Of a stretch of DNA of 47,460 nucleotides, positions 1 to 47,460 are shown one piece after another. The notes beneath the pieces are model-generated. The model worked only from the letters and a program-made list of their open reading frames with translations, ran no database searches and was not told the DNA's origin. Source of the DNA: Bacteroidia bacterium (GTDB taxonomy: Bacteria > Bacteroidota > Bacteroidia > Chitinophagales > UBA2359); assembly GCA_030427245.1 (NCBI GenBank), contig JAUHXA010000057.1, positions 1 to 47,460 on the forward strand, written 5' to 3'. Position 1 is the first letter of the stretch; every line of letters begins with the position of its first letter. The translations under genes and the position numbers were made by a program.

Positions 1-75
1 ACCCCAACCCCTCCGAGGAGGGGAATATTCGTACTCAGTGGGAAAATCCCCTCTTGGGAGGGGTTAGGGGTGGGT
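1..75. repeat. Interspersed palindromic repeat, copy 1 (possibly cut by the window edge)
   Basis: C-rich and G-rich arms at 1-24 and 47-71 form an imperfect inverted repeat around a 22-base centre. The outer part follows the same CCCC(T/A)A..CCCCTC / GAGGGG.TTAGGGG plan as the copies near 1.8 and 22.8 kb, but this copy is more diverged. It lies just upstream of the halogenase-family gene and has no coding potential. It may act as a transcript-end hairpin, or be a non-autonomous repeat of the kind common in Bacteroidota genomes; the role is inference. Confidence 0.6.
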
Positions 76-123
76 TTGAGTAGTAGGAGTAATTAATATA
101 CAAGCCAATAAAAAAACACAAAT

Positions 124-1725
124 ATGAACAATCAATCTATAAAAAAAATAATCATCGTCGGCAACGGAACAGCCGCATGGATGTCAGCGGCTTACCTTCA
201 GCGCACCTTCAATCGGGTAGAACCCAACATTGAGCTGCAAGTCATCGAAACCCCAACGACAGCCGCATCCACTGACAGCCCTGCTCAATCGAGCATGGTA
301 TTGATGCTTGGCTTTCTGCGCTATTTGGGCATCAACGAGCAGCTCTTTATGGACACTTGCTTGGCTTCTTTCAAAATGGCAAGTAAGTTGGAAGGATGGA
401 AAACGGGGAAAATGGAAGAAAGTTATTGGCATCCTTTGGGCAATGTGGGTGGACATCAAGGCGAAAGATTGTCCCTTTTGCAGCACGCTCTGCACCGACA
501 CCTGCAAGACGAAGACAAAGAACTTTCTTTTGTAGAAAAAATGCACGAGGCGGTAGCGGTTTGTAAGGCAGGCAAAGCCCCCAAAATAGCGCTGACAGAG
601 GGCAAACGTCAAGGGCAATCTTTGCCTTATTCCTATCACTTTCATACGGCAGCTTTCGTTCAGTTGTTGAAAAAATATGTCCTATCCAAAGGAGTCGAAC
701 GCATTGAAGCCAGTCTTCAAAATGTTGTTTTGAACGCACAAGGACACATTGAAGCGATTGAGACAAAAGAACAGGGAACTTTCAGTGCAGACTTGTACCT
801 CGACTGTTCGGGCAGCGAAGCGCAACTGATTGGTCAAAAGCTGCAAGAAAACTTTGAATCGGCTGCGGATTATTTGCCCTGCGATGGCAAGGTCCATGCA
901 GTGATTCCCTACGGAGAAGGCAATCGCTACCACCAATCAGCAGGAGGATTGAAGCCCTACACTATCCTTACTGCGCTGCAAAATGGTTGGCGCTCACACA
1001 TTCCATTGCAGAGCGTGGAGCATTTTCAATACACTTACAGTAGTCGTTTTAGCTCCAAAGAAGCTGCCGAAATGGAACTCCGTGCTTCTCTTGGTGACAG
1101 GGCATCTTCCGCCCAGTTCACCCACTTTCCGAGCCTTCCAAACGGCAAACGAAAGCGGCAATGGGTAGGCAATTGTGTGGCGATTGGAGAATCGGCAGGA
1201 AAAGTAGAAAACCTCTGTGCGACCAACTTGGCATGGATACAATTGGGCTTGCGCTACCTATTGTATTTTTTCCCAAATCAAAACATGACAACGAGATTGC
1301 AGCAGGGCTACAATCAAGCGATGAATGAACTCTATGAAAACATCCGAGATTTTGAAGTGCTGTACTATTGCCTGAGCGAAAGAAGGGACAGCGATTTTTG
1401 GACAAGCAGAACACCAAAAGCCGCCATTCCCGAAAGTGTGCAAGAAAAATTGGCGGAGTGGAAACACCTACTGCCCGATGGCTACGAAGGCAAATATACG
1501 CTCTTTGGCAGCTTCGACTATGTGTGTGTGTTGGCGGGCATGAATGTACTGCCGACCGAATCTTTGCCGCTTTTGCAGTACGATGCGGTCGTCCAAGAAA
1601 CGGATGCCTACTTCAAGCGGGTGGTACACCAAAGCGAACAGTGGGCAAAAAAGCTGCCCACACAAGGGGAGTATTTTCAACAATTGAAGCGATTTGCTCA
1701 GTTTCAACAAAACAAAAATTGGTGA
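124..1725 (+). CDS. Flavin-dependent tryptophan halogenase family protein with degenerate motifs
   Basis: A 533-residue protein of the usual length for flavin-dependent tryptophan halogenases, which use FADH2, chloride and oxygen to halogenate an aromatic substrate. The N-terminal dinucleotide-binding loop is visible as GNGTAAWMSA (residues 13-22; family form GGGTAGWMxA). A family-like block, SFKMASKLEGW, lies near residue 80-90 and keeps lysines at the place of the catalytic lysine. Two hallmarks are altered. The GEAT(I/V)P segment that normally follows the first beta-alpha-beta unit reads STDSPAQSS, and the WxWxIP motif reads WRSHIP (residues 289-294), losing the second tryptophan. It stands alone on the plus strand, with its upstream context cut by the window edge. 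It may be a divergent halogenase, or a related flavoprotein that does another oxidation. Family assignment is firm; activity is not. Confidence 0.8.
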   Translation: MNNQSIKKIIIVGNGTAAWMSAAYLQRTFNRVEPNIELQVIETPTTAASTDSPAQSSMVLMLGFLRYLGINEQLFMDTCLASFKMASKLEGWKTGKMEESYWHPLGNVGGHQGERLSLLQHALHRHLQDEDKELSFVEKMHEAVAVCKAGKAPKIALTEGKRQGQSLPYSYHFHTAAFVQLLKKYVLSKGVERIEASLQNVVLNAQGHIEAIETKEQGTFSADLYLDCSGSEAQLIGQKLQENFESAADYLPCDGKVHAVIPYGEGNRYHQSAGGLKPYTILTALQNGWRSHIPLQSVEHFQYTYSSRFSSKEAAEMELRASLGDRASSAQFTHFPSLPNGKRKRQWVGNCVAIGESAGKVENLCATNLAWIQLGLRYLLYFFPNQNMTTRLQQGYNQAMNELYENIRDFEVLYYCLSERRDSDFWTSRTPKAAIPESVQEKLAEWKHLLPDGYEGKYTLFGSFDYVCVLAGMNVLPTESLPLLQYDAVVQETDAYFKRVVHQSEQWAKKLPTQGEYFQQLKRFAQFQQNKNW

Positions 1726-1771
1726 GAGGTTCAATAAGGTGTAAGGAAGTTATTGAGTCGAGAACTGGCGC

Positions 1772-1869
1772 AACATCCCCCCTACCCCTTCCGAAGTCTC
1801 GGAACAAGCTATTCAAAGGGGGAGTTTTGACGTAAATTCCCCCTTTGAAGGGGGTTAGGGGGATGTTAG
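1772..1869. repeat. Interspersed palindromic repeat, copy 2
   Basis: Outer arms (AACATCCCCCCTACCCCTTC at 1772-1791, and a matching G-rich arm ending in GGGGGATGTT at about 1849-1867) enclose inner arms TTCAAAGGGGGA and TCCCCCTTTGAA. The architecture matches the copy at 22814-22895. A stretch of about 21 bases (near 1792-1812) separates the left outer and inner arms and looks like an insertion. The rest of the 1726-2064 gap holds no convincing gene: it is AT-rich sequence leading into the next start codon. Confidence 0.7.
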
Positions 1870-2064
1870 GCAAAGTGTGGAAAACCACAGTCCACCCTGT
1901 CAACTTGGAGGGTATTTACAGGTATGTAAATTAACAAAATCACTCATTGAAGGATGCTAAAAAAATTATCGTCCAATACGTAGTTATTTCATAAGCAAAC
2001 TATTAAACAAAATTAAAATCATTTCTTTTCAATATTTTTTTCACTTTTATAAATACACAAAATT

Positions 2065-2496
2065 ATGTTCAAACACTATTTTCAGAAATGCGTACTCTTT
2101 GCCGCCTTATTGCTTTTGGTAGGCAACACAGGACTTTGGGCGCAAAAAACGGCTCAAGCCCCTACACCGAATGTGCAAGTGCTGACTCCCAAAGAGCGAG
2201 CAGAACGTGCCTCTCAAAAAATGACCCAACAGTACCAACTGAATGCCAAACAACAACAACAGGTCATAGACATCTACCTCGACACCAACAAGAAACTGCG
2301 GGAAGCCCGAAAGTCGAGCTACAAGAACCCTCAAGCCAAAAAGGTGACTTTCAAGCGCATCAAACAGGAGCGTCAGCAGGCACTTAGGGCCATGCTCAAC
2401 CCTCAACAACAACAGAAAATGGATGAACACATCGCCAAGCGAGAAGCGAGAAATGCAGAACGCAAAATGAAAAGAAGCCAAAATTCTCAGAAATAA
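2065..2496 (+). CDS. Small exported Q/K-rich helical protein (Spy/CpxP-like)
   Basis: The protein has 143 residues. Residues 1-26 form a signal peptide (basic start, hydrophobic core with ALLLLVG, ending WAQ). The mature part is very rich in Gln, Lys and Arg and is predicted helical. It has an LTPKERAERASQKM segment and a later MLNPQQQQKMDEH segment. That spacing recalls the LTxxQ-type periplasmic proteins (Spy/CpxP and their Bacteroidota relatives), which work as stress-induced periplasmic chaperones. The match is by pattern only. The gene ends 35 bases before the next gene on the same strand, so the two may be co-transcribed. It could equally be an unrelated helical periplasmic protein. Confidence 0.75.
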   Translation: MFKHYFQKCVLFAALLLLVGNTGLWAQKTAQAPTPNVQVLTPKERAERASQKMTQQYQLNAKQQQQVIDIYLDTNKKLREARKSSYKNPQAKKVTFKRIKQERQQALRAMLNPQQQQKMDEHIAKREARNAERKMKRSQNSQK

Positions 2497-2531
2497 TTCA
2501 CCTATTTTTTAATTATAAAATTGACAGAAAA

Positions 2532-3455
2532 ATGAACAAAAATAACAACAAAGACGATTCTTTCAACCTCTCCAAACAATTGCAAGCTTATGCCACCTTG
2601 GGAACGGCTTTCTTAGCTCTTGCACCACAGCAGGCAGAGGCAGATATTGTCTATGTGGATATTCCTGATGACCAAATCTGTGTGGAGGCTGGGCCTGTAG
2701 ACAGAGATGGTGCTAATTCCAGTGTTGAAAGCACAAAGTATATATATATAGACTTGGATGGGCAGGCTTCGAGCAGTAATGCTTTAGCTGGACAAGACCT
2801 CTATTTTACATTTAGTGTTTCTGCTAGGGTATATAATGGAGTATTTAGTACCGAAGGTGCTGATGGAGCGATTGGAGTAAAGGGATACTCTGGTACTGAT
2901 AGCAGATTGATGGGAATTTACACTACTTTTTCGAATACTTATCAACCTCGCAATATGCCCTATGGGGCTACTATCAGTTCTGCAGTAACCCGTGCTAGTA
3001 GTAGTCTTATTGCATCAGTAGGGTCTTATTCAACTGGAAGCGGTACAAATACTTTCGCAAAAGCAGGTGATCCTGCTTGGTTGGGATCTGACTTTACTGA
3101 TATACAAACAACAGGCTATTTGGGATTGGAGTTTCCTATCGGTGGCTCTGACCATTATGCTTGGATACAGGTAACGGTGGAGAATGAATTCATAATGGAA
3201 CCAGGGGAAGATTTGTTTGCCAGATCCTGTGTCACCATTTTGGATTATGCTTATGAAACTTGCCCAGGGCAGCCTATTTTGGCAGGTCATACTACGAATG
3301 GAGCTACCTGTGGTACTACTGCTCCTGCTGCTATCCCTACTCTATCCGAATGGGGTTTACTTAACCTTGCTTTGCTATTGATGACCTTTGGAACGATTTA
3401 TTTGATTCAGCCGAATTTTAGTTTGCGGAAGGCAGCGAGGAGAGAGGAAGATTAA
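2532..3455 (+). CDS. IPTL-CTERM surface protein, first of a pair
   Basis: This is a 307-residue exported protein. Its N-terminus (ATLGTAFLALAPQQAEA, about residues 21-38) looks like a signal segment before a DIVYVDIPDD start of the type seen in other Bacteroidota surface proteins. The middle is Ser/Gly/Thr-rich beta sequence with no recognisable enzyme motif. The C-terminus is a clear IPTL-CTERM sorting signal: IPTLSEWG from residue 268, a transmembrane stretch, then a short basic tail. In the known family this tail is thought to be cut by exosortase H (XrtH). No such enzyme is encoded in this window. The last 63 bases of the transmembrane code (3369-3431) are almost identical to those of the next gene, while the bodies are unrelated. 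Confidence 0.85.
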   Translation: MNKNNNKDDSFNLSKQLQAYATLGTAFLALAPQQAEADIVYVDIPDDQICVEAGPVDRDGANSSVESTKYIYIDLDGQASSSNALAGQDLYFTFSVSARVYNGVFSTEGADGAIGVKGYSGTDSRLMGIYTTFSNTYQPRNMPYGATISSAVTRASSSLIASVGSYSTGSGTNTFAKAGDPAWLGSDFTDIQTTGYLGLEFPIGGSDHYAWIQVTVENEFIMEPGEDLFARSCVTILDYAYETCPGQPILAGHTTNGATCGTTAPAAIPTLSEWGLLNLALLLMTFGTIYLIQPNFSLRKAARREED

Positions 3456-3500
3456 CAATAATTGATTGCTCAAACCTAAATTCATGAAACTGATTTGAAC

Positions 3501-3524
3501 TACCTATTGCTTTGGTGATGGGTA
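3501..3524 (+). terminator. Weak hairpin between the two IPTL-CTERM genes
   Basis: TACCTATT (3501-3508) can pair with GATGGGTA (3517-3524) over 8 bases including two G-U pairs, around an 8-base loop, followed by ATTTTAC. The U tract is short. It may be a weak terminator or an RNA-stabilising hairpin. Confidence 0.3.
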
Positions 3525-3559
3525 ATTTTACTTTATAAATTCAAAATTTTCTTTGTACG

Positions 3560-4513
3560 ATGAAAAAATCAGAGAACCAATTGTCCCTTAAGACAGGGGA
3601 CGGTAAAAATTATGAGGTGCCCGTTGAAGGGTCGCTGGGATTATTGACTACATACTGCAAGCTCATTTTATTCTTAGCATGTATGCCCTTCTTCTCTCCA
3701 CAAATTCAAGCACAAGTCACTTCCGACGGAAATGTCCAATTCCAAGCGATAACTGGCACTAGTGTAACAATAACCAATTTTTCTGTGCCTGCAGGGAGCA
3801 ATTCTGTATTGGTCGTTTATTCCTCTGCTTATGTAAGCGTTGCGACCAATGTCACTTTTGGGGGAACTCCTCTTACCCAACTTGGCATGTCTTCTCGAAG
3901 CCTAAACTTATCTATTTGGTATTTGGCTTTAGGCGACTTGGCAAGCCCTTCAATTGGGGATATTGTGGCTACCTACGCAACAGCAGGAGCAGGAGGAGCA
4001 GCCCATACCATTCATGCCATCTCTTACCAAAATGTTAACCAAAGCACACCTATGTCTGATTTTGCAGAGAATCTGTTTGGTTCTGGTACGACTAGCTCCA
4101 TATCTGTAAACAGTAATGATGCCAATGACCTAATCGTAGATTTTATTTACGCACGAGCTGATAACACCTCGCCTACGCTTACAGAAGGAGCAGGACAAAC
4201 TAAAATTGGAGAACAAACCAATCAACAGCCATTGTCGACATTTCTCAGTTCGATTGCATTGAGTGAAGAATCTTCTACTGGAAGTGCAGTGAGTATGGAT
4301 TGGACGATAAGTAGCGGTGCTCTAAGTGGCACTTCTCACCAAGTAGCAGCCAAAATAAATGCTATTTCATCTGGCAGTGGCTCTACTTCTAATGATATTC
4401 CCACTCTCTCCGAATGGGGATTGATCATCTTGGCTTTGCTATTGATGACCTTTGGTACGATTTATCTGATTCAGCCGAATTTTAGTTTGCGGAAGAAGCG
4501 GATAGAGGAGTAA
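3560..4513 (+). CDS. IPTL-CTERM surface protein, second of a pair
   Basis: A 317-residue protein ending in IPTLSEWG (from residue 280), a hydrophobic helix and a basic tail, which is the IPTL-CTERM sorting domain. The body (about 52-275) is a beta-rich Ser/Thr/Gly domain starting QVTSDGNVQFQA. The N-terminus is odd. A 30-residue polar leader containing YEVPVEGSLGLL precedes the hydrophobic signal segment (LILFLACMPFFSPQIQAQ). That leader resembles the start of a separate small Bacteroidota protein type, so the start region may be a join. An internal ATG near the signal helix is not well placed, so the first ATG was kept. A decayed relative of this gene lies at 6380-6663. A strong terminator follows at 4576-4614. 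Confidence 0.82.
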   Translation: MKKSENQLSLKTGDGKNYEVPVEGSLGLLTTYCKLILFLACMPFFSPQIQAQVTSDGNVQFQAITGTSVTITNFSVPAGSNSVLVVYSSAYVSVATNVTFGGTPLTQLGMSSRSLNLSIWYLALGDLASPSIGDIVATYATAGAGGAAHTIHAISYQNVNQSTPMSDFAENLFGSGTTSSISVNSNDANDLIVDFIYARADNTSPTLTEGAGQTKIGEQTNQQPLSTFLSSIALSEESSTGSAVSMDWTISSGALSGTSHQVAAKINAISSGSGSTSNDIPTLSEWGLIILALLLMTFGTIYLIQPNFSLRKKRIEE

Positions 4514-4575
4514 GAGAAATGCAAATTAAAAACTCAAATATTGAAGTCTTCTTGGACTTCCTCTAATATCAATTG

Positions 4576-4614
4576 ACAACCTCCAATAGTTTCGACTATT
4601 GGAGGTTGTTTTTT
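4576..4614 (+). terminator. Rho-independent terminator of the IPTL-CTERM gene
   Basis: A perfect 14-bp stem (ACAACCTCCAATAG at 4576-4589 with CTATTGGAGGTTGT at 4596-4609) and a 6-base loop are followed by six T residues. It ends transcription of the plus-strand gene just before the convergent KilA-N gene. Confidence 0.9.
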
Positions 4615-4620
4615 AAGCGG

Positions 4621-5796
4621 CTATTTCAAAACTTTGATTCGCTCCACCAAATTCTCCAACATTCGCCTCGAAATAGACAGGGTGACATTTCCCGAGAGAA
4701 CAGCTTTGTTTTTTTTGAGGCGAATGGCTTTGAGGTGTTTCAAATTGAGAGCGCATCCTCTGCGGATTTCAAGAAAAAGCTTGCAGTTCAGTTTTTCCAA
4801 AAGGTTTTGAAAACCTAAAGAAATGGTATGAACTTCTCCATGGCTGGTAAACAACAAGACTTCTCTTCCGTGGACTTTGAAGTAGAGAATGTCATGGAGG
4901 TCTATTTGTAGCCATTCACCATCTTTGGGCACATAGATTTTATTGAGGTAAATATCTGAAAGAGAATTGGTTTTGATTGTTTCATTGGAGGGAGAGGGCA
5001 GTGTTTTATTGAAGGAAAATTTATTTTTCAATTGGTGGTAATCCTTTTGAATTTGCCCCAATTCTTTGGTCAGGCTTTCGATTAGGCGGTTTTTTCTGAA
5101 AAGCTTTTGTTTTTGAACTGCAATTTGGGCGGTCAATTCTGCAATTTGACGCTCGTATTTTAATAGCCCTTCTTGAATCGGGAGCGTTTCTAAGTCATCA
5201 ATAAAGGCTTGGAGTTCAGTGGTCAATTGAAACCATTCTCCATGTAACCAAAGGTGGGGAAACAAAACATGTATGGCTCGGTCGGTGGGATAAGTGGCAT
5301 TGGCTCGAACAATTTTGAGGATTTCCAACTCATCCGAACTTGCAATCTTTAAATCTACAAATCGCTGATGTACGTTTTTGGACATGCCAATTTTGACCCG
5401 ATTGAGTTCAACCGATTTGATGAAGTAAATATAGGTGATGCTTTTGGGAGGGTGAATAGAGGTGTAGCCTTGATGGAGTAGTTCCTGGATTTTATCGAAT
5501 ATCCAAACTTCAAATTCTGGCGATAACCAAGCCGCCAACTTCAAGGCTAACTTTTCATGTATCCATGTACCATTCTGATTACCACCATAAATTACTTTAA
5601 CAATTTTTTCAAGTTGCAGATTCGCAACTTGGCTTAAAGCTTTTATAAATGCTTGTGTTTGTTTACTCCGAAGAAAATGTGTGGGCTTTTTACCAAAAGC
5701 CTGAGCCATTTGAGTAGCATTAACCATTTTATTGCCATCTCCAAAATCAAAAGTGATTTTGTGCTGATTGTATTCAAAAACCTGTAACTTTGACAT
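4621..5796 (-). CDS. KilA-N / T5orf172 (GIY-YIG-like) / LytTR fusion regulator
   Basis: This 391-residue protein joins three domains. Residues 1-108 are a KilA-N DNA-binding domain (MVNATQMAQAFGKKPTHFLRS, then NGTWIHEKLALKLAAWLSPEF), typical of phage and large-virus proteins. Residues 121-200 match the T5orf172/MUG113 branch of GIY-YIG-like domains: YIYFIKS, then VKIGMSKNVHQRF, and GEWFQL at the end. Residues 205-262 are a charged predicted coiled coil. Residues 282-391 form a LytTR DNA-binding domain (IYVPKDGEWLQIDLHDILYF, HTISLGFQNLLEKL, FLEIRRGCALNLKHLKAI). With a DNA-binding domain at each end and a possible nuclease fold between, it could bridge two DNA sites. It lies 117 bp downstream of an Xre gene on the same strand. 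No integrase or other phage gene is nearby. Domain calls are strong; function is unknown. Confidence 0.88.
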   Translation of the reverse strand: MSKLQVFEYNQHKITFDFGDGNKMVNATQMAQAFGKKPTHFLRSKQTQAFIKALSQVANLQLEKIVKVIYGGNQNGTWIHEKLALKLAAWLSPEFEVWIFDKIQELLHQGYTSIHPPKSITYIYFIKSVELNRVKIGMSKNVHQRFVDLKIASSDELEILKIVRANATYPTDRAIHVLFPHLWLHGEWFQLTTELQAFIDDLETLPIQEGLLKYERQIAELTAQIAVQKQKLFRKNRLIESLTKELGQIQKDYHQLKNKFSFNKTLPSPSNETIKTNSLSDIYLNKIYVPKDGEWLQIDLHDILYFKVHGREVLLFTSHGEVHTISLGFQNLLEKLNCKLFLEIRRGCALNLKHLKAIRLKKNKAVLSGNVTLSISRRMLENLVERIKVLK

Positions 5797-5825
5797 ACTT
5801 CATTTATTTGAAGGTGAAAAAATTG

Positions 5826-5860
5826 AGGCACTGCGAACTTTGGTAGAGAAGGCAGTGTCT
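5826..5860 (-). promoter_or_regulatory. Inverted repeat upstream of the KilA-N/LytTR gene (possible operator)
   Basis: AGGCACTGC (5826-5834) and GCAGTGTCT (5852-5860) are inverted copies with one G-T mismatch and a 17-base spacer. The element lies 30-64 bases upstream of the KilA-N/LytTR start codon. It could be an operator for that protein or the Xre neighbour, or an RNA hairpin in the leader. No experimental link is visible. Confidence 0.35.
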
Positions 5861-5884
5861 CTTTATTTTAATGCCTAAAGATAA

Positions 5885-5923
5885 ATAGAAAAGCACAAAT
5901 ATTATGTGCTTTTCTATTTTTTT
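5885..5923. terminator. Hairpin at the end of the Xre gene
   Basis: ATAGAAAAGCACA (5885-5897) pairs perfectly with TGTGCTTTTCTAT (5905-5917) around a 7-base loop. On the plus strand it runs into a T tract (5917-5923). On the minus strand it includes the last base of the Xre stop codon and is followed by a weak T-rich run. It can separate the Xre transcript from the KilA-N gene, or stop antisense reading. Confidence 0.6.
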
Positions 5924-6129
5924 ATTGACTTGACTTCAATATTAACAATCGCTGTATAATTCAATACTTCTAAAATTTTATTTAGTATTTTCTCACTGAT
6001 TCTATCACCTTTCTCTATGTTCTGTATCGTTCTGAATGACACCTCCGCCAAATCTGCCAACTCCTTCTGCGTCAGCTTCAATTTTTTTCGTTCTTGTTTG
6101 ATGAATTGCCCCAACTCTTGATAGGTCAT
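5914..6129 (-). CDS. Small Xre-family helix-turn-helix regulator
   Basis: A 71-residue single-domain HTH_3 protein. The pattern LGQFIKQERKKLKLTQKELADLAEVSFRTIQNIEKGD covers helices 1-4, with the recognition helix at VSFRTIQNIEKG. Such proteins act as dimeric repressors, often of themselves and of a neighbour. HipB-like antitoxins share this look, but no HipA-like toxin is adjacent. The downstream gene on the same strand is the KilA-N/LytTR fusion, so it may control that gene. A -7 box lies at 6155-6162. Confidence 0.88.
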   Translation of the reverse strand: MTYQELGQFIKQERKKLKLTQKELADLAEVSFRTIQNIEKGDRISEKILNKILEVLNYTAIVNIEVKSIKK

Positions 6130-6154
6130 GTTTTTTGCTGTATTTTGGTTTGGT

Positions 6155-6162
6155 CAAATTTA
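6155..6162 (-). promoter_or_regulatory. Bacteroidota-type -7 box for the Xre gene
   Basis: Reading the minus strand, TAAATTTG matches the TAnnTTTG -7 element and lies about 26 bases before the Xre start codon. A clear -33 TTTG at the usual distance was not found. Confidence 0.4.
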
Positions 6163-6379
6163 GCAAAAAAGAATCCTCTATTTGTATTTTAAATGGCTTC
6201 TGTAAATTTTGACTTATCGTTTTCGTGATTGGGCAATACGCTATTGGGCGAAAAGAAGATACTTAGTAATGGCGAAAAAATAACTCCATTATTTGAAGCC
6301 GACGTTTGCTATACTACAAAAGCATTTGCCTCAAATGTGGAACTTATTTTGCAGCGTTCCTTAACAAAAAGCACTATTC

Positions 6380-6663
6380 ACTCCTCTGTATTTTGCACAG
6401 AATACTTTTGGCACAGGTACAAGCAGTACAATATCCGTAAGCAGCAGTGATGCCAATGACTTAATTGTAGATTTTATTGTGGCACGAAACAATGCTACTT
6501 CCCCACGCTTACGCAAGGGGCAGGGCAAACCAATCAACAGTCATTAGGTGGGTTTGCCAATTCCATTGCTTTAAGTGAAGAACCTTCCTCTGGAAGCTCA
6601 GTGAGTATGGATTGGACTATTGCAAATAGTGGAACATCCAATTCTCTTCACATAGCAGCAAAG
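6380..6663 (+). pseudogene. Frameshifted relic of the IPTL-CTERM gene at 3560-4513
   Basis: Translation from 6380 gives TPLYFAQNTFGTGTSSTISV and then SSSDANDLIVDFIVARN. This aligns with residues of the gene at 3560-4513 (STPMSDFAENLFGSGTTSSISV, NSNDANDLIVDFIYARA). Near 6503 one C is missing from a C run, which breaks the frame. The match resumes in another frame as TLTQGAGQT. An 18-base segment is also missing, between two CAAAC copies that flank it in the intact gene. The match continues through SVSMDWTI and ends at AAK near 6663, before any IPTL tail. The 5' half and the sorting tail are lost, so this is a broken paralogue fragment. Confidence 0.8.
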
Positions 6664-7021
6664 ACAATCTACTTTACCAAGAACAAGAAAATTTTCAACC
6701 CCAAAAACTCATCTTACATGCTTATGCCTATACGCCATTTATCAATAGCAAAACCTTTATTTTGTTGAATGGAAAATTTGAAAAACAACAGCAATTGAAG
6801 ACCTTTAGTTTGGGAGCGTATTGGATATAGATACCCATCAATTCAGCGTGAGTTACGATTTTCAAATCAGTGGCTTAGTAGGTTCAAGTTCTTGGGGTGC
6901 ATTGGAATTGTCTTATGTCTTTTCTTCTGATTCTGGTATCTTTGGTTGTAAGAGAAAGAACGGTAGAGGAAAAGGCCCAGAAACTTCTTGCCCTGTAAAG
7001 GTTAATATTTCAATAGGATAA
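6663..7021 (+). pseudogene. Unidentified reading-frame relics
   Basis: Two stretches look formerly coding but lack proper starts. One runs open from 6663 to a TAG at 6828-6830 and reads DNLLYQEQENFQPQKLILHA onward, ending SLGAYWI. The other is open from 6809 to 7021, with only a TTG as a possible start (QFSVSYDFQISGLVGSSSWG). They are in different frames and neither resembles a family I know. With the relic just upstream, the whole 6130-7133 gap is best read as decayed sequence. Nothing else was recognised in it. Confidence 0.35.
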
Positions 7022-7133
7022 CAAGTTGACTTTCTTCAAATATAAAAAAAATAAAATTCACTAAACAAAACTTCAAAAGACTCGTTTTATTTTTCGAAAC
7101 GATTATAAAACGATAACCCTTAACCTTTTTCTT

Positions 7134-7676
7134 ATGTTAAAATACTTTCTTGTTTTATTTACAAGTTTACTTATCTTCAATGTTGATGCATATGCACAAT
7201 ACAACAATCACCGCAAAAAATTCAGAAACATAAAGTGGGGTTCGCACATTGATTCTTTTTATGTAAAGGGTCAGAAGAAAAAACTCGAAAAGCACGAACC
7301 TAAAGAGGATACTCCTACTTTCAATTATGAAAGAACTGACCATGCCTATACGATACCTAATGATGATATGAGTATTGGAGCAGCAGAATTTGAAAAAATT
7401 CTGTATGTAGTGGATAACAACAAAAGACTAAATAGAATAGTGATGTATGGGAAAGGAGCGGATTATTACGATATAGATTTTATTCTCCGAAACAAATATG
7501 GTGCGGCACACGAAGTTCAGTATTTAGATACCGAAAAAGTGAAGGTTTGGAATGTAGGCGATGTGGACTTTATATTGACCAATGTATTGTTGGATGGCTA
7601 TTTTGAATTTGCCATCATCGGGAATTGGAAATCTGATGCAGATCACTTTAAAAATATATCAGTTGAAGATTTTTAG
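7134..7676 (+). CDS. Exported protein of unknown function
   Basis: The protein has 180 residues. A signal peptide (MLKYFLVLFTSLLIFNVDAYAQ) ends at about residue 22. The mature part begins with a basic stretch containing FRNIKWGSHIDSF. This recalls the 'x-x-x-WG.s.dev' opening of several small Bacteroidota periplasmic proteins that measure or bind something unknown. A later part, KILYVVDNNKRLNRIVMYGK, looks like an antiparallel beta sheet. No catalytic motif is visible. It is transcribed alone, with decayed DNA upstream and a good terminator downstream (7714-7757). Function not assigned. Confidence 0.75.
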   Translation: MLKYFLVLFTSLLIFNVDAYAQYNNHRKKFRNIKWGSHIDSFYVKGQKKKLEKHEPKEDTPTFNYERTDHAYTIPNDDMSIGAAEFEKILYVVDNNKRLNRIVMYGKGADYYDIDFILRNKYGAAHEVQYLDTEKVKVWNVGDVDFILTNVLLDGYFEFAIIGNWKSDADHFKNISVEDF

Positions 7677-7713
7677 GAACTGCATATCAGTAAAAATACA
7701 ATGTCGTAAAAAT

Positions 7714-7757
7714 AGGCGGATAATGATTTTAAAAGAGGATTGTTCGCCTTTTTTTTT
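7714..7757 (+). terminator. Rho-independent terminator before the mod gene
   Basis: AGGCGGATAAT (7714-7724) pairs with ATTGTTCGCCT (7739-7749), allowing two G-U pairs, and is followed directly by a run of T through 7757. It separates the exported unknown from the restriction-modification block. Confidence 0.8.
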
Positions 7758-7876
7758 AACATTTTCTCTCTCTAATTCCTTCCTTTCTAAATTCTCTGCA
7801 AAATCCAATGCGGTCAACAATATTTTGGCTATTTTGTCGCTGCAAATCCGTATGTAACCAAAATTAAGCTAGGCCG

Positions 7877-9622
7877 ATGAATCTCGACGAACTGCGTCAA
7901 AAGATTACCGAAGGAAAGTCTGAACTCTCTCTTGAAGAAAAAAGCTACTTGCTGCGATTGATGGAAAAACCCTATGGCTTGCATTGGGAAGACAAGCCCG
8001 AAGCTGTAGAAGAAATGTTGGCAACACAACTGCCTGTTTTGCATGAAGTTCCCGACAAGTTTATTCTCGCCAACCAAACCCTACAACAAGAAGGAACGCT
8101 CAATTTTGATGCCGACAAAAACCCCGTTGCTGCCCCAAATCACCTCCTCATAGAAGGCGACAACCTACATGCCCTTGCAGTGCTGAACTATACACATACC
8201 GAAAAAGTAGATGTGGTTTACATTGACCCACCTTACAATACAGGCAACAAAGATTTTATGTACAATGACCGCTATGTCGACAAAGAAGACAGCTACCGAC
8301 ATTCTAAATGGCTCTCGTTTATGGAAAAACGCTTGCGATTGGCAAGGAATTTATTGAAGGAGACAGGAGTGATTTTTATTTCGATTGACGACAATGAGCA
8401 GGCAAATTTAAAGTTGTTGTGTGATGATATTTTTGGAGAGGAGAATTTTGTAGCTAAAATTTCTTGGCAAAAAGTATATAGCCCTCGTATGGATTCAAAA
8501 GGATTTAGTAGTGAAGTTGAATACTTAATATGCTATGCAAAATCTAATGAATTTCAAGTAAATCAGATTAAGAAAAATCAAGAAACTAAGCAGTTTAATA
8601 AATTAGATACGAAAACAGGTAAATATTACCGTAGAAGGCAATGGAGAAAAGAAGGAAGTAATTCAAAACGTTCAGATAGACCTAATTTATACTATTCTAT
8701 AAATGCGCCAGATAATACACTTATTTACCCCATTAAGCCAAATAAAAGCGAAGGGCGTTGGCGTGGAAATTTGATTTACTTCGAAGATCTTAAAAAAAAT
8801 GATTTAATTGAGTTCATAAAAGATAAACAGAATAAATGGCAAATTTATGTCAAACAATTTTTGGAAGAAGATGCCAAAAGACCTCCAACTAATCTGTGGA
8901 TGAATGATGATGTAGGAAATACTCATGAGGCAGCAGTTGAAATAAAATCTATTTTTGGAATGTCAGCCTTTAGCACCCCAAAACCTACAAAGTTAGTTAA
9001 CAGGATTTTAGAGATTGGAGGTAATGAATCTTCCCTGATCCTCGATTTCTTTGCAGGAAGCGGAACTACCCTACATGCTACGATGCAGTTGAACGAAGAA
9101 GATGGAGGGAATCGAACTTGCATTTTGGTGACGAACAACGAAAACAAGATATGCGAGGAAGTAACTTATGAGCGCAACAAAAGGGTAATACAAGGTTATA
9201 CCAACAACAAAAATCAGTGGGTATCGGGATTGAAAAACAACAATTTGCGCTATTACCGAACAGGTTTTGTGGAAACAAACATGGCGCATCCGAGCCGCAA
9301 ACAACGCTTGGAATTGGTCAGAAAAGCCACCGATATGCTCCGCATCAAAGAAGATACCTACTTCAAAGAATTGCAAGATGCGGAAATGGGCATTTTTTAC
9401 AATACCGAAAAATACATGCTGGTCATTTACGACGATGAATTTATCGAACGAGCCGTTGATTTCATTCAGGGAGTCGACAAACCTGTGAATGTGTATGTGT
9501 TTTCGGACGACCAATATACCTTTGAAGAAGATTTTGAAGAAGTGGCGGACAAAGTGACCTTGTGCGCTTTGCCCGAAGCGATTTACAAAGCCTACAAGCA
9601 GTTGATAGAGAAGTTTGTATAG
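7877..9622 (+). CDS. mod: Type III restriction-modification DNA methyltransferase (Mod)
   Basis: A 581-residue beta-class adenine-N6 methyltransferase. Motif IV is DPPYNTG (residues 117-123) and precedes motif I, LDFFAGSGTT (about 388-397), the order expected for Type III Mod proteins. The stretch between (about 190-380) is where the target-recognition domain sits in this family. The C-terminal part (about 480-581) is the Type III Mod tail, FVETNMAHPSRKQR onward. Mod writes m6A at the recognition site and is also needed by Res for cutting. The ATG at 7877 is 26 codons ahead of the EKSYLL segment and has no competing start. Res follows after 26 bp. No simple-sequence repeats that would suggest phase variation are seen near the start. 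Confidence 0.93.
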   Translation: MNLDELRQKITEGKSELSLEEKSYLLRLMEKPYGLHWEDKPEAVEEMLATQLPVLHEVPDKFILANQTLQQEGTLNFDADKNPVAAPNHLLIEGDNLHALAVLNYTHTEKVDVVYIDPPYNTGNKDFMYNDRYVDKEDSYRHSKWLSFMEKRLRLARNLLKETGVIFISIDDNEQANLKLLCDDIFGEENFVAKISWQKVYSPRMDSKGFSSEVEYLICYAKSNEFQVNQIKKNQETKQFNKLDTKTGKYYRRRQWRKEGSNSKRSDRPNLYYSINAPDNTLIYPIKPNKSEGRWRGNLIYFEDLKKNDLIEFIKDKQNKWQIYVKQFLEEDAKRPPTNLWMNDDVGNTHEAAVEIKSIFGMSAFSTPKPTKLVNRILEIGGNESSLILDFFAGSGTTLHATMQLNEEDGGNRTCILVTNNENKICEEVTYERNKRVIQGYTNNKNQWVSGLKNNNLRYYRTGFVETNMAHPSRKQRLELVRKATDMLRIKEDTYFKELQDAEMGIFYNTEKYMLVIYDDEFIERAVDFIQGVDKPVNVYVFSDDQYTFEEDFEEVADKVTLCALPEAIYKAYKQLIEKFV

Positions 9623-9648
9623 CCTTTAGCAATAGACAACAATAAAAA

Positions 9649-11961
9649 ATGATTATCCTCAAAAAATACCAACAAAAGGCAGTCGCAGAACTGCTGGAAA
9701 AAACCTACAAAATCATTCGCACCCGCTCCGAGCAGCAAGGCACCAAACTGGTGTTCAAAGCTCCAACGGGTGCGGGCAAAACGGTGGTGATGGCGGCTTT
9801 TTTGAAGCAATTGGCAGAAGATTTGGCGAGCGAACCCGATTTGCCACACCGAGAATTTGCCTATATCTGGATAGCTCCCAATCAATTGCACCTTCAATCT
9901 TACCGCAGTTTGCAGCGTTTTTTTGAACACAATCGGGTATTGCGCCCCATACAGTTCAACGGCATAGACGAGATGTGTCTGCACCACACGGATTTGTTGT
10001 TTTTGAATTGGCAGTCTATCAGCAACGAAAAAAACCTATTGGTACGAGAAAATGAGCAAGGGCGCAACTTAGATACGCTGATTTTCAATACGCTACGCAA
10101 AGGGCGCAAAATCATTGTGATTTTGGACGAAGCACACCTGTTTGGAACGAAAGGCAAGAAGGCATTGGAGGTTTTGGAGACATTGAAGGGAATGATGGAA
10201 ATAGATGTGTCTGCTACTCCGCTGCAACGCTCCAATTTTGAAGTGATTGTAGATAGACACGATGTGGTCGAAGAGGAGATGATTAAGAAAAGTGTGGTGC
10301 TGAATCCTGCGGTCAAACCCGAAGAACAAGAAGGTGATTCGCTGACGATTTACCTATTGAAACAAGCCCTCAAAAAACGAGAAGCATTGGCAGCCGCTTA
10401 TGAAGCAGCAGGCACAAACATCAATCCCTTGCTTTTGATTCAACTGCCGAGTGACACCAAAAAACAGTCGACTTTAGACAAGACGATTCGGGAAAATGTG
10501 GTGGCGCACTTGGAACACAAAGAAGCGATTGCGACTGACTACGGCAACTTGGCGATATGGCTATCGGATGGCAAAGACAAGGTGAATTTGGAGGACATCG
10601 AAAAAGAGGATAGCCCTGTCAAAGTGCTACTTTTCAAACAGGCAATTGCTTTGGGCTGGAACTGTCCTCGTGCGGCAGTTTTGTTGATTTACCGAGAAAT
10701 CAAACAACAAACTTTTACGATTCAGACAGTTGGACGCATTTTGCGAATGCCCGAACACAAACACTACGAACAGGAATTGCTGAATGTAGGGCATGTTTAC
10801 ACCGACCTAAGCCGCAATGCGATTGTGATTGTACGGGATGAAATGGATTATTTTTTAGACCATACGGCTCGCCGAAAAAGCGAGCTACCTTTGGTGAACA
10901 TCGCCTCTGATTACCTCCAACGAAAAAAAGTCCGCAACCGCCTCGGAGCAAAGTTCAAACAGGCGATGCGACACGCAATAGAAAATACTTGGAACATGAA
11001 AAACATGTTTCAATCCACCAATCACTTTGAAGAAAATCGGCAAAGGGCAAAGGAGATTTTTTTAGACCTAAACATCCAACAACTGGAATTGAAGGTGATA
11101 AAAGAAGGCGTTTTTGATGAATTGAAGGTAGGTTTTTTGGCGCAAACCGAAACAGCTACTTTTGAAGAAAACATGGTAGAAATCATGTATGCTTTTCGTC
11201 TGTATTGCCGCCGCAATTGTGGAAGTTATGCCCCTGTTGATTCGGGTGGACGCATTGAAGGGGCTTTGAAGGTGGTGTTTGAAGAATATTTCAGCGTGGA
11301 AGAACACCAAACGATGAAAGTGGTTTTGCACCCCAACAATCAGCCAGCTATGCAAACACTGATTCGAGCAGCTTTGGCAGCTTACGGCGAAATCATGGCG
11401 GCAATTCGGTCGGACGAACAAGATGTGAAGATAGTGAGGTGGGAACCTCCCGTTGCTTTGCATTATTCCCAAAACTACGAGGCATATCCGGTCAAAAAGA
11501 ATCTGTATGAACCCTTTTACATTGCCAAACGCAGCGATGGATTGTTTGCCGACAGTTCAGTGGAATTGGCATTTATTCAATATTTGGAACAACATGCAGA
11601 TGTATTGACTTGGTGGCACAAAAACACTGTGGGCGGACAAGATAGCTTTTCGGTGGTCTATGAGAACCTAAAAGGCAAAAAATCAAGTTTTTTTGTAGAT
11701 TTTATTTTACTGTTTAAAAATAATGTTATAGGTTTGTTCGATACAAAAACGCTTGCTTCTGATGCGGAGATGGTGGGCAAACAAAATGCCTTGGCAAATT
11801 ATGTTCGCCAACAAAACGAATCACCTACTGCCAGACAATTTGTTGGGGGTGTGATTGTTCCAAATGAGGCGGGTACTTGGCTGTATCCGAGTGGTGAGAT
11901 AGACAACAATTTTGACAGTTCGACCTGGCAAGTATTGGATTTGAAGCAGATGGGCAGTTGA
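9649..11961 (+). CDS. res: Type III restriction enzyme, helicase-nuclease subunit (Res)
   Basis: This is a 770-residue SF2 helicase. The Q-like start (LKKYQQKAVAELL), Walker A PTGAGKT (39-45), DEAH box (160-163) and SATP motif III (SATPLQRS) are all present. A later TVGRILRMPE stretch matches motif VI. Near the C-terminus, FFVDFILLFKNN then LFDTKT fits the PD-(D/E)xK nuclease core of Res subunits (VD...DTK). The protein is somewhat short for Res (often 850-1000). It needs Mod for DNA recognition, uses ATP to move or switch along DNA, and cuts away from the site. It lies between mod and an 88-residue gene 22 bp downstream, so one operon is likely. Confidence 0.92.
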   Translation: MIILKKYQQKAVAELLEKTYKIIRTRSEQQGTKLVFKAPTGAGKTVVMAAFLKQLAEDLASEPDLPHREFAYIWIAPNQLHLQSYRSLQRFFEHNRVLRPIQFNGIDEMCLHHTDLLFLNWQSISNEKNLLVRENEQGRNLDTLIFNTLRKGRKIIVILDEAHLFGTKGKKALEVLETLKGMMEIDVSATPLQRSNFEVIVDRHDVVEEEMIKKSVVLNPAVKPEEQEGDSLTIYLLKQALKKREALAAAYEAAGTNINPLLLIQLPSDTKKQSTLDKTIRENVVAHLEHKEAIATDYGNLAIWLSDGKDKVNLEDIEKEDSPVKVLLFKQAIALGWNCPRAAVLLIYREIKQQTFTIQTVGRILRMPEHKHYEQELLNVGHVYTDLSRNAIVIVRDEMDYFLDHTARRKSELPLVNIASDYLQRKKVRNRLGAKFKQAMRHAIENTWNMKNMFQSTNHFEENRQRAKEIFLDLNIQQLELKVIKEGVFDELKVGFLAQTETATFEENMVEIMYAFRLYCRRNCGSYAPVDSGGRIEGALKVVFEEYFSVEEHQTMKVVLHPNNQPAMQTLIRAALAAYGEIMAAIRSDEQDVKIVRWEPPVALHYSQNYEAYPVKKNLYEPFYIAKRSDGLFADSSVELAFIQYLEQHADVLTWWHKNTVGGQDSFSVVYENLKGKKSSFFVDFILLFKNNVIGLFDTKTLASDAEMVGKQNALANYVRQQNESPTARQFVGGVIVPNEAGTWLYPSGEIDNNFDSSTWQVLDLKQMGS

Positions 11962-11983
11962 TTGATTGACAAAAAGTAGAAAG

Positions 11984-12250
11984 ATGCCACGCAACAAGCA
12001 ATTATCAGATTATCAATGGAATCGAATTATTGAAGTTATGAACAAAGGATTAGACATTACTTTCGTACACTATGGTATTCGCAAAGACGATATGCAGTTG
12101 ATAGAATCGCTTGCAAATGAAGCAGAATTGGATGCGGATTGGTTGAAAGAACTGCTAAAAAACTACCACGAAAAGCGGGTGAAAGACCAAGAAATTGAAG
12201 ACAAAACCATCGAAAAAATCATCGAACAAGCGTTGAACAAACTTCAATGA
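11984..12250 (+). CDS. 88-residue unknown in the restriction operon
   Basis: The ATG at 11984 (MPRNKQLSDYQWNRII) was preferred to an in-frame TTG at 11966, because it lies 22 bp after res and follows AAAG. The protein is acidic and all-helical by eye, with a DITFVHYGIRKDDMQLIESL segment followed by a highly charged C-terminal helix (KRVKDQEIEDKTIEKIIEQA). No domain was recognised. Its place between res and the DndD-like ATPase suggests a small partner or regulator of this system. The next gene begins 80 bp later. Confidence 0.75.
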   Translation: MPRNKQLSDYQWNRIIEVMNKGLDITFVHYGIRKDDMQLIESLANEAELDADWLKELLKNYHEKRVKDQEIEDKTIEKIIEQALNKLQ

Positions 12251-12330
12251 GAACAAAACTAACTAAGCTGCATCTATCCAATAAAGAATTGTAAATCTCT
12301 CGTACTTAATACCAAACCATCTATTTGCCC

Positions 12331-14337
12331 ATGCTTATCAAAAAAATCATAGCCCGTAATTTCAAAACCTATTTGGATTTAGAATTGGACTTATCCGTAA
12401 CAGAAGACAATCCGATTATTTTGGTGGGTGGCGCAAATGGCGGGGGCAAGACGACCTTATTTGAGTCCATTTATGGTGCTTTGTATGGCTTGAAAATCAA
12501 GAATGAACGTCATTTTCAAGAAATAGTAAATGCAAACAATGCCTCCAACTACAAAACCGAAAAGATTTTCTTGGAGCTGCATTTTTCGGGTAAGGTATTG
12601 AACCAAGAACAGCGGTATGTGCTGTCTCGAACTTATGCGTTGAATCCTAAGTACAAGCCTGTTGAGTCCGTCAAGCTGAACATGAATGGAAATATTTTTA
12701 AGTATGGCACTGCAACTTCCTACAAAGACCGCATACGGGCAGAAACCGAAGTAAACAAAATCATCAAAGCAAATTTGCCAGAAGAATTGTCGCATTATTT
12801 TTTGTTTGATGCAATGGAATCAGGCAATTTGCTGAAAGAAGACCAACTGAATCGGGTGATTCGAGAGAACATCGAAAATGTGATGGGCTTTAACAAGTAT
12901 TTGCAGCTTTCAAAAGCTTCTCAAACACTCTACGAAAGTCACACTGCACAACGATTAAAGATTGAAAATGAACGAAAAGAGTATTTGAGTTTGACGGAAA
13001 AAAAGAAAAAACTCAATGACAAACTCCAAAGACTGAGCAATGACCTAAACATTGCCTACCAATATACGATTGCTAACAAAGGCTTTTATGAGGATTCAAA
13101 GGCGGGTTTGAATCAAGAAACTGCCCTCAAAACGAAAGTGGAAGAACTCGAACAGCAAACTGCGGGTACGATTGTGAGAGAAAAATCCTATAGAGAGGAA
13201 TTGGATAAATTTGTCCGAAACATGGAGCAATATGTAGGTTTGCCGAGATTGGCAAGCACCTTAAAAACCGAAATTGCTCATATTTTGAAGGTGAAATCGG
13301 AATTGGCTTTGGAGGAGAAGAACCAACTTTCTGAAGAACAGTTGTCGGATATTGCGCTGAAAATAAGTCGTTACCTCGAAACCAAACACAATTTTACGGC
13401 TGTAACGACAAGAGAATTGACCAAATATTTATTGAAGGATGTGGAAAACAGCAGTTTGACAGATCCTTACGCATTTCTGAATGATTCGGAAGTGAGGGCT
13501 TTGAGTAAATTGGTCAATGACTCTTACATCAATCCTTTTCCTCAATTGCACCAACAAAAGATAGAACTAAATATTTCGATTGCCAGCATAGAAGTGAATC
13601 AAAGGCGCATTGAGGACTACAAAAAACAAATTTCGGGTAAAGACTATTCTTTGCTGCAAGCGTATGAAGAAAAGCAACAGGAAATCAAACGATTAAACCA
13701 AGAAATAGAAGACTTAAAGCTGGACATCCAAAAGACAGAAAATCGCCTACACCGATTCGATATACAGCCTACGGATGAACCCGATCCTATTTATGAAACA
13801 CTAAAAAAGCTGCAACCTTTCTTCAATACTGCTGCCAATACACTCCTCAAAACAAAAAAGCAACAGATTGAAATGGAAATGAGGCGGGATTTGAATCAAT
13901 TGTTGATTGTTTACCAAGATGTCATAGATAGAGTAGAATTATCGGAGGATTTGAAAGACTTGACCTTCAAAATTTACCACACCAATGGGAATGAGATTTT
14001 TTTGAACCAACTCAATACGGCTTCCAAACAAGTCGTTGTGCAGTGTCTGCTAAAAGCCCTGCATCAATACGGTGACTATGCCCCTCCTGTGATGATTGAT
14101 ACGGTGATGGGCGTTTTGGATGAAGCGAGTCGTGCCGTAGTTTTGGAACACTATTTCCCCACACTTTCTCACCAAACCATTTTACTGAGTTCGGACAGCG
14201 AAATTCGCACCAACAAAGACTTGAATAAAATTGCTCCTTTTGTGGCAAAAGCTTATACTTTGAAGCGAGACAAAGTAGCGCAACAAACCAGTATTGTAGA
14301 AGGTTATTTTGATGTTCAAATAGAAGATTATATATGA
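12331..14337 (+). CDS. DndD-like SMC/ABC ATPase
   Basis: A 668-residue RecF/SbcC-type ATPase that best resembles DndD of the phosphorothioation systems. The N-terminus has IIARNFKTYLDLELDL and Walker A GGANGGGKTT (33-42). Long coiled coils run at about 190-280 and 420-480, split by less regular sequence. The C-terminal head has a signature-like segment, LNTASKQVVVQCLLKAL, a Walker B PPVMIDTVMGVLDEASR, and the D/H-loop region YFPTLSHQTILLSSDSE. The ATG at 12331 (MLIKKI) fits this family start better than the TTG at 12325. In Dnd systems DndD hydrolyses ATP and is thought to help open DNA. Here the stop codon overlaps the start of the next gene by 4 bp. DndA, DndB and DndC are not nearby. Confidence 0.85.
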   Translation: MLIKKIIARNFKTYLDLELDLSVTEDNPIILVGGANGGGKTTLFESIYGALYGLKIKNERHFQEIVNANNASNYKTEKIFLELHFSGKVLNQEQRYVLSRTYALNPKYKPVESVKLNMNGNIFKYGTATSYKDRIRAETEVNKIIKANLPEELSHYFLFDAMESGNLLKEDQLNRVIRENIENVMGFNKYLQLSKASQTLYESHTAQRLKIENERKEYLSLTEKKKKLNDKLQRLSNDLNIAYQYTIANKGFYEDSKAGLNQETALKTKVEELEQQTAGTIVREKSYREELDKFVRNMEQYVGLPRLASTLKTEIAHILKVKSELALEEKNQLSEEQLSDIALKISRYLETKHNFTAVTTRELTKYLLKDVENSSLTDPYAFLNDSEVRALSKLVNDSYINPFPQLHQQKIELNISIASIEVNQRRIEDYKKQISGKDYSLLQAYEEKQQEIKRLNQEIEDLKLDIQKTENRLHRFDIQPTDEPDPIYETLKKLQPFFNTAANTLLKTKKQQIEMEMRRDLNQLLIVYQDVIDRVELSEDLKDLTFKIYHTNGNEIFLNQLNTASKQVVVQCLLKALHQYGDYAPPVMIDTVMGVLDEASRAVVLEHYFPTLSHQTILLSSDSEIRTNKDLNKIAPFVAKAYTLKRDKVAQQTSIVEGYFDVQIEDYI

Positions 14338-15929
14338 AAAATATTAAACTAAATCACATTCGTCAGTCCGAAGAATTGGACACTTTGCACGCAGAATTGA
14401 AGGACGTTTTGGAAAAACGTATCAACTTAGACATGCAAAGCCCCGAAGGGAAACCTCTCAATATTACCAACAACTTGCTGCAACGTTTGTCTTTGTTTGC
14501 AGGTTTGAGCATCACTAAAAAACGAGAAAAATTGGTAGTTGAAGATGTTAAATTAAAGTCCAGCCATAACTTCCACGATACCGTTTTTTCTCGAAACAAT
14601 TTAGCGAATTTATGGAGTGCCTTGTTAAAATTGAGATACAACGACCTACCTATTGATTGGGAAAGCAACCCTGAAAAAAGTAGGGTAATCAATTATGAAA
14701 TGATACAGGGCGCTCAATTATTGCTTCAAGAGGACAATGTAGAAGAATGGCTGATGAGCAGTCATTTAGGTAGCAGTAAAGGGGCGACTTATGGAGCTAT
14801 TCCCCAACTGAACCTCAATATTGGCGTTTACGAAGACGAGATAGAAGCGTATTTAGACATCAATGGAAAAGACATTCCGAACACACAAATATTGATTGCG
14901 GGAACAACAGGGTCGGGTAAATCAAATTTACTAGCGGTTTTGATTCACGAGCTCCGAAAGGCTTCGGTAGAAACCTCATATCCTGTCAATTTTTTGTTGT
15001 TTGACTACAAAGGAGAATTTTCTGACCCTGCCAATTCTGCTTGGTTAAATTTGTTTGAAGTAGATAAGAGCATTATCCTCAATCCTATCGAAAAACCACT
15101 TCCTTTTTCTCCCTTCAAAGATTTTACACACAAACACCAAAACGAAATTAATCTATATGCTACTGAACTAAGTCAGGCATTGTTGGCATTGGACAGCACA
15201 AAAATCAGCGCAAAAATGTCCAACCGCTTGGCGGAAGCGGTTATCAGTGCCTACAAACTCACCAAAAAGAAGCCAGTCAATTTTCAATTGATTCTATCCG
15301 AATACAGGGAAAACTTGTCACCTAAAGAGGCACAAAATGGGGATTCGATTACTTCCGTTTTGAACCAACTTATTAGAAGTCGAATTTTTAGCGATGAAGA
15401 CAGAATGGATTTGGTAAAAAACAGTGCTATCATCAAAATGGATGCCTTTCCCAAAGATGGCGTACTGGCAAAAGCAATCGTCTATTTCACCATCTCCAAA
15501 CTCAATCTATTCTACGAAAGTCTGCCCAAACAAGCGGTTGGAAAGGATTTTGTAGAGATTCGTCACTATACCATTATTGATGAAGCCCACTATATGCTGG
15601 ATTTTGACAACAAACCTCTCCGCAATTTGATTGCAGTAGGCCGAAACAAAGGTCTTTCTATTATTTTGGCTACGCAAAATATGGACAGCTTTAAATCCAG
15701 TCATTTTGATTTTTATGCCAATGCCCAATACCCGCTGATTATGAAGCAGCAATCTATGAATGACCGAGTCATCAAGGATTTATTTGGAGTAACAGGCAAT
15801 GAGTTTCACGAAATCAAAGAAGCGATTTCTAACCTACAAAAAGGTGAATTACTTCTAAAGGATACAACTGCGGCATTGTTGGGAATGGGTAAGAAGTATA
15901 AGAAAATAAAAGTGACGCATTTGATATAA
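14334..15929 (+). CDS. HerA-like (DUF87) ATPase with a DndE-like N-terminus
   Basis: The protein has 531 residues. Residues 5-105 look like DndE: IKLNHIRQSEELDTLHAELK, then NNLLQRLSLFAGLS and FSRNNLANLWSALLKLR. That matches the small DndE protein in helix order. Residues 175-531 are a HerA/FtsK-class ATPase: Walker A GTTGSGKSNLLA (from 190), a DYKGEF segment, Walker B IIDEAH (414-419, acidic pair 416-417) and a following GRNKGLSIILATQNMDSF sensor region. HerA ATPases form hexameric rings that translocate DNA. The gene starts inside the end of the DndD-like gene (ATGA overlap), so the two are translationally coupled and likely form one complex. The HerA call is firm. The DndE call rests on pattern and on the conserved D-then-E gene order. 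Confidence 0.82.
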   Translation: MKNIKLNHIRQSEELDTLHAELKDVLEKRINLDMQSPEGKPLNITNNLLQRLSLFAGLSITKKREKLVVEDVKLKSSHNFHDTVFSRNNLANLWSALLKLRYNDLPIDWESNPEKSRVINYEMIQGAQLLLQEDNVEEWLMSSHLGSSKGATYGAIPQLNLNIGVYEDEIEAYLDINGKDIPNTQILIAGTTGSGKSNLLAVLIHELRKASVETSYPVNFLLFDYKGEFSDPANSAWLNLFEVDKSIILNPIEKPLPFSPFKDFTHKHQNEINLYATELSQALLALDSTKISAKMSNRLAEAVISAYKLTKKKPVNFQLILSEYRENLSPKEAQNGDSITSVLNQLIRSRIFSDEDRMDLVKNSAIIKMDAFPKDGVLAKAIVYFTISKLNLFYESLPKQAVGKDFVEIRHYTIIDEAHYMLDFDNKPLRNLIAVGRNKGLSIILATQNMDSFKSSHFDFYANAQYPLIMKQQSMNDRVIKDLFGVTGNEFHEIKEAISNLQKGELLLKDTTAALLGMGKKYKKIKVTHLI

Positions 15930-16058
15930 TGCAATAATTAGCACTGGTTTTGGGAAAGTAGAATAGAATTCAGAGATATTTTTATTTTAGTAATACTGCC
16001 AATTTATTTAGCAATTAAGGAACTATTTGAGCCATTTTGAGTGTTCTAAACACATACA

Positions 16059-17444
16059 ATGCAACACAAAAAACCTTCATTGCGTATGAGTCAAATCCTC
16101 GACCAAGTTTCTAAAACTACGATACAACTCCTTCTAAAAGAACCCTTTTACGGACATTTTTTTACAGGTATTTTGAGAGAAGTGACTGAGCGAGTGCCAA
16201 CAGCAGCCGTTGGAATGGTGAACAATCAGATGGTCAAATTGTATATCAATGAAGATTTTTGGACAAAGAAGCTGACCACCACAGATTTTCGATATGGCGT
16301 TTTGAAACACGAAATTTTGCACATCGTTTTGAAGCATATTCTGATGGTCAAAGATTTCTCCAACCGTCAATTGTTCAACATTGCAGCAGATATTGTGGTC
16401 AATCAATACATCGAACGAAAGCAGTTAATTGAAGGAGTCATTCTATTGGAAATGTTTTCGGATTTGAAAATGGAACCCTACAAAGATGTGCGCTATTACT
16501 ACGATATTTTATATGGCGTTTGGCAAAGTTACCTTCAAAAAACTTCCACTTCAACCGTTGACAAGACTGAAAGCCGTTGTCAAGGTGTGAGTGGAGGTCA
16601 AAATAATGAAAATAACAAACAACATCAACAACCACCCAAAGCATCCACCAAGAATCAACAAGCATCTACTAATAAGCATCCACAAGATTCCCCAAGTTTG
16701 ACCCCATCCGAACAAGTCCTTCGAGACTACATGACCGAAGAAAACGACTGTTTGGGGCAGCACGATTTGTGGTGGGACGAAATCGGTAAAATGTCGGCTG
16801 CGGAAAGGAAGATTTTGGAGGGATATATCAATGATGTATTGAAAAATACGGTCAATCGGGTGAAAAATAGAAGTGCATTGCCCGCAGGTTTGCAGCAATA
16901 TATTGACCTCACATTGAAGTCTTTAGAGCCGCAAGTCAATTGGAGACGGGTTCTACGAATTTTTTCAGCAAACAGCAGCCGAACCTACCTCAAAAACACC
17001 ATTCGCAGACCTTCCAAACGCTATGGAACTACACCTGGCATTAAGGTCAAAAATCGTCAAAAACTGTTAGTCGCTATTGATACTTCTGGAAGTGTAAACA
17101 ATGAAGAATTGAAGGTTTTTTTTGGTGAACTCTATCATATTTGGCGACAAGGTGCAGAAATTTTTGTCGTAGAATGTGATGCGGCAATTCACAACAAATA
17201 TTTTTATAGAGGAACTCCTCCTAATCATATTTCTGGACGTGGAGGAACGGACTTCAATGCGCCAATCGAATACGCCAACACCGAATATCATCCCGATGCG
17301 ATTGTCTATTTTACAGATGGTTATGCACCTGTTCCGCATATCAAAAATCGTGCGCCTATGCTTTGGATGATTACTTCGGGAGGGTTGAAGGAGAAAGAAG
17401 GTGTTTGGGATGGATTGCCAGGAAGGAAAGTGAAAATGAAGTGA
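16059..17444 (+). CDS. DUF2201-type metallopeptidase with VWA domain
   Basis: A 461-residue protein in two parts. The N-terminal part carries an HEILH zinc-peptidase motif (residues 84-88) in a long helix, in the style of the DUF2201 N-terminal domain. A Gln/Ser/Asn-rich linker (about 170-220) follows. The C-terminal part is a von Willebrand A-like domain with an intact MIDAS: DTSGS (341-345), then GGTDF and FTDGY. This pairing is widely found next to a MoxR ATPase, and that is the case here (140 bp downstream). The family is thought to act as a MoxR-remodelled metal-dependent protease or adaptor; the substrate is unknown. It starts 129 bp after the HerA-like gene on the same strand. Confidence 0.88.
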   Translation: MQHKKPSLRMSQILDQVSKTTIQLLLKEPFYGHFFTGILREVTERVPTAAVGMVNNQMVKLYINEDFWTKKLTTTDFRYGVLKHEILHIVLKHILMVKDFSNRQLFNIAADIVVNQYIERKQLIEGVILLEMFSDLKMEPYKDVRYYYDILYGVWQSYLQKTSTSTVDKTESRCQGVSGGQNNENNKQHQQPPKASTKNQQASTNKHPQDSPSLTPSEQVLRDYMTEENDCLGQHDLWWDEIGKMSAAERKILEGYINDVLKNTVNRVKNRSALPAGLQQYIDLTLKSLEPQVNWRRVLRIFSANSSRTYLKNTIRRPSKRYGTTPGIKVKNRQKLLVAIDTSGSVNNEELKVFFGELYHIWRQGAEIFVVECDAAIHNKYFYRGTPPNHISGRGGTDFNAPIEYANTEYHPDAIVYFTDGYAPVPHIKNRAPMLWMITSGGLKEKEGVWDGLPGRKVKMK

Positions 17445-17491
17445 GGGTTTCGGGTTACGAGTTTCGGGTTACGGGTTACGGGTTACGGGTT
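17445..17491. repeat. Tandem heptamer repeat (ACGGGTT type)
   Basis: Directly after the stop codon of the VWA gene, the units CGGGTTA / CGAGTTT repeat about six times, with perfect copies of TTACGGG near 17468-17488. It is non-coding, although an open frame runs through it. It could slip in length and so change spacing between the VWA and MoxR genes. Confidence 0.75.
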
Positions 17492-17584
17492 CATAATATA
17501 GTGAAAACTTGGCGACACCTTTATGGTTCGCCAACGTTTGAACGGCACAAAAAATCAACAATAAAGCAATATAACAATTCAACA

Positions 17585-18688
17585 ATGAAACACAATTACA
17601 TTTATTACGGCACAAAAACCAAAGCCGACGAAGTATCTGCCTTTGTGCATCACGTTTTGGATGCCAATATTGCGGCAGAAGAAAAAGGCAAAAAGAAAAC
17701 CCCGATTTGCATTTGGGGGCGACATGGTATCGGCAAAACCGAAATCGTAGAAGCTATCGCCAAAGAAAAAGGTTGGCAGTTTTCGTATATCGCTCCAGCA
17801 CAGTTTGAAGAAATGGGTGATTTGGTGGGAATGCCTGCGGTCGAAAATGGACGAACTGTTTTTCGAGTGCCCGAATGGGTGCCAACGGGAGAAGGTCCAG
17901 GGATTTTGTTGATTGACGATGCCAATCGAGCAGACGACCGTATCTTGCGGGGAATCATGCAGTTGCTTCAAAATTTTGAATTGGTGAGCTGGAAATTACC
18001 CTCTAAGTGGCAAATCGTTTTGACGGCAAATCCCGATGGTGGCGACTATTCGGTCACTCCAATGGACGATGCGATGCTGACCCGAATGATGCACATTTCG
18101 ATGCAGTTTGATGTGAAGGAATGGGCAAAATGGGCGGAAATAAATGGCATTGACCAACGAGGTATCAATTTTGTGCTGACCTATCCCGAAATCGTAACGG
18201 GCGAACGAACTACTCCCCGAACATTGGTGCAGTTTTTTGAATCCATTTCTTCGATTGACGACTTGGCTGCAAATTTGGCTTTGGTCAAAACCTTGGCGGA
18301 TTCTTGCTTGGACGAAAATACCGTAACCGCTTTTATCACCTTCATCAACAATGATTTGGGCAAACTCATCACACCCGAACAAATCTGCAATGCCAAACAG
18401 TTTGAGCGTGAGGTCGTGGCGTATTTGAAGCGAGTAGCGGTGAAAAAAACGATTCGAGTCGACATTTTGGCAACGATTTGCACCCGTATGGTTAACTATC
18501 TCACCATCAACCAAATCAAACCCAATAAAACGCAAATGGATAACATCAAGGAATTTGTCAAGATTGACTTCTTACCGAATGACATCCGATTGACGATGGC
18601 GCAAGATTTGGTGAGTTCCAAAAATCGCTATTTGAAGCCGATTATGGCAGATAGAGAGATTGGGAAAATGCTGTTGGGGAGGATGTAG
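17585..18688 (+). CDS. MoxR-type AAA+ ATPase
   Basis: A 367-residue AAA+ protein. Walker A is GRHGIGKT (45-52) and Walker B is ILLIDDANRA (D111, D112). The sensor-1 segment (WQIVLTANPDGG) is followed by MDDAMLTRMMHI, which carries the arginine finger. The small C-terminal lid lies at about 200-365. The ATG at 17585 was chosen because the longer frame runs back through the heptamer repeat and the VWA gene. MoxR ATPases remodel a VWA partner; the DUF2201/VWA protein just upstream is the obvious one. Confidence 0.9.
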   Translation: MKHNYIYYGTKTKADEVSAFVHHVLDANIAAEEKGKKKTPICIWGRHGIGKTEIVEAIAKEKGWQFSYIAPAQFEEMGDLVGMPAVENGRTVFRVPEWVPTGEGPGILLIDDANRADDRILRGIMQLLQNFELVSWKLPSKWQIVLTANPDGGDYSVTPMDDAMLTRMMHISMQFDVKEWAKWAEINGIDQRGINFVLTYPEIVTGERTTPRTLVQFFESISSIDDLAANLALVKTLADSCLDENTVTAFITFINNDLGKLITPEQICNAKQFEREVVAYLKRVAVKKTIRVDILATICTRMVNYLTINQIKPNKTQMDNIKEFVKIDFLPNDIRLTMAQDLVSSKNRYLKPIMADREIGKMLLGRM

Positions 18689-19059
18689 GGGCTTTTGTGT
18701 TTAGTTTCTTATCAAATAAATCTTGCGTTTTTTTGGTAAGAAATTTTGAAAATGCAAGAAATCAATAATCAAATATCATCTATCGTAATTCAAAAATCCA
18801 TCAGTTATGAGCAAATAAGGTGAAGTACGGCAACCTCACTTTAGATGGATTTAGGATGTATGATTACATGATTTGTGAGGTTTGATTCTTAAAGTTAATG
18901 AAGTACTGTATGGTACTGGCTATGCCAGATTAGGTGTTTGAGTTGATAATTGTGTTTTGTAGAGCCTTGAACAAGAAGGTTAATAGAAAAGAACATATTT
19001 GACCTACATGAATTTTCACGCTCTACAAGCTTCCTTTTCATTAAATATTCTTGTTAAAA
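18689..19059. other. Gap between the MoxR gene and the BRCT/LRR gene
   Basis: This 371-base AT-rich stretch has no gene that I can support. It contains a weak hairpin at 18722-18758 (CTTGCGTTTT with AAAATGCAAG) that may end the MoxR transcript. It probably carries a promoter for the BRCT/LRR gene, although no exact TAnnTTTG box was found. Confidence 0.4.
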
Positions 19060-20325
19060 ATGACCAAATCCAAAATAAACTATACTGACCTCCTTCAAAA
19101 AAAGAAAGCGAAGGTCAAAAAATATTCCAAAGCAGATTTGTTTGCAGCGACTTCCATTGTGTACAAAGACCACTGGAACTACCAGCAAATCCGCAAAAAT
19201 GCCATTGCCTATTTGAAGTACTTTCACTCCAAAGGTACAATTCAAGATTTTCCGATTGAAGAAGGTTCAGAAATTGTCTTTGTCGGCAAAACCCAACATT
19301 TGAAGTTTAGAGAAGTGAGAGAACGTTTGCTTCCTTTGGGCGTGAAGTGTACGGTTTTTGTGAAAAAAACGACAACGCATGTTGTTTTGGGAGGCGGTGC
19401 AAAGAAGGGTAAGGGGTTTTTGGAGCATGATGTCACGATTATCAGCTCCAAAGAACTGAATAAGGCTTTGGAGCGATTGGAGCAGCCTTATTTGTTGGAG
19501 AAAACGGATGGTAACTTGGACAATGTGCAGCATTTAGCGGATTTATTGCTGAGCAATCAGGACGAAAATATTGCTTTGGCATTGGAGATTTTCAAAGGTG
19601 GAGGGTTTCCTAAGGAATTACTACATGAGTTGTTGATTGCTTACAAAATGACTACTACACCTAAGATTCGAGAACGTGCGAAGGCTTTGTTGTATTTACA
19701 TATTTCGGACAATAGCAAACATGCTTTGAGGCGTTTACATAATTTGAGTGGACGTATCAGTGAGCGAAATTTGGCAAAAGGCATCAATCGAATGACCAAA
19801 GATGCGCCTGAATTTGACGGAATCAAAATCGCTCAATTGATGTACGATAAGCACCAAAAAGGATTGACTTATTTATTGGAGTATTTGCCGCATCAACAAA
19901 AAATGGATTGGCTCAAAAAACGAATCCAAAACGATGAACTGAATCTTTCTAAATCAAGCGTCTATAAGCTGCCGAAAGAGATTGGTGAATTGAAGTCGGT
20001 CAAATCCGTCAATGTGAGCAATTGCAGTTTTTCTACTGTGCCACAGGTTTTGGGGCAATTGCCGAAACTCGAAAAAATTGATTTGTCGCACAATCGCCTT
20101 TACACCTTACCTACTCATTTTTTGAGAATGTCGAAGCTCAAATATCTGAATGTCAGCAACAATGGTTTTCGAGATGTACCCAACATTTTACTGAAAATGC
20201 CACAATTGGAGGAATTGCACATTCATTTTAGAAACTGGATTTGGCAGCGTTCTAGCACTTTGAAGGAAGGGCTGGAAGAACTGCAAAAAGCATTGCCAAA
20301 TTGTAAGATTGTGACAAATCAGTAA
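19060..20325 (+). CDS. BRCT-like and leucine-rich repeat protein
   Basis: The protein has 421 residues, with the start taken at ATG 19060. Residues about 65-150 look like a BRCT domain: GSEIVFVGKTQHLKFREVRE, then TTTHVVLGG and TIISSKELNKALERL. Residues about 155-300 are helical, possibly HEAT-like. From about 305 to 400 there are four leucine-rich repeats (KLPKEIGELKSVKSVNVSN, PQVLGQLPKLEKIDLSHNRL, FLRMSKLKYLNVSNNGF, ILLKMPQLEELHI). BRCT domains bind phosphopeptides or DNA ends and LRRs bind proteins, so a sensing or scaffold role is possible. It follows the MoxR gene after 371 bp, and its stop codon is 3 bp from the convergent protease gene. Confidence 0.8.
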   Translation: MTKSKINYTDLLQKKKAKVKKYSKADLFAATSIVYKDHWNYQQIRKNAIAYLKYFHSKGTIQDFPIEEGSEIVFVGKTQHLKFREVRERLLPLGVKCTVFVKKTTTHVVLGGGAKKGKGFLEHDVTIISSKELNKALERLEQPYLLEKTDGNLDNVQHLADLLLSNQDENIALALEIFKGGGFPKELLHELLIAYKMTTTPKIRERAKALLYLHISDNSKHALRRLHNLSGRISERNLAKGINRMTKDAPEFDGIKIAQLMYDKHQKGLTYLLEYLPHQQKMDWLKKRIQNDELNLSKSSVYKLPKEIGELKSVKSVNVSNCSFSTVPQVLGQLPKLEKIDLSHNRLYTLPTHFLRMSKLKYLNVSNNGFRDVPNILLKMPQLEELHIHFRNWIWQRSSTLKEGLEELQKALPNCKIVTNQ

Positions 20326-20328
20326 ATC

Positions 20329-22698
20329 TCAATACACCAACAGTCGTTCTACCAAACTCACCCCATTTACCTCCATTTTTACCAAATACAAACCTGTATT
20401 CCAATTCATTATCTCTAGGGATTGGTGATGCTGACCTGCTTCATACGTCCCGATTTCTCGGTGCATCAACTGCCCCATACTACTAAAAATCTGAACCGAA
20501 ACTCTTGAAGTGTGATTCAGTTCAAACTGCAATTGAGGTGTTTGATTTCGCATTGCAGGATTTGGGAACAATTGAAGATTAGCCAAAGAGAGGTCTCCTA
20601 ATTCGAGGTTTGAAGCACGTTTGTCGCTGTTTGCAGGAGGCGGAATTTCAAAAGGATAGATTTCTAAAAAGCAGTCAGATGCATCTGTAATGACCACACT
20701 CAATTTCCAAGGATCGGGAATCAGAGAAGCGTCGGGCAGTCCAGCTTGACAAGCATTTTCGGTGATGCCAATAGGCCACATATAGGTGTAAGGAGGCGTT
20801 CCACCTGTCACGTCCGCACAAACCGTTCCTTCTTCGTCAATCGAAATGGTGGCGTGAAGTGGTTCTGGATTGGAAATGGTGAATTTTTGTTCGATGTTAA
20901 TCAAATCACCATCCGTAATTTCGACACTGTAAACCGCTGGCTTCAATCCTTCTACCATTGAAGTTGTCTCTCCAATATTCCAGTCAAATTGAAGGTCGGT
21001 TGTATTGTCATTGAAGTAATAAGCAATCGAACCATCGTTTGTTCCATAGCAAGACAGATTTCGTTTGACTACTTCAAAATCAACGATTTGAATACTTTTT
21101 GTTTGCTCACAACCATTCGCATCTCTCACCAAAAGCTCATAAATTCCCGCTTCCATTCCTTCAATAATGTCGCTCATTCCACCATTCGACCATTGCAGTT
21201 CATAAGGAGCCGTTCCACCCGAAACTCTCGCTACTGCTTCCCCATTTCCAGTTTGGGTCAAACGAATGTTGATGGGTTTGGGTTGCGGCACGTCAAATTG
21301 AAGCGTATAACTTCTGTTTTTGGCATCCGTCACAACCACGCTATAAGTACCACTTTCGATGTTTTCGATAAAAGAATCGGCGCTGCCATCTTCCCACAAA
21401 TAGGTGAAAGGGGCAAGTCCACCTGCTACTTCAATCTGCAATTTTCCACCCGATTCCCCATGACATTGAGGCACATCCATCGTGAAACTTTCGGCATAAA
21501 TCCCACGTTCACGAGTCGTATAAAACTGACCTTTTGCCGCTTTTGTGCATCCGATGTTGTCTGCCAAAGGTTGTACGCTCCAATTGTAGGTGATGTAGGG
21601 TTCGAGTTTGAGCATTGCGCTTGTTTCGGTGGTGTAAAAAGACGCATCTGATAAAGCGTGATTCGGTATCAAATCCTCGTTGCGAACTTCTACATAATAC
21701 TCGTCTGCACCTTCAATTTCCGACCAAGACAACAGCACATGTTCAAAAGGGATAGGGTCTGAAGTACCTGCAGGATAGAGCAATAGGTTTTCATCCATTC
21801 GCACGATTTCGGGAGGCGCACTTTGCAGCAAATAAGAACGTTGCTGAAAGATATTGGCCACCATTGCCTCCGATTGTTCGGCACTGAATCGGCTCGAACA
21901 ATGGTCGTAACTATAGGACATAAAAAGTGTTTCGTCTGGGTCCATCAATTCACCATTTGGGTCGTATTTGGGTTGTCCAGCATAAGGACAGTTCCAACGG
22001 TTGGAAGCATAATCGGCTCTCGTATCACAAAAATAATCGCCAGTTGTGGCACAGTTAGAACCATTTACGAGTTCTTGTTGGTGTTCAGGAGGCGTTTTGC
22101 CATTTTCCCAACCCAAGAACGGATGCGGCAACGAAAAGTAGTGTCCAACCTCATGCGCCAAGGTATTGTCTCCTGAATCGATGCAGTTTTTGATGACCAC
22201 AATTCCATCGTAAGTAGGCGAAAAATAGCCACACAGACCCGCCGCTTTGCCTACGATATAGACATTGATGACATTCGGAAAATTGTGATTGCTCATCATG
22301 TCTAAGCCTACCGATACTTGAAACTGTGAATAATAACCGCCCTTGATGATGTAATTAAAATCACCTGCACTGTAAAACTGAATGCCTGTATCGGTGAAAT
22401 CGTCGTTTAGTTCACACAGCACTCGATAGGTTTCTTGTGCTGGATAAAATCCATAAGGTTTGTCTTCGTGTCCTGCTCCAACAATGTGAATTTGCATAGG
22501 AACATAAAGTATCTCATCTGCCGATTTGAGATAGCTTGTGGGTTGTTGACGAAAGGCTTTGAGCCACTGCAATTGTTTGGGAGACATCTCTGTACCACAA
22601 GGCTCAGGAGTGGTCTGAATCTGTGTTTGAGATTGCGAATCGACTGTAAGGATTGCAAGGAAACAGAATAGAATAAGATGGTAGATTGTACGGTTCAT
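20329..22698 (-). CDS. Secreted M43-type metalloprotease with SprB-like repeats and T9SS tail
   Basis: A 789-residue protein from the ATG at 22698. The longer frame adds 32 residues with no signal peptide, whereas MNRTIYHLILFCFLAILTVDS is a good one. The catalytic site HEVGHYFSLPH (182-192) is a metzincin-type HExxHxxxxxH, with a Met-turn MSYSYDHC later; this fits the M43 (pappalysin/cytophagalysin) family. Residues about 330-410 look fibronectin-like, and three SprB-like repeats follow (SGTYSVVVTDAKNRSYTL is one). The last 75 residues are a type A T9SS C-terminal domain (LQLFPNPAM ... GLYLVKMEVNG ... ERLLVY). It should be exported across the outer membrane and anchored or released outside. 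It stands alone on the minus strand. Confidence 0.92.
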   Translation of the reverse strand: MNRTIYHLILFCFLAILTVDSQSQTQIQTTPEPCGTEMSPKQLQWLKAFRQQPTSYLKSADEILYVPMQIHIVGAGHEDKPYGFYPAQETYRVLCELNDDFTDTGIQFYSAGDFNYIIKGGYYSQFQVSVGLDMMSNHNFPNVINVYIVGKAAGLCGYFSPTYDGIVVIKNCIDSGDNTLAHEVGHYFSLPHPFLGWENGKTPPEHQQELVNGSNCATTGDYFCDTRADYASNRWNCPYAGQPKYDPNGELMDPDETLFMSYSYDHCSSRFSAEQSEAMVANIFQQRSYLLQSAPPEIVRMDENLLLYPAGTSDPIPFEHVLLSWSEIEGADEYYVEVRNEDLIPNHALSDASFYTTETSAMLKLEPYITYNWSVQPLADNIGCTKAAKGQFYTTRERGIYAESFTMDVPQCHGESGGKLQIEVAGGLAPFTYLWEDGSADSFIENIESGTYSVVVTDAKNRSYTLQFDVPQPKPINIRLTQTGNGEAVARVSGGTAPYELQWSNGGMSDIIEGMEAGIYELLVRDANGCEQTKSIQIVDFEVVKRNLSCYGTNDGSIAYYFNDNTTDLQFDWNIGETTSMVEGLKPAVYSVEITDGDLINIEQKFTISNPEPLHATISIDEEGTVCADVTGGTPPYTYMWPIGITENACQAGLPDASLIPDPWKLSVVITDASDCFLEIYPFEIPPPANSDKRASNLELGDLSLANLQLFPNPAMRNQTPQLQFELNHTSRVSVQIFSSMGQLMHREIGTYEAGQHHQSLEIMNWNTGLYLVKMEVNGVSLVERLLVY

Positions 22699-22813
22699 GT
22701 ATTGGAAAGATTTGGAATATGGACTTATGTACTGATGGTGCCTTTTTAGCAAGAACTTATTACACTGTTTCAGAAATTTATTTACATTAAACAATGACTT
22801 AAAATTCTCAAAT

Positions 22814-22895
22814 CACATCCCCCTAAATCCCCCTTCAAAGGGGGACTTACCTCATTATCAGTGAATTCCCCCTTTGAAGGGGGCGAGGGGGATGT
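22814..22895. repeat. Interspersed palindromic repeat, copy 3 (best preserved)
   Basis: The left arm is ACATCCCCCTAAATCCCCCT and TCAAAGGGGGAC; the right arm is GTGAATTCCCCCTTTGAA then GGGGGCGAGGGGGATGTT. The two halves are inverted copies of each other around about 20 bases. Each half itself contains a small inverted pair (CCCCCTT..AAGGGGG), so the transcript can fold as a cruciform-like double hairpin. It lies between the divergent-side ends of the protease gene and rluE. The rest of 22699-23158 shows no supported gene; a 60-codon open frame at 22928-23110 lacks any recognisable feature. Confidence 0.85.
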
Positions 22896-23158
22896 TACAT
22901 CAGTCTTGAGTCATCATTAAATTACTTATGAAACAGTGTACTTATAGATGGAAAAGAACTTTTGCACTGGATTTACAAAATGCTCACATCAAATACTCTT
23001 TCTTTTCTATTATTCCTTCCTGCTCAAAGCTAAATATTCCTCAAAAATACTACTCACTTCTCATAAAAAGGTGGTTTATAACCGACAAAAGCTGTATTGT
23101 CGTGCAATAGGCTTAGAATAACAGGATTGAGGTGACCTCTTCTCTATTCAAAAATTCA

Positions 23159-23764
23159 CTATCCAAAAACCTTTCGTTCCAATGTATTTTTCGACACCTT
23201 CAATACCTGCCCACTTTCCATGCCTTCAATGGTCAAACCTTCAATCGAAGCACGAACCAAACGCAATGTAGGAAAACCTACTTTGGCGGTCATTCTGCGA
23301 ACCTGACGATTTTTACCTTCGGTTAGAGTTAGTTCAAGCCAAGAAGTCGGTTGGTTTTTGCGGAAGCGAATAGGCGGATTGCGGTCGGGAACGTTGGGAG
23401 GGTTTTGCAGCAATTTTACCTCTGCTTTTTGAGTGCGGTAAACCTTTTTATTTATCTTGATATCCACTCCCTTCTCCAACTGCTGCAATGCCTCTGCTGT
23501 TGGAATTCCTTCGACTTGCACCCAATAGGTTCGTTTGTGAGCAAATTGTGGATTCAATAAGCGGTGATTGAGCGTTTTGTCATTGGTCAAAATCAACAAG
23601 CCTTCACTGTCTGTATCCAATCGTCCCACGGGATAGGCATTTTTAGGAAAGGGATACACTTCTCCTAATGTGCGTTTGGTATTGGAGGAATCGGTGAATT
23701 GACAAAGGACATTGAAGGGTTTGTAGAGAAGAAAGTATTGGAATTGAGATTTTTTTTTACTCAT
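23159..23764 (-). CDS. rluE: 23S rRNA pseudouridine synthase RluE
   Basis: A 201-residue member of the RsuA/RluB/E/F family without the N-terminal S4 domain, as in RluE. It has the family opening YFLLYKPFNVLCQFTD and the catalytic block GRLDTDSEGLLILT, whose first Asp is the nucleophile. Later come VQVEGIPTAEALQQLEKGV, then NPPIRFRKNQPTSWLELTL and EGKNRQVRRMTAKVGFPTLR. RluE converts one uridine in the 23S rRNA peptidyl-transferase region (U2457 in E. coli numbering) to pseudouridine. It is a single gene transcribed away from the NRPS-like gene, with 256 bp between them that hold no other recognisable feature. Confidence 0.93.
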   Translation of the reverse strand: MSKKKSQFQYFLLYKPFNVLCQFTDSSNTKRTLGEVYPFPKNAYPVGRLDTDSEGLLILTNDKTLNHRLLNPQFAHKRTYWVQVEGIPTAEALQQLEKGVDIKINKKVYRTQKAEVKLLQNPPNVPDRNPPIRFRKNQPTSWLELTLTEGKNRQVRRMTAKVGFPTLRLVRASIEGLTIEGMESGQVLKVSKNTLERKVFG

Positions 23765-24020
23765 AAATTTGGCGTTTCCTCAAAATTACTGGTTCTCAAC
23801 AAATCTAATCGCACTAATTCACAGGATTTTTACAAAATGACTAAAAAAGGAACATTCAATATAGTTTCCTCCTTCAAATCGAATTGTCACAGTTTTGGCA
23901 TTAAATTAGCTGTCAGATACATGACAATGCAACTGCTAAATAACCATAAAGCACTTGTTATCAAACCAATCACTCAATAACCCAAGAAACAAAACCCCCA
24001 AATCGACTAAATTATTTTCT

Positions 24021-26915
24021 ATGAAAAGCAACAATATGCCCTTTGCCGTTCATACCGACAGACAGTTAATTACTGACTTTATAGAGCAACAAGCCCGCAA
24101 AAACCCAAAAGCCATTGCGATTCGTTCTGACAAACAATACCTCACCTATCGAGCCTTAAACAATAGTGCCAATCAGTTGGCATATTACCTTCAGGACATG
24201 GACATTCAGAAAGGTGCATTGGTTGCCATTAGCGTCGAACGCTCATTGGAAATGCTGATTGGTATTTTGGGCATCTTGAAGGCTGGTGGCGTATATGTGC
24301 CGATTGACCCTACTTATCCTGACGAAAGAATACAGTACATTTTGCAGGATACCGACGCAAAAATCATCTTGACACAACATCATCTAAAAACCAAATTCGG
24401 TAATGTAGAACAGGTCATAAGTTTTGAAACCGATTGGCTCAACATCCTCAATTACCCAACCGAAGCCCCTTTTGTCGAGCTTCAAAAAGACGATTTGGCG
24501 TATATCATTTATACCTCTGGTTCAACAGGAAAACCCAAAGGCGTGATGGTCACACACCAAAACTTGTGGTACTCTACAACTGCTCGACTGCAATATTACC
24601 CCAACAAAGTCAGCCGTTTTTTACTGCTTTCTTCTTTTGCATTTGACAGTTCTGTGGCAGGTATTTTTTGGACATTGGCAGATGGCGGCACTTTGGTTTT
24701 GCCACCTCAAAATGCTGAAAAAGACCCACTGCGTTTGGTCAACCTCATTGAAGAAAACAAAATTTCTCATCTGCTTTGTTTGCCTTCTCTGCATAGTTTG
24801 TTTTTGGATTATCCCATCCACAAATTGACTTCCCTTCAAACCGTTATCGTGGCGGGAGAAGCTTGCCCCAAATCATTGGTCAGCAAGCATTATGAACAGT
24901 TTCCCGACATTCGATTATACAATGAATATGGACCTACGGAAGGTAGTGTTTGGGCAACGGTTTATGAGTGCCCCAAACACCCGATTGAAGCCCAAAGTGT
25001 GCCTATCGGAAAAGGAATTGCTCATGCGGATATTTACATTTTGGATGAAAACCAACAGCCTGTAAAAGTAGGCGAACAAGGTGAAATTTACATTGGCGGC
25101 AAAGGCATTGCCAAAGGGTATTTGAACCGTCCTGATTTGACTTCCGAAAAATTCTTGCAGATTCCCCATCCCAAAGCACCTGCAATGCGCCAAAAAGTGT
25201 ATCGAACAGGTGATTTAGGGCGTTGGCTATCGGACGGCAATATAGAGTTTTTGGGGCGCACTGACCACCAAATCAAATTGCGGGGTTATCGCATCGAGTT
25301 GGGTGAAATTGAAGAGGTCATTTATCAACAAACCAATATTCAAGAGGCCGTTGTAGTGGTGAAAGGAACAACTGCAAACTCCAGAAAACTGGTCGCCTAT
25401 GTCACTTTGCAGCCCTCACAAACCTTGCAGGAAGCGCAACTCAAAGCAAATTTGAGTCAACATTTGCCCGACTATATGATTCCAACCAATGTGGTTTTTT
25501 TGAAGGAAATGCCTCGAACACCTAATGGCAAAATCAATCGAAAAGCATTGTCCAACTTACAGCCCAGAGGTCGCAGATTAGCACCTCAACGTGTTGAACA
25601 AAACAGCGCTTTAGAAGATTTTATGCTACAATCTTGGCGTGAAATATTGGAGTTGGAAGAGGTAGGATTAAAGGACAAATTTTTTGAATTAGGAGGTAAT
25701 TCTCTGCAAGCGGCGCAGTTTATCAACCAAATGCAGCAAGAGTTGAAAGAATCCATTTTCATCGTTACCATATTCGACAATCCAACGATTGCGGAATATG
25801 CGGCTATGCTTCGACGGGACTATAAAGAGGCATTGCAGCGACATGCTGTTTTTGGAGAATCCTTGAAAATGCAGATTCAAACACGTAAAGACGTTTTAGT
25901 AAAACGTCTCTACACAAATACACAGAATACCCAAACACCCAAGCACATAAATAAAAATCCAAAATTACAACGCCAAGATTTTGAAAATTTCCACCAATAC
26001 ATTCCCAAAGCTTCAAGTATTTTTCCAATAGACTTCAAAGAAGCCACACCAACAAAACCCATTATCTTTATCCTCGCACCACCACGTTCTGGTACAACCT
26101 TGCTTCGAGTCATGTTGGCAGGACATCCGCAGCTTTTTGCCGCAAATGAACTGCAATTGTTGGGCTTCAATACGATGCGAGAACGAAGTGAAGCTTATAG
26201 TGGGAAGTTTGGATTGTGGAAAGAAGGATTGATTCGGACGGTGATGGAATTGCAGGGATGTGATGCTGAACAAGCCAAATTTTCGATTTTTCAATGTGAA
26301 CAACAAGGACGTAAAACCTTCGAGATGTATCGTTTATTGCAGCATTGGATTGGTGACAAAATATTGGTGGACAAATCACCGTCCTATGCGATGGACTACC
26401 ATATTTTGCAGCAAGCAGCACAGCAATTTGGGGGCAAAGCCATTTTTATACACCTCGTTCGGCATCCTTATGCCATGGTTCAATCCTTTGCCAAAATGCG
26501 AATGAATCAAGTGGCGTACCTCAAACCGCACTCCTACAATGCTCGTGAAACGGGCGAGTTGACGTGGACTCATAGCCACCAAAATATTTATCAATTTCTT
26601 CAAAACATACCTGCCAACCGCCAATTTCGACTTCACTTTGAACGCCTTGTTCAGAATCCTGAGCAGCAAATTCGAGCCATGTGTGAGAAAATTGGTTTGC
26701 CTTTTCACGAAAATATGGTAAATCCTTACCAAAATATTGAGGCTAAAATGGTGACTGGATTGTACAAAGACAGCAAGGCGATGGGCGACCCCAAACTACT
26801 GCAACAAAAGGGCATCAATCCGAAATTAGCCGATAGTTGGAAAGGGGTTTTGGAGGATGATTTTTTGAGTGAGGCGACTTGGGAGATGTATCAAAAATTG
26901 TCAAAGAACCCATAA
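24021..26915 (+). CDS. NRPS-like adenylation / carrier / sulfotransferase protein
   Basis: A 964-residue protein from the ATG at 24021; the longer frame would need a TTG start. Residues about 15-510 are an adenylation domain with core motifs YTSGSTGKPKGV (A3), FAFDSSVAG (A4), NEYGPTEGSVWAT (A5), YRTGDLGRW and GRTDHQIKLRGYRIE (A7-A8) and NGKINRKAL (A10). A carrier domain follows, with its pantetheine serine in FFELGGNSLQA (Ser 561). A basic linker (about 620-670) leads to a PAPS-type sulfotransferase domain: PIIFILAPPRSGTTLLR (about 680) and LVRHPYAMVQSF. There is no condensation or thioesterase domain. Binding-pocket residues read by eye begin D-S-A. The likely job is to activate an amino (or hydroxy) acid, load it on the carrier and sulfate it or a linked substrate. 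The product is unknown and no other biosynthetic gene is adjacent. Confidence 0.88.
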   Translation: MKSNNMPFAVHTDRQLITDFIEQQARKNPKAIAIRSDKQYLTYRALNNSANQLAYYLQDMDIQKGALVAISVERSLEMLIGILGILKAGGVYVPIDPTYPDERIQYILQDTDAKIILTQHHLKTKFGNVEQVISFETDWLNILNYPTEAPFVELQKDDLAYIIYTSGSTGKPKGVMVTHQNLWYSTTARLQYYPNKVSRFLLLSSFAFDSSVAGIFWTLADGGTLVLPPQNAEKDPLRLVNLIEENKISHLLCLPSLHSLFLDYPIHKLTSLQTVIVAGEACPKSLVSKHYEQFPDIRLYNEYGPTEGSVWATVYECPKHPIEAQSVPIGKGIAHADIYILDENQQPVKVGEQGEIYIGGKGIAKGYLNRPDLTSEKFLQIPHPKAPAMRQKVYRTGDLGRWLSDGNIEFLGRTDHQIKLRGYRIELGEIEEVIYQQTNIQEAVVVVKGTTANSRKLVAYVTLQPSQTLQEAQLKANLSQHLPDYMIPTNVVFLKEMPRTPNGKINRKALSNLQPRGRRLAPQRVEQNSALEDFMLQSWREILELEEVGLKDKFFELGGNSLQAAQFINQMQQELKESIFIVTIFDNPTIAEYAAMLRRDYKEALQRHAVFGESLKMQIQTRKDVLVKRLYTNTQNTQTPKHINKNPKLQRQDFENFHQYIPKASSIFPIDFKEATPTKPIIFILAPPRSGTTLLRVMLAGHPQLFAANELQLLGFNTMRERSEAYSGKFGLWKEGLIRTVMELQGCDAEQAKFSIFQCEQQGRKTFEMYRLLQHWIGDKILVDKSPSYAMDYHILQQAAQQFGGKAIFIHLVRHPYAMVQSFAKMRMNQVAYLKPHSYNARETGELTWTHSHQNIYQFLQNIPANRQFRLHFERLVQNPEQQIRAMCEKIGLPFHENMVNPYQNIEAKMVTGLYKDSKAMGDPKLLQQKGINPKLADSWKGVLEDDFLSEATWEMYQKLSKNP

Positions 26916-26964
26916 TTTTTGAAGTGCTGCATCGTTATTATATCTAAATAACTATCTTTGTAAA

Positions 26965-27333
26965 ATGGAAAAAATGGTTATCCTATTCCGAATAATATTT
27001 ATTCTCACGCTCTATAGTTTGGCTACAGGCGTAGTGGATAACCATGAACTCAATTCAACCTATTCTGACCAGCATGCGGGTCAAAAGGAACACTATTCTT
27101 CCACCGTTTCCACCAATCTATTTCATGCCACTTCCCATTCAGGGAGCTTGGCAACCCCTATCTCCATTGCTTCTACCACAATTAGCGACACCTTTGAAGA
27201 TGCGTCGGCTATTGTAAAACTCACGGAGCAACTTTTTTTGAATGGTTTTATTCAGTACACTTTCGACTGGAGAAACTTTCTGATTAAGATTCGGAAAACA
27301 GATTTGATTTTTCCCTTCAACTATTTTTGGTAA
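26965..27333 (+). CDS. Small membrane or exported protein of unknown function
   Basis: The protein has 122 residues. A hydrophobic N-terminus (MVILFRIIFILTLYSLATGV) is likely a signal peptide or anchor. It is followed by a Ser/Thr/His-rich stretch (about 25-75) and a C-terminal part ending in IFPFNYFW. No family was recognised. It begins 49 bp after the NRPS-like gene on the same strand. A TATCTTTG box lies immediately upstream (26953-26960), too close to the ATG to be a conventional promoter unless the transcript is leaderless. A short hairpin with a T run follows. Confidence 0.55.
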   Translation: MEKMVILFRIIFILTLYSLATGVVDNHELNSTYSDQHAGQKEHYSSTVSTNLFHATSHSGSLATPISIASTTISDTFEDASAIVKLTEQLFLNGFIQYTFDWRNFLIKIRKTDLIFPFNYFW

Positions 27334-27352
27334 TTCATTTTTAATGTATCGC

Positions 27353-27378
27353 TGCCGTTTATCGGCAATGTCTTTTTT
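27353..27378 (+). terminator. Short hairpin and T run
   Basis: TGCCG (27353-27357) pairs with CGGCA (27363-27367), followed after three bases by TCTTTTTT. The stem is only 5 bp, so this is a weak terminator candidate for the preceding small gene. Confidence 0.35.
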
Positions 27379-27441
27379 ATGGTAGGTATTGTGTGTTTAC
27401 AAGACCTATTCAGTATTTTATATATATTAAACAAATTAAAA

Positions 27442-27951
27442 ATGAATTTAATAACCGATTTAGTAGGTGCTATTTTGGCAGTCATCTGTATTCTGCCATT
27501 TGTATTAATGATTAGAAACAGCAAAAAATTAGAAAAACAATTGCTGGAATCACTTTCCGGCATTGCAGCACAACAAAATAGTACGATAACCCAGCATGAA
27601 CTTTGTGGAAACATTGCTATTGGTCTGGATGAAAACACCCATACTTTTTTCTTTTTCAAACGAGGAAAAAACACGCAAACCGCACAACATATTGACCTTG
27701 GTAAATTTCAAAACTGTACTGTTGTCAATACGAGGAGGTCTTTCAAAGTTGCAGGCAGAAATGACAGCGTGATAGAAAAATTGGAATTGAGTTTTTTACC
27801 TATTGTCAAAAACAAATCTCCTCTGAAGCTGGAGTTTTATAACTCCGATGAAAGCAGACAATTGAATGGAGAACTTCAATTGGTAGAGAAATGGTCAAAA
27901 ATCTTGAATGGTAAACTTCAAAAGACACAGCAGGTTTCTCAAGTGGCGTGA
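27442..27951 (+). CDS. Single-pass membrane protein of unknown function
   Basis: A 169-residue protein from the ATG at 27442 (MNLITDLVGAILAVICILPF). The longer frame has no good start and no homology cue. Residues 5-25 are one transmembrane segment, followed by a basic stretch (RNSKKLEKQ). The rest is a soluble domain with alternating beta-type sequence (CGNIAIGLDENTHTFFFFKR, then FKVAGRNDSVIEKLELSFLP). The domain is probably cytoplasmic, by the positive-inside rule. No family recognised. A strong terminator follows. Confidence 0.75.
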   Translation: MNLITDLVGAILAVICILPFVLMIRNSKKLEKQLLESLSGIAAQQNSTITQHELCGNIAIGLDENTHTFFFFKRGKNTQTAQHIDLGKFQNCTVVNTRRSFKVAGRNDSVIEKLELSFLPIVKNKSPLKLEFYNSDESRQLNGELQLVEKWSKILNGKLQKTQQVSQVA

Positions 27952-27984
27952 GAAAATATCACAGATTGAAGAATAAAATTAGAG

Positions 27985-28026
27985 AAAAAGAAATAGCCTG
28001 TTTTTCAGGTTATTTCTTTTTCATTT
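27985..28026 (+). terminator. Rho-independent terminator
   Basis: AAAAAGAAATAGCCTG (27985-28000) pairs with CAGGTTATTTCTTTTT (28006-28021), with one G-U pair, around a 5-base loop. A T-rich tail follows. Confidence 0.8.
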
Positions 28027-28080
28027 TTTAGCATCCCTCCATTCTAAAAAAACAATCCTATACCTCTCCATTCATTTTCT

Positions 28081-28088
28081 TAGCTTTG
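28081..28088 (+). promoter_or_regulatory. Bacteroidota-type -7 box for the zincin lipoprotein gene
   Basis: TAGCTTTG matches TAnnTTTG and lies 26 bases before the start codon, giving a leader of about 20 bases. No good -33 TTTG was found at the expected distance. Confidence 0.5.
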
Positions 28089-28113
28089 TTACTCATTTTT
28101 AAAAGTAACAAAC

Positions 28114-29214
28114 ATGAAAATCATATTCAATGCCTCCTATATCTTACTGATTTGCAGCGCCTTATTCATCATTTCAAGCTGCAAAAACCTACAGAAAACC
28201 CAACAAACGCCAACTTCTTCAACTGCTGCAATCTCAACCTCCACTATCCAGCAACTGCAAGATGGAAAAACGGTAGAATACATGACCCAAACCGCAGGTC
28301 AATCCCTTATATTAAAAGATGAATTGGAACCTTTCTTTAATGAATTGGGCGATTTGGAGTTGGAAATCAGATTAATGGGTGACTTGAAAGGAACTGATAG
28401 AAAGGCACACATTCAGCAATTCAAAAACCAAATGGAAGCAAGTGTTCAAGTGTGGCAGGCGGAGGAATTGGCGTTTGTAAAAGAAATTTTTGAAGAGGCT
28501 TACGTACTTTGCAAGCAGATTACACCCGAACTTTTTCCAAAAAACCTGCAATTGATACTCACCGATGGTAGCGAAGAAAACAATGCTTTCTATACCCGCG
28601 ATGCCGCCATCATTATTCCCCGCCCAACGATACAGCGAATGAACAATGACAAGGGCAGAGAACAGTTTTTGAAGACGATGATTCACGAAGTATTTCACGT
28701 TTACTCACGCTTACACCCCAACAAACAACGCCAACTATATGAAGCCATTGGTTATGAAAAAATCGAAAATTTGGATATTGGTTCTTTCTTACAAAAACAC
28801 AAATTGACCAATCCCGATGGTGTAGATTATCGCTTCAAAATCAACGTGGTCAAACCTAATGGTGATGCCGTTCCCACAATTTTGATGATTTACTCCAAAC
28901 ACCCCACTTTTACGTCCGAAAACGGCGGGTTTTTCCAATACCTTGCCTACGATTTATTTGAGATTGAAGCAGTTGATAAAGGATGGAAAGTGGTGAATGG
29001 TGATGCCCCTACTCCTTTGGGAATTCAAAAAGTGAGTGGATTTCGAGAGCAAATCGGCAACAATACGGACTACATCATTCACCCCGACGAAATATTGGCA
29101 GACAATGTGGCGATTTTGGCGATGTCCAAAAAAACGGGCAAATTGCCGAGTCGTGTGGATGAAGAGGGGAAAAAATTGTTGAAGCGCATTGAAGGGATTG
29201 TAAGCACTGACTAA
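28114..29214 (+). CDS. Zincin-like lipoprotein (HExxH)
   Basis: A 366-residue lipoprotein. The signal peptide ends in a lipobox, IISSCKN, with Cys 23 as the lipidation site, so it should be anchored to a membrane. The mature part has one zinc-peptidase motif, MIHEVFHVYSRLH (H191, E192, H195). The nearest candidate for a third ligand is in the DEILADNVAILAM segment, about 130 residues later, which resembles the ExxAD type of gluzincin. No peptidase family name can be given with confidence. It is a single gene with its own -7 box, and the sigma/CHAT hybrid follows about 230 bp later. Confidence 0.82.
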   Translation: MKIIFNASYILLICSALFIISSCKNLQKTQQTPTSSTAAISTSTIQQLQDGKTVEYMTQTAGQSLILKDELEPFFNELGDLELEIRLMGDLKGTDRKAHIQQFKNQMEASVQVWQAEELAFVKEIFEEAYVLCKQITPELFPKNLQLILTDGSEENNAFYTRDAAIIIPRPTIQRMNNDKGREQFLKTMIHEVFHVYSRLHPNKQRQLYEAIGYEKIENLDIGSFLQKHKLTNPDGVDYRFKINVVKPNGDAVPTILMIYSKHPTFTSENGGFFQYLAYDLFEIEAVDKGWKVVNGDAPTPLGIQKVSGFREQIGNNTDYIIHPDEILADNVAILAMSKKTGKLPSRVDEEGKKLLKRIEGIVSTD

Positions 29215-29376
29215 AATTGTCTTGTCTCGTTTTTACATCTGTCCGTTCAGGCATAGAAACTTGGTTTTTTTTGAAGAAATGGGTTGGTTTTAGACTTTTG
29301 AATTTTTTTGAAAAATAGGCACTTATTAAGAGGAGTAATATCCCATATCATTAAAAATGACAGATTGTTTTTTTGC

Positions 29377-29384
29377 TATCTTTG
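29377..29384 (+). promoter_or_regulatory. Bacteroidota-type -7 box for the sigma/CHAT gene
   Basis: TATCTTTG matches TAnnTTTG and lies 57 bases before the start codon, after a T-rich run. A consensus -33 element was not seen. Confidence 0.5.
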
Positions 29385-29441
29385 AACATTATTTATATTT
29401 TTCAGAACCCAATTAAATAAAATAAAGCCGTACTTTACTTT

Positions 29442-30506
29442 ATGCAAGACTCCCAAAAATTTTTGGAAAAGCATTATCCACTCATAAAAAAAATATTCAG
29501 TGCCTATTGCCGCCAAAAAAAAGTACATTTAAACTCCTCTGCCCAAAGTTTGTTGTTCAAACAGTTGATTCAAAATATATACTCAGACTGGGCTACTAAA
29601 AATGAAGAGTTGGAGATGTCTGTGCCGTCTGTGGCTGTTTTGATAGAGGTAATACGTTTGCATTGTCAGACATTATTTGAAGACAATCATACAGTTGACA
29701 TGGCACTGCTCCAGACCCAACCCAGCGAATTGGTCGTAAAGTACCAAGCCATGATTGCTCACATTGTTCAAAAACAAGCGGCACAAAGTGGCCCTTGGAG
29801 TATAGATACGCAGGAAGAACTCATTTCTCAAATACGAGAAAACTTGCTGCGAAAAATTGCCCGCGGCAAACTGACTACTCAATTCAAAGGAGAAGCATCT
29901 TTTCATAATTATTTGTATCGGGTTATCTACCACAGCATGATTGACGTACTACGAAAACGGAAGAAAAACAAATACTTTGAAGAACAGCAGAAAAAAGCAA
30001 CGGCTCTATTTTACGAAATGGCTTCCAAAGAACATCTATTGGACTACATCGAAGACTACAAGTATGTTTTGCTTTCTACCCATGGTTTTTCCGATACCGA
30101 AAATGCCGCTTTATCGGGTTTGAATCTATATATAAACGATGAAAGGGAAAGAACTGATTCCTTCAATGAAAAAGGTAAATTGTATCTATCGGAAGTAATG
30201 AGCCTGCAATTGAAAGCTGACTTGGTGGTGTTGAGCAGTTGCGAGAGTGGAGTGGGCAAATTGCAGCAGGGAGAAGGCATGATGGCACTGCATCGGGCTT
30301 TTTTGTATGCGGGTGCTTCCAACATCATTTATTCTCTTTTCAAAGTGCCACAGGATTCGACGAGTGAATTGGTGCAGGCTTTTTTTCAGTATGTATTGGA
30401 AGGAGATTCCTATTCTACTGCACTTCGTAGGGCAAAATTGAAGCTAATAGAAGATGAATCTATAGAGCCAATCGACTGGGCGGGGTTTGCGTTGATTGGG
30501 ATTTAG
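29442..30506 (+). CDS. Hybrid of a sigma-factor-like N-terminus and half a CHAT protease domain
   Basis: The protein has 354 residues. Residues 1-195 look like a sigma-70-family protein up to region 2: the stretch FKGEASFHNYLYRVIYHSMIDVLRKRKK (148-175) is the core-binding and -10 part. Region 4 is missing. From about residue 205 the sequence becomes the second half of a CHAT domain: YVLLSTHGF (catalytic His 214), LVVLSSCESGVGKLQQGEGM (catalytic Cys 267), FLYAGASNIIYSLFKVPQDS and PIDWAGFALIG. The roughly 100 residues that normally precede the His are absent. Both partners are therefore cut at the join, but the frame is intact. Either this is a functional hybrid or an in-frame deletion joined two neighbouring genes. 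CHAT proteases are cysteine peptidases related to caspases. Confidence 0.82.
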   Translation: MQDSQKFLEKHYPLIKKIFSAYCRQKKVHLNSSAQSLLFKQLIQNIYSDWATKNEELEMSVPSVAVLIEVIRLHCQTLFEDNHTVDMALLQTQPSELVVKYQAMIAHIVQKQAAQSGPWSIDTQEELISQIRENLLRKIARGKLTTQFKGEASFHNYLYRVIYHSMIDVLRKRKKNKYFEEQQKKATALFYEMASKEHLLDYIEDYKYVLLSTHGFSDTENAALSGLNLYINDERERTDSFNEKGKLYLSEVMSLQLKADLVVLSSCESGVGKLQQGEGMMALHRAFLYAGASNIIYSLFKVPQDSTSELVQAFFQYVLEGDSYSTALRRAKLKLIEDESIEPIDWAGFALIGI

Positions 30507-30722
30507 AACATACAAATAAACAATACTGACCTTTTCATGAAGTTTAGCCTTTAGTTGCTTATAAAGTATTGTTTTTTAACAGTCTTATTCCGGGATTATG
30601 GGAAGGATAAGCTGCAAAAACGGGAGTTTCTTTTTTGAGCGTTATTTAAAAGAAACTGACTCTCGATGATTTTATTTGGTTTGGAGAACTTAGGTATCTG
30701 ATACCAAGTAGAAAGGAAAAAA

Positions 30723-30767
30723 CAAAAAAAAACGGACAACACTTTCTCCCAAAGAAAGCATTGTCCG
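30723..30767 (-). terminator. Terminator of the giant repeat-protein gene
   Basis: CGGACAA (30733-30739) pairs with TTGTCCG (30761-30767). An inner stem, CTTTCT with AGAAAG, is separated from it by a small internal loop. On the minus strand the hairpin is followed by a run of T (complement of the A run at 30724-30732). It lies 31 bases past the stop codon of the giant gene. Confidence 0.85.
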
Positions 30768-30797
30768 CCTAAATTTCAATTATCTAATCTCAGATAA

Positions 30798-33700
30798 TTA
30801 CTCCTTTACCACCTTCACCGTTTTCCTTTCCTCACCATTCGCCAGTACCAACAAATAAGTACCTGTTGGCAAAGCCGAAACATTCACCGAATAGTCATTC
30901 AAGCCAGATTTCGCAGTCAAAGATTGAACAATTAATTCACGTCCCACGATGTCGTACAGTTGAAGATTTACCGAACCACTTTGAGGGCTGTTCCATTGGA
31001 TTTGCAGCACATCTCTGGTCGGAATAGGATAAACTTGTACAATCTCGAAAGAGCGTTCTTTTTCACCCCGAACCAATGAAATCACATTTGAAGCTGTTTT
31101 AGTGCCATCAAAATCCGTTTGGTCAAGGCGGTAATAACTTCGACCATTCGGCGCATTTCGATCCAAAAAGTCGTAAACGTTGGTTTCGGAAGTTGTGCCA
31201 TTGCCATCCACCTTAGCGATTTCTTCAAAGTCAATGCCATCCGTAGAACGCAGGAGTGTAAAGTAATCGTTGTTGGTTTCGGAAGCCGTAACCCATTGAA
31301 GGGCATTGCCGTCTTTCTGAACTTCGCCATTGAAGGTCAAGAGTTCTACGCCTACGGTCACACAACTGACCACCTTATTGAACGGACCAAATTGACAACC
31401 GTTTGCATCTGTTATGACCAATGAGTAAGGATTGCCCACAGGTACTTCCCCAATCGGAAGCAATGGAAAATCGTCAGGAGTGATTTCGTTATTGAAGTAG
31501 TACTCCCCTAAGTCAATCGTAAAAGGAGGAGTGCCGCCTTCAATCGCAATCACCAACTGATAGAAAGTAGAAAGTGGGCCGTTTGGACAAATTTCAGTTA
31601 CCGAAATGTCAAAGCCCGCACAGTCGCCTTCGTCGTACATCCCCGCATCCATATTCGACAATGTTGCGCCTTCTGCAATGGAGAAAATTGGAGTTGTTCC
31701 GCCTACATTGATGTCGCTGTCAAAAGTGTCGTCCAAGCCTATGTCCTGTGGCGAAGCGGCAAAACCATCGGGGATTTCAAACGCCAAAAAGTAGTCGCCC
31801 GCAGGCACATCTACAAACTCGTATTGACCATTTGTATCGGATACATCGGTGGCTATTTCGCCCAAAGAAGTATGAACAAGCGTGACCTTGATGCCTTGCA
31901 AACCTACTACTTTTTGAAGGTCGTCTTGCAGTCCGTTTTTGTTCAAGTCGTTGAACACCATGTCGCCAATTGTTGCCAAAAGGCTTGGACAGTTTTTCGT
32001 GCCTGTTAAAGTCACACTGCAAGTAGCATCGGTTTCATCGGTAATCGTAATGGAATAGTCCCCTTGCGGCAATGGTCCCATCAAAATGCTGCCACTCGAT
32101 TGATTGGTCAGCGGAGGATTTACTCCATCGTCTAAGGTATAGGTGCTGCTACCCGTCAATTCGACCTCTACCAAATAGCTGCCATTGATGGTGCAAATCG
32201 TTGTCGGAATCGCTACCAAATCACAACCACCTGGCGTACAGTCTCTCGAACCATTGAAGGTAAGCGAACAGTTGGGCGTTGTTTCGCTGCTGATGGTGAT
32301 GGCATAGTCGCCATTCGCAAAGTCAGTTAAGGTGTAAGAACCCGCAGATTGCCCTGTCAAGGTTGTGCTTTGGTTATCAGAAATAGTGAAAGTACCTGTT
32401 CCTTCAAATTCAAAAGTGACCGTATAACTATTTGCACTTGTGCAGTTTACAGCTACATCGGTTACATCAATATCACATGGCAAGACCTCCGTACAGTCTT
32501 TGATGCCATTGAGCGTAAGGGTACAGGTTGGGTCGGTTTCGCTGCTGATAAGCACCGAATAGCTGCCATTGAAGATAGGCCCAAGGGTAACTTCGCCACC
32601 TGTTTGCCCTGTAATCGGTGTGTTTACGCCATCGTTGAGGGTATAAGTATCGCCTTCATTGCCACTAAAGTTCACAACAAGTTCATACCTGCTGTCATCC
32701 AAACAGTTGACTTGAACGGTAGCGGTTAAATCGCAAGCAGTAGTGACCGCACAATTGCGGATACCCGAAGCACTTTTTTTGCAGTCCTCATTGTTGTCGT
32801 TCACCACTTCAATATTGTAGGAAATGCCACTGGCAAAAGGGCCGACTTGCAGTTCTCCTGCCGTTACGCCTGTTTGAACGACCTGACCATTGTTGTAAAC
32901 GGTGTAGGTGTCCGAACCACTGACATTGACCGAAATCATATAGTTTTTGTCGTCTGTACAAGCCGTTGAAGCGGTCAAAGTCAAGTCACAAGGTAAGACG
33001 ATGTCCACGCAGTTTTCTGTTCCTGAAAGTGTTTGTTGACATTCAGCATTGAAGGCATTGGTGACAGTGAAATTGTAGGTATTCAAGGCCGCAGGGCCGA
33101 AGGTGTACACACCCGCCGAAACGCCTGATAGATTACCCAAATTGCTGTTGACATTGAAGCTGCCTGTTCCGCCAATTGTCAGGTCAATGGTATAGGTGTC
33201 TCCTTCAATGCAACTGATTTCTGCGCTTGTGGTCAAATCACAAATCACCGCATCGCTACAGTCTGCAAAACCATTCAAGCCACCAAAACAGGTGAAATTG
33301 TCTTCGCTTTGGACAAAAATGTTGTAGAAGAAACCGTTGGGGTAAGGTCCCAAAATCACTTCCCCTGCCTCAACATCGAAGAGTGTAGTGTTAAAACCAT
33401 CTTCAATCGTATAAGTGCCTGTACCTACGAGATCCAAAATGACATTGAAGCCACTGCCATCCGTTTGACACTCTGTAGTCGCTCCCAATTGAAGATCACA
33501 TGGAGGAATTTCTTCCGAAATGCAGCTTCTGATTCCCAAGAAATCTTGTGTGCAGAAGGGGCGGTTTTCGTCTTGAATGAAAATGTAGTATTCATCGCCG
33601 AAAATAGGCCCTGCTTCAATGATGCCCGCTTCTTGGTTTTCGAGATTCAACACAATAGGTCCGCCCAGTTCTTGGAATACGGTGATTTCGTATTCAGAAG

Positions 33701-36700
33701 TACCTTCCAAATTGATGATAACATTGAAACTCATGCTATCGGGATTACAAACCGTTGTTACACCTGCGTTGATGTTGCAGCCGTTGGGGTTGTTGCAGTT
33801 TCGAGAACCGATGAAGTCTACATAACAAGTTGGGTTGTTTTGATCGACAATCAAGAGGTCATAGACTCCATTGTCGAAAGGTCCTACGGTAACGGTTCCA
33901 GGTTCTACATCGCCCAGAATCAATTCATTGTCGGGTAGTTCTACATACAGTCCTTCGTAAATGTCGTAGGTGCTGTTGCCGTCAATGACCATGGTGACTT
34001 CGTATTCCTGATTGTTGATACAGTTGATGTCCAATTGTACGGTCACATTGCAGGGTGGGAAGTCTGGCTGACAGTCGGTAGTTCCGAATAAGGATAGATT
34101 GCAGATGTCGTTGTTTTCTTTAAAAATCAAGACATTGTAGAATGTGTCAAAGAAAGGCCCAACGGTAATTGTGCCTGCGGTTTGCCCTTCAAGTGGGATT
34201 CCAATGAAGGTCTCTATGAAGTACGTACCCGAACCTTCGAGTTCAATAACCAAATTGTAGCCACCTGAATTATCGTCGAGGCAGACTACTTCAACTGTTG
34301 CGCCCAAATTACAACTTGGAACAGCACTACACGCAAATACGCCCGAAAACTGCTGTGTACAAAGGGCATTGTTTTCATCTATAATGACAATATCGTAGGT
34401 ATCATTGTTGGAAAAACCTTCAATGGTTATGGGAAGTGCGGGAAAGCCCGATGCCACTGTTTCGCCATTGCTGATGATTTGATAAGTGCTTGTGCCTGTG
34501 ATGTCAAGTTGGATACTATAAGCGGTATTGTCACTGTTGCAAACGGTTTCAAATTCTACACCCAGATCACAAACTGGAGGAGGCTCGCAGAAAAAGCCGC
34601 CTGTGAAGACTTGCGAACAAAGTGGATTGCCGTCATTGACAATGCTGATAGAATAACTTCCATTCTCAAATGGGCCAATGGTAAAGGAGCCCTCTGTTAC
34701 GCCTTCCAATACTACTTCTCCACCATTGCTGATGGTATAGGTGTCAGAACCCGTAAGGCTGACTTCAATGGTGTAAGAACCTTCACCCTCCACACAGGTT
34801 GCGCCAATGTTGGCGTTGAGGTTACATTCAGGATTGAAGTCGCAATCGGCAGTCCCGAAAATGTCTTGGAAACATTGGGGATTTTGGTTGTCGTTCACAT
34901 TGAAGAAGAAAAAGAAATCTTCTGGATAGGGACCTAAAACATAAGTGCCTGCTGGTACATTGATCAGGGGCTCGGGGTTGAAGTCGCCAAATATATCGTA
35001 AGTCGAAGTTCCTTCAACGGTGATTTCGATATTGAAGGTAAAATCATTGTTGCAAATCACATCATAATCCACCGTAAAATCGCAGTCGAAATCGCAGTTT
35101 CGACTGATAAAAGTGGATTGAAAACATTCAAAGATATTGTTGATTTCGTCTTGTATGAAGACCGAATAACCAAAGAAATTGCCATCGTTGTCGGGGAAAG
35201 GTCCAAAGGTATAAGTGCCAGCAGTCAATCCACTTTCTTCTATAAAAACGTTGAGTTCCCCATCAATTTGAAGATAGTAAGTTGAACTTCCTTCAATAGT
35301 GACGGTGATTTCAAAGTTGTCGTCATCTACGCAATTCGTGACAATGGAAGCTTCTAAGTCACATTCGGTAATAGGGTCGCAGCCTGTGTTTCCATTGAAG
35401 TTGAGGTAACATTCTTCGAAAATAATTTCGCTTTGATTGATGGATACGTTGTAAAAATCACCAGACAGTCCTTCAAATGTGTAGGTGCCTGCCTCAATTC
35501 CAAAAAGCAAAGTGTCTAAGGTTCCAAAACCTAAATTAATAAACATATCAAAAAATCCTTCTCCTTCAAAGGTAACAATCATGTCAAAACCGCCATCGTC
35601 CAAACATTCAACTTCGACATTTCCGCTCAAAATACAGTCTGCATTACAAACGCCTGCACCCGATAAGCTTTGGCTGCAATTGAAGTCCGCTTCGTCTTGT
35701 ACAAAGATATTGTAGAAATCATCGAACTCTACGAATAAATCTTGTAAGACATACGTCCCCGCAGTTGCTCCAAAAATAGCTTGTCCAAAAAATCCATAAT
35801 TGATGGTATAAGTGCTGCTTCCTTCAATGGTAATTGTCACATCTAATACACCGTCAGGGCCACAATTCGCCTCATCCAACGTCACAAACAAATCACAAGG
35901 CGCATCACAAAACTTCGTTCCCGAAATGGTTTGGAAGCAGAAAGAATTGGCTTCGTTGCTGACAGTGATTTCGTAATCACCCTGAACGCCTGAAAAAGGA
36001 CCAACCACCACATCTCCTTGAGTCACACCAGTCAGAGGAGGATTTATACCATCCGAAACGGTGTAAGTGCTGTTGCCTGCAATGCTTACCACAACTTCAA
36101 ACTCACCTGAATCTTCAATACAATTCACAAAAGATTCGACTTGCAGTTCACAATTGAAGGTACAGTCATCCGAGCCATTGATTTCGATAGAACAAGTGTT
36201 GTCTTGTTCACTTACAATACTGATTGTGTAAGGACCATTTGGAATCGGTCCTATCATAAGTGGGCCTTCTGATTGATTGGTCAATGGTGGATTGACACCA
36301 TCTTCAATGGTGAAAGTCCCTGTTCCTGTCAGTTCAATTTCCACAACATATCCTGAATTGCCCGCACAAACTGTGGTGGATGTCACTGCTACATCACAAG
36401 GAGTCTCCACTGTGCAATCATGACTGCCCATAATTGGTAACTGGCAGTCTGGATCATTTTCATTGGTAATTTGTACCGCATAAGCTTCCTCATCGAAAGG
36501 GCCTATGGTGATTTCTCCCGCCGTTTGTCCTGTCAAAACGGTATTGTTGTATTCTATCGTAAACGTACCTGTACCTCCCAAGGTAAGCACCAGATTGTAG
36601 CTTTCTTCGTCAATACATTCGGGAACAGCGACTATGGAAGGATCACAAATCACATCGGGTGTACAGTCCAATGCGCCTAAGTAGTTTTGATTGCAGGTTG

Positions 36701-39700
36701 GATCGGTTTCGCTAGTGATGGTAATGGCATAGTTTCCATTTGGAAAAGGGCCAACACTTACATTTCCAGCTGTTTGATTGGTCAATATTTCATTTGCGGA
36801 AGCAATTGTATAGCTGTCGTCACCTGTCAGCGTAAAAATCACTTCATAGGTATCATCGTCAATACAATTGGTCGTAGCGAAATTTGGCAAGACACAGGCA
36901 AAACATTCATGGCTGCCAGAGATGGATTCTTGGCAAGTTGGATCTTCTTCGCTGATGATGTTGATGTTGTAATCCCCATTGCTAAAAGGCCCTAAAACCA
37001 CTGTTCCCGACGATTGATTGGTCAGTGTAACATTGCTGTTGTTGGTAATCGTGTAAAGTCCTTCGCCTGTGAAAATCATCAATATATTGAAGGTGTTGGC
37101 ATCAATACAACTCGGAACGGCTTGTAATACTGCAATATCGCATTTGAAGCAATCACGAGTTCCTGCAATGATTTCCGTACAGGTTTCGTCTGTTTCGCTG
37201 GTAATTGTGATGTTGTATCCGCCTTCTGGATAAGGCCCAAAAGTAAATGTCCCTGCCGTTTGACCAGTGAAATCATCGTTTACACCATCCGAAATCGTGA
37301 AAGTACCTGAGCCTTCAATGGTGAACGAGACTTCAAAATTGCTGTTGTCCGTACAGTCTGTTCCAACATTGCTGACCACCAAGTCACATTCAAAACAAGT
37401 GTTTTCGCCCTGCAAAGTCTGTACACAAGTCAAATCCTCTTCGCTTGAAATCAAAATATTATAAGCCCCTTCAGCGAATGGCCCAACGGTAAATGTTCCA
37501 GCCGTTTGCCCCGTCAAGGTTTGTCCATTGTATTGAATCGCATAAGTGCCATTTCCTGCTAAGTCAAAGGTGACTTCGTAGCTATTCGCATCCACACATT
37601 CGGCCACAATATTAGAAATGGCCAATCCACATTCAAAGCAGTTGTTTGAGCCTGTAAAGGTTTGAGTGCAAGTTTCGTCTACCTCGCTCGTCACTTCAAT
37701 ACTGTAAATTCCATTTGGATAATCTCCAAAAGTGTAAGTTCCCGATGACTGACCCACAAGAGGAGGATTCAATCCATTGTCAATCGTATAAGTTCCTTCT
37801 CCTTCAAAAGTTACTGTCACTTCAAAGGTATTCACATCCACACACTCAGTCACTGCACTGCCATTGAGTTCACAATCAAAGCACTGCACGTCACCCGTAA
37901 CCGTTTGGCTGCAATCAGAATCTGTATCGCTTGTAACGGTAATCGAATACGCTCCACTTGGCAAAGGCCCAAGGACATACGTACCCGCAGGTTGATTGGT
38001 TAGATTGATTGATACCCCATCCGTAATGGAATACGTACCACTTCCTACGACAACAATTGTGACTTCGTAAGTACTCAAATCCACGCAACTTTCGGTAGCC
38101 GTTACGCTCAAATTGCAGCTAAAGCAATCTTGCGTAAATGTTTGAGTCAGGCTGCAATCGTCCACATTTTCGTCTGTCACCGTCAGCGTATAATTCACAT
38201 TGTGCGGAAAACTGCCCAAGTCAATCGTGCCGGCCGTTTGTCCTGTCAATGCATCGTTTACGCCATCGGCAATTGTGTAAGTGCTTGTACCTGAGATGAC
38301 CACAGAAGCATCAAAGTTTTCGCTGTCGCTGCAATTGGTATTCAAAGCTTCAATCTCCAAATCACAGACTTCACAAGGATTGTTGACCGTAATCGTATCG
38401 CTACATGTCGCATCCACTGTATTTGTTACATAAAAAATATAGTCGGTGTCGGGTGTAATCAAAGTATCCAAAACCACCGTTGCAGCCGCTTGATTGGTCA
38501 GCAAAGTTTGACTGTCATCGCTGACCGTATAGCTGCCATTTCCCTCAATCGTGACACTCAAATTGTAGCCATTATTGTCCACACAGTTGGCTTCGGTTGT
38601 TACTTCGAGTTCACAATTGAAGCAATCTTCTGAGCCTGTCAATACGATGTCGTCACAATCGTTTCCTTCGTCTGTAATCGTGACACTGTAATTGCCATTT
38701 GCCAATTCGCCCAAAGTAATGGTACCAGCCGTTTGATTTGTCAAAGCATCATTTACGCCATCGTCCAATGTGTAAGTGCTTGTGCCTGTTAGTTCAACCA
38801 CTACATTGAAGTTGTCTATATCTACACATTCGGTGCTTGCCGTTGCAGCCAAATCACAAGGGTCTGCCGAGCAATTCACGACTTGCGAAAGCGTACAATC
38901 GTTTTCATCTGTTACGACCAAAGTATAATTGTCTACCTCCACATCTGGAAACAAGCCTGTTGTATTTTCGGCTACCAAATCATTGTCGGGAATCGAGAAA
39001 AGGCTGTAAGTGAAACTCCCTACTCCGCCTGTTGCTGTAAAACCATCTTTACAGTTGGAATCTTCGGTCAAGGCAATCGCTGTGGTATTGACCACCAAAC
39101 CTGCGATGTTCGCCAAACAACCATCAAAATTGGTGATGGAAACGGAATAAACTCCCGCATCGAGTTCGGTAAATACGCCTGTACTGTTGGTTGCGACTAT
39201 TTCAAAAGAAGAATTGACCAATGAGTAAGAAAAGAAAGTCGAACTACCACCCGTTGCCACGACTGCAATGCTGCCGTAATCACACGTTTCGGTGATGTTC
39301 GTAACGGTGATTTCGTCAAACACATTCACCTCGATAGAACGCTGACAGCCGTTTTGGTCAAGGGCATAGACGATATAAGAACCTTCATCCAAACCTGTAA
39401 ATTCGCCCAAGTTGTCTTCATCTGAGCCATCGCCCAAATCACTTTCTACCCATCCATTGTCTGCGTTTTCGGGGTCGTCTGCATCAAAAGTTCCGTCTTC
39501 TGTATACACATAAAAATCCCAATCAGGTGTACCACCATTTGTTACTACGGTGACTTCTCCTGCTGTACAATCGTTGTTTTGTTGTGAAATGGAAATCAAT
39601 TCTGTCATGGTAAATTCCACACTAAACTGACAACCATTGTCGTCCTCGACCACCACATAATAAGTGCCATCGGGAACACCTGTAAAAGTGCCTGCTCCCG

Positions 39701-42700
39701 CTAAGGTCAATTCATTGGAAAATACATTCAATAAACCATTGGGGGCAGGTAAGGTTGATAGGAAAATTTCGTAAGAAGCTCCTGTAAAAATGGCAGGGTC
39801 TTTACCACCACTGACTGCACTGACGACTACCTCGCCTGTACCACAGTCTTCTACCGTAATGTCCAAAACAAAGTCCTCATATACTTCAACCTCTACGGGG
39901 GCTTGCGGCTGACAGCCATTTTCGTTCAGCGCATAAATCATGTAAGTTCCTGCTCCAATGCCGCTAAAATTGCCAAGAACATCACTACCCGAATCTGTAC
40001 CTGCTACTGTGGCAGTCCATCCATTCGTTGTGTTTTCGGGATCGTCTGCATCAAAAGCGCCGTCTAGAGTATAAAGATAAAAAGTCCAATCACTTCCCGC
40101 TTCTCCTACAATTGTAGCTTGTGCTGTACCCGATGTAGTACTGCAAGTTGCTGTTGTTGCGGTCATGACTGCTGCTTCCTCTGTTGAGACGCTTTCCGAA
40201 TATTGACAGCCTCGGTCGTCTTCCAAAACCACAAAATAGGAACCTGAGGCAACACCTGTGAAAGAGCCTGCACCTGATAAAGTGCCTTCATTACTCGTTA
40301 CGTTGTTGGTGGCATTAGGAGCAGGGTTGGTAGAGAGGAAGACGGTATAAGCTGCGCCCGAAAAACCTGTGATTGCAGGGTCACGACCGCCCGATACTTC
40401 GCTGATACTGATTCCATTGAAGGAAGTGCAAGGGTCTCCATCAAAAACTATATCGAATGGCTCGTAAACTTCGATGTCTTCCGAAGCTATTTGACAGCCT
40501 TCTCCATCTATTGCATAAAGCGTATAAGCTCCTGCTGGCACATTCACAAAATTGGCACTTGCCATGTCCGTAATTGCCAAAGGATTGTTGTTGGTATCGT
40601 CGACTGCTCCATTGGCGGCAGCCGTTGGATTGTAAGCCACATCAGGGGGATTCGGTGCGCCCTGCAAAGCTGCGCCTTGTGGATAAATATAAAAGTCGTT
40701 CATTGAAGTGCCGCCTACAACTTCTGCACTGACCGAATTGAAGGTATCGCAGGTATTGGGAGTGACTTGCAAATCCAATAGGTCGCTCAATTCTATTGGC
40801 CCGACTGAATAGGTACAAGCTCCGTTATTATCCGAAGTGCCGTCAGTTACTACAATATAGTAACTTGTTTCGCCCACCAAATCATCAAAAACGAAGGGTA
40901 AATCGTCGGTAGGGTCGGAAGTGGTTAAACTCAAAGGTGCATTGTTTTCGTCCAAGGCGGGCGTCAATGAACCTGCGGTGGTCGACAAGACAATGGTGTA
41001 GGATGCTCCTGCAAAATCTGTAATTGCAGGGTCCCGACCGCCTGTTACATTGGTCACTTCAATGGCATTGCCGCCTACGCAAGGGTCATTGGAAAAAGTG
41101 ACTTCAAAGGGATTATACATCTCTACATTGATGCTTTCGGTACAAGGAGCATCTGGATTGTTGTCGTTCACTTCAATGGTGTACAAACCCGAAATCAAAA
41201 TGGAAAAAACACCTGTATTATTGGTGGCGATAATGCTGTTGTCAGTGGGGTTTTTCAAGGTATAGGTAAAATCGGTGCCAGGCGTATAGTTTGCTCCTGC
41301 ATAGCCACCTGTTGCAGCCACCGTAACGGTATTGAAGTCGTCGCAGTCACCATCTATTTCAGTCATTCCTAATTCATTGACCACATTTACATTCAAAGAC
41401 AAAGTGACACAGCCGTTTCCGTCTTGCCCATAGACAGTGTATTGATTTGGAAAAATACCGCTGAATGTTCCTGTGAAAACGCCAGGGCTGACAGTCGTTG
41501 AAGTGATGGGGGCGACCAAGTCCGTAGCTCCATTGTCAAAAGCAGCTCCTAAAGGATACAGCCAATACGTCCAATTGGAAGTGCCGCCTGTACTTTGCAG
41601 GGTAATGGTATTGTTAGCACATGCAGGAGTTGCATTGGTCAAAGTGTAGTCGTCCAAATTCAAGGCAGTTATTTGTACCGAAAATTGACATCCTCTATCG
41701 TCTTCTACAACTACATAATATTCGTCTTCTGTTACGCCTGTAAATGTTCCTGGGCCTGTCAATGTACCTTCATTGGAAGACACATTGTTGGTAGCGGAAG
41801 GTGCTGGATTGGTAGATAAAAACACTGTATAACCTGCTCCTGCAAAACCTCCACCTGTGGTAATATTGGGATCACGTCCCCCTGTTATGGCGGTTATTGT
41901 CACACCGTCTGCTAATTCACAATCGCCTCCCAATACCACATTGAAGTTGTCGTATACTTCAATGTCTAGGGTGTTGGAACAGAAAGTACCTGATGGAATG
42001 CCATTGTCGCTGTATTCATATTCTAAGGTAATGCTATGTGTGCCAACAGATAAATCAGTGGCAGTGAAATCACCATTGGCATCTGGGTTGCCTAAGAATC
42101 CATCAATGTCTGAAAAAATAGTGTATTGGGTCAAGTCGTTAAAGTCGGGGTGATCGGGCTGACCTCCTGCGACATTGAGAGAAATGGTATTGAAGTCTTC
42201 ACACGTCGAAGGAGTTTGAGTAATTGTAATGGGTGCAGAAACTTCTACATCTATGGTCGTATTGCAGCCCTCACTGTCTGATACGGTGATGGTGTACGTA
42301 CCTGCAGGAATTGGGTCTGCGCTGCCTTCTAAAGTCGTGAAGATACCTGTGTTATTCGTTCCTGCGCCTGCGCTTGTAGCATCAAATGTATAAGCAGACG
42401 TACTATCATAAGCTGGTAGTCCGCCACTTGCTCCTATATTGATTTGTCCAAAGTCACAAGCAGTTGCATTGTTGGTAGCTTCGACTTCGGTTAACATCAC
42501 AAATGTGGCAGTATTGGCGAATACTTCGCATCCTAATGGCGCACTTGTACTGTAAGTTTCCCAAATCGTACCCGAAATGACAATCGGGGTATTGAAGGGA
42601 TATGTGCCATCGTTGGTCAAAGTAGCTGTCTGGCCTGTGCCGAGATAGTTCAGTGCAGGATTTATATAGGGATTGGCATTGTTGTAGTGCAATTCATACG

Positions 42701-43883
42701 TACCATTTGGATAAGGAATATTGACATTAGCGGGATTGAAAACGCTCACAGTACCCGACTCATCGGGGCATAGAAATTGGTCGTCTGCTGCAATGCTCAA
42801 ATTGTCTGGAACGGGGCAGTTCAAACTAAAGGTGATTTCTTCAAAGGCCACCAAAGCATTGTCACAATCTTGTCGGGCTTCCCATCGAAGGGTGTTGACC
42901 CCGAATTGTGAACAAAGCGCATTGACCAAACCATTGCCTTCTGCGGCACAATTGGGGTCATAGGGGCAGCCAATAATGGTGGCTGTAAAGTCAAAGGTTT
43001 CGGCTGCTTCGACACAATCACTGGAAGCTGTACCAATTTCGTCACCATTTAACAAAAGGGTATAACTTACTTTGGTAGGAGGGCAAGCACTATTAGGAGT
43101 AATGGTGATAGAAGTGGTAAAGTCTTCGCCACAAATAACCGTACCTCCATCTGCAATACTACTGGTTTTGGAGAGCGTAGGAACGGGCACTTCTCCGTCT
43201 GCTACAAAAGTGTAAGATTGAGGATAAGAGGGGTTCAACCAACCTCCTCCTGTTCCGCCATTGATGGGTAGTGTACAGGCTTCCATACTTTCGAGGTTTC
43301 CCAAATCGGGGTCGCCATCGCAGCAACGCCAAGGACCGGGGCCTTGACTCGAATTGTCGGCAACGCCTTTGCTGTAATCTGAATTGAAGGCATAGGTGAA
43401 AATTTCGTAAGTGGCACCGGGACACAAAAGGCTGGCATCTATTTGGAATGTTCTATCACATCCTCCTGGACTGGCACAGTTAGTACCTTGGGCGGTGCTG
43501 TTGGCGGTACAGTTTGTCCCCCAAAAGCCGTGGTCAATAATGCCTGAAGCGACTATGGTACTGCCCAAATCACAACCTGCACAGTCGCTTACTTCGCGAA
43601 CTTCCCAATGAACATCTAAGTTTTCGATTCCTGCATTGTTGGTGTTGCAATTGAAAAAGAAAAGTCCACAATCAGGAATGGTAGTGGGATCCATGGTGAC
43701 TGTTACTTCAATGTTGCTGCCTACAACAACAGGGGCAGAAAGAATTTTGGCGTAAGGAGGGTTTTCTGCTTGAAGACTGGACATATTCGGCACAAAAGAA
43801 GACAGAACAGCAGTCAAACAAAAAAGGGTAAAGAGAAGGTACACGTTTCTCATAGCGGGTATTACGGTTACATTTTGTTTCAT
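30798..43883 (-). CDS. Giant secreted repeat protein with SdrD_B domain and T9SS tail
   Basis: A 4361-residue protein. An N-terminal signal peptide (about 1-40, with LLFTLFCLTAVLSSFV) is followed by a unique region to about 500. From about 500 to 1670 there are SprB-like modules, including four GGRDP/GGKDP-type units. From about 1674 to 3965 there are about 27 repeats of roughly 85 residues. Each opens with C(D/E)L, has a second Cys near C(V/I)D, a TYTI.DG..PPLTGQ core, a GPFPNG.Y.I.I.SE segment, and two closing cysteines. An SdrD_B domain (about 3965-4083; GDMVFNDLNKNGLQDD) follows. The protein ends in a type A T9SS domain (about 4281-4361; VYPIPTRD ... GTYLLVLANGEE). It should be exported by T9SS and displayed as a very long surface fibre, plausibly for adhesion. 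It has its own terminator. Confidence 0.93.
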   Translation of the reverse strand: MKQNVTVIPAMRNVYLLFTLFCLTAVLSSFVPNMSSLQAENPPYAKILSAPVVVGSNIEVTVTMDPTTIPDCGLFFFNCNTNNAGIENLDVHWEVREVSDCAGCDLGSTIVASGIIDHGFWGTNCTANSTAQGTNCASPGGCDRTFQIDASLLCPGATYEIFTYAFNSDYSKGVADNSSQGPGPWRCCDGDPDLGNLESMEACTLPINGGTGGGWLNPSYPQSYTFVADGEVPVPTLSKTSSIADGGTVICGEDFTTSITITPNSACPPTKVSYTLLLNGDEIGTASSDCVEAAETFDFTATIIGCPYDPNCAAEGNGLVNALCSQFGVNTLRWEARQDCDNALVAFEEITFSLNCPVPDNLSIAADDQFLCPDESGTVSVFNPANVNIPYPNGTYELHYNNANPYINPALNYLGTGQTATLTNDGTYPFNTPIVISGTIWETYSTSAPLGCEVFANTATFVMLTEVEATNNATACDFGQINIGASGGLPAYDSTSAYTFDATSAGAGTNNTGIFTTLEGSADPIPAGTYTITVSDSEGCNTTIDVEVSAPITITQTPSTCEDFNTISLNVAGGQPDHPDFNDLTQYTIFSDIDGFLGNPDANGDFTATDLSVGTHSITLEYEYSDNGIPSGTFCSNTLDIEVYDNFNVVLGGDCELADGVTITAITGGRDPNITTGGGFAGAGYTVFLSTNPAPSATNNVSSNEGTLTGPGTFTGVTEDEYYVVVEDDRGCQFSVQITALNLDDYTLTNATPACANNTITLQSTGGTSNWTYWLYPLGAAFDNGATDLVAPITSTTVSPGVFTGTFSGIFPNQYTVYGQDGNGCVTLSLNVNVVNELGMTEIDGDCDDFNTVTVAATGGYAGANYTPGTDFTYTLKNPTDNSIIATNNTGVFSILISGLYTIEVNDNNPDAPCTESINVEMYNPFEVTFSNDPCVGGNAIEVTNVTGGRDPAITDFAGASYTIVLSTTAGSLTPALDENNAPLSLTTSDPTDDLPFVFDDLVGETSYYIVVTDGTSDNNGACTYSVGPIELSDLLDLQVTPNTCDTFNSVSAEVVGGTSMNDFYIYPQGAALQGAPNPPDVAYNPTAAANGAVDDTNNNPLAITDMASANFVNVPAGAYTLYAIDGEGCQIASEDIEVYEPFDIVFDGDPCTSFNGISISEVSGGRDPAITGFSGAAYTVFLSTNPAPNATNNVTSNEGTLSGAGSFTGVASGSYFVVLEDDRGCQYSESVSTEEAAVMTATTATCSTTSGTAQATIVGEAGSDWTFYLYTLDGAFDADDPENTTNGWTATVAGTDSGSDVLGNFSGIGAGTYMIYALNENGCQPQAPVEVEVYEDFVLDITVEDCGTGEVVVSAVSGGKDPAIFTGASYEIFLSTLPAPNGLLNVFSNELTLAGAGTFTGVPDGTYYVVVEDDNGCQFSVEFTMTELISISQQNNDCTAGEVTVVTNGGTPDWDFYVYTEDGTFDADDPENADNGWVESDLGDGSDEDNLGEFTGLDEGSYIVYALDQNGCQRSIEVNVFDEITVTNITETCDYGSIAVVATGGSSTFFSYSLVNSSFEIVATNSTGVFTELDAGVYSVSITNFDGCLANIAGLVVNTTAIALTEDSNCKDGFTATGGVGSFTYSLFSIPDNDLVAENTTGLFPDVEVDNYTLVVTDENDCTLSQVVNCSADPCDLAATASTECVDIDNFNVVVELTGTSTYTLDDGVNDALTNQTAGTITLGELANGNYSVTITDEGNDCDDIVLTGSEDCFNCELEVTTEANCVDNNGYNLSVTIEGNGSYTVSDDSQTLLTNQAAATVVLDTLITPDTDYIFYVTNTVDATCSDTITVNNPCEVCDLEIEALNTNCSDSENFDASVVISGTSTYTIADGVNDALTGQTAGTIDLGSFPHNVNYTLTVTDENVDDCSLTQTFTQDCFSCNLSVTATESCVDLSTYEVTIVVVGSGTYSITDGVSINLTNQPAGTYVLGPLPSGAYSITVTSDTDSDCSQTVTGDVQCFDCELNGSAVTECVDVNTFEVTVTFEGEGTYTIDNGLNPPLVGQSSGTYTFGDYPNGIYSIEVTSEVDETCTQTFTGSNNCFECGLAISNIVAECVDANSYEVTFDLAGNGTYAIQYNGQTLTGQTAGTFTVGPFAEGAYNILISSEEDLTCVQTLQGENTCFECDLVVSNVGTDCTDNSNFEVSFTIEGSGTFTISDGVNDDFTGQTAGTFTFGPYPEGGYNITITSETDETCTEIIAGTRDCFKCDIAVLQAVPSCIDANTFNILMIFTGEGLYTITNNSNVTLTNQSSGTVVLGPFSNGDYNINIISEEDPTCQESISGSHECFACVLPNFATTNCIDDDTYEVIFTLTGDDSYTIASANEILTNQTAGNVSVGPFPNGNYAITITSETDPTCNQNYLGALDCTPDVICDPSIVAVPECIDEESYNLVLTLGGTGTFTIEYNNTVLTGQTAGEITIGPFDEEAYAVQITNENDPDCQLPIMGSHDCTVETPCDVAVTSTTVCAGNSGYVVEIELTGTGTFTIEDGVNPPLTNQSEGPLMIGPIPNGPYTISIVSEQDNTCSIEINGSDDCTFNCELQVESFVNCIEDSGEFEVVVSIAGNSTYTVSDGINPPLTGVTQGDVVVGPFSGVQGDYEITVSNEANSFCFQTISGTKFCDAPCDLFVTLDEANCGPDGVLDVTITIEGSSTYTINYGFFGQAIFGATAGTYVLQDLFVEFDDFYNIFVQDEADFNCSQSLSGAGVCNADCILSGNVEVECLDDGGFDMIVTFEGEGFFDMFINLGFGTLDTLLFGIEAGTYTFEGLSGDFYNVSINQSEIIFEECYLNFNGNTGCDPITECDLEASIVTNCVDDDNFEITVTIEGSSTYYLQIDGELNVFIEESGLTAGTYTFGPFPDNDGNFFGYSVFIQDEINNIFECFQSTFISRNCDFDCDFTVDYDVICNNDFTFNIEITVEGTSTYDIFGDFNPEPLINVPAGTYVLGPYPEDFFFFFNVNDNQNPQCFQDIFGTADCDFNPECNLNANIGATCVEGEGSYTIEVSLTGSDTYTISNGGEVVLEGVTEGSFTIGPFENGSYSISIVNDGNPLCSQVFTGGFFCEPPPVCDLGVEFETVCNSDNTAYSIQLDITGTSTYQIISNGETVASGFPALPITIEGFSNNDTYDIVIIDENNALCTQQFSGVFACSAVPSCNLGATVEVVCLDDNSGGYNLVIELEGSGTYFIETFIGIPLEGQTAGTITVGPFFDTFYNVLIFKENNDICNLSLFGTTDCQPDFPPCNVTVQLDINCINNQEYEVTMVIDGNSTYDIYEGLYVELPDNELILGDVEPGTVTVGPFDNGVYDLLIVDQNNPTCYVDFIGSRNCNNPNGCNINAGVTTVCNPDSMSFNVIINLEGTSEYEITVFQELGGPIVLNLENQEAGIIEAGPIFGDEYYIFIQDENRPFCTQDFLGIRSCISEEIPPCDLQLGATTECQTDGSGFNVILDLVGTGTYTIEDGFNTTLFDVEAGEVILGPYPNGFFYNIFVQSEDNFTCFGGLNGFADCSDAVICDLTTSAEISCIEGDTYTIDLTIGGTGSFNVNSNLGNLSGVSAGVYTFGPAALNTYNFTVTNAFNAECQQTLSGTENCVDIVLPCDLTLTASTACTDDKNYMISVNVSGSDTYTVYNNGQVVQTGVTAGELQVGPFASGISYNIEVVNDNNEDCKKSASGIRNCAVTTACDLTATVQVNCLDDSRYELVVNFSGNEGDTYTLNDGVNTPITGQTGGEVTLGPIFNGSYSVLISSETDPTCTLTLNGIKDCTEVLPCDIDVTDVAVNCTSANSYTVTFEFEGTGTFTISDNQSTTLTGQSAGSYTLTDFANGDYAITISSETTPNCSLTFNGSRDCTPGGCDLVAIPTTICTINGSYLVEVELTGSSTYTLDDGVNPPLTNQSSGSILMGPLPQGDYSITITDETDATCSVTLTGTKNCPSLLATIGDMVFNDLNKNGLQDDLQKVVGLQGIKVTLVHTSLGEIATDVSDTNGQYEFVDVPAGDYFLAFEIPDGFAASPQDIGLDDTFDSDINVGGTTPIFSIAEGATLSNMDAGMYDEGDCAGFDISVTEICPNGPLSTFYQLVIAIEGGTPPFTIDLGEYYFNNEITPDDFPLLPIGEVPVGNPYSLVITDANGCQFGPFNKVVSCVTVGVELLTFNGEVQKDGNALQWVTASETNNDYFTLLRSTDGIDFEEIAKVDGNGTTSETNVYDFLDRNAPNGRSYYRLDQTDFDGTKTASNVISLVRGEKERSFEIVQVYPIPTRDVLQIQWNSPQSGSVNLQLYDIVGRELIVQSLTAKSGLNDYSVNVSALPTGTYLLVLANGEERKTVKVVKE
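31990..38865 (-). repeat. Array of about 27 four-cysteine protein repeats inside the giant gene
   Basis: Counting the C(D/E/N)L-type openings gives 27 units of about 75-100 codons. At the DNA level the units have diverged, apart from a few closely similar stretches. Four cysteines recur in each unit at comparable positions. The array takes up about half of the gene. Confidence 0.85.
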
Positions 43884-44387
43884 TTGTTTTACTCAATTTT
43901 CAATTACTAAATTAGTTTCTTATCGTTTAGTCGGTTTGGTTTTGGTTTCTTCTTAAAAGAACGATGTTTGAATGGTACATCGTTGCTTTATTGTATTGTT
44001 TATTGCTTGTTTTACAAACTGCTACGAAAGTACAAAAAAAGGCAGTTGGGCATGTAGTTGCCTTATAGATAAGGTGTCGTTTATCTTGCAAGGATGGGGA
44101 GAAGAAAAATATAAAACATCCTGAAATCCTACAATTTCTTTTTTTTTTGTTTGCAGCAAGAACCATTCCCTTTTATCTTAGCCAACAAATGTATGCAGCC
44201 ATGTTCTGCTTTGGAATTGAGAAGACGAATGGGAAAAAGAAGGTTCACGCTCGTTGATTAGGTAGAGTTTTATGTTTTTGTAATTTAAAGCTTAATTTTT
44301 GATTTTCAAATTATTGTGTCTCACACCTATGTTGCCTCTTCTTACCTCCAAAGTTTGATTTTTTTACCAAACCTAAAGTACTTAAAA
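43884..44387. other. Divergent intergenic region with an inverted repeat
   Basis: This gap of about 500 bases lies between the starts of the giant gene and the OmpA gene, so it must hold both promoters. AACGATGT (43960-43967) and ACATCGTT (43977-43984) form a perfect 8-bp inverted repeat with a 9-base spacer, 77-101 bases upstream of the giant gene. It is a candidate operator. No exact TAnnTTTG box was found on either side, and no gene is supported here. Confidence 0.45.
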
Positions 44388-45380
44388 ATGAGAATAGTCT
44401 TGTTAATTATTTGTTGTTTTGCTGTTTCTTCTGTTGTCAATGCCCAAACAGATAAGCCTGGTAGCGAAGACCATCCGTTATTGACTCGTTATCCAGATTC
44501 TTATATTGGTTATTATGAAACGGTCAAATTTAGAGAATATATATTGGCAACTGGTCCAGTAACAGGATACCGCTATATAGCAGAAAGAGACACCCTTGAA
44601 GGTCAACTTACCCGAATTACTTATTTGATAGACAAACCCGCAGAAGCTTTGTCTATTGGGGAAGTTTATCAAGATTATTATTTGGCTCTTCAAAAAGCAG
44701 GAATTTCGATTATTGCGAAAGGCTCGTTTGCTCAAAGCAACGTGAAAGGGGATGTCGGTGGAGGACAATGGATCGGTTTGGCATTGGGAGCGAACTCTTT
44801 CCAGCAGGGAGCAGCTGCCAATTATTTGTTTGCAGGTACAAGTAGTTCGGGAGGTACTTTTGCCATTATCGGGAAAGTAGGGCGAGCAGATGGGGCTACC
44901 TATGTGGCAATTTATGGCGAAAGGCACAGCAATAAAAAAGTGATTGTGCATGTAGATGTTATCGAATTGAAGGCAGCTGAAACTGGGCATGTTTTTGCAG
45001 ATGCGGATTACATCAGCAAGGAAATAGCAGATAGGGGAAGTGTGGCCATTTACGGCATTTTCTTCGATTTCAACAGCAGCACCATCAAACCCGAATCCAA
45101 AGCTTCTTTGGATGAAATCGCTGCCTACCTCAAAACCAATCCCAACATTTCACTTTATGTGGTTGGACATACAGATATGACAGGTACTTTGTCTTACAAT
45201 CTCAAATTGTCGAAAGATCGAGCTAAGGCGGTGGTAGATGCTTTGACCAAAGATTATGGCATCGCTTCCGAACGGTTGATTTCGGATGGGGTGGCATTTT
45301 TGGCTCCTCGTGCGACGAATGAAAGCGATTTGGGGCGTTCAATGAATCGCAGAACGGAGTTGGTGAGGAGGATAGAGTGA
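44388..45380 (+). CDS. OmpA-family outer-membrane protein
   Basis: A 330-residue protein from the ATG at 44388. The longer frame lacks a signal peptide at its start, while MRIVLLIICCFAVSSVVNAQ is a clear one. The N-terminal half (about 20-215) is a domain with GGGQWIGLALG and a YVAIYGER segment, unassigned. The C-terminal part (about 222-330) is an OmpA-like peptidoglycan-binding domain: FFDFNSSTIKPESKASLDEI, then VVGHTDMTGTLSYNLKLSKD, RAKAVVDAL and SMNRRTELV. It should link the outer membrane to the cell wall. It is followed after 52 bp by a small lipoprotein gene, possibly the same transcript. Confidence 0.88.
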   Translation: MRIVLLIICCFAVSSVVNAQTDKPGSEDHPLLTRYPDSYIGYYETVKFREYILATGPVTGYRYIAERDTLEGQLTRITYLIDKPAEALSIGEVYQDYYLALQKAGISIIAKGSFAQSNVKGDVGGGQWIGLALGANSFQQGAAANYLFAGTSSSGGTFAIIGKVGRADGATYVAIYGERHSNKKVIVHVDVIELKAAETGHVFADADYISKEIADRGSVAIYGIFFDFNSSTIKPESKASLDEIAAYLKTNPNISLYVVGHTDMTGTLSYNLKLSKDRAKAVVDALTKDYGIASERLISDGVAFLAPRATNESDLGRSMNRRTELVRRIE

Positions 45381-45432
45381 TGGAAAACCAAAGAAAGAAA
45401 ATCTATTTTTTAATTATAAATAATGTGTTATC

Positions 45433-45936
45433 ATGCTAAACAGTAATGTTAAATGTTTTATCGGTTGTGTTTTAATTGTTTTATTTTCGTTTTCTGCCTG
45501 CAAAAACGATGATGATGGACTTCCCAATCAAGATGCAGGAAAAGGAGAAGTGACTGCAACCGTAAATGGTGATGCTTGGGAAAGCTCTCCTGACGGACCT
45601 CATTCACCTGTAGGGGCAGTGGGGCTGCAAAATACGTCTATGAATATTGTTATACAAGCTTATGAAGAAGATGGTTCTTACATCGCTCTCAATATAACTT
45701 CCCTAAGTGATGCACTTACCACTGGGACCTATACTTCAGACAATGGCGAATTTCAGGGACAGTACAAAAGTGATTTTATGGATCAAGAAGCCTTCTTATC
45801 TCTCTTGGGAAATGGTACACTGACTTTTACCACAATCAGTGATAATAAAATATCGGGTACCTTTAGCTTTACGGGTGTAAGTGGAACTGGTGGAAGTCGG
45901 ACAGTGAGTGGCGGAAGCTTTGATATAGATTTGTAA
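45433..45936 (+). CDS. Small lipoprotein (DUF6252-like)
   Basis: A 167-residue lipoprotein. The signal peptide ends in SFSACKND, giving a lipobox Cys at 23, followed by Asp residues and a short linker. The mature part, starting EVTATVNGDAWES, is a beta-rich domain with IALNITSLSDALTTGTYT and a closing GSFDIDL. That resembles the DUF6252 type common in Bacteroidota, which has no known function. It likely sits on the outer membrane. Confidence 0.78.
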   Translation: MLNSNVKCFIGCVLIVLFSFSACKNDDDGLPNQDAGKGEVTATVNGDAWESSPDGPHSPVGAVGLQNTSMNIVIQAYEEDGSYIALNITSLSDALTTGTYTSDNGEFQGQYKSDFMDQEAFLSLLGNGTLTFTTISDNKISGTFSFTGVSGTGGSRTVSGGSFDIDL

Positions 45937-45941
45937 TTTTT

Positions 45942-45981
45942 AACAAGCTTATTTTTCTGCAAATCGGAAGATAAGCTTGTT
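45942..45981 (+). terminator. Hairpin after the lipoprotein gene
   Basis: AACAAGCTTAT (45942-45952) pairs perfectly with ATAAGCTTGTT (45971-45981) around an 18-base loop. The T run after it is poor. It is a likely transcript end between the convergent genes, but not a textbook one. Confidence 0.5.
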
Positions 45982-46126
45982 TGTGTTGTTTTATTTTGAT
46001 TTTAGACTTTTGAAGCTTTTTGTTTTTGAAGGCAAATACTTGTTTCACAGCCCTTCAATTTTTTGACTCTAAGCTTCAAAAGCCTTTTTCTTGTTATCAA
46101 CCAAATTTTCAAAAAAACTTATTTTT

Positions 46127-47065
46127 TTACTTCCATTCTTCAATGATAGTGAAATTTACTTTTCGTTTATTTCCACTTGTAAAGGTTCTGCTTTTCTCAA
46201 AATACTTCAACCATCCAAACTCATAATCGTAGTTAAAAATCTCTAAGTCCTTTACAATAAGGTCATTTTTCTCCAACTCTTGCATCAATTTCTTTCGCTT
46301 CTGCATTTTGATTTTTTTAGTTCCTTCATCTATTGCTTCCTTTACTTCTTCGCTTTCAAATGTTTGAGTGTTGGTAATGGAAATTATTTTCTCTTTTGTA
46401 TCTGTTTTTGTTTGTGTTACGCCTTTTACAGGAATAGCATCGCCTCCAAGTTTATTCTCTACTTCACCGTCATAATGAATCAAAGTATCTGCTACCAATA
46501 TGTCTCCGTGATAAGCATGGTAATTGGCGATGGCATTGGTTAGTTCTTGTTTGAGTCTTTCAGAAAAAATCATTTCCTCTACGCTTTTCATTACTTCTAT
46601 CAAAATAAGTTCGTCACTCTTGTCTTTTACAAATTCTTCCCTAAACATCACCTCCAAACTATCATTCATACTTTGAAGTATTTCCTCTAAATTGAGAACA
46701 GAGTCAAATACTCCCAATTCATTTGTTTGGTATAAAAACTTGGTGGTACTGAACATTTCTTCAATTCTTTTATCCATCGGATCTTCTTCTTCGACTTCCA
46801 CATTTAACCTATCTGTTTGATCATCGAAATAGAGCCATTCAATTAGGTATGTGGAATCTGTCTCTTCTAAAACCGTGATTTCTACATAAGAAGAAGTGAC
46901 TTCTTTTTTTACTTCTTCCTCGCCTTCGTATTCGATAAAACCCTCTTTTACAACAATTTTCTGGGTGTCGCCTTTCTTCCAATACGTAACGATGTCAATG
47001 TTTTTGTTGTTGGTACTAAAGAGAGACAATAAACTGAAAATGATTATGGATAAAATGTATTTCAT
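46127..47065 (-). CDS. Exported protein of unknown function, glutamate/lysine rich
   Basis: A 312-residue protein with a signal peptide (MKYILSIIIFSLLSLFS). The mature chain is highly charged. It has a beta-type opening (DIVTYWKKGDTQKIVVKEGF), a helical middle with a predicted coiled coil, a short segment GDAIPVKGVTQTKT, and a lysine-rich helix before the C-terminal beta segment. No domain recognised. It is transcribed towards the lipoprotein gene. Two hundred bases upstream, a divergent antitoxin-like gene begins. Confidence 0.75.
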   Translation of the reverse strand: MKYILSIIIFSLLSLFSTNNKNIDIVTYWKKGDTQKIVVKEGFIEYEGEEEVKKEVTSSYVEITVLEETDSTYLIEWLYFDDQTDRLNVEVEEEDPMDKRIEEMFSTTKFLYQTNELGVFDSVLNLEEILQSMNDSLEVMFREEFVKDKSDELILIEVMKSVEEMIFSERLKQELTNAIANYHAYHGDILVADTLIHYDGEVENKLGGDAIPVKGVTQTKTDTKEKIISITNTQTFESEEVKEAIDEGTKKIKMQKRKKLMQELEKNDLIVKDLEIFNYDYEFGWLKYFEKSRTFTSGNKRKVNFTIIEEWK

Positions 47066-47241
47066 AGCTAAATATAAATGATTGTTTTAATTTAAAAAGA
47101 GCAGAAATTGCAAAATGTATTATTTGTTGATTCTTCAAATGTCGGTTATTTTTGGGAATTGCGGTAGTTTTTTGAGGGATTGCAGGGAGGAAAGGAAACC
47201 AATTTATCAAGAGACTTGTTTCTATAGAAAATTAAAGAATT

Positions 47242-47460
47242 ATGTTTATACAAGTAGAAAAAACGGAAGACGCAGTGGTTATTAGGTTACCTCTAAATAC
47301 GAAAGCGTCTGATATACAAAATGTTGTTAACTACTTCAATTATATAGAATTGGTTGGTAAAAGTAAAGCAACGCAGGAACAAATTGACGAATTGGCAAAA
47401 GAGGCGAAAAAAGGATGGTGGGAGAAGAATAAAGCACGATTTAAAGGCGTAGAAGGTTTT
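47242..47460 (+). CDS. Antitoxin-like small protein, cut by the window end
   Basis: Seventy-three codons are visible from the ATG at 47242 with no stop before the window ends. The sequence begins MFIQVEKTEDAVVIRLPLNT and continues with an IQNVVNYFNYIELVGKSKAT segment, then a charged stretch ending in KKGWWEKNKARFKG. This layout (a short beta start, a helix, then a basic toxin-wrapping tail with WW) recalls small antitoxins paired with VapC- or MazF-type toxins in Bacteroidota. The toxin gene, if present, would lie beyond the window. The assignment is tentative. Confidence 0.55.
   Translation, partial: MFIQVEKTEDAVVIRLPLNTKASDIQNVVNYFNYIELVGKSKATQEQIDELAKEAKKGWWEKNKARFKGVEGF

Follow-up and report, generated by a model that had tools for sequence, protein, structure and literature searches.

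On balance, we favour reading the five-gene cassette described here as a type III restriction-modification system (Mod, Res) with a once-acquired clamp-translocase module (SP, DndD-like ATPase, DndE::HerA) that acts downstream of Mod-Res, as comparison of related loci suggests. The genes are almost certainly a real functional unit, and a role in antiviral or anti-plasmid defence is very probable. The cassette occupies positions 7877-15929 of the window, by which we mean the whole 47,460-nucleotide stretch analyzed (assembly GCA_030427245.1, contig JAUHXA010000057.1, positions 1 to 47,460, forward strand), from a Bacteroidia bacterium (GTDB: Bacteroidota; Bacteroidia; Chitinophagales; UBA2359). 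Open reading frame coordinates confirmed the layout given in the preliminary description: all five genes lie on the plus strand, separated by 26 bp (Mod/Res), 22 bp (Res/SP) and 80 bp (SP/DndD), with a 4-bp overlap between DndD and HerA.

Table 1. Genes of the cassette, with positions in the window
Gene product	Position	Strand	Basis
Mod: type III beta-class N6-adenine methyltransferase, 581 aa	7877..9622	+	Pfam, PADLOC, structure-profile matches
Res: SF2 helicase with C-terminal PD-(D/E)XK-type nuclease motif, 770 aa	9649..11961	+	Pfam ResIII, alignment
SP: small protein, Pfam Sp-DndD, 88 aa	11984 (ATG)..12250	+	PF20306
DndD-clade ABC ATPase with coiled-coil insert, 668 aa	12331 (ATG)..14337	+	TIGR03185, PADLOC
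DndE::HerA fusion, 531 aa	14334..15929	+	Predicted fold, HerA central domain

Genomes were scanned with DndD alone, using a query alignment (A1) in which the window was joined by two loci devoid of Mod-Res, and 64 loci were recovered, mostly from Bacteroidetes. The five-gene order recurred on one strand in 42 of the 64, a count that allows a gene to be split into two ORFs (L022, L054, L062, L068, L071); of the remaining 22, a contig or locus end truncates 15, and seven genuinely depart from the order (L035, L043, L044, L046, L047, L061, L065). Res was found upstream in 48/52 loci having at least 2.5 kb of upstream DNA and Mod in 35/39 having at least 5 kb, so the ATPases do not reside mostly away from mod and res. 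Where the flank was long enough, SP was present in 56/60 loci and HerA in 55/58. Among viral contigs, 63 stretches matched the search pattern and none was a relative. Plasmids yielded DndD matches only below 26% identity over most of the length, HerA matches never exceeding 80% of the length, and seven Res records with at most 26% identity over 94%.

Accessory genes of the Abi_2, RhuM, Fic and SocA kind come and go within the operon. Such turnover would suit loose defence-island neighbours without functional coupling, a reading we regard as very improbable given the fixed order, the tiny gaps and the tight co-divergence across many families. A few loci carry the module without Mod-Res, and the module may therefore have a role of its own: no Res match was found in the genomes of L043, L061 and L065, and those of L044 and L035 gave weak partial matches only, genome completeness not being given for any of these. 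In one Kapaibacteria/Ignavibacteria lineage (L044, L046, L047, L061, L065) DndD has housekeeping genes as neighbours and no Mod-Res, and HerA is full-length only in L044.

The first two genes have the features of a type III system. Mod matched Pfam N6_N4_Mtase (E 1.1e-40), the PADLOC type III methyltransferase (E 1.1e-99) and the profiles of EcoP15I Mod (4zcf, E 1e-67), a further Mod (6k0w, E 1e-83) and Mbo45V (7dsu, E 1.8e-74). As in type III methyltransferases of the beta class, both DPPY (at 117) and an FxGxG motif (FAGSG at 392) are present, indicating an intact Mod, and the target-recognition region lies between motif IV and motif I. D117-Y120 is conserved in 32/33 aligned Mods, with a gap at that place in the other. 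Family membership suggests m6A as the product.

Res follows mod directly and likewise has the type III arrangement of an SF2 helicase with a C-terminal PD-(D/E)XK motif. ResIII (E 4.9e-16) was the sole Pfam domain found, the PADLOC type III REase matched weakly (57.6 bits), and a sequence search against solved structures reached no type III Res. In alignment A3 the Walker A K44, D160/E161/H163 and the nuclease residues D684, D698 and K700 were invariant in 34/34 rows; regular expressions for Res and its nuclease missed some rows (e.g. DF..DTK, 35/44), and it is the alignment columns that show the residues in 34/34. Cleavage by type III enzymes is ATP-dependent and occurs between two unmethylated head-to-head sites.

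The fourth gene encodes a protein homologous to DndD over its full length, as expected of the ATPase of Dnd systems, with a score against NCBIfam DndD (TIGR03185; 177.4 bits, E 4.4e-52) below the equivalog cut-off of 245.85; the PADLOC DndD profile matched at E 5.3e-60. A Walker A motif, an LNTASKQ-type signature and an IDT Walker B pattern were found in 56/56 DndD-like proteins. The cassette DndDs formed a deep clade of their own, in a tree whose deep order is unsafe, its root lying on a CxC branch of great length (7.85).

The last protein contains a HerA central domain (E 2.1e-12), with Walker A and IDEAH invariant in 42/42 motors. The head takes up roughly the first 145 residues, and the HerA/FtsK motor comes after it. 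The whole-protein model (pLDDT 83.8) was closest to the DndH C-domain (7es4, Z 36.5, 351 aligned); the alignment rows from this model left the head unprobed, and the first 147 residues were therefore modelled alone (pLDDT 87.5). This model resembled DndE (4lrv, Z 11.1, rmsd 2.3, 105 aligned) and TraY of the F relaxosome (Z 7.3), and the head is accordingly predicted to have the DndE fold of two ribbon-helix-helix units. The DndE-like head proposed earlier is thus borne out by predicted fold, sequence profiles being negative: Pfam DndE matched 0/14 heads, and hhalign gave the head profile a probability of 3.9% against five canonical DndE proteins and 0.5% against the heads of DndC-type HerA proteins, which do match canonical DndE (E 1.6e-13).

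The small protein SP matched Pfam Sp-DndD (PF20306) at E about 2.4e-4 to 2.7e-4, with 21.4 bits, under the gathering score of 27.2; of its aligned homologues 38/39 matched at E <= 0.01, the best at 6.4e-12. Relatives are mostly about 72 aa long and 42-61% identical to the window SP, with K21, D24, F27, G31, D36 and W53 invariant in 39 rows. An SP profile search of DndC-type loci gave no match. According to PMC12193691, DndC is reported to bind the DndD coiled coils, and DndE to bind coiled coil 2. DndC precedes dndD in canonical loci, and in this cassette SP does. Because SP occupies the gene position of this reported DndD coiled-coil binder, we propose that it may serve as a coupling adaptor.

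The preliminary description held that the phosphorothioation enzymes were absent, and no hit to dndA, dndB or dndC references was found within the locus DNA of the 64 loci. The same reference DndC protein scored 352-499 bits in the Bacteroidota dnd loci L079, L080 and L082 and 391 in L081, a check on the sensitivity of the DndC searches. Nor do dnd genes elsewhere complete a Dnd system: in the window's genome (100% complete) the DndC sulfurtransferase was not recovered, the best DndC profile score being 26.6 bits where 290.4 was required, in a search for which no control genome exceeded the cut-off, and neither the DndC protein query nor the DndB profile matched. An independent dnd system acting in trans was rejected on these three results. 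That the cassette makes up a Dnd phosphorothioation system whose DndC gene lies elsewhere, and that the Mod-Res next to it is unrelated, is consistent with the occurrence of the DndD/DndE::HerA pair with dndC in L079, L081 and L082, and with the published description of such systems as PT-modification systems (PMC10853773). This is extremely improbable in view of these searches, and DNA blocks shared between loci start at the mod start codon.

In a search made from the Res side, 17 of 22 related loci lacked the module. Dependence between module and Mod-Res therefore looks one-sided, Mod-Res often standing without the module. One 100/100 clade of the Res tree contained 36 rows with the module and 5 solo rows, and all 7 labelled solo rows fell outside it; the five changes in the tree are interpreted as a single gain and four losses. 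This tree left out 12 of the 60 rows of a larger tree (the near-copies L016, L067, L069, L031, L058, L020, L022, L032 and L075, the long L133 and L136, and L135, of unknown state), added the fragment L112 and relabelled L128 as solo, and the broken L129 was never placed; a quick whole-set tree, with L128 as unknown and L112 absent, gave three changes. Solo L112 keeps the first 32 SP codons, 87.5% identical to L033, followed by unrelated DNA, which appears to be a truncated remnant of module loss, and solo L109 diverges from L056 just past the Res stop.

Another idea is that clamp and pump form a safety or repair device shielding the host from Res instead of attacking the invader, for instance at stalled Mod-Res complexes or nicks at hemimethylated forks. 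DndD is Rad50-like, its setting among housekeeping genes in the Kapaibacteria/Ignavibacteria lineage would suit repair, and kin Mod-Res pairs persist without the module, which is thus not essential. As 17/22 related loci do without it, Res lacking the module is not generally toxic, and we consider such a device quite unlikely.

Across 32 loci, with species relatedness uncorrected and L016 and L067 excluded, pairwise distances correlated strongly within the module (SP-DndD r 0.88, SP-HerA 0.87, DndD-HerA 0.91), less so between Mod and Res (0.61) and least between either of these and SP, DndD or HerA (0.34-0.55). In Tenacibaculum L030 and Algibacter L031, identity is 97% for SP, 99% for DndD, 94% for HerA and 98% for Res, and the middle of Mod falls to 12-38%; the DNA that these two loci share begins at the mod start codon and ends with the HerA stop. 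In L048 and L075, SP, DndD and HerA are 99, 98 and 97% identical and Res only 47%. Res and the Mod specificity region thus appear to be exchanged beneath a co-diverging SP/DndD/HerA. Among similar pairs from different genera or species, DNA identity ended within 200 bp of the HerA stop codon in 29/30 and within 5 bp in 24/30.

Could SP, DndD and DndE::HerA instead be an independent, PbeABCD-like second arm that senses missing modification and halts invader replication, with Mod as mark-maker and Res a mere enhancer? The cassette's order of helicase-nuclease, SP, ABC ATPase and DndE is that of PbeA-B-C-D, both in L084, whose unnamed ORFs were read by position, and in PMC6459918, where pbeB, pbeC and pbeD were each needed and pbeA only partly; four module loci have no adjacent Mod-Res. 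Against this, L030 and L031 differ by a replaced Mod specificity region but have modules 94-99% identical, and a module so constant could hardly itself recognise a site-specific mark. The nuclease is of the PD-(D/E)XK type where PbeABCD has HKD, and no CxC motif is present in the ATPase. We therefore judge a second arm of this kind unlikely.

Composition, intact motifs, a predicted DndE fold of the head, gene order, a single gain with losses and module-wise co-divergence can be read from the sequences, and in the reading we favour they would fit together as follows. Mod would methylate host copies of its site and, with Res, would spot unmodified invader DNA as any type III system does. SP would couple the Mod-Res complex to a machine of DndD, as a Rad50-like clamp, and DndE::HerA, as a DNA-binding head on a hexameric DNA pump. 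Loaded on flagged DNA, the machine would travel along it, and Res cleavage would be extended to wholesale destruction or replication blocked. We infer the adaptor role of SP and the pump action, and family membership points to phage restriction. The module probably acts downstream of Mod-Res; that clamping and translocation are the effector step is plausible at slightly less than even chances. The machinery was earlier suggested to be either an extra effector or a translocase for Res, alternatives that sequence does not separate. More tentatively still, the cassette could represent a distinct methylation-gated defence class, in which an exchangeable Mod-Res verdict is executed by an invariant SP-DndD-DndE::HerA carried over once from Dnd-type stock, and one pump therefore serves many recognition sites.

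If so, a type III system could gain a processive DNA-handling step, which might bypass its need for two head-to-head sites. The roles of DndD, DndE and the HerA motor in Dnd-type defence are hard to disentangle from sulfur chemistry; here the same core accompanies an ordinary methyltransferase-nuclease pair, and nature offers both loss variants (Mod-Res alone) and swaps (the same core, different Mod or Res), so that its contribution could be tested by gene deletions.

Compared with type III systems of the EcoP15I kind, the cassette shares Mod followed by Res, intact motifs and Mod specificity swapped over a constant Res, but has three further co-diverging genes and a Res of 770 aa. With DndFGH (DptFGH) it shares a HerA motor closest in fold to the DndH C-domain, but it lacks DndF, DndG and the rest of DndH; single DptF and DptG references had no match within the locus DNA of the 64 loci.

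The pairing of DndD with DndE::HerA has already been published, and the small protein is named by Pfam. In the text of Rakesh, Aravind and Krishnan 2024 (PMC10853773), a DndD-related ATPase beside a DndE::HerA/FtsK fusion is described in a subset of Dnd systems and assigned to PT-modification. The cassette likewise has HerA, nearest to that of DndH, fused to DndE beside a DndD-type ATPase, but its pair follows a type III Mod-Res, has SP, lacks dndC and forms a separate DndD-tree clade. Our literature search, whose coverage did not include Krishnan 2020, found no description of a type III linkage of this pair. The proposal that DndD/DndE machinery was recruited to Mod-Res therefore stands as regards the association (48/52 and 35/39), but the pair was not assembled here, since the same fusion adjoins dndC and dndD in the PT-type loci L079, L081 and L082.

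Finally, the order helicase-nuclease, small protein, ABC ATPase, DndE is shared with PbeABCD (PMC6459918), and that paper and PMC10853773 describe CxC-DndE systems, which occur both with and without cytosine methylases and in which base methylases can replace PT. PbeABCD has an HKD nuclease, fused to an SF2 helicase, and a CxC ATPase, whereas the cassette has a Res with ResIII as its only Pfam domain and an invariant PD-(D/E)XK motif, a DndD-clade ATPase (CxC or CxxC in 0/56), an N6-adenine-type Mod and a HerA fusion. The Pbe small protein is described as rapidly evolving, whereas the cassette SP is well conserved; SP and the single PbeB compared showed zero detectable similarity, both being short. 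If the methylation-gated class is real, it would be the adenine-methylation counterpart of PbeABCD.

The five open reading frames of the preliminary description, with their strand, spacings and overlap, were all reproduced in the window. Scans against Pfam, PADLOC and NCBIfam identified type III methyltransferase (Mod), ResIII helicase (Res), DndD homologue and HerA-type ATPase families, and matched the small protein (SP) below threshold to Sp-DndD, a family already named by Pfam and matched by 38 of 39 aligned SP relatives. Among aligned rows, the DPPY motif of Mod was intact in 32 of 33, Walker A, DE-H and the nuclease residues D, D and K of Res in 34/34, and Walker A and IDEAH of HerA in 42/42; the Walker A, signature and Walker B patterns of DndD were present in 56/56. 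Other features are tabulated; genes for SprB-repeat, CHAT, adenylation-sulfotransferase and tryptophan-halogenase proteins lie near the 4361-aa ORF.

Features in the window and at two related loci
Sequence	Positions	Strand	Feature	Basis
Window	4621-5796	-	KilA-N + T5orf172/MUG113 + LytTR, single 391-aa protein	domain scan
Window	5914-6129		HTH gene adjoining cassette	domain scan
Window	16059-18688	+	DUF2201 VWA-like gene paired with a MoxR-like AAA gene, immediately downstream of cassette	
Window	30798-43883	-	single ORF, 4361 aa	
L112	1502-1597		truncated SP remnant behind Res	
L131	4548-6122		AAA_15 (OLD-like) ATPase gene overlapping end of Mod-Res lacking the module	

An alignment of the window DndD with two loci, both later found to lack Mod-Res, was scanned against 84,980 species (one genome each), yielding 64 loci (Bacteroidota 55, Ignavibacteriota 5, Verrucomicrobiota 1, Pseudomonadota 1, unplaced 2), an undercount because the scan requires an exact short peptide. 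The expected co-occurrence of the ATPases with type III mod/res was borne out: where flanking DNA was long enough, Res was present in 48 of 52 loci and Mod in 35 of 39, alongside SP (56/60) and HerA (55/58). The full five-gene order, accepting genes broken into two ORFs, was found in 42 of the 64 loci; the other 22 comprised 15 cut off by a contig or locus end and 7 true departures. As anticipated, no dndC was detected beside the SP-DndD-HerA module, the DndC reference being the best match of no ORF in the 64 loci, and the same was true of the DndA, DndB, DndE, PbeA, DptF, DptG, DGQHR and phosphorothioation-associated methylase references.

In the DndD tree, 57 rows of the cassette kind formed one clade (SH-aLRT 100), separate from canonical DndD and from the DndD of dndC-DndE::HerA loci (L079, L081, L082, L083). 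Loci without Mod-Res are nested within this clade and therefore look derived. The departing loci were L035, L043 and a single Kapaibacteria/Ignavibacteria lineage (L044, L046, L047, L061, L065). When the whole genomes of six odd loci were searched, Res had no match in those of L043, L061 and L065 and weak partial matches only in those of L044 and L035, and in that of L050 a complete Res lay 8.3 kb upstream, on the far side of an insertion. Within the Kapaibacteria/Ignavibacteria lineage, DndD is surrounded by housekeeping genes, with Mod, Res and SP all missing, a full HerA occurs in L044 only, and a similar predicted membrane protein is encoded just upstream of or near DndD in L044, L046 and L061; this DndD has possibly been domesticated.

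Searching from Res gave the reciprocal distribution. A Res profile run on four overlapping genome draws (395, 395, 349 and 344) matched 22 loci in 20 genomes besides that of the window. The module was present at five (L106, L107, which is cut within DndD, L110, L126, L127) and missing from 17, indicating that Mod-Res of this kind can do without it. Five of the 17 (L097, L128, L129, L130, L135) have Res no more than about 250 bp from a contig end; for these, absence was judged from genome-wide DndD searches, which found none in these genomes and detected all three module-bearing positive controls; one solo genome (G639) was only 56% complete. The ATPase gene at L131 is perhaps an alternative add-on to Mod-Res.

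A careful Res tree of 49 rows contained a 41-row clade (support 100/100) uniting all 36 module rows with 5 solo rows; outside it fell 7 solo rows and one of unknown state. Module presence required five changes on this tree, which, if rooted outside the clade, would correspond to one gain and four losses. Two loci show such a loss directly: in L112, from a genome without the module, SP survives behind Res as its initial 32 codons only (87.5% identity to L033), and the DNA of L109 diverges from L056 about ten bases past the Res stop.

Protein distances over 32 loci correlated strongly within the module (DndD-HerA 0.91, SP-DndD 0.88, SP-HerA 0.87), compared with 0.61 for Mod-Res and 0.34-0.55 between the two blocks. 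Between L048 and L075, identity is 99, 98 and 97% in SP, DndD and HerA, yet 47% in Res; between L030 and L031 it is 97, 99, 94 and 98% in SP, DndD, HerA and Res, and their Mod proteins are near 100% identical at either terminus but only 12-38% identical in the central region. On the HerA side, 30 pairs drawn from few groups are at least 80% identical at HerA; in 29 of them the DNA match is lost within 200 bp of the HerA stop codon (in 24 within 5 bp), the sole exception being an identical duplicate on one contig. The left edge falls at the mod start in L030/L031 and L066/L069, and just 5′ of SP in L048/L075. Taken together, these edges and identity patterns indicate that the operon is a cassette whose right half is constant and whose left half can be exchanged. 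The cassette also moves, since on a phage-labelled faecal scaffold (L143, MT835906.1) all five genes lie beside relaxase, MobC-like and integrase genes; despite its bacteriophage label, this looks like a mobilizable element rather than a phage.

Several arrangements vary locally. Two Mod genes precede one Res and module in L028, L029 and L036 (the second split in L036), perhaps two specificities supplying one machine. In several loci, genes inserted on one side of Res or the other (after Mod or before SP) include recurrent clusters represented by Abi_2 (7 loci) and RhuM (4 loci), and single cases of Fic, SocA-like and Schlafen AlbA_2. One Pontibacter arcticus contig carries two 21,995-base copies, 100% identical and about 74 kb apart, each containing the entire cassette (L014, L067); the duplication is either recent or an assembly artefact.

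Kinship of the HerA head with DndE was undetected by sequence methods, and predicted structures were compared. In the 531-aa model (pLDDT 83.8), the nearest structure to the motor was the DndH C-domain (7es4; Z 36.5, rmsd 2.5, 351 aligned). Residues 1-147 modelled in isolation (pLDDT 87.5) matched E. coli DndE (4lrv; Z 11.1, rmsd 2.3, 105/106 aligned), followed by two further DndE entries, F relaxosome TraY-region chains (Z 7.3) and a first unrelated row at Z 5.8. Foldseek gave DndE a modest E (best 8.2e-3) with probability 1.00. A fold common to TraY and DndE is already the view in the literature.

Because Mod-Res can work alone, the module appears to be an addition to it, and one unlikely to read a particular site, since it is constant while the specificity region varies. 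On the simplest reading, Mod-Res would designate the DNA on which the module acts. In canonical Dnd complexes, DndC and DndE are reported (PMC12193691) to dock on the DndD coiled coils and encircle DNA; as DndE is here fused to the pump and SP occupies the place of dndC, SP may serve as an adaptor. The outcome could be block or degradation, because the related PbeABCD set, according to PMC6459918, can stop virus replication with no cleavage visible.

Components of this arrangement have precedents. PMC10853773 reports the DndE::HerA fusion adjoining a DndD-related ATPase, cytosine methylases accompanying CxC-DndE systems have also been published, and PMC6459918 places methylase genes close to solitary PbeAC. 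No description of type III Mod-Res with the module was found in the literature searched, Krishnan 2020, to which PMC10853773 refers for the fusion, and supplements being outside its scope.
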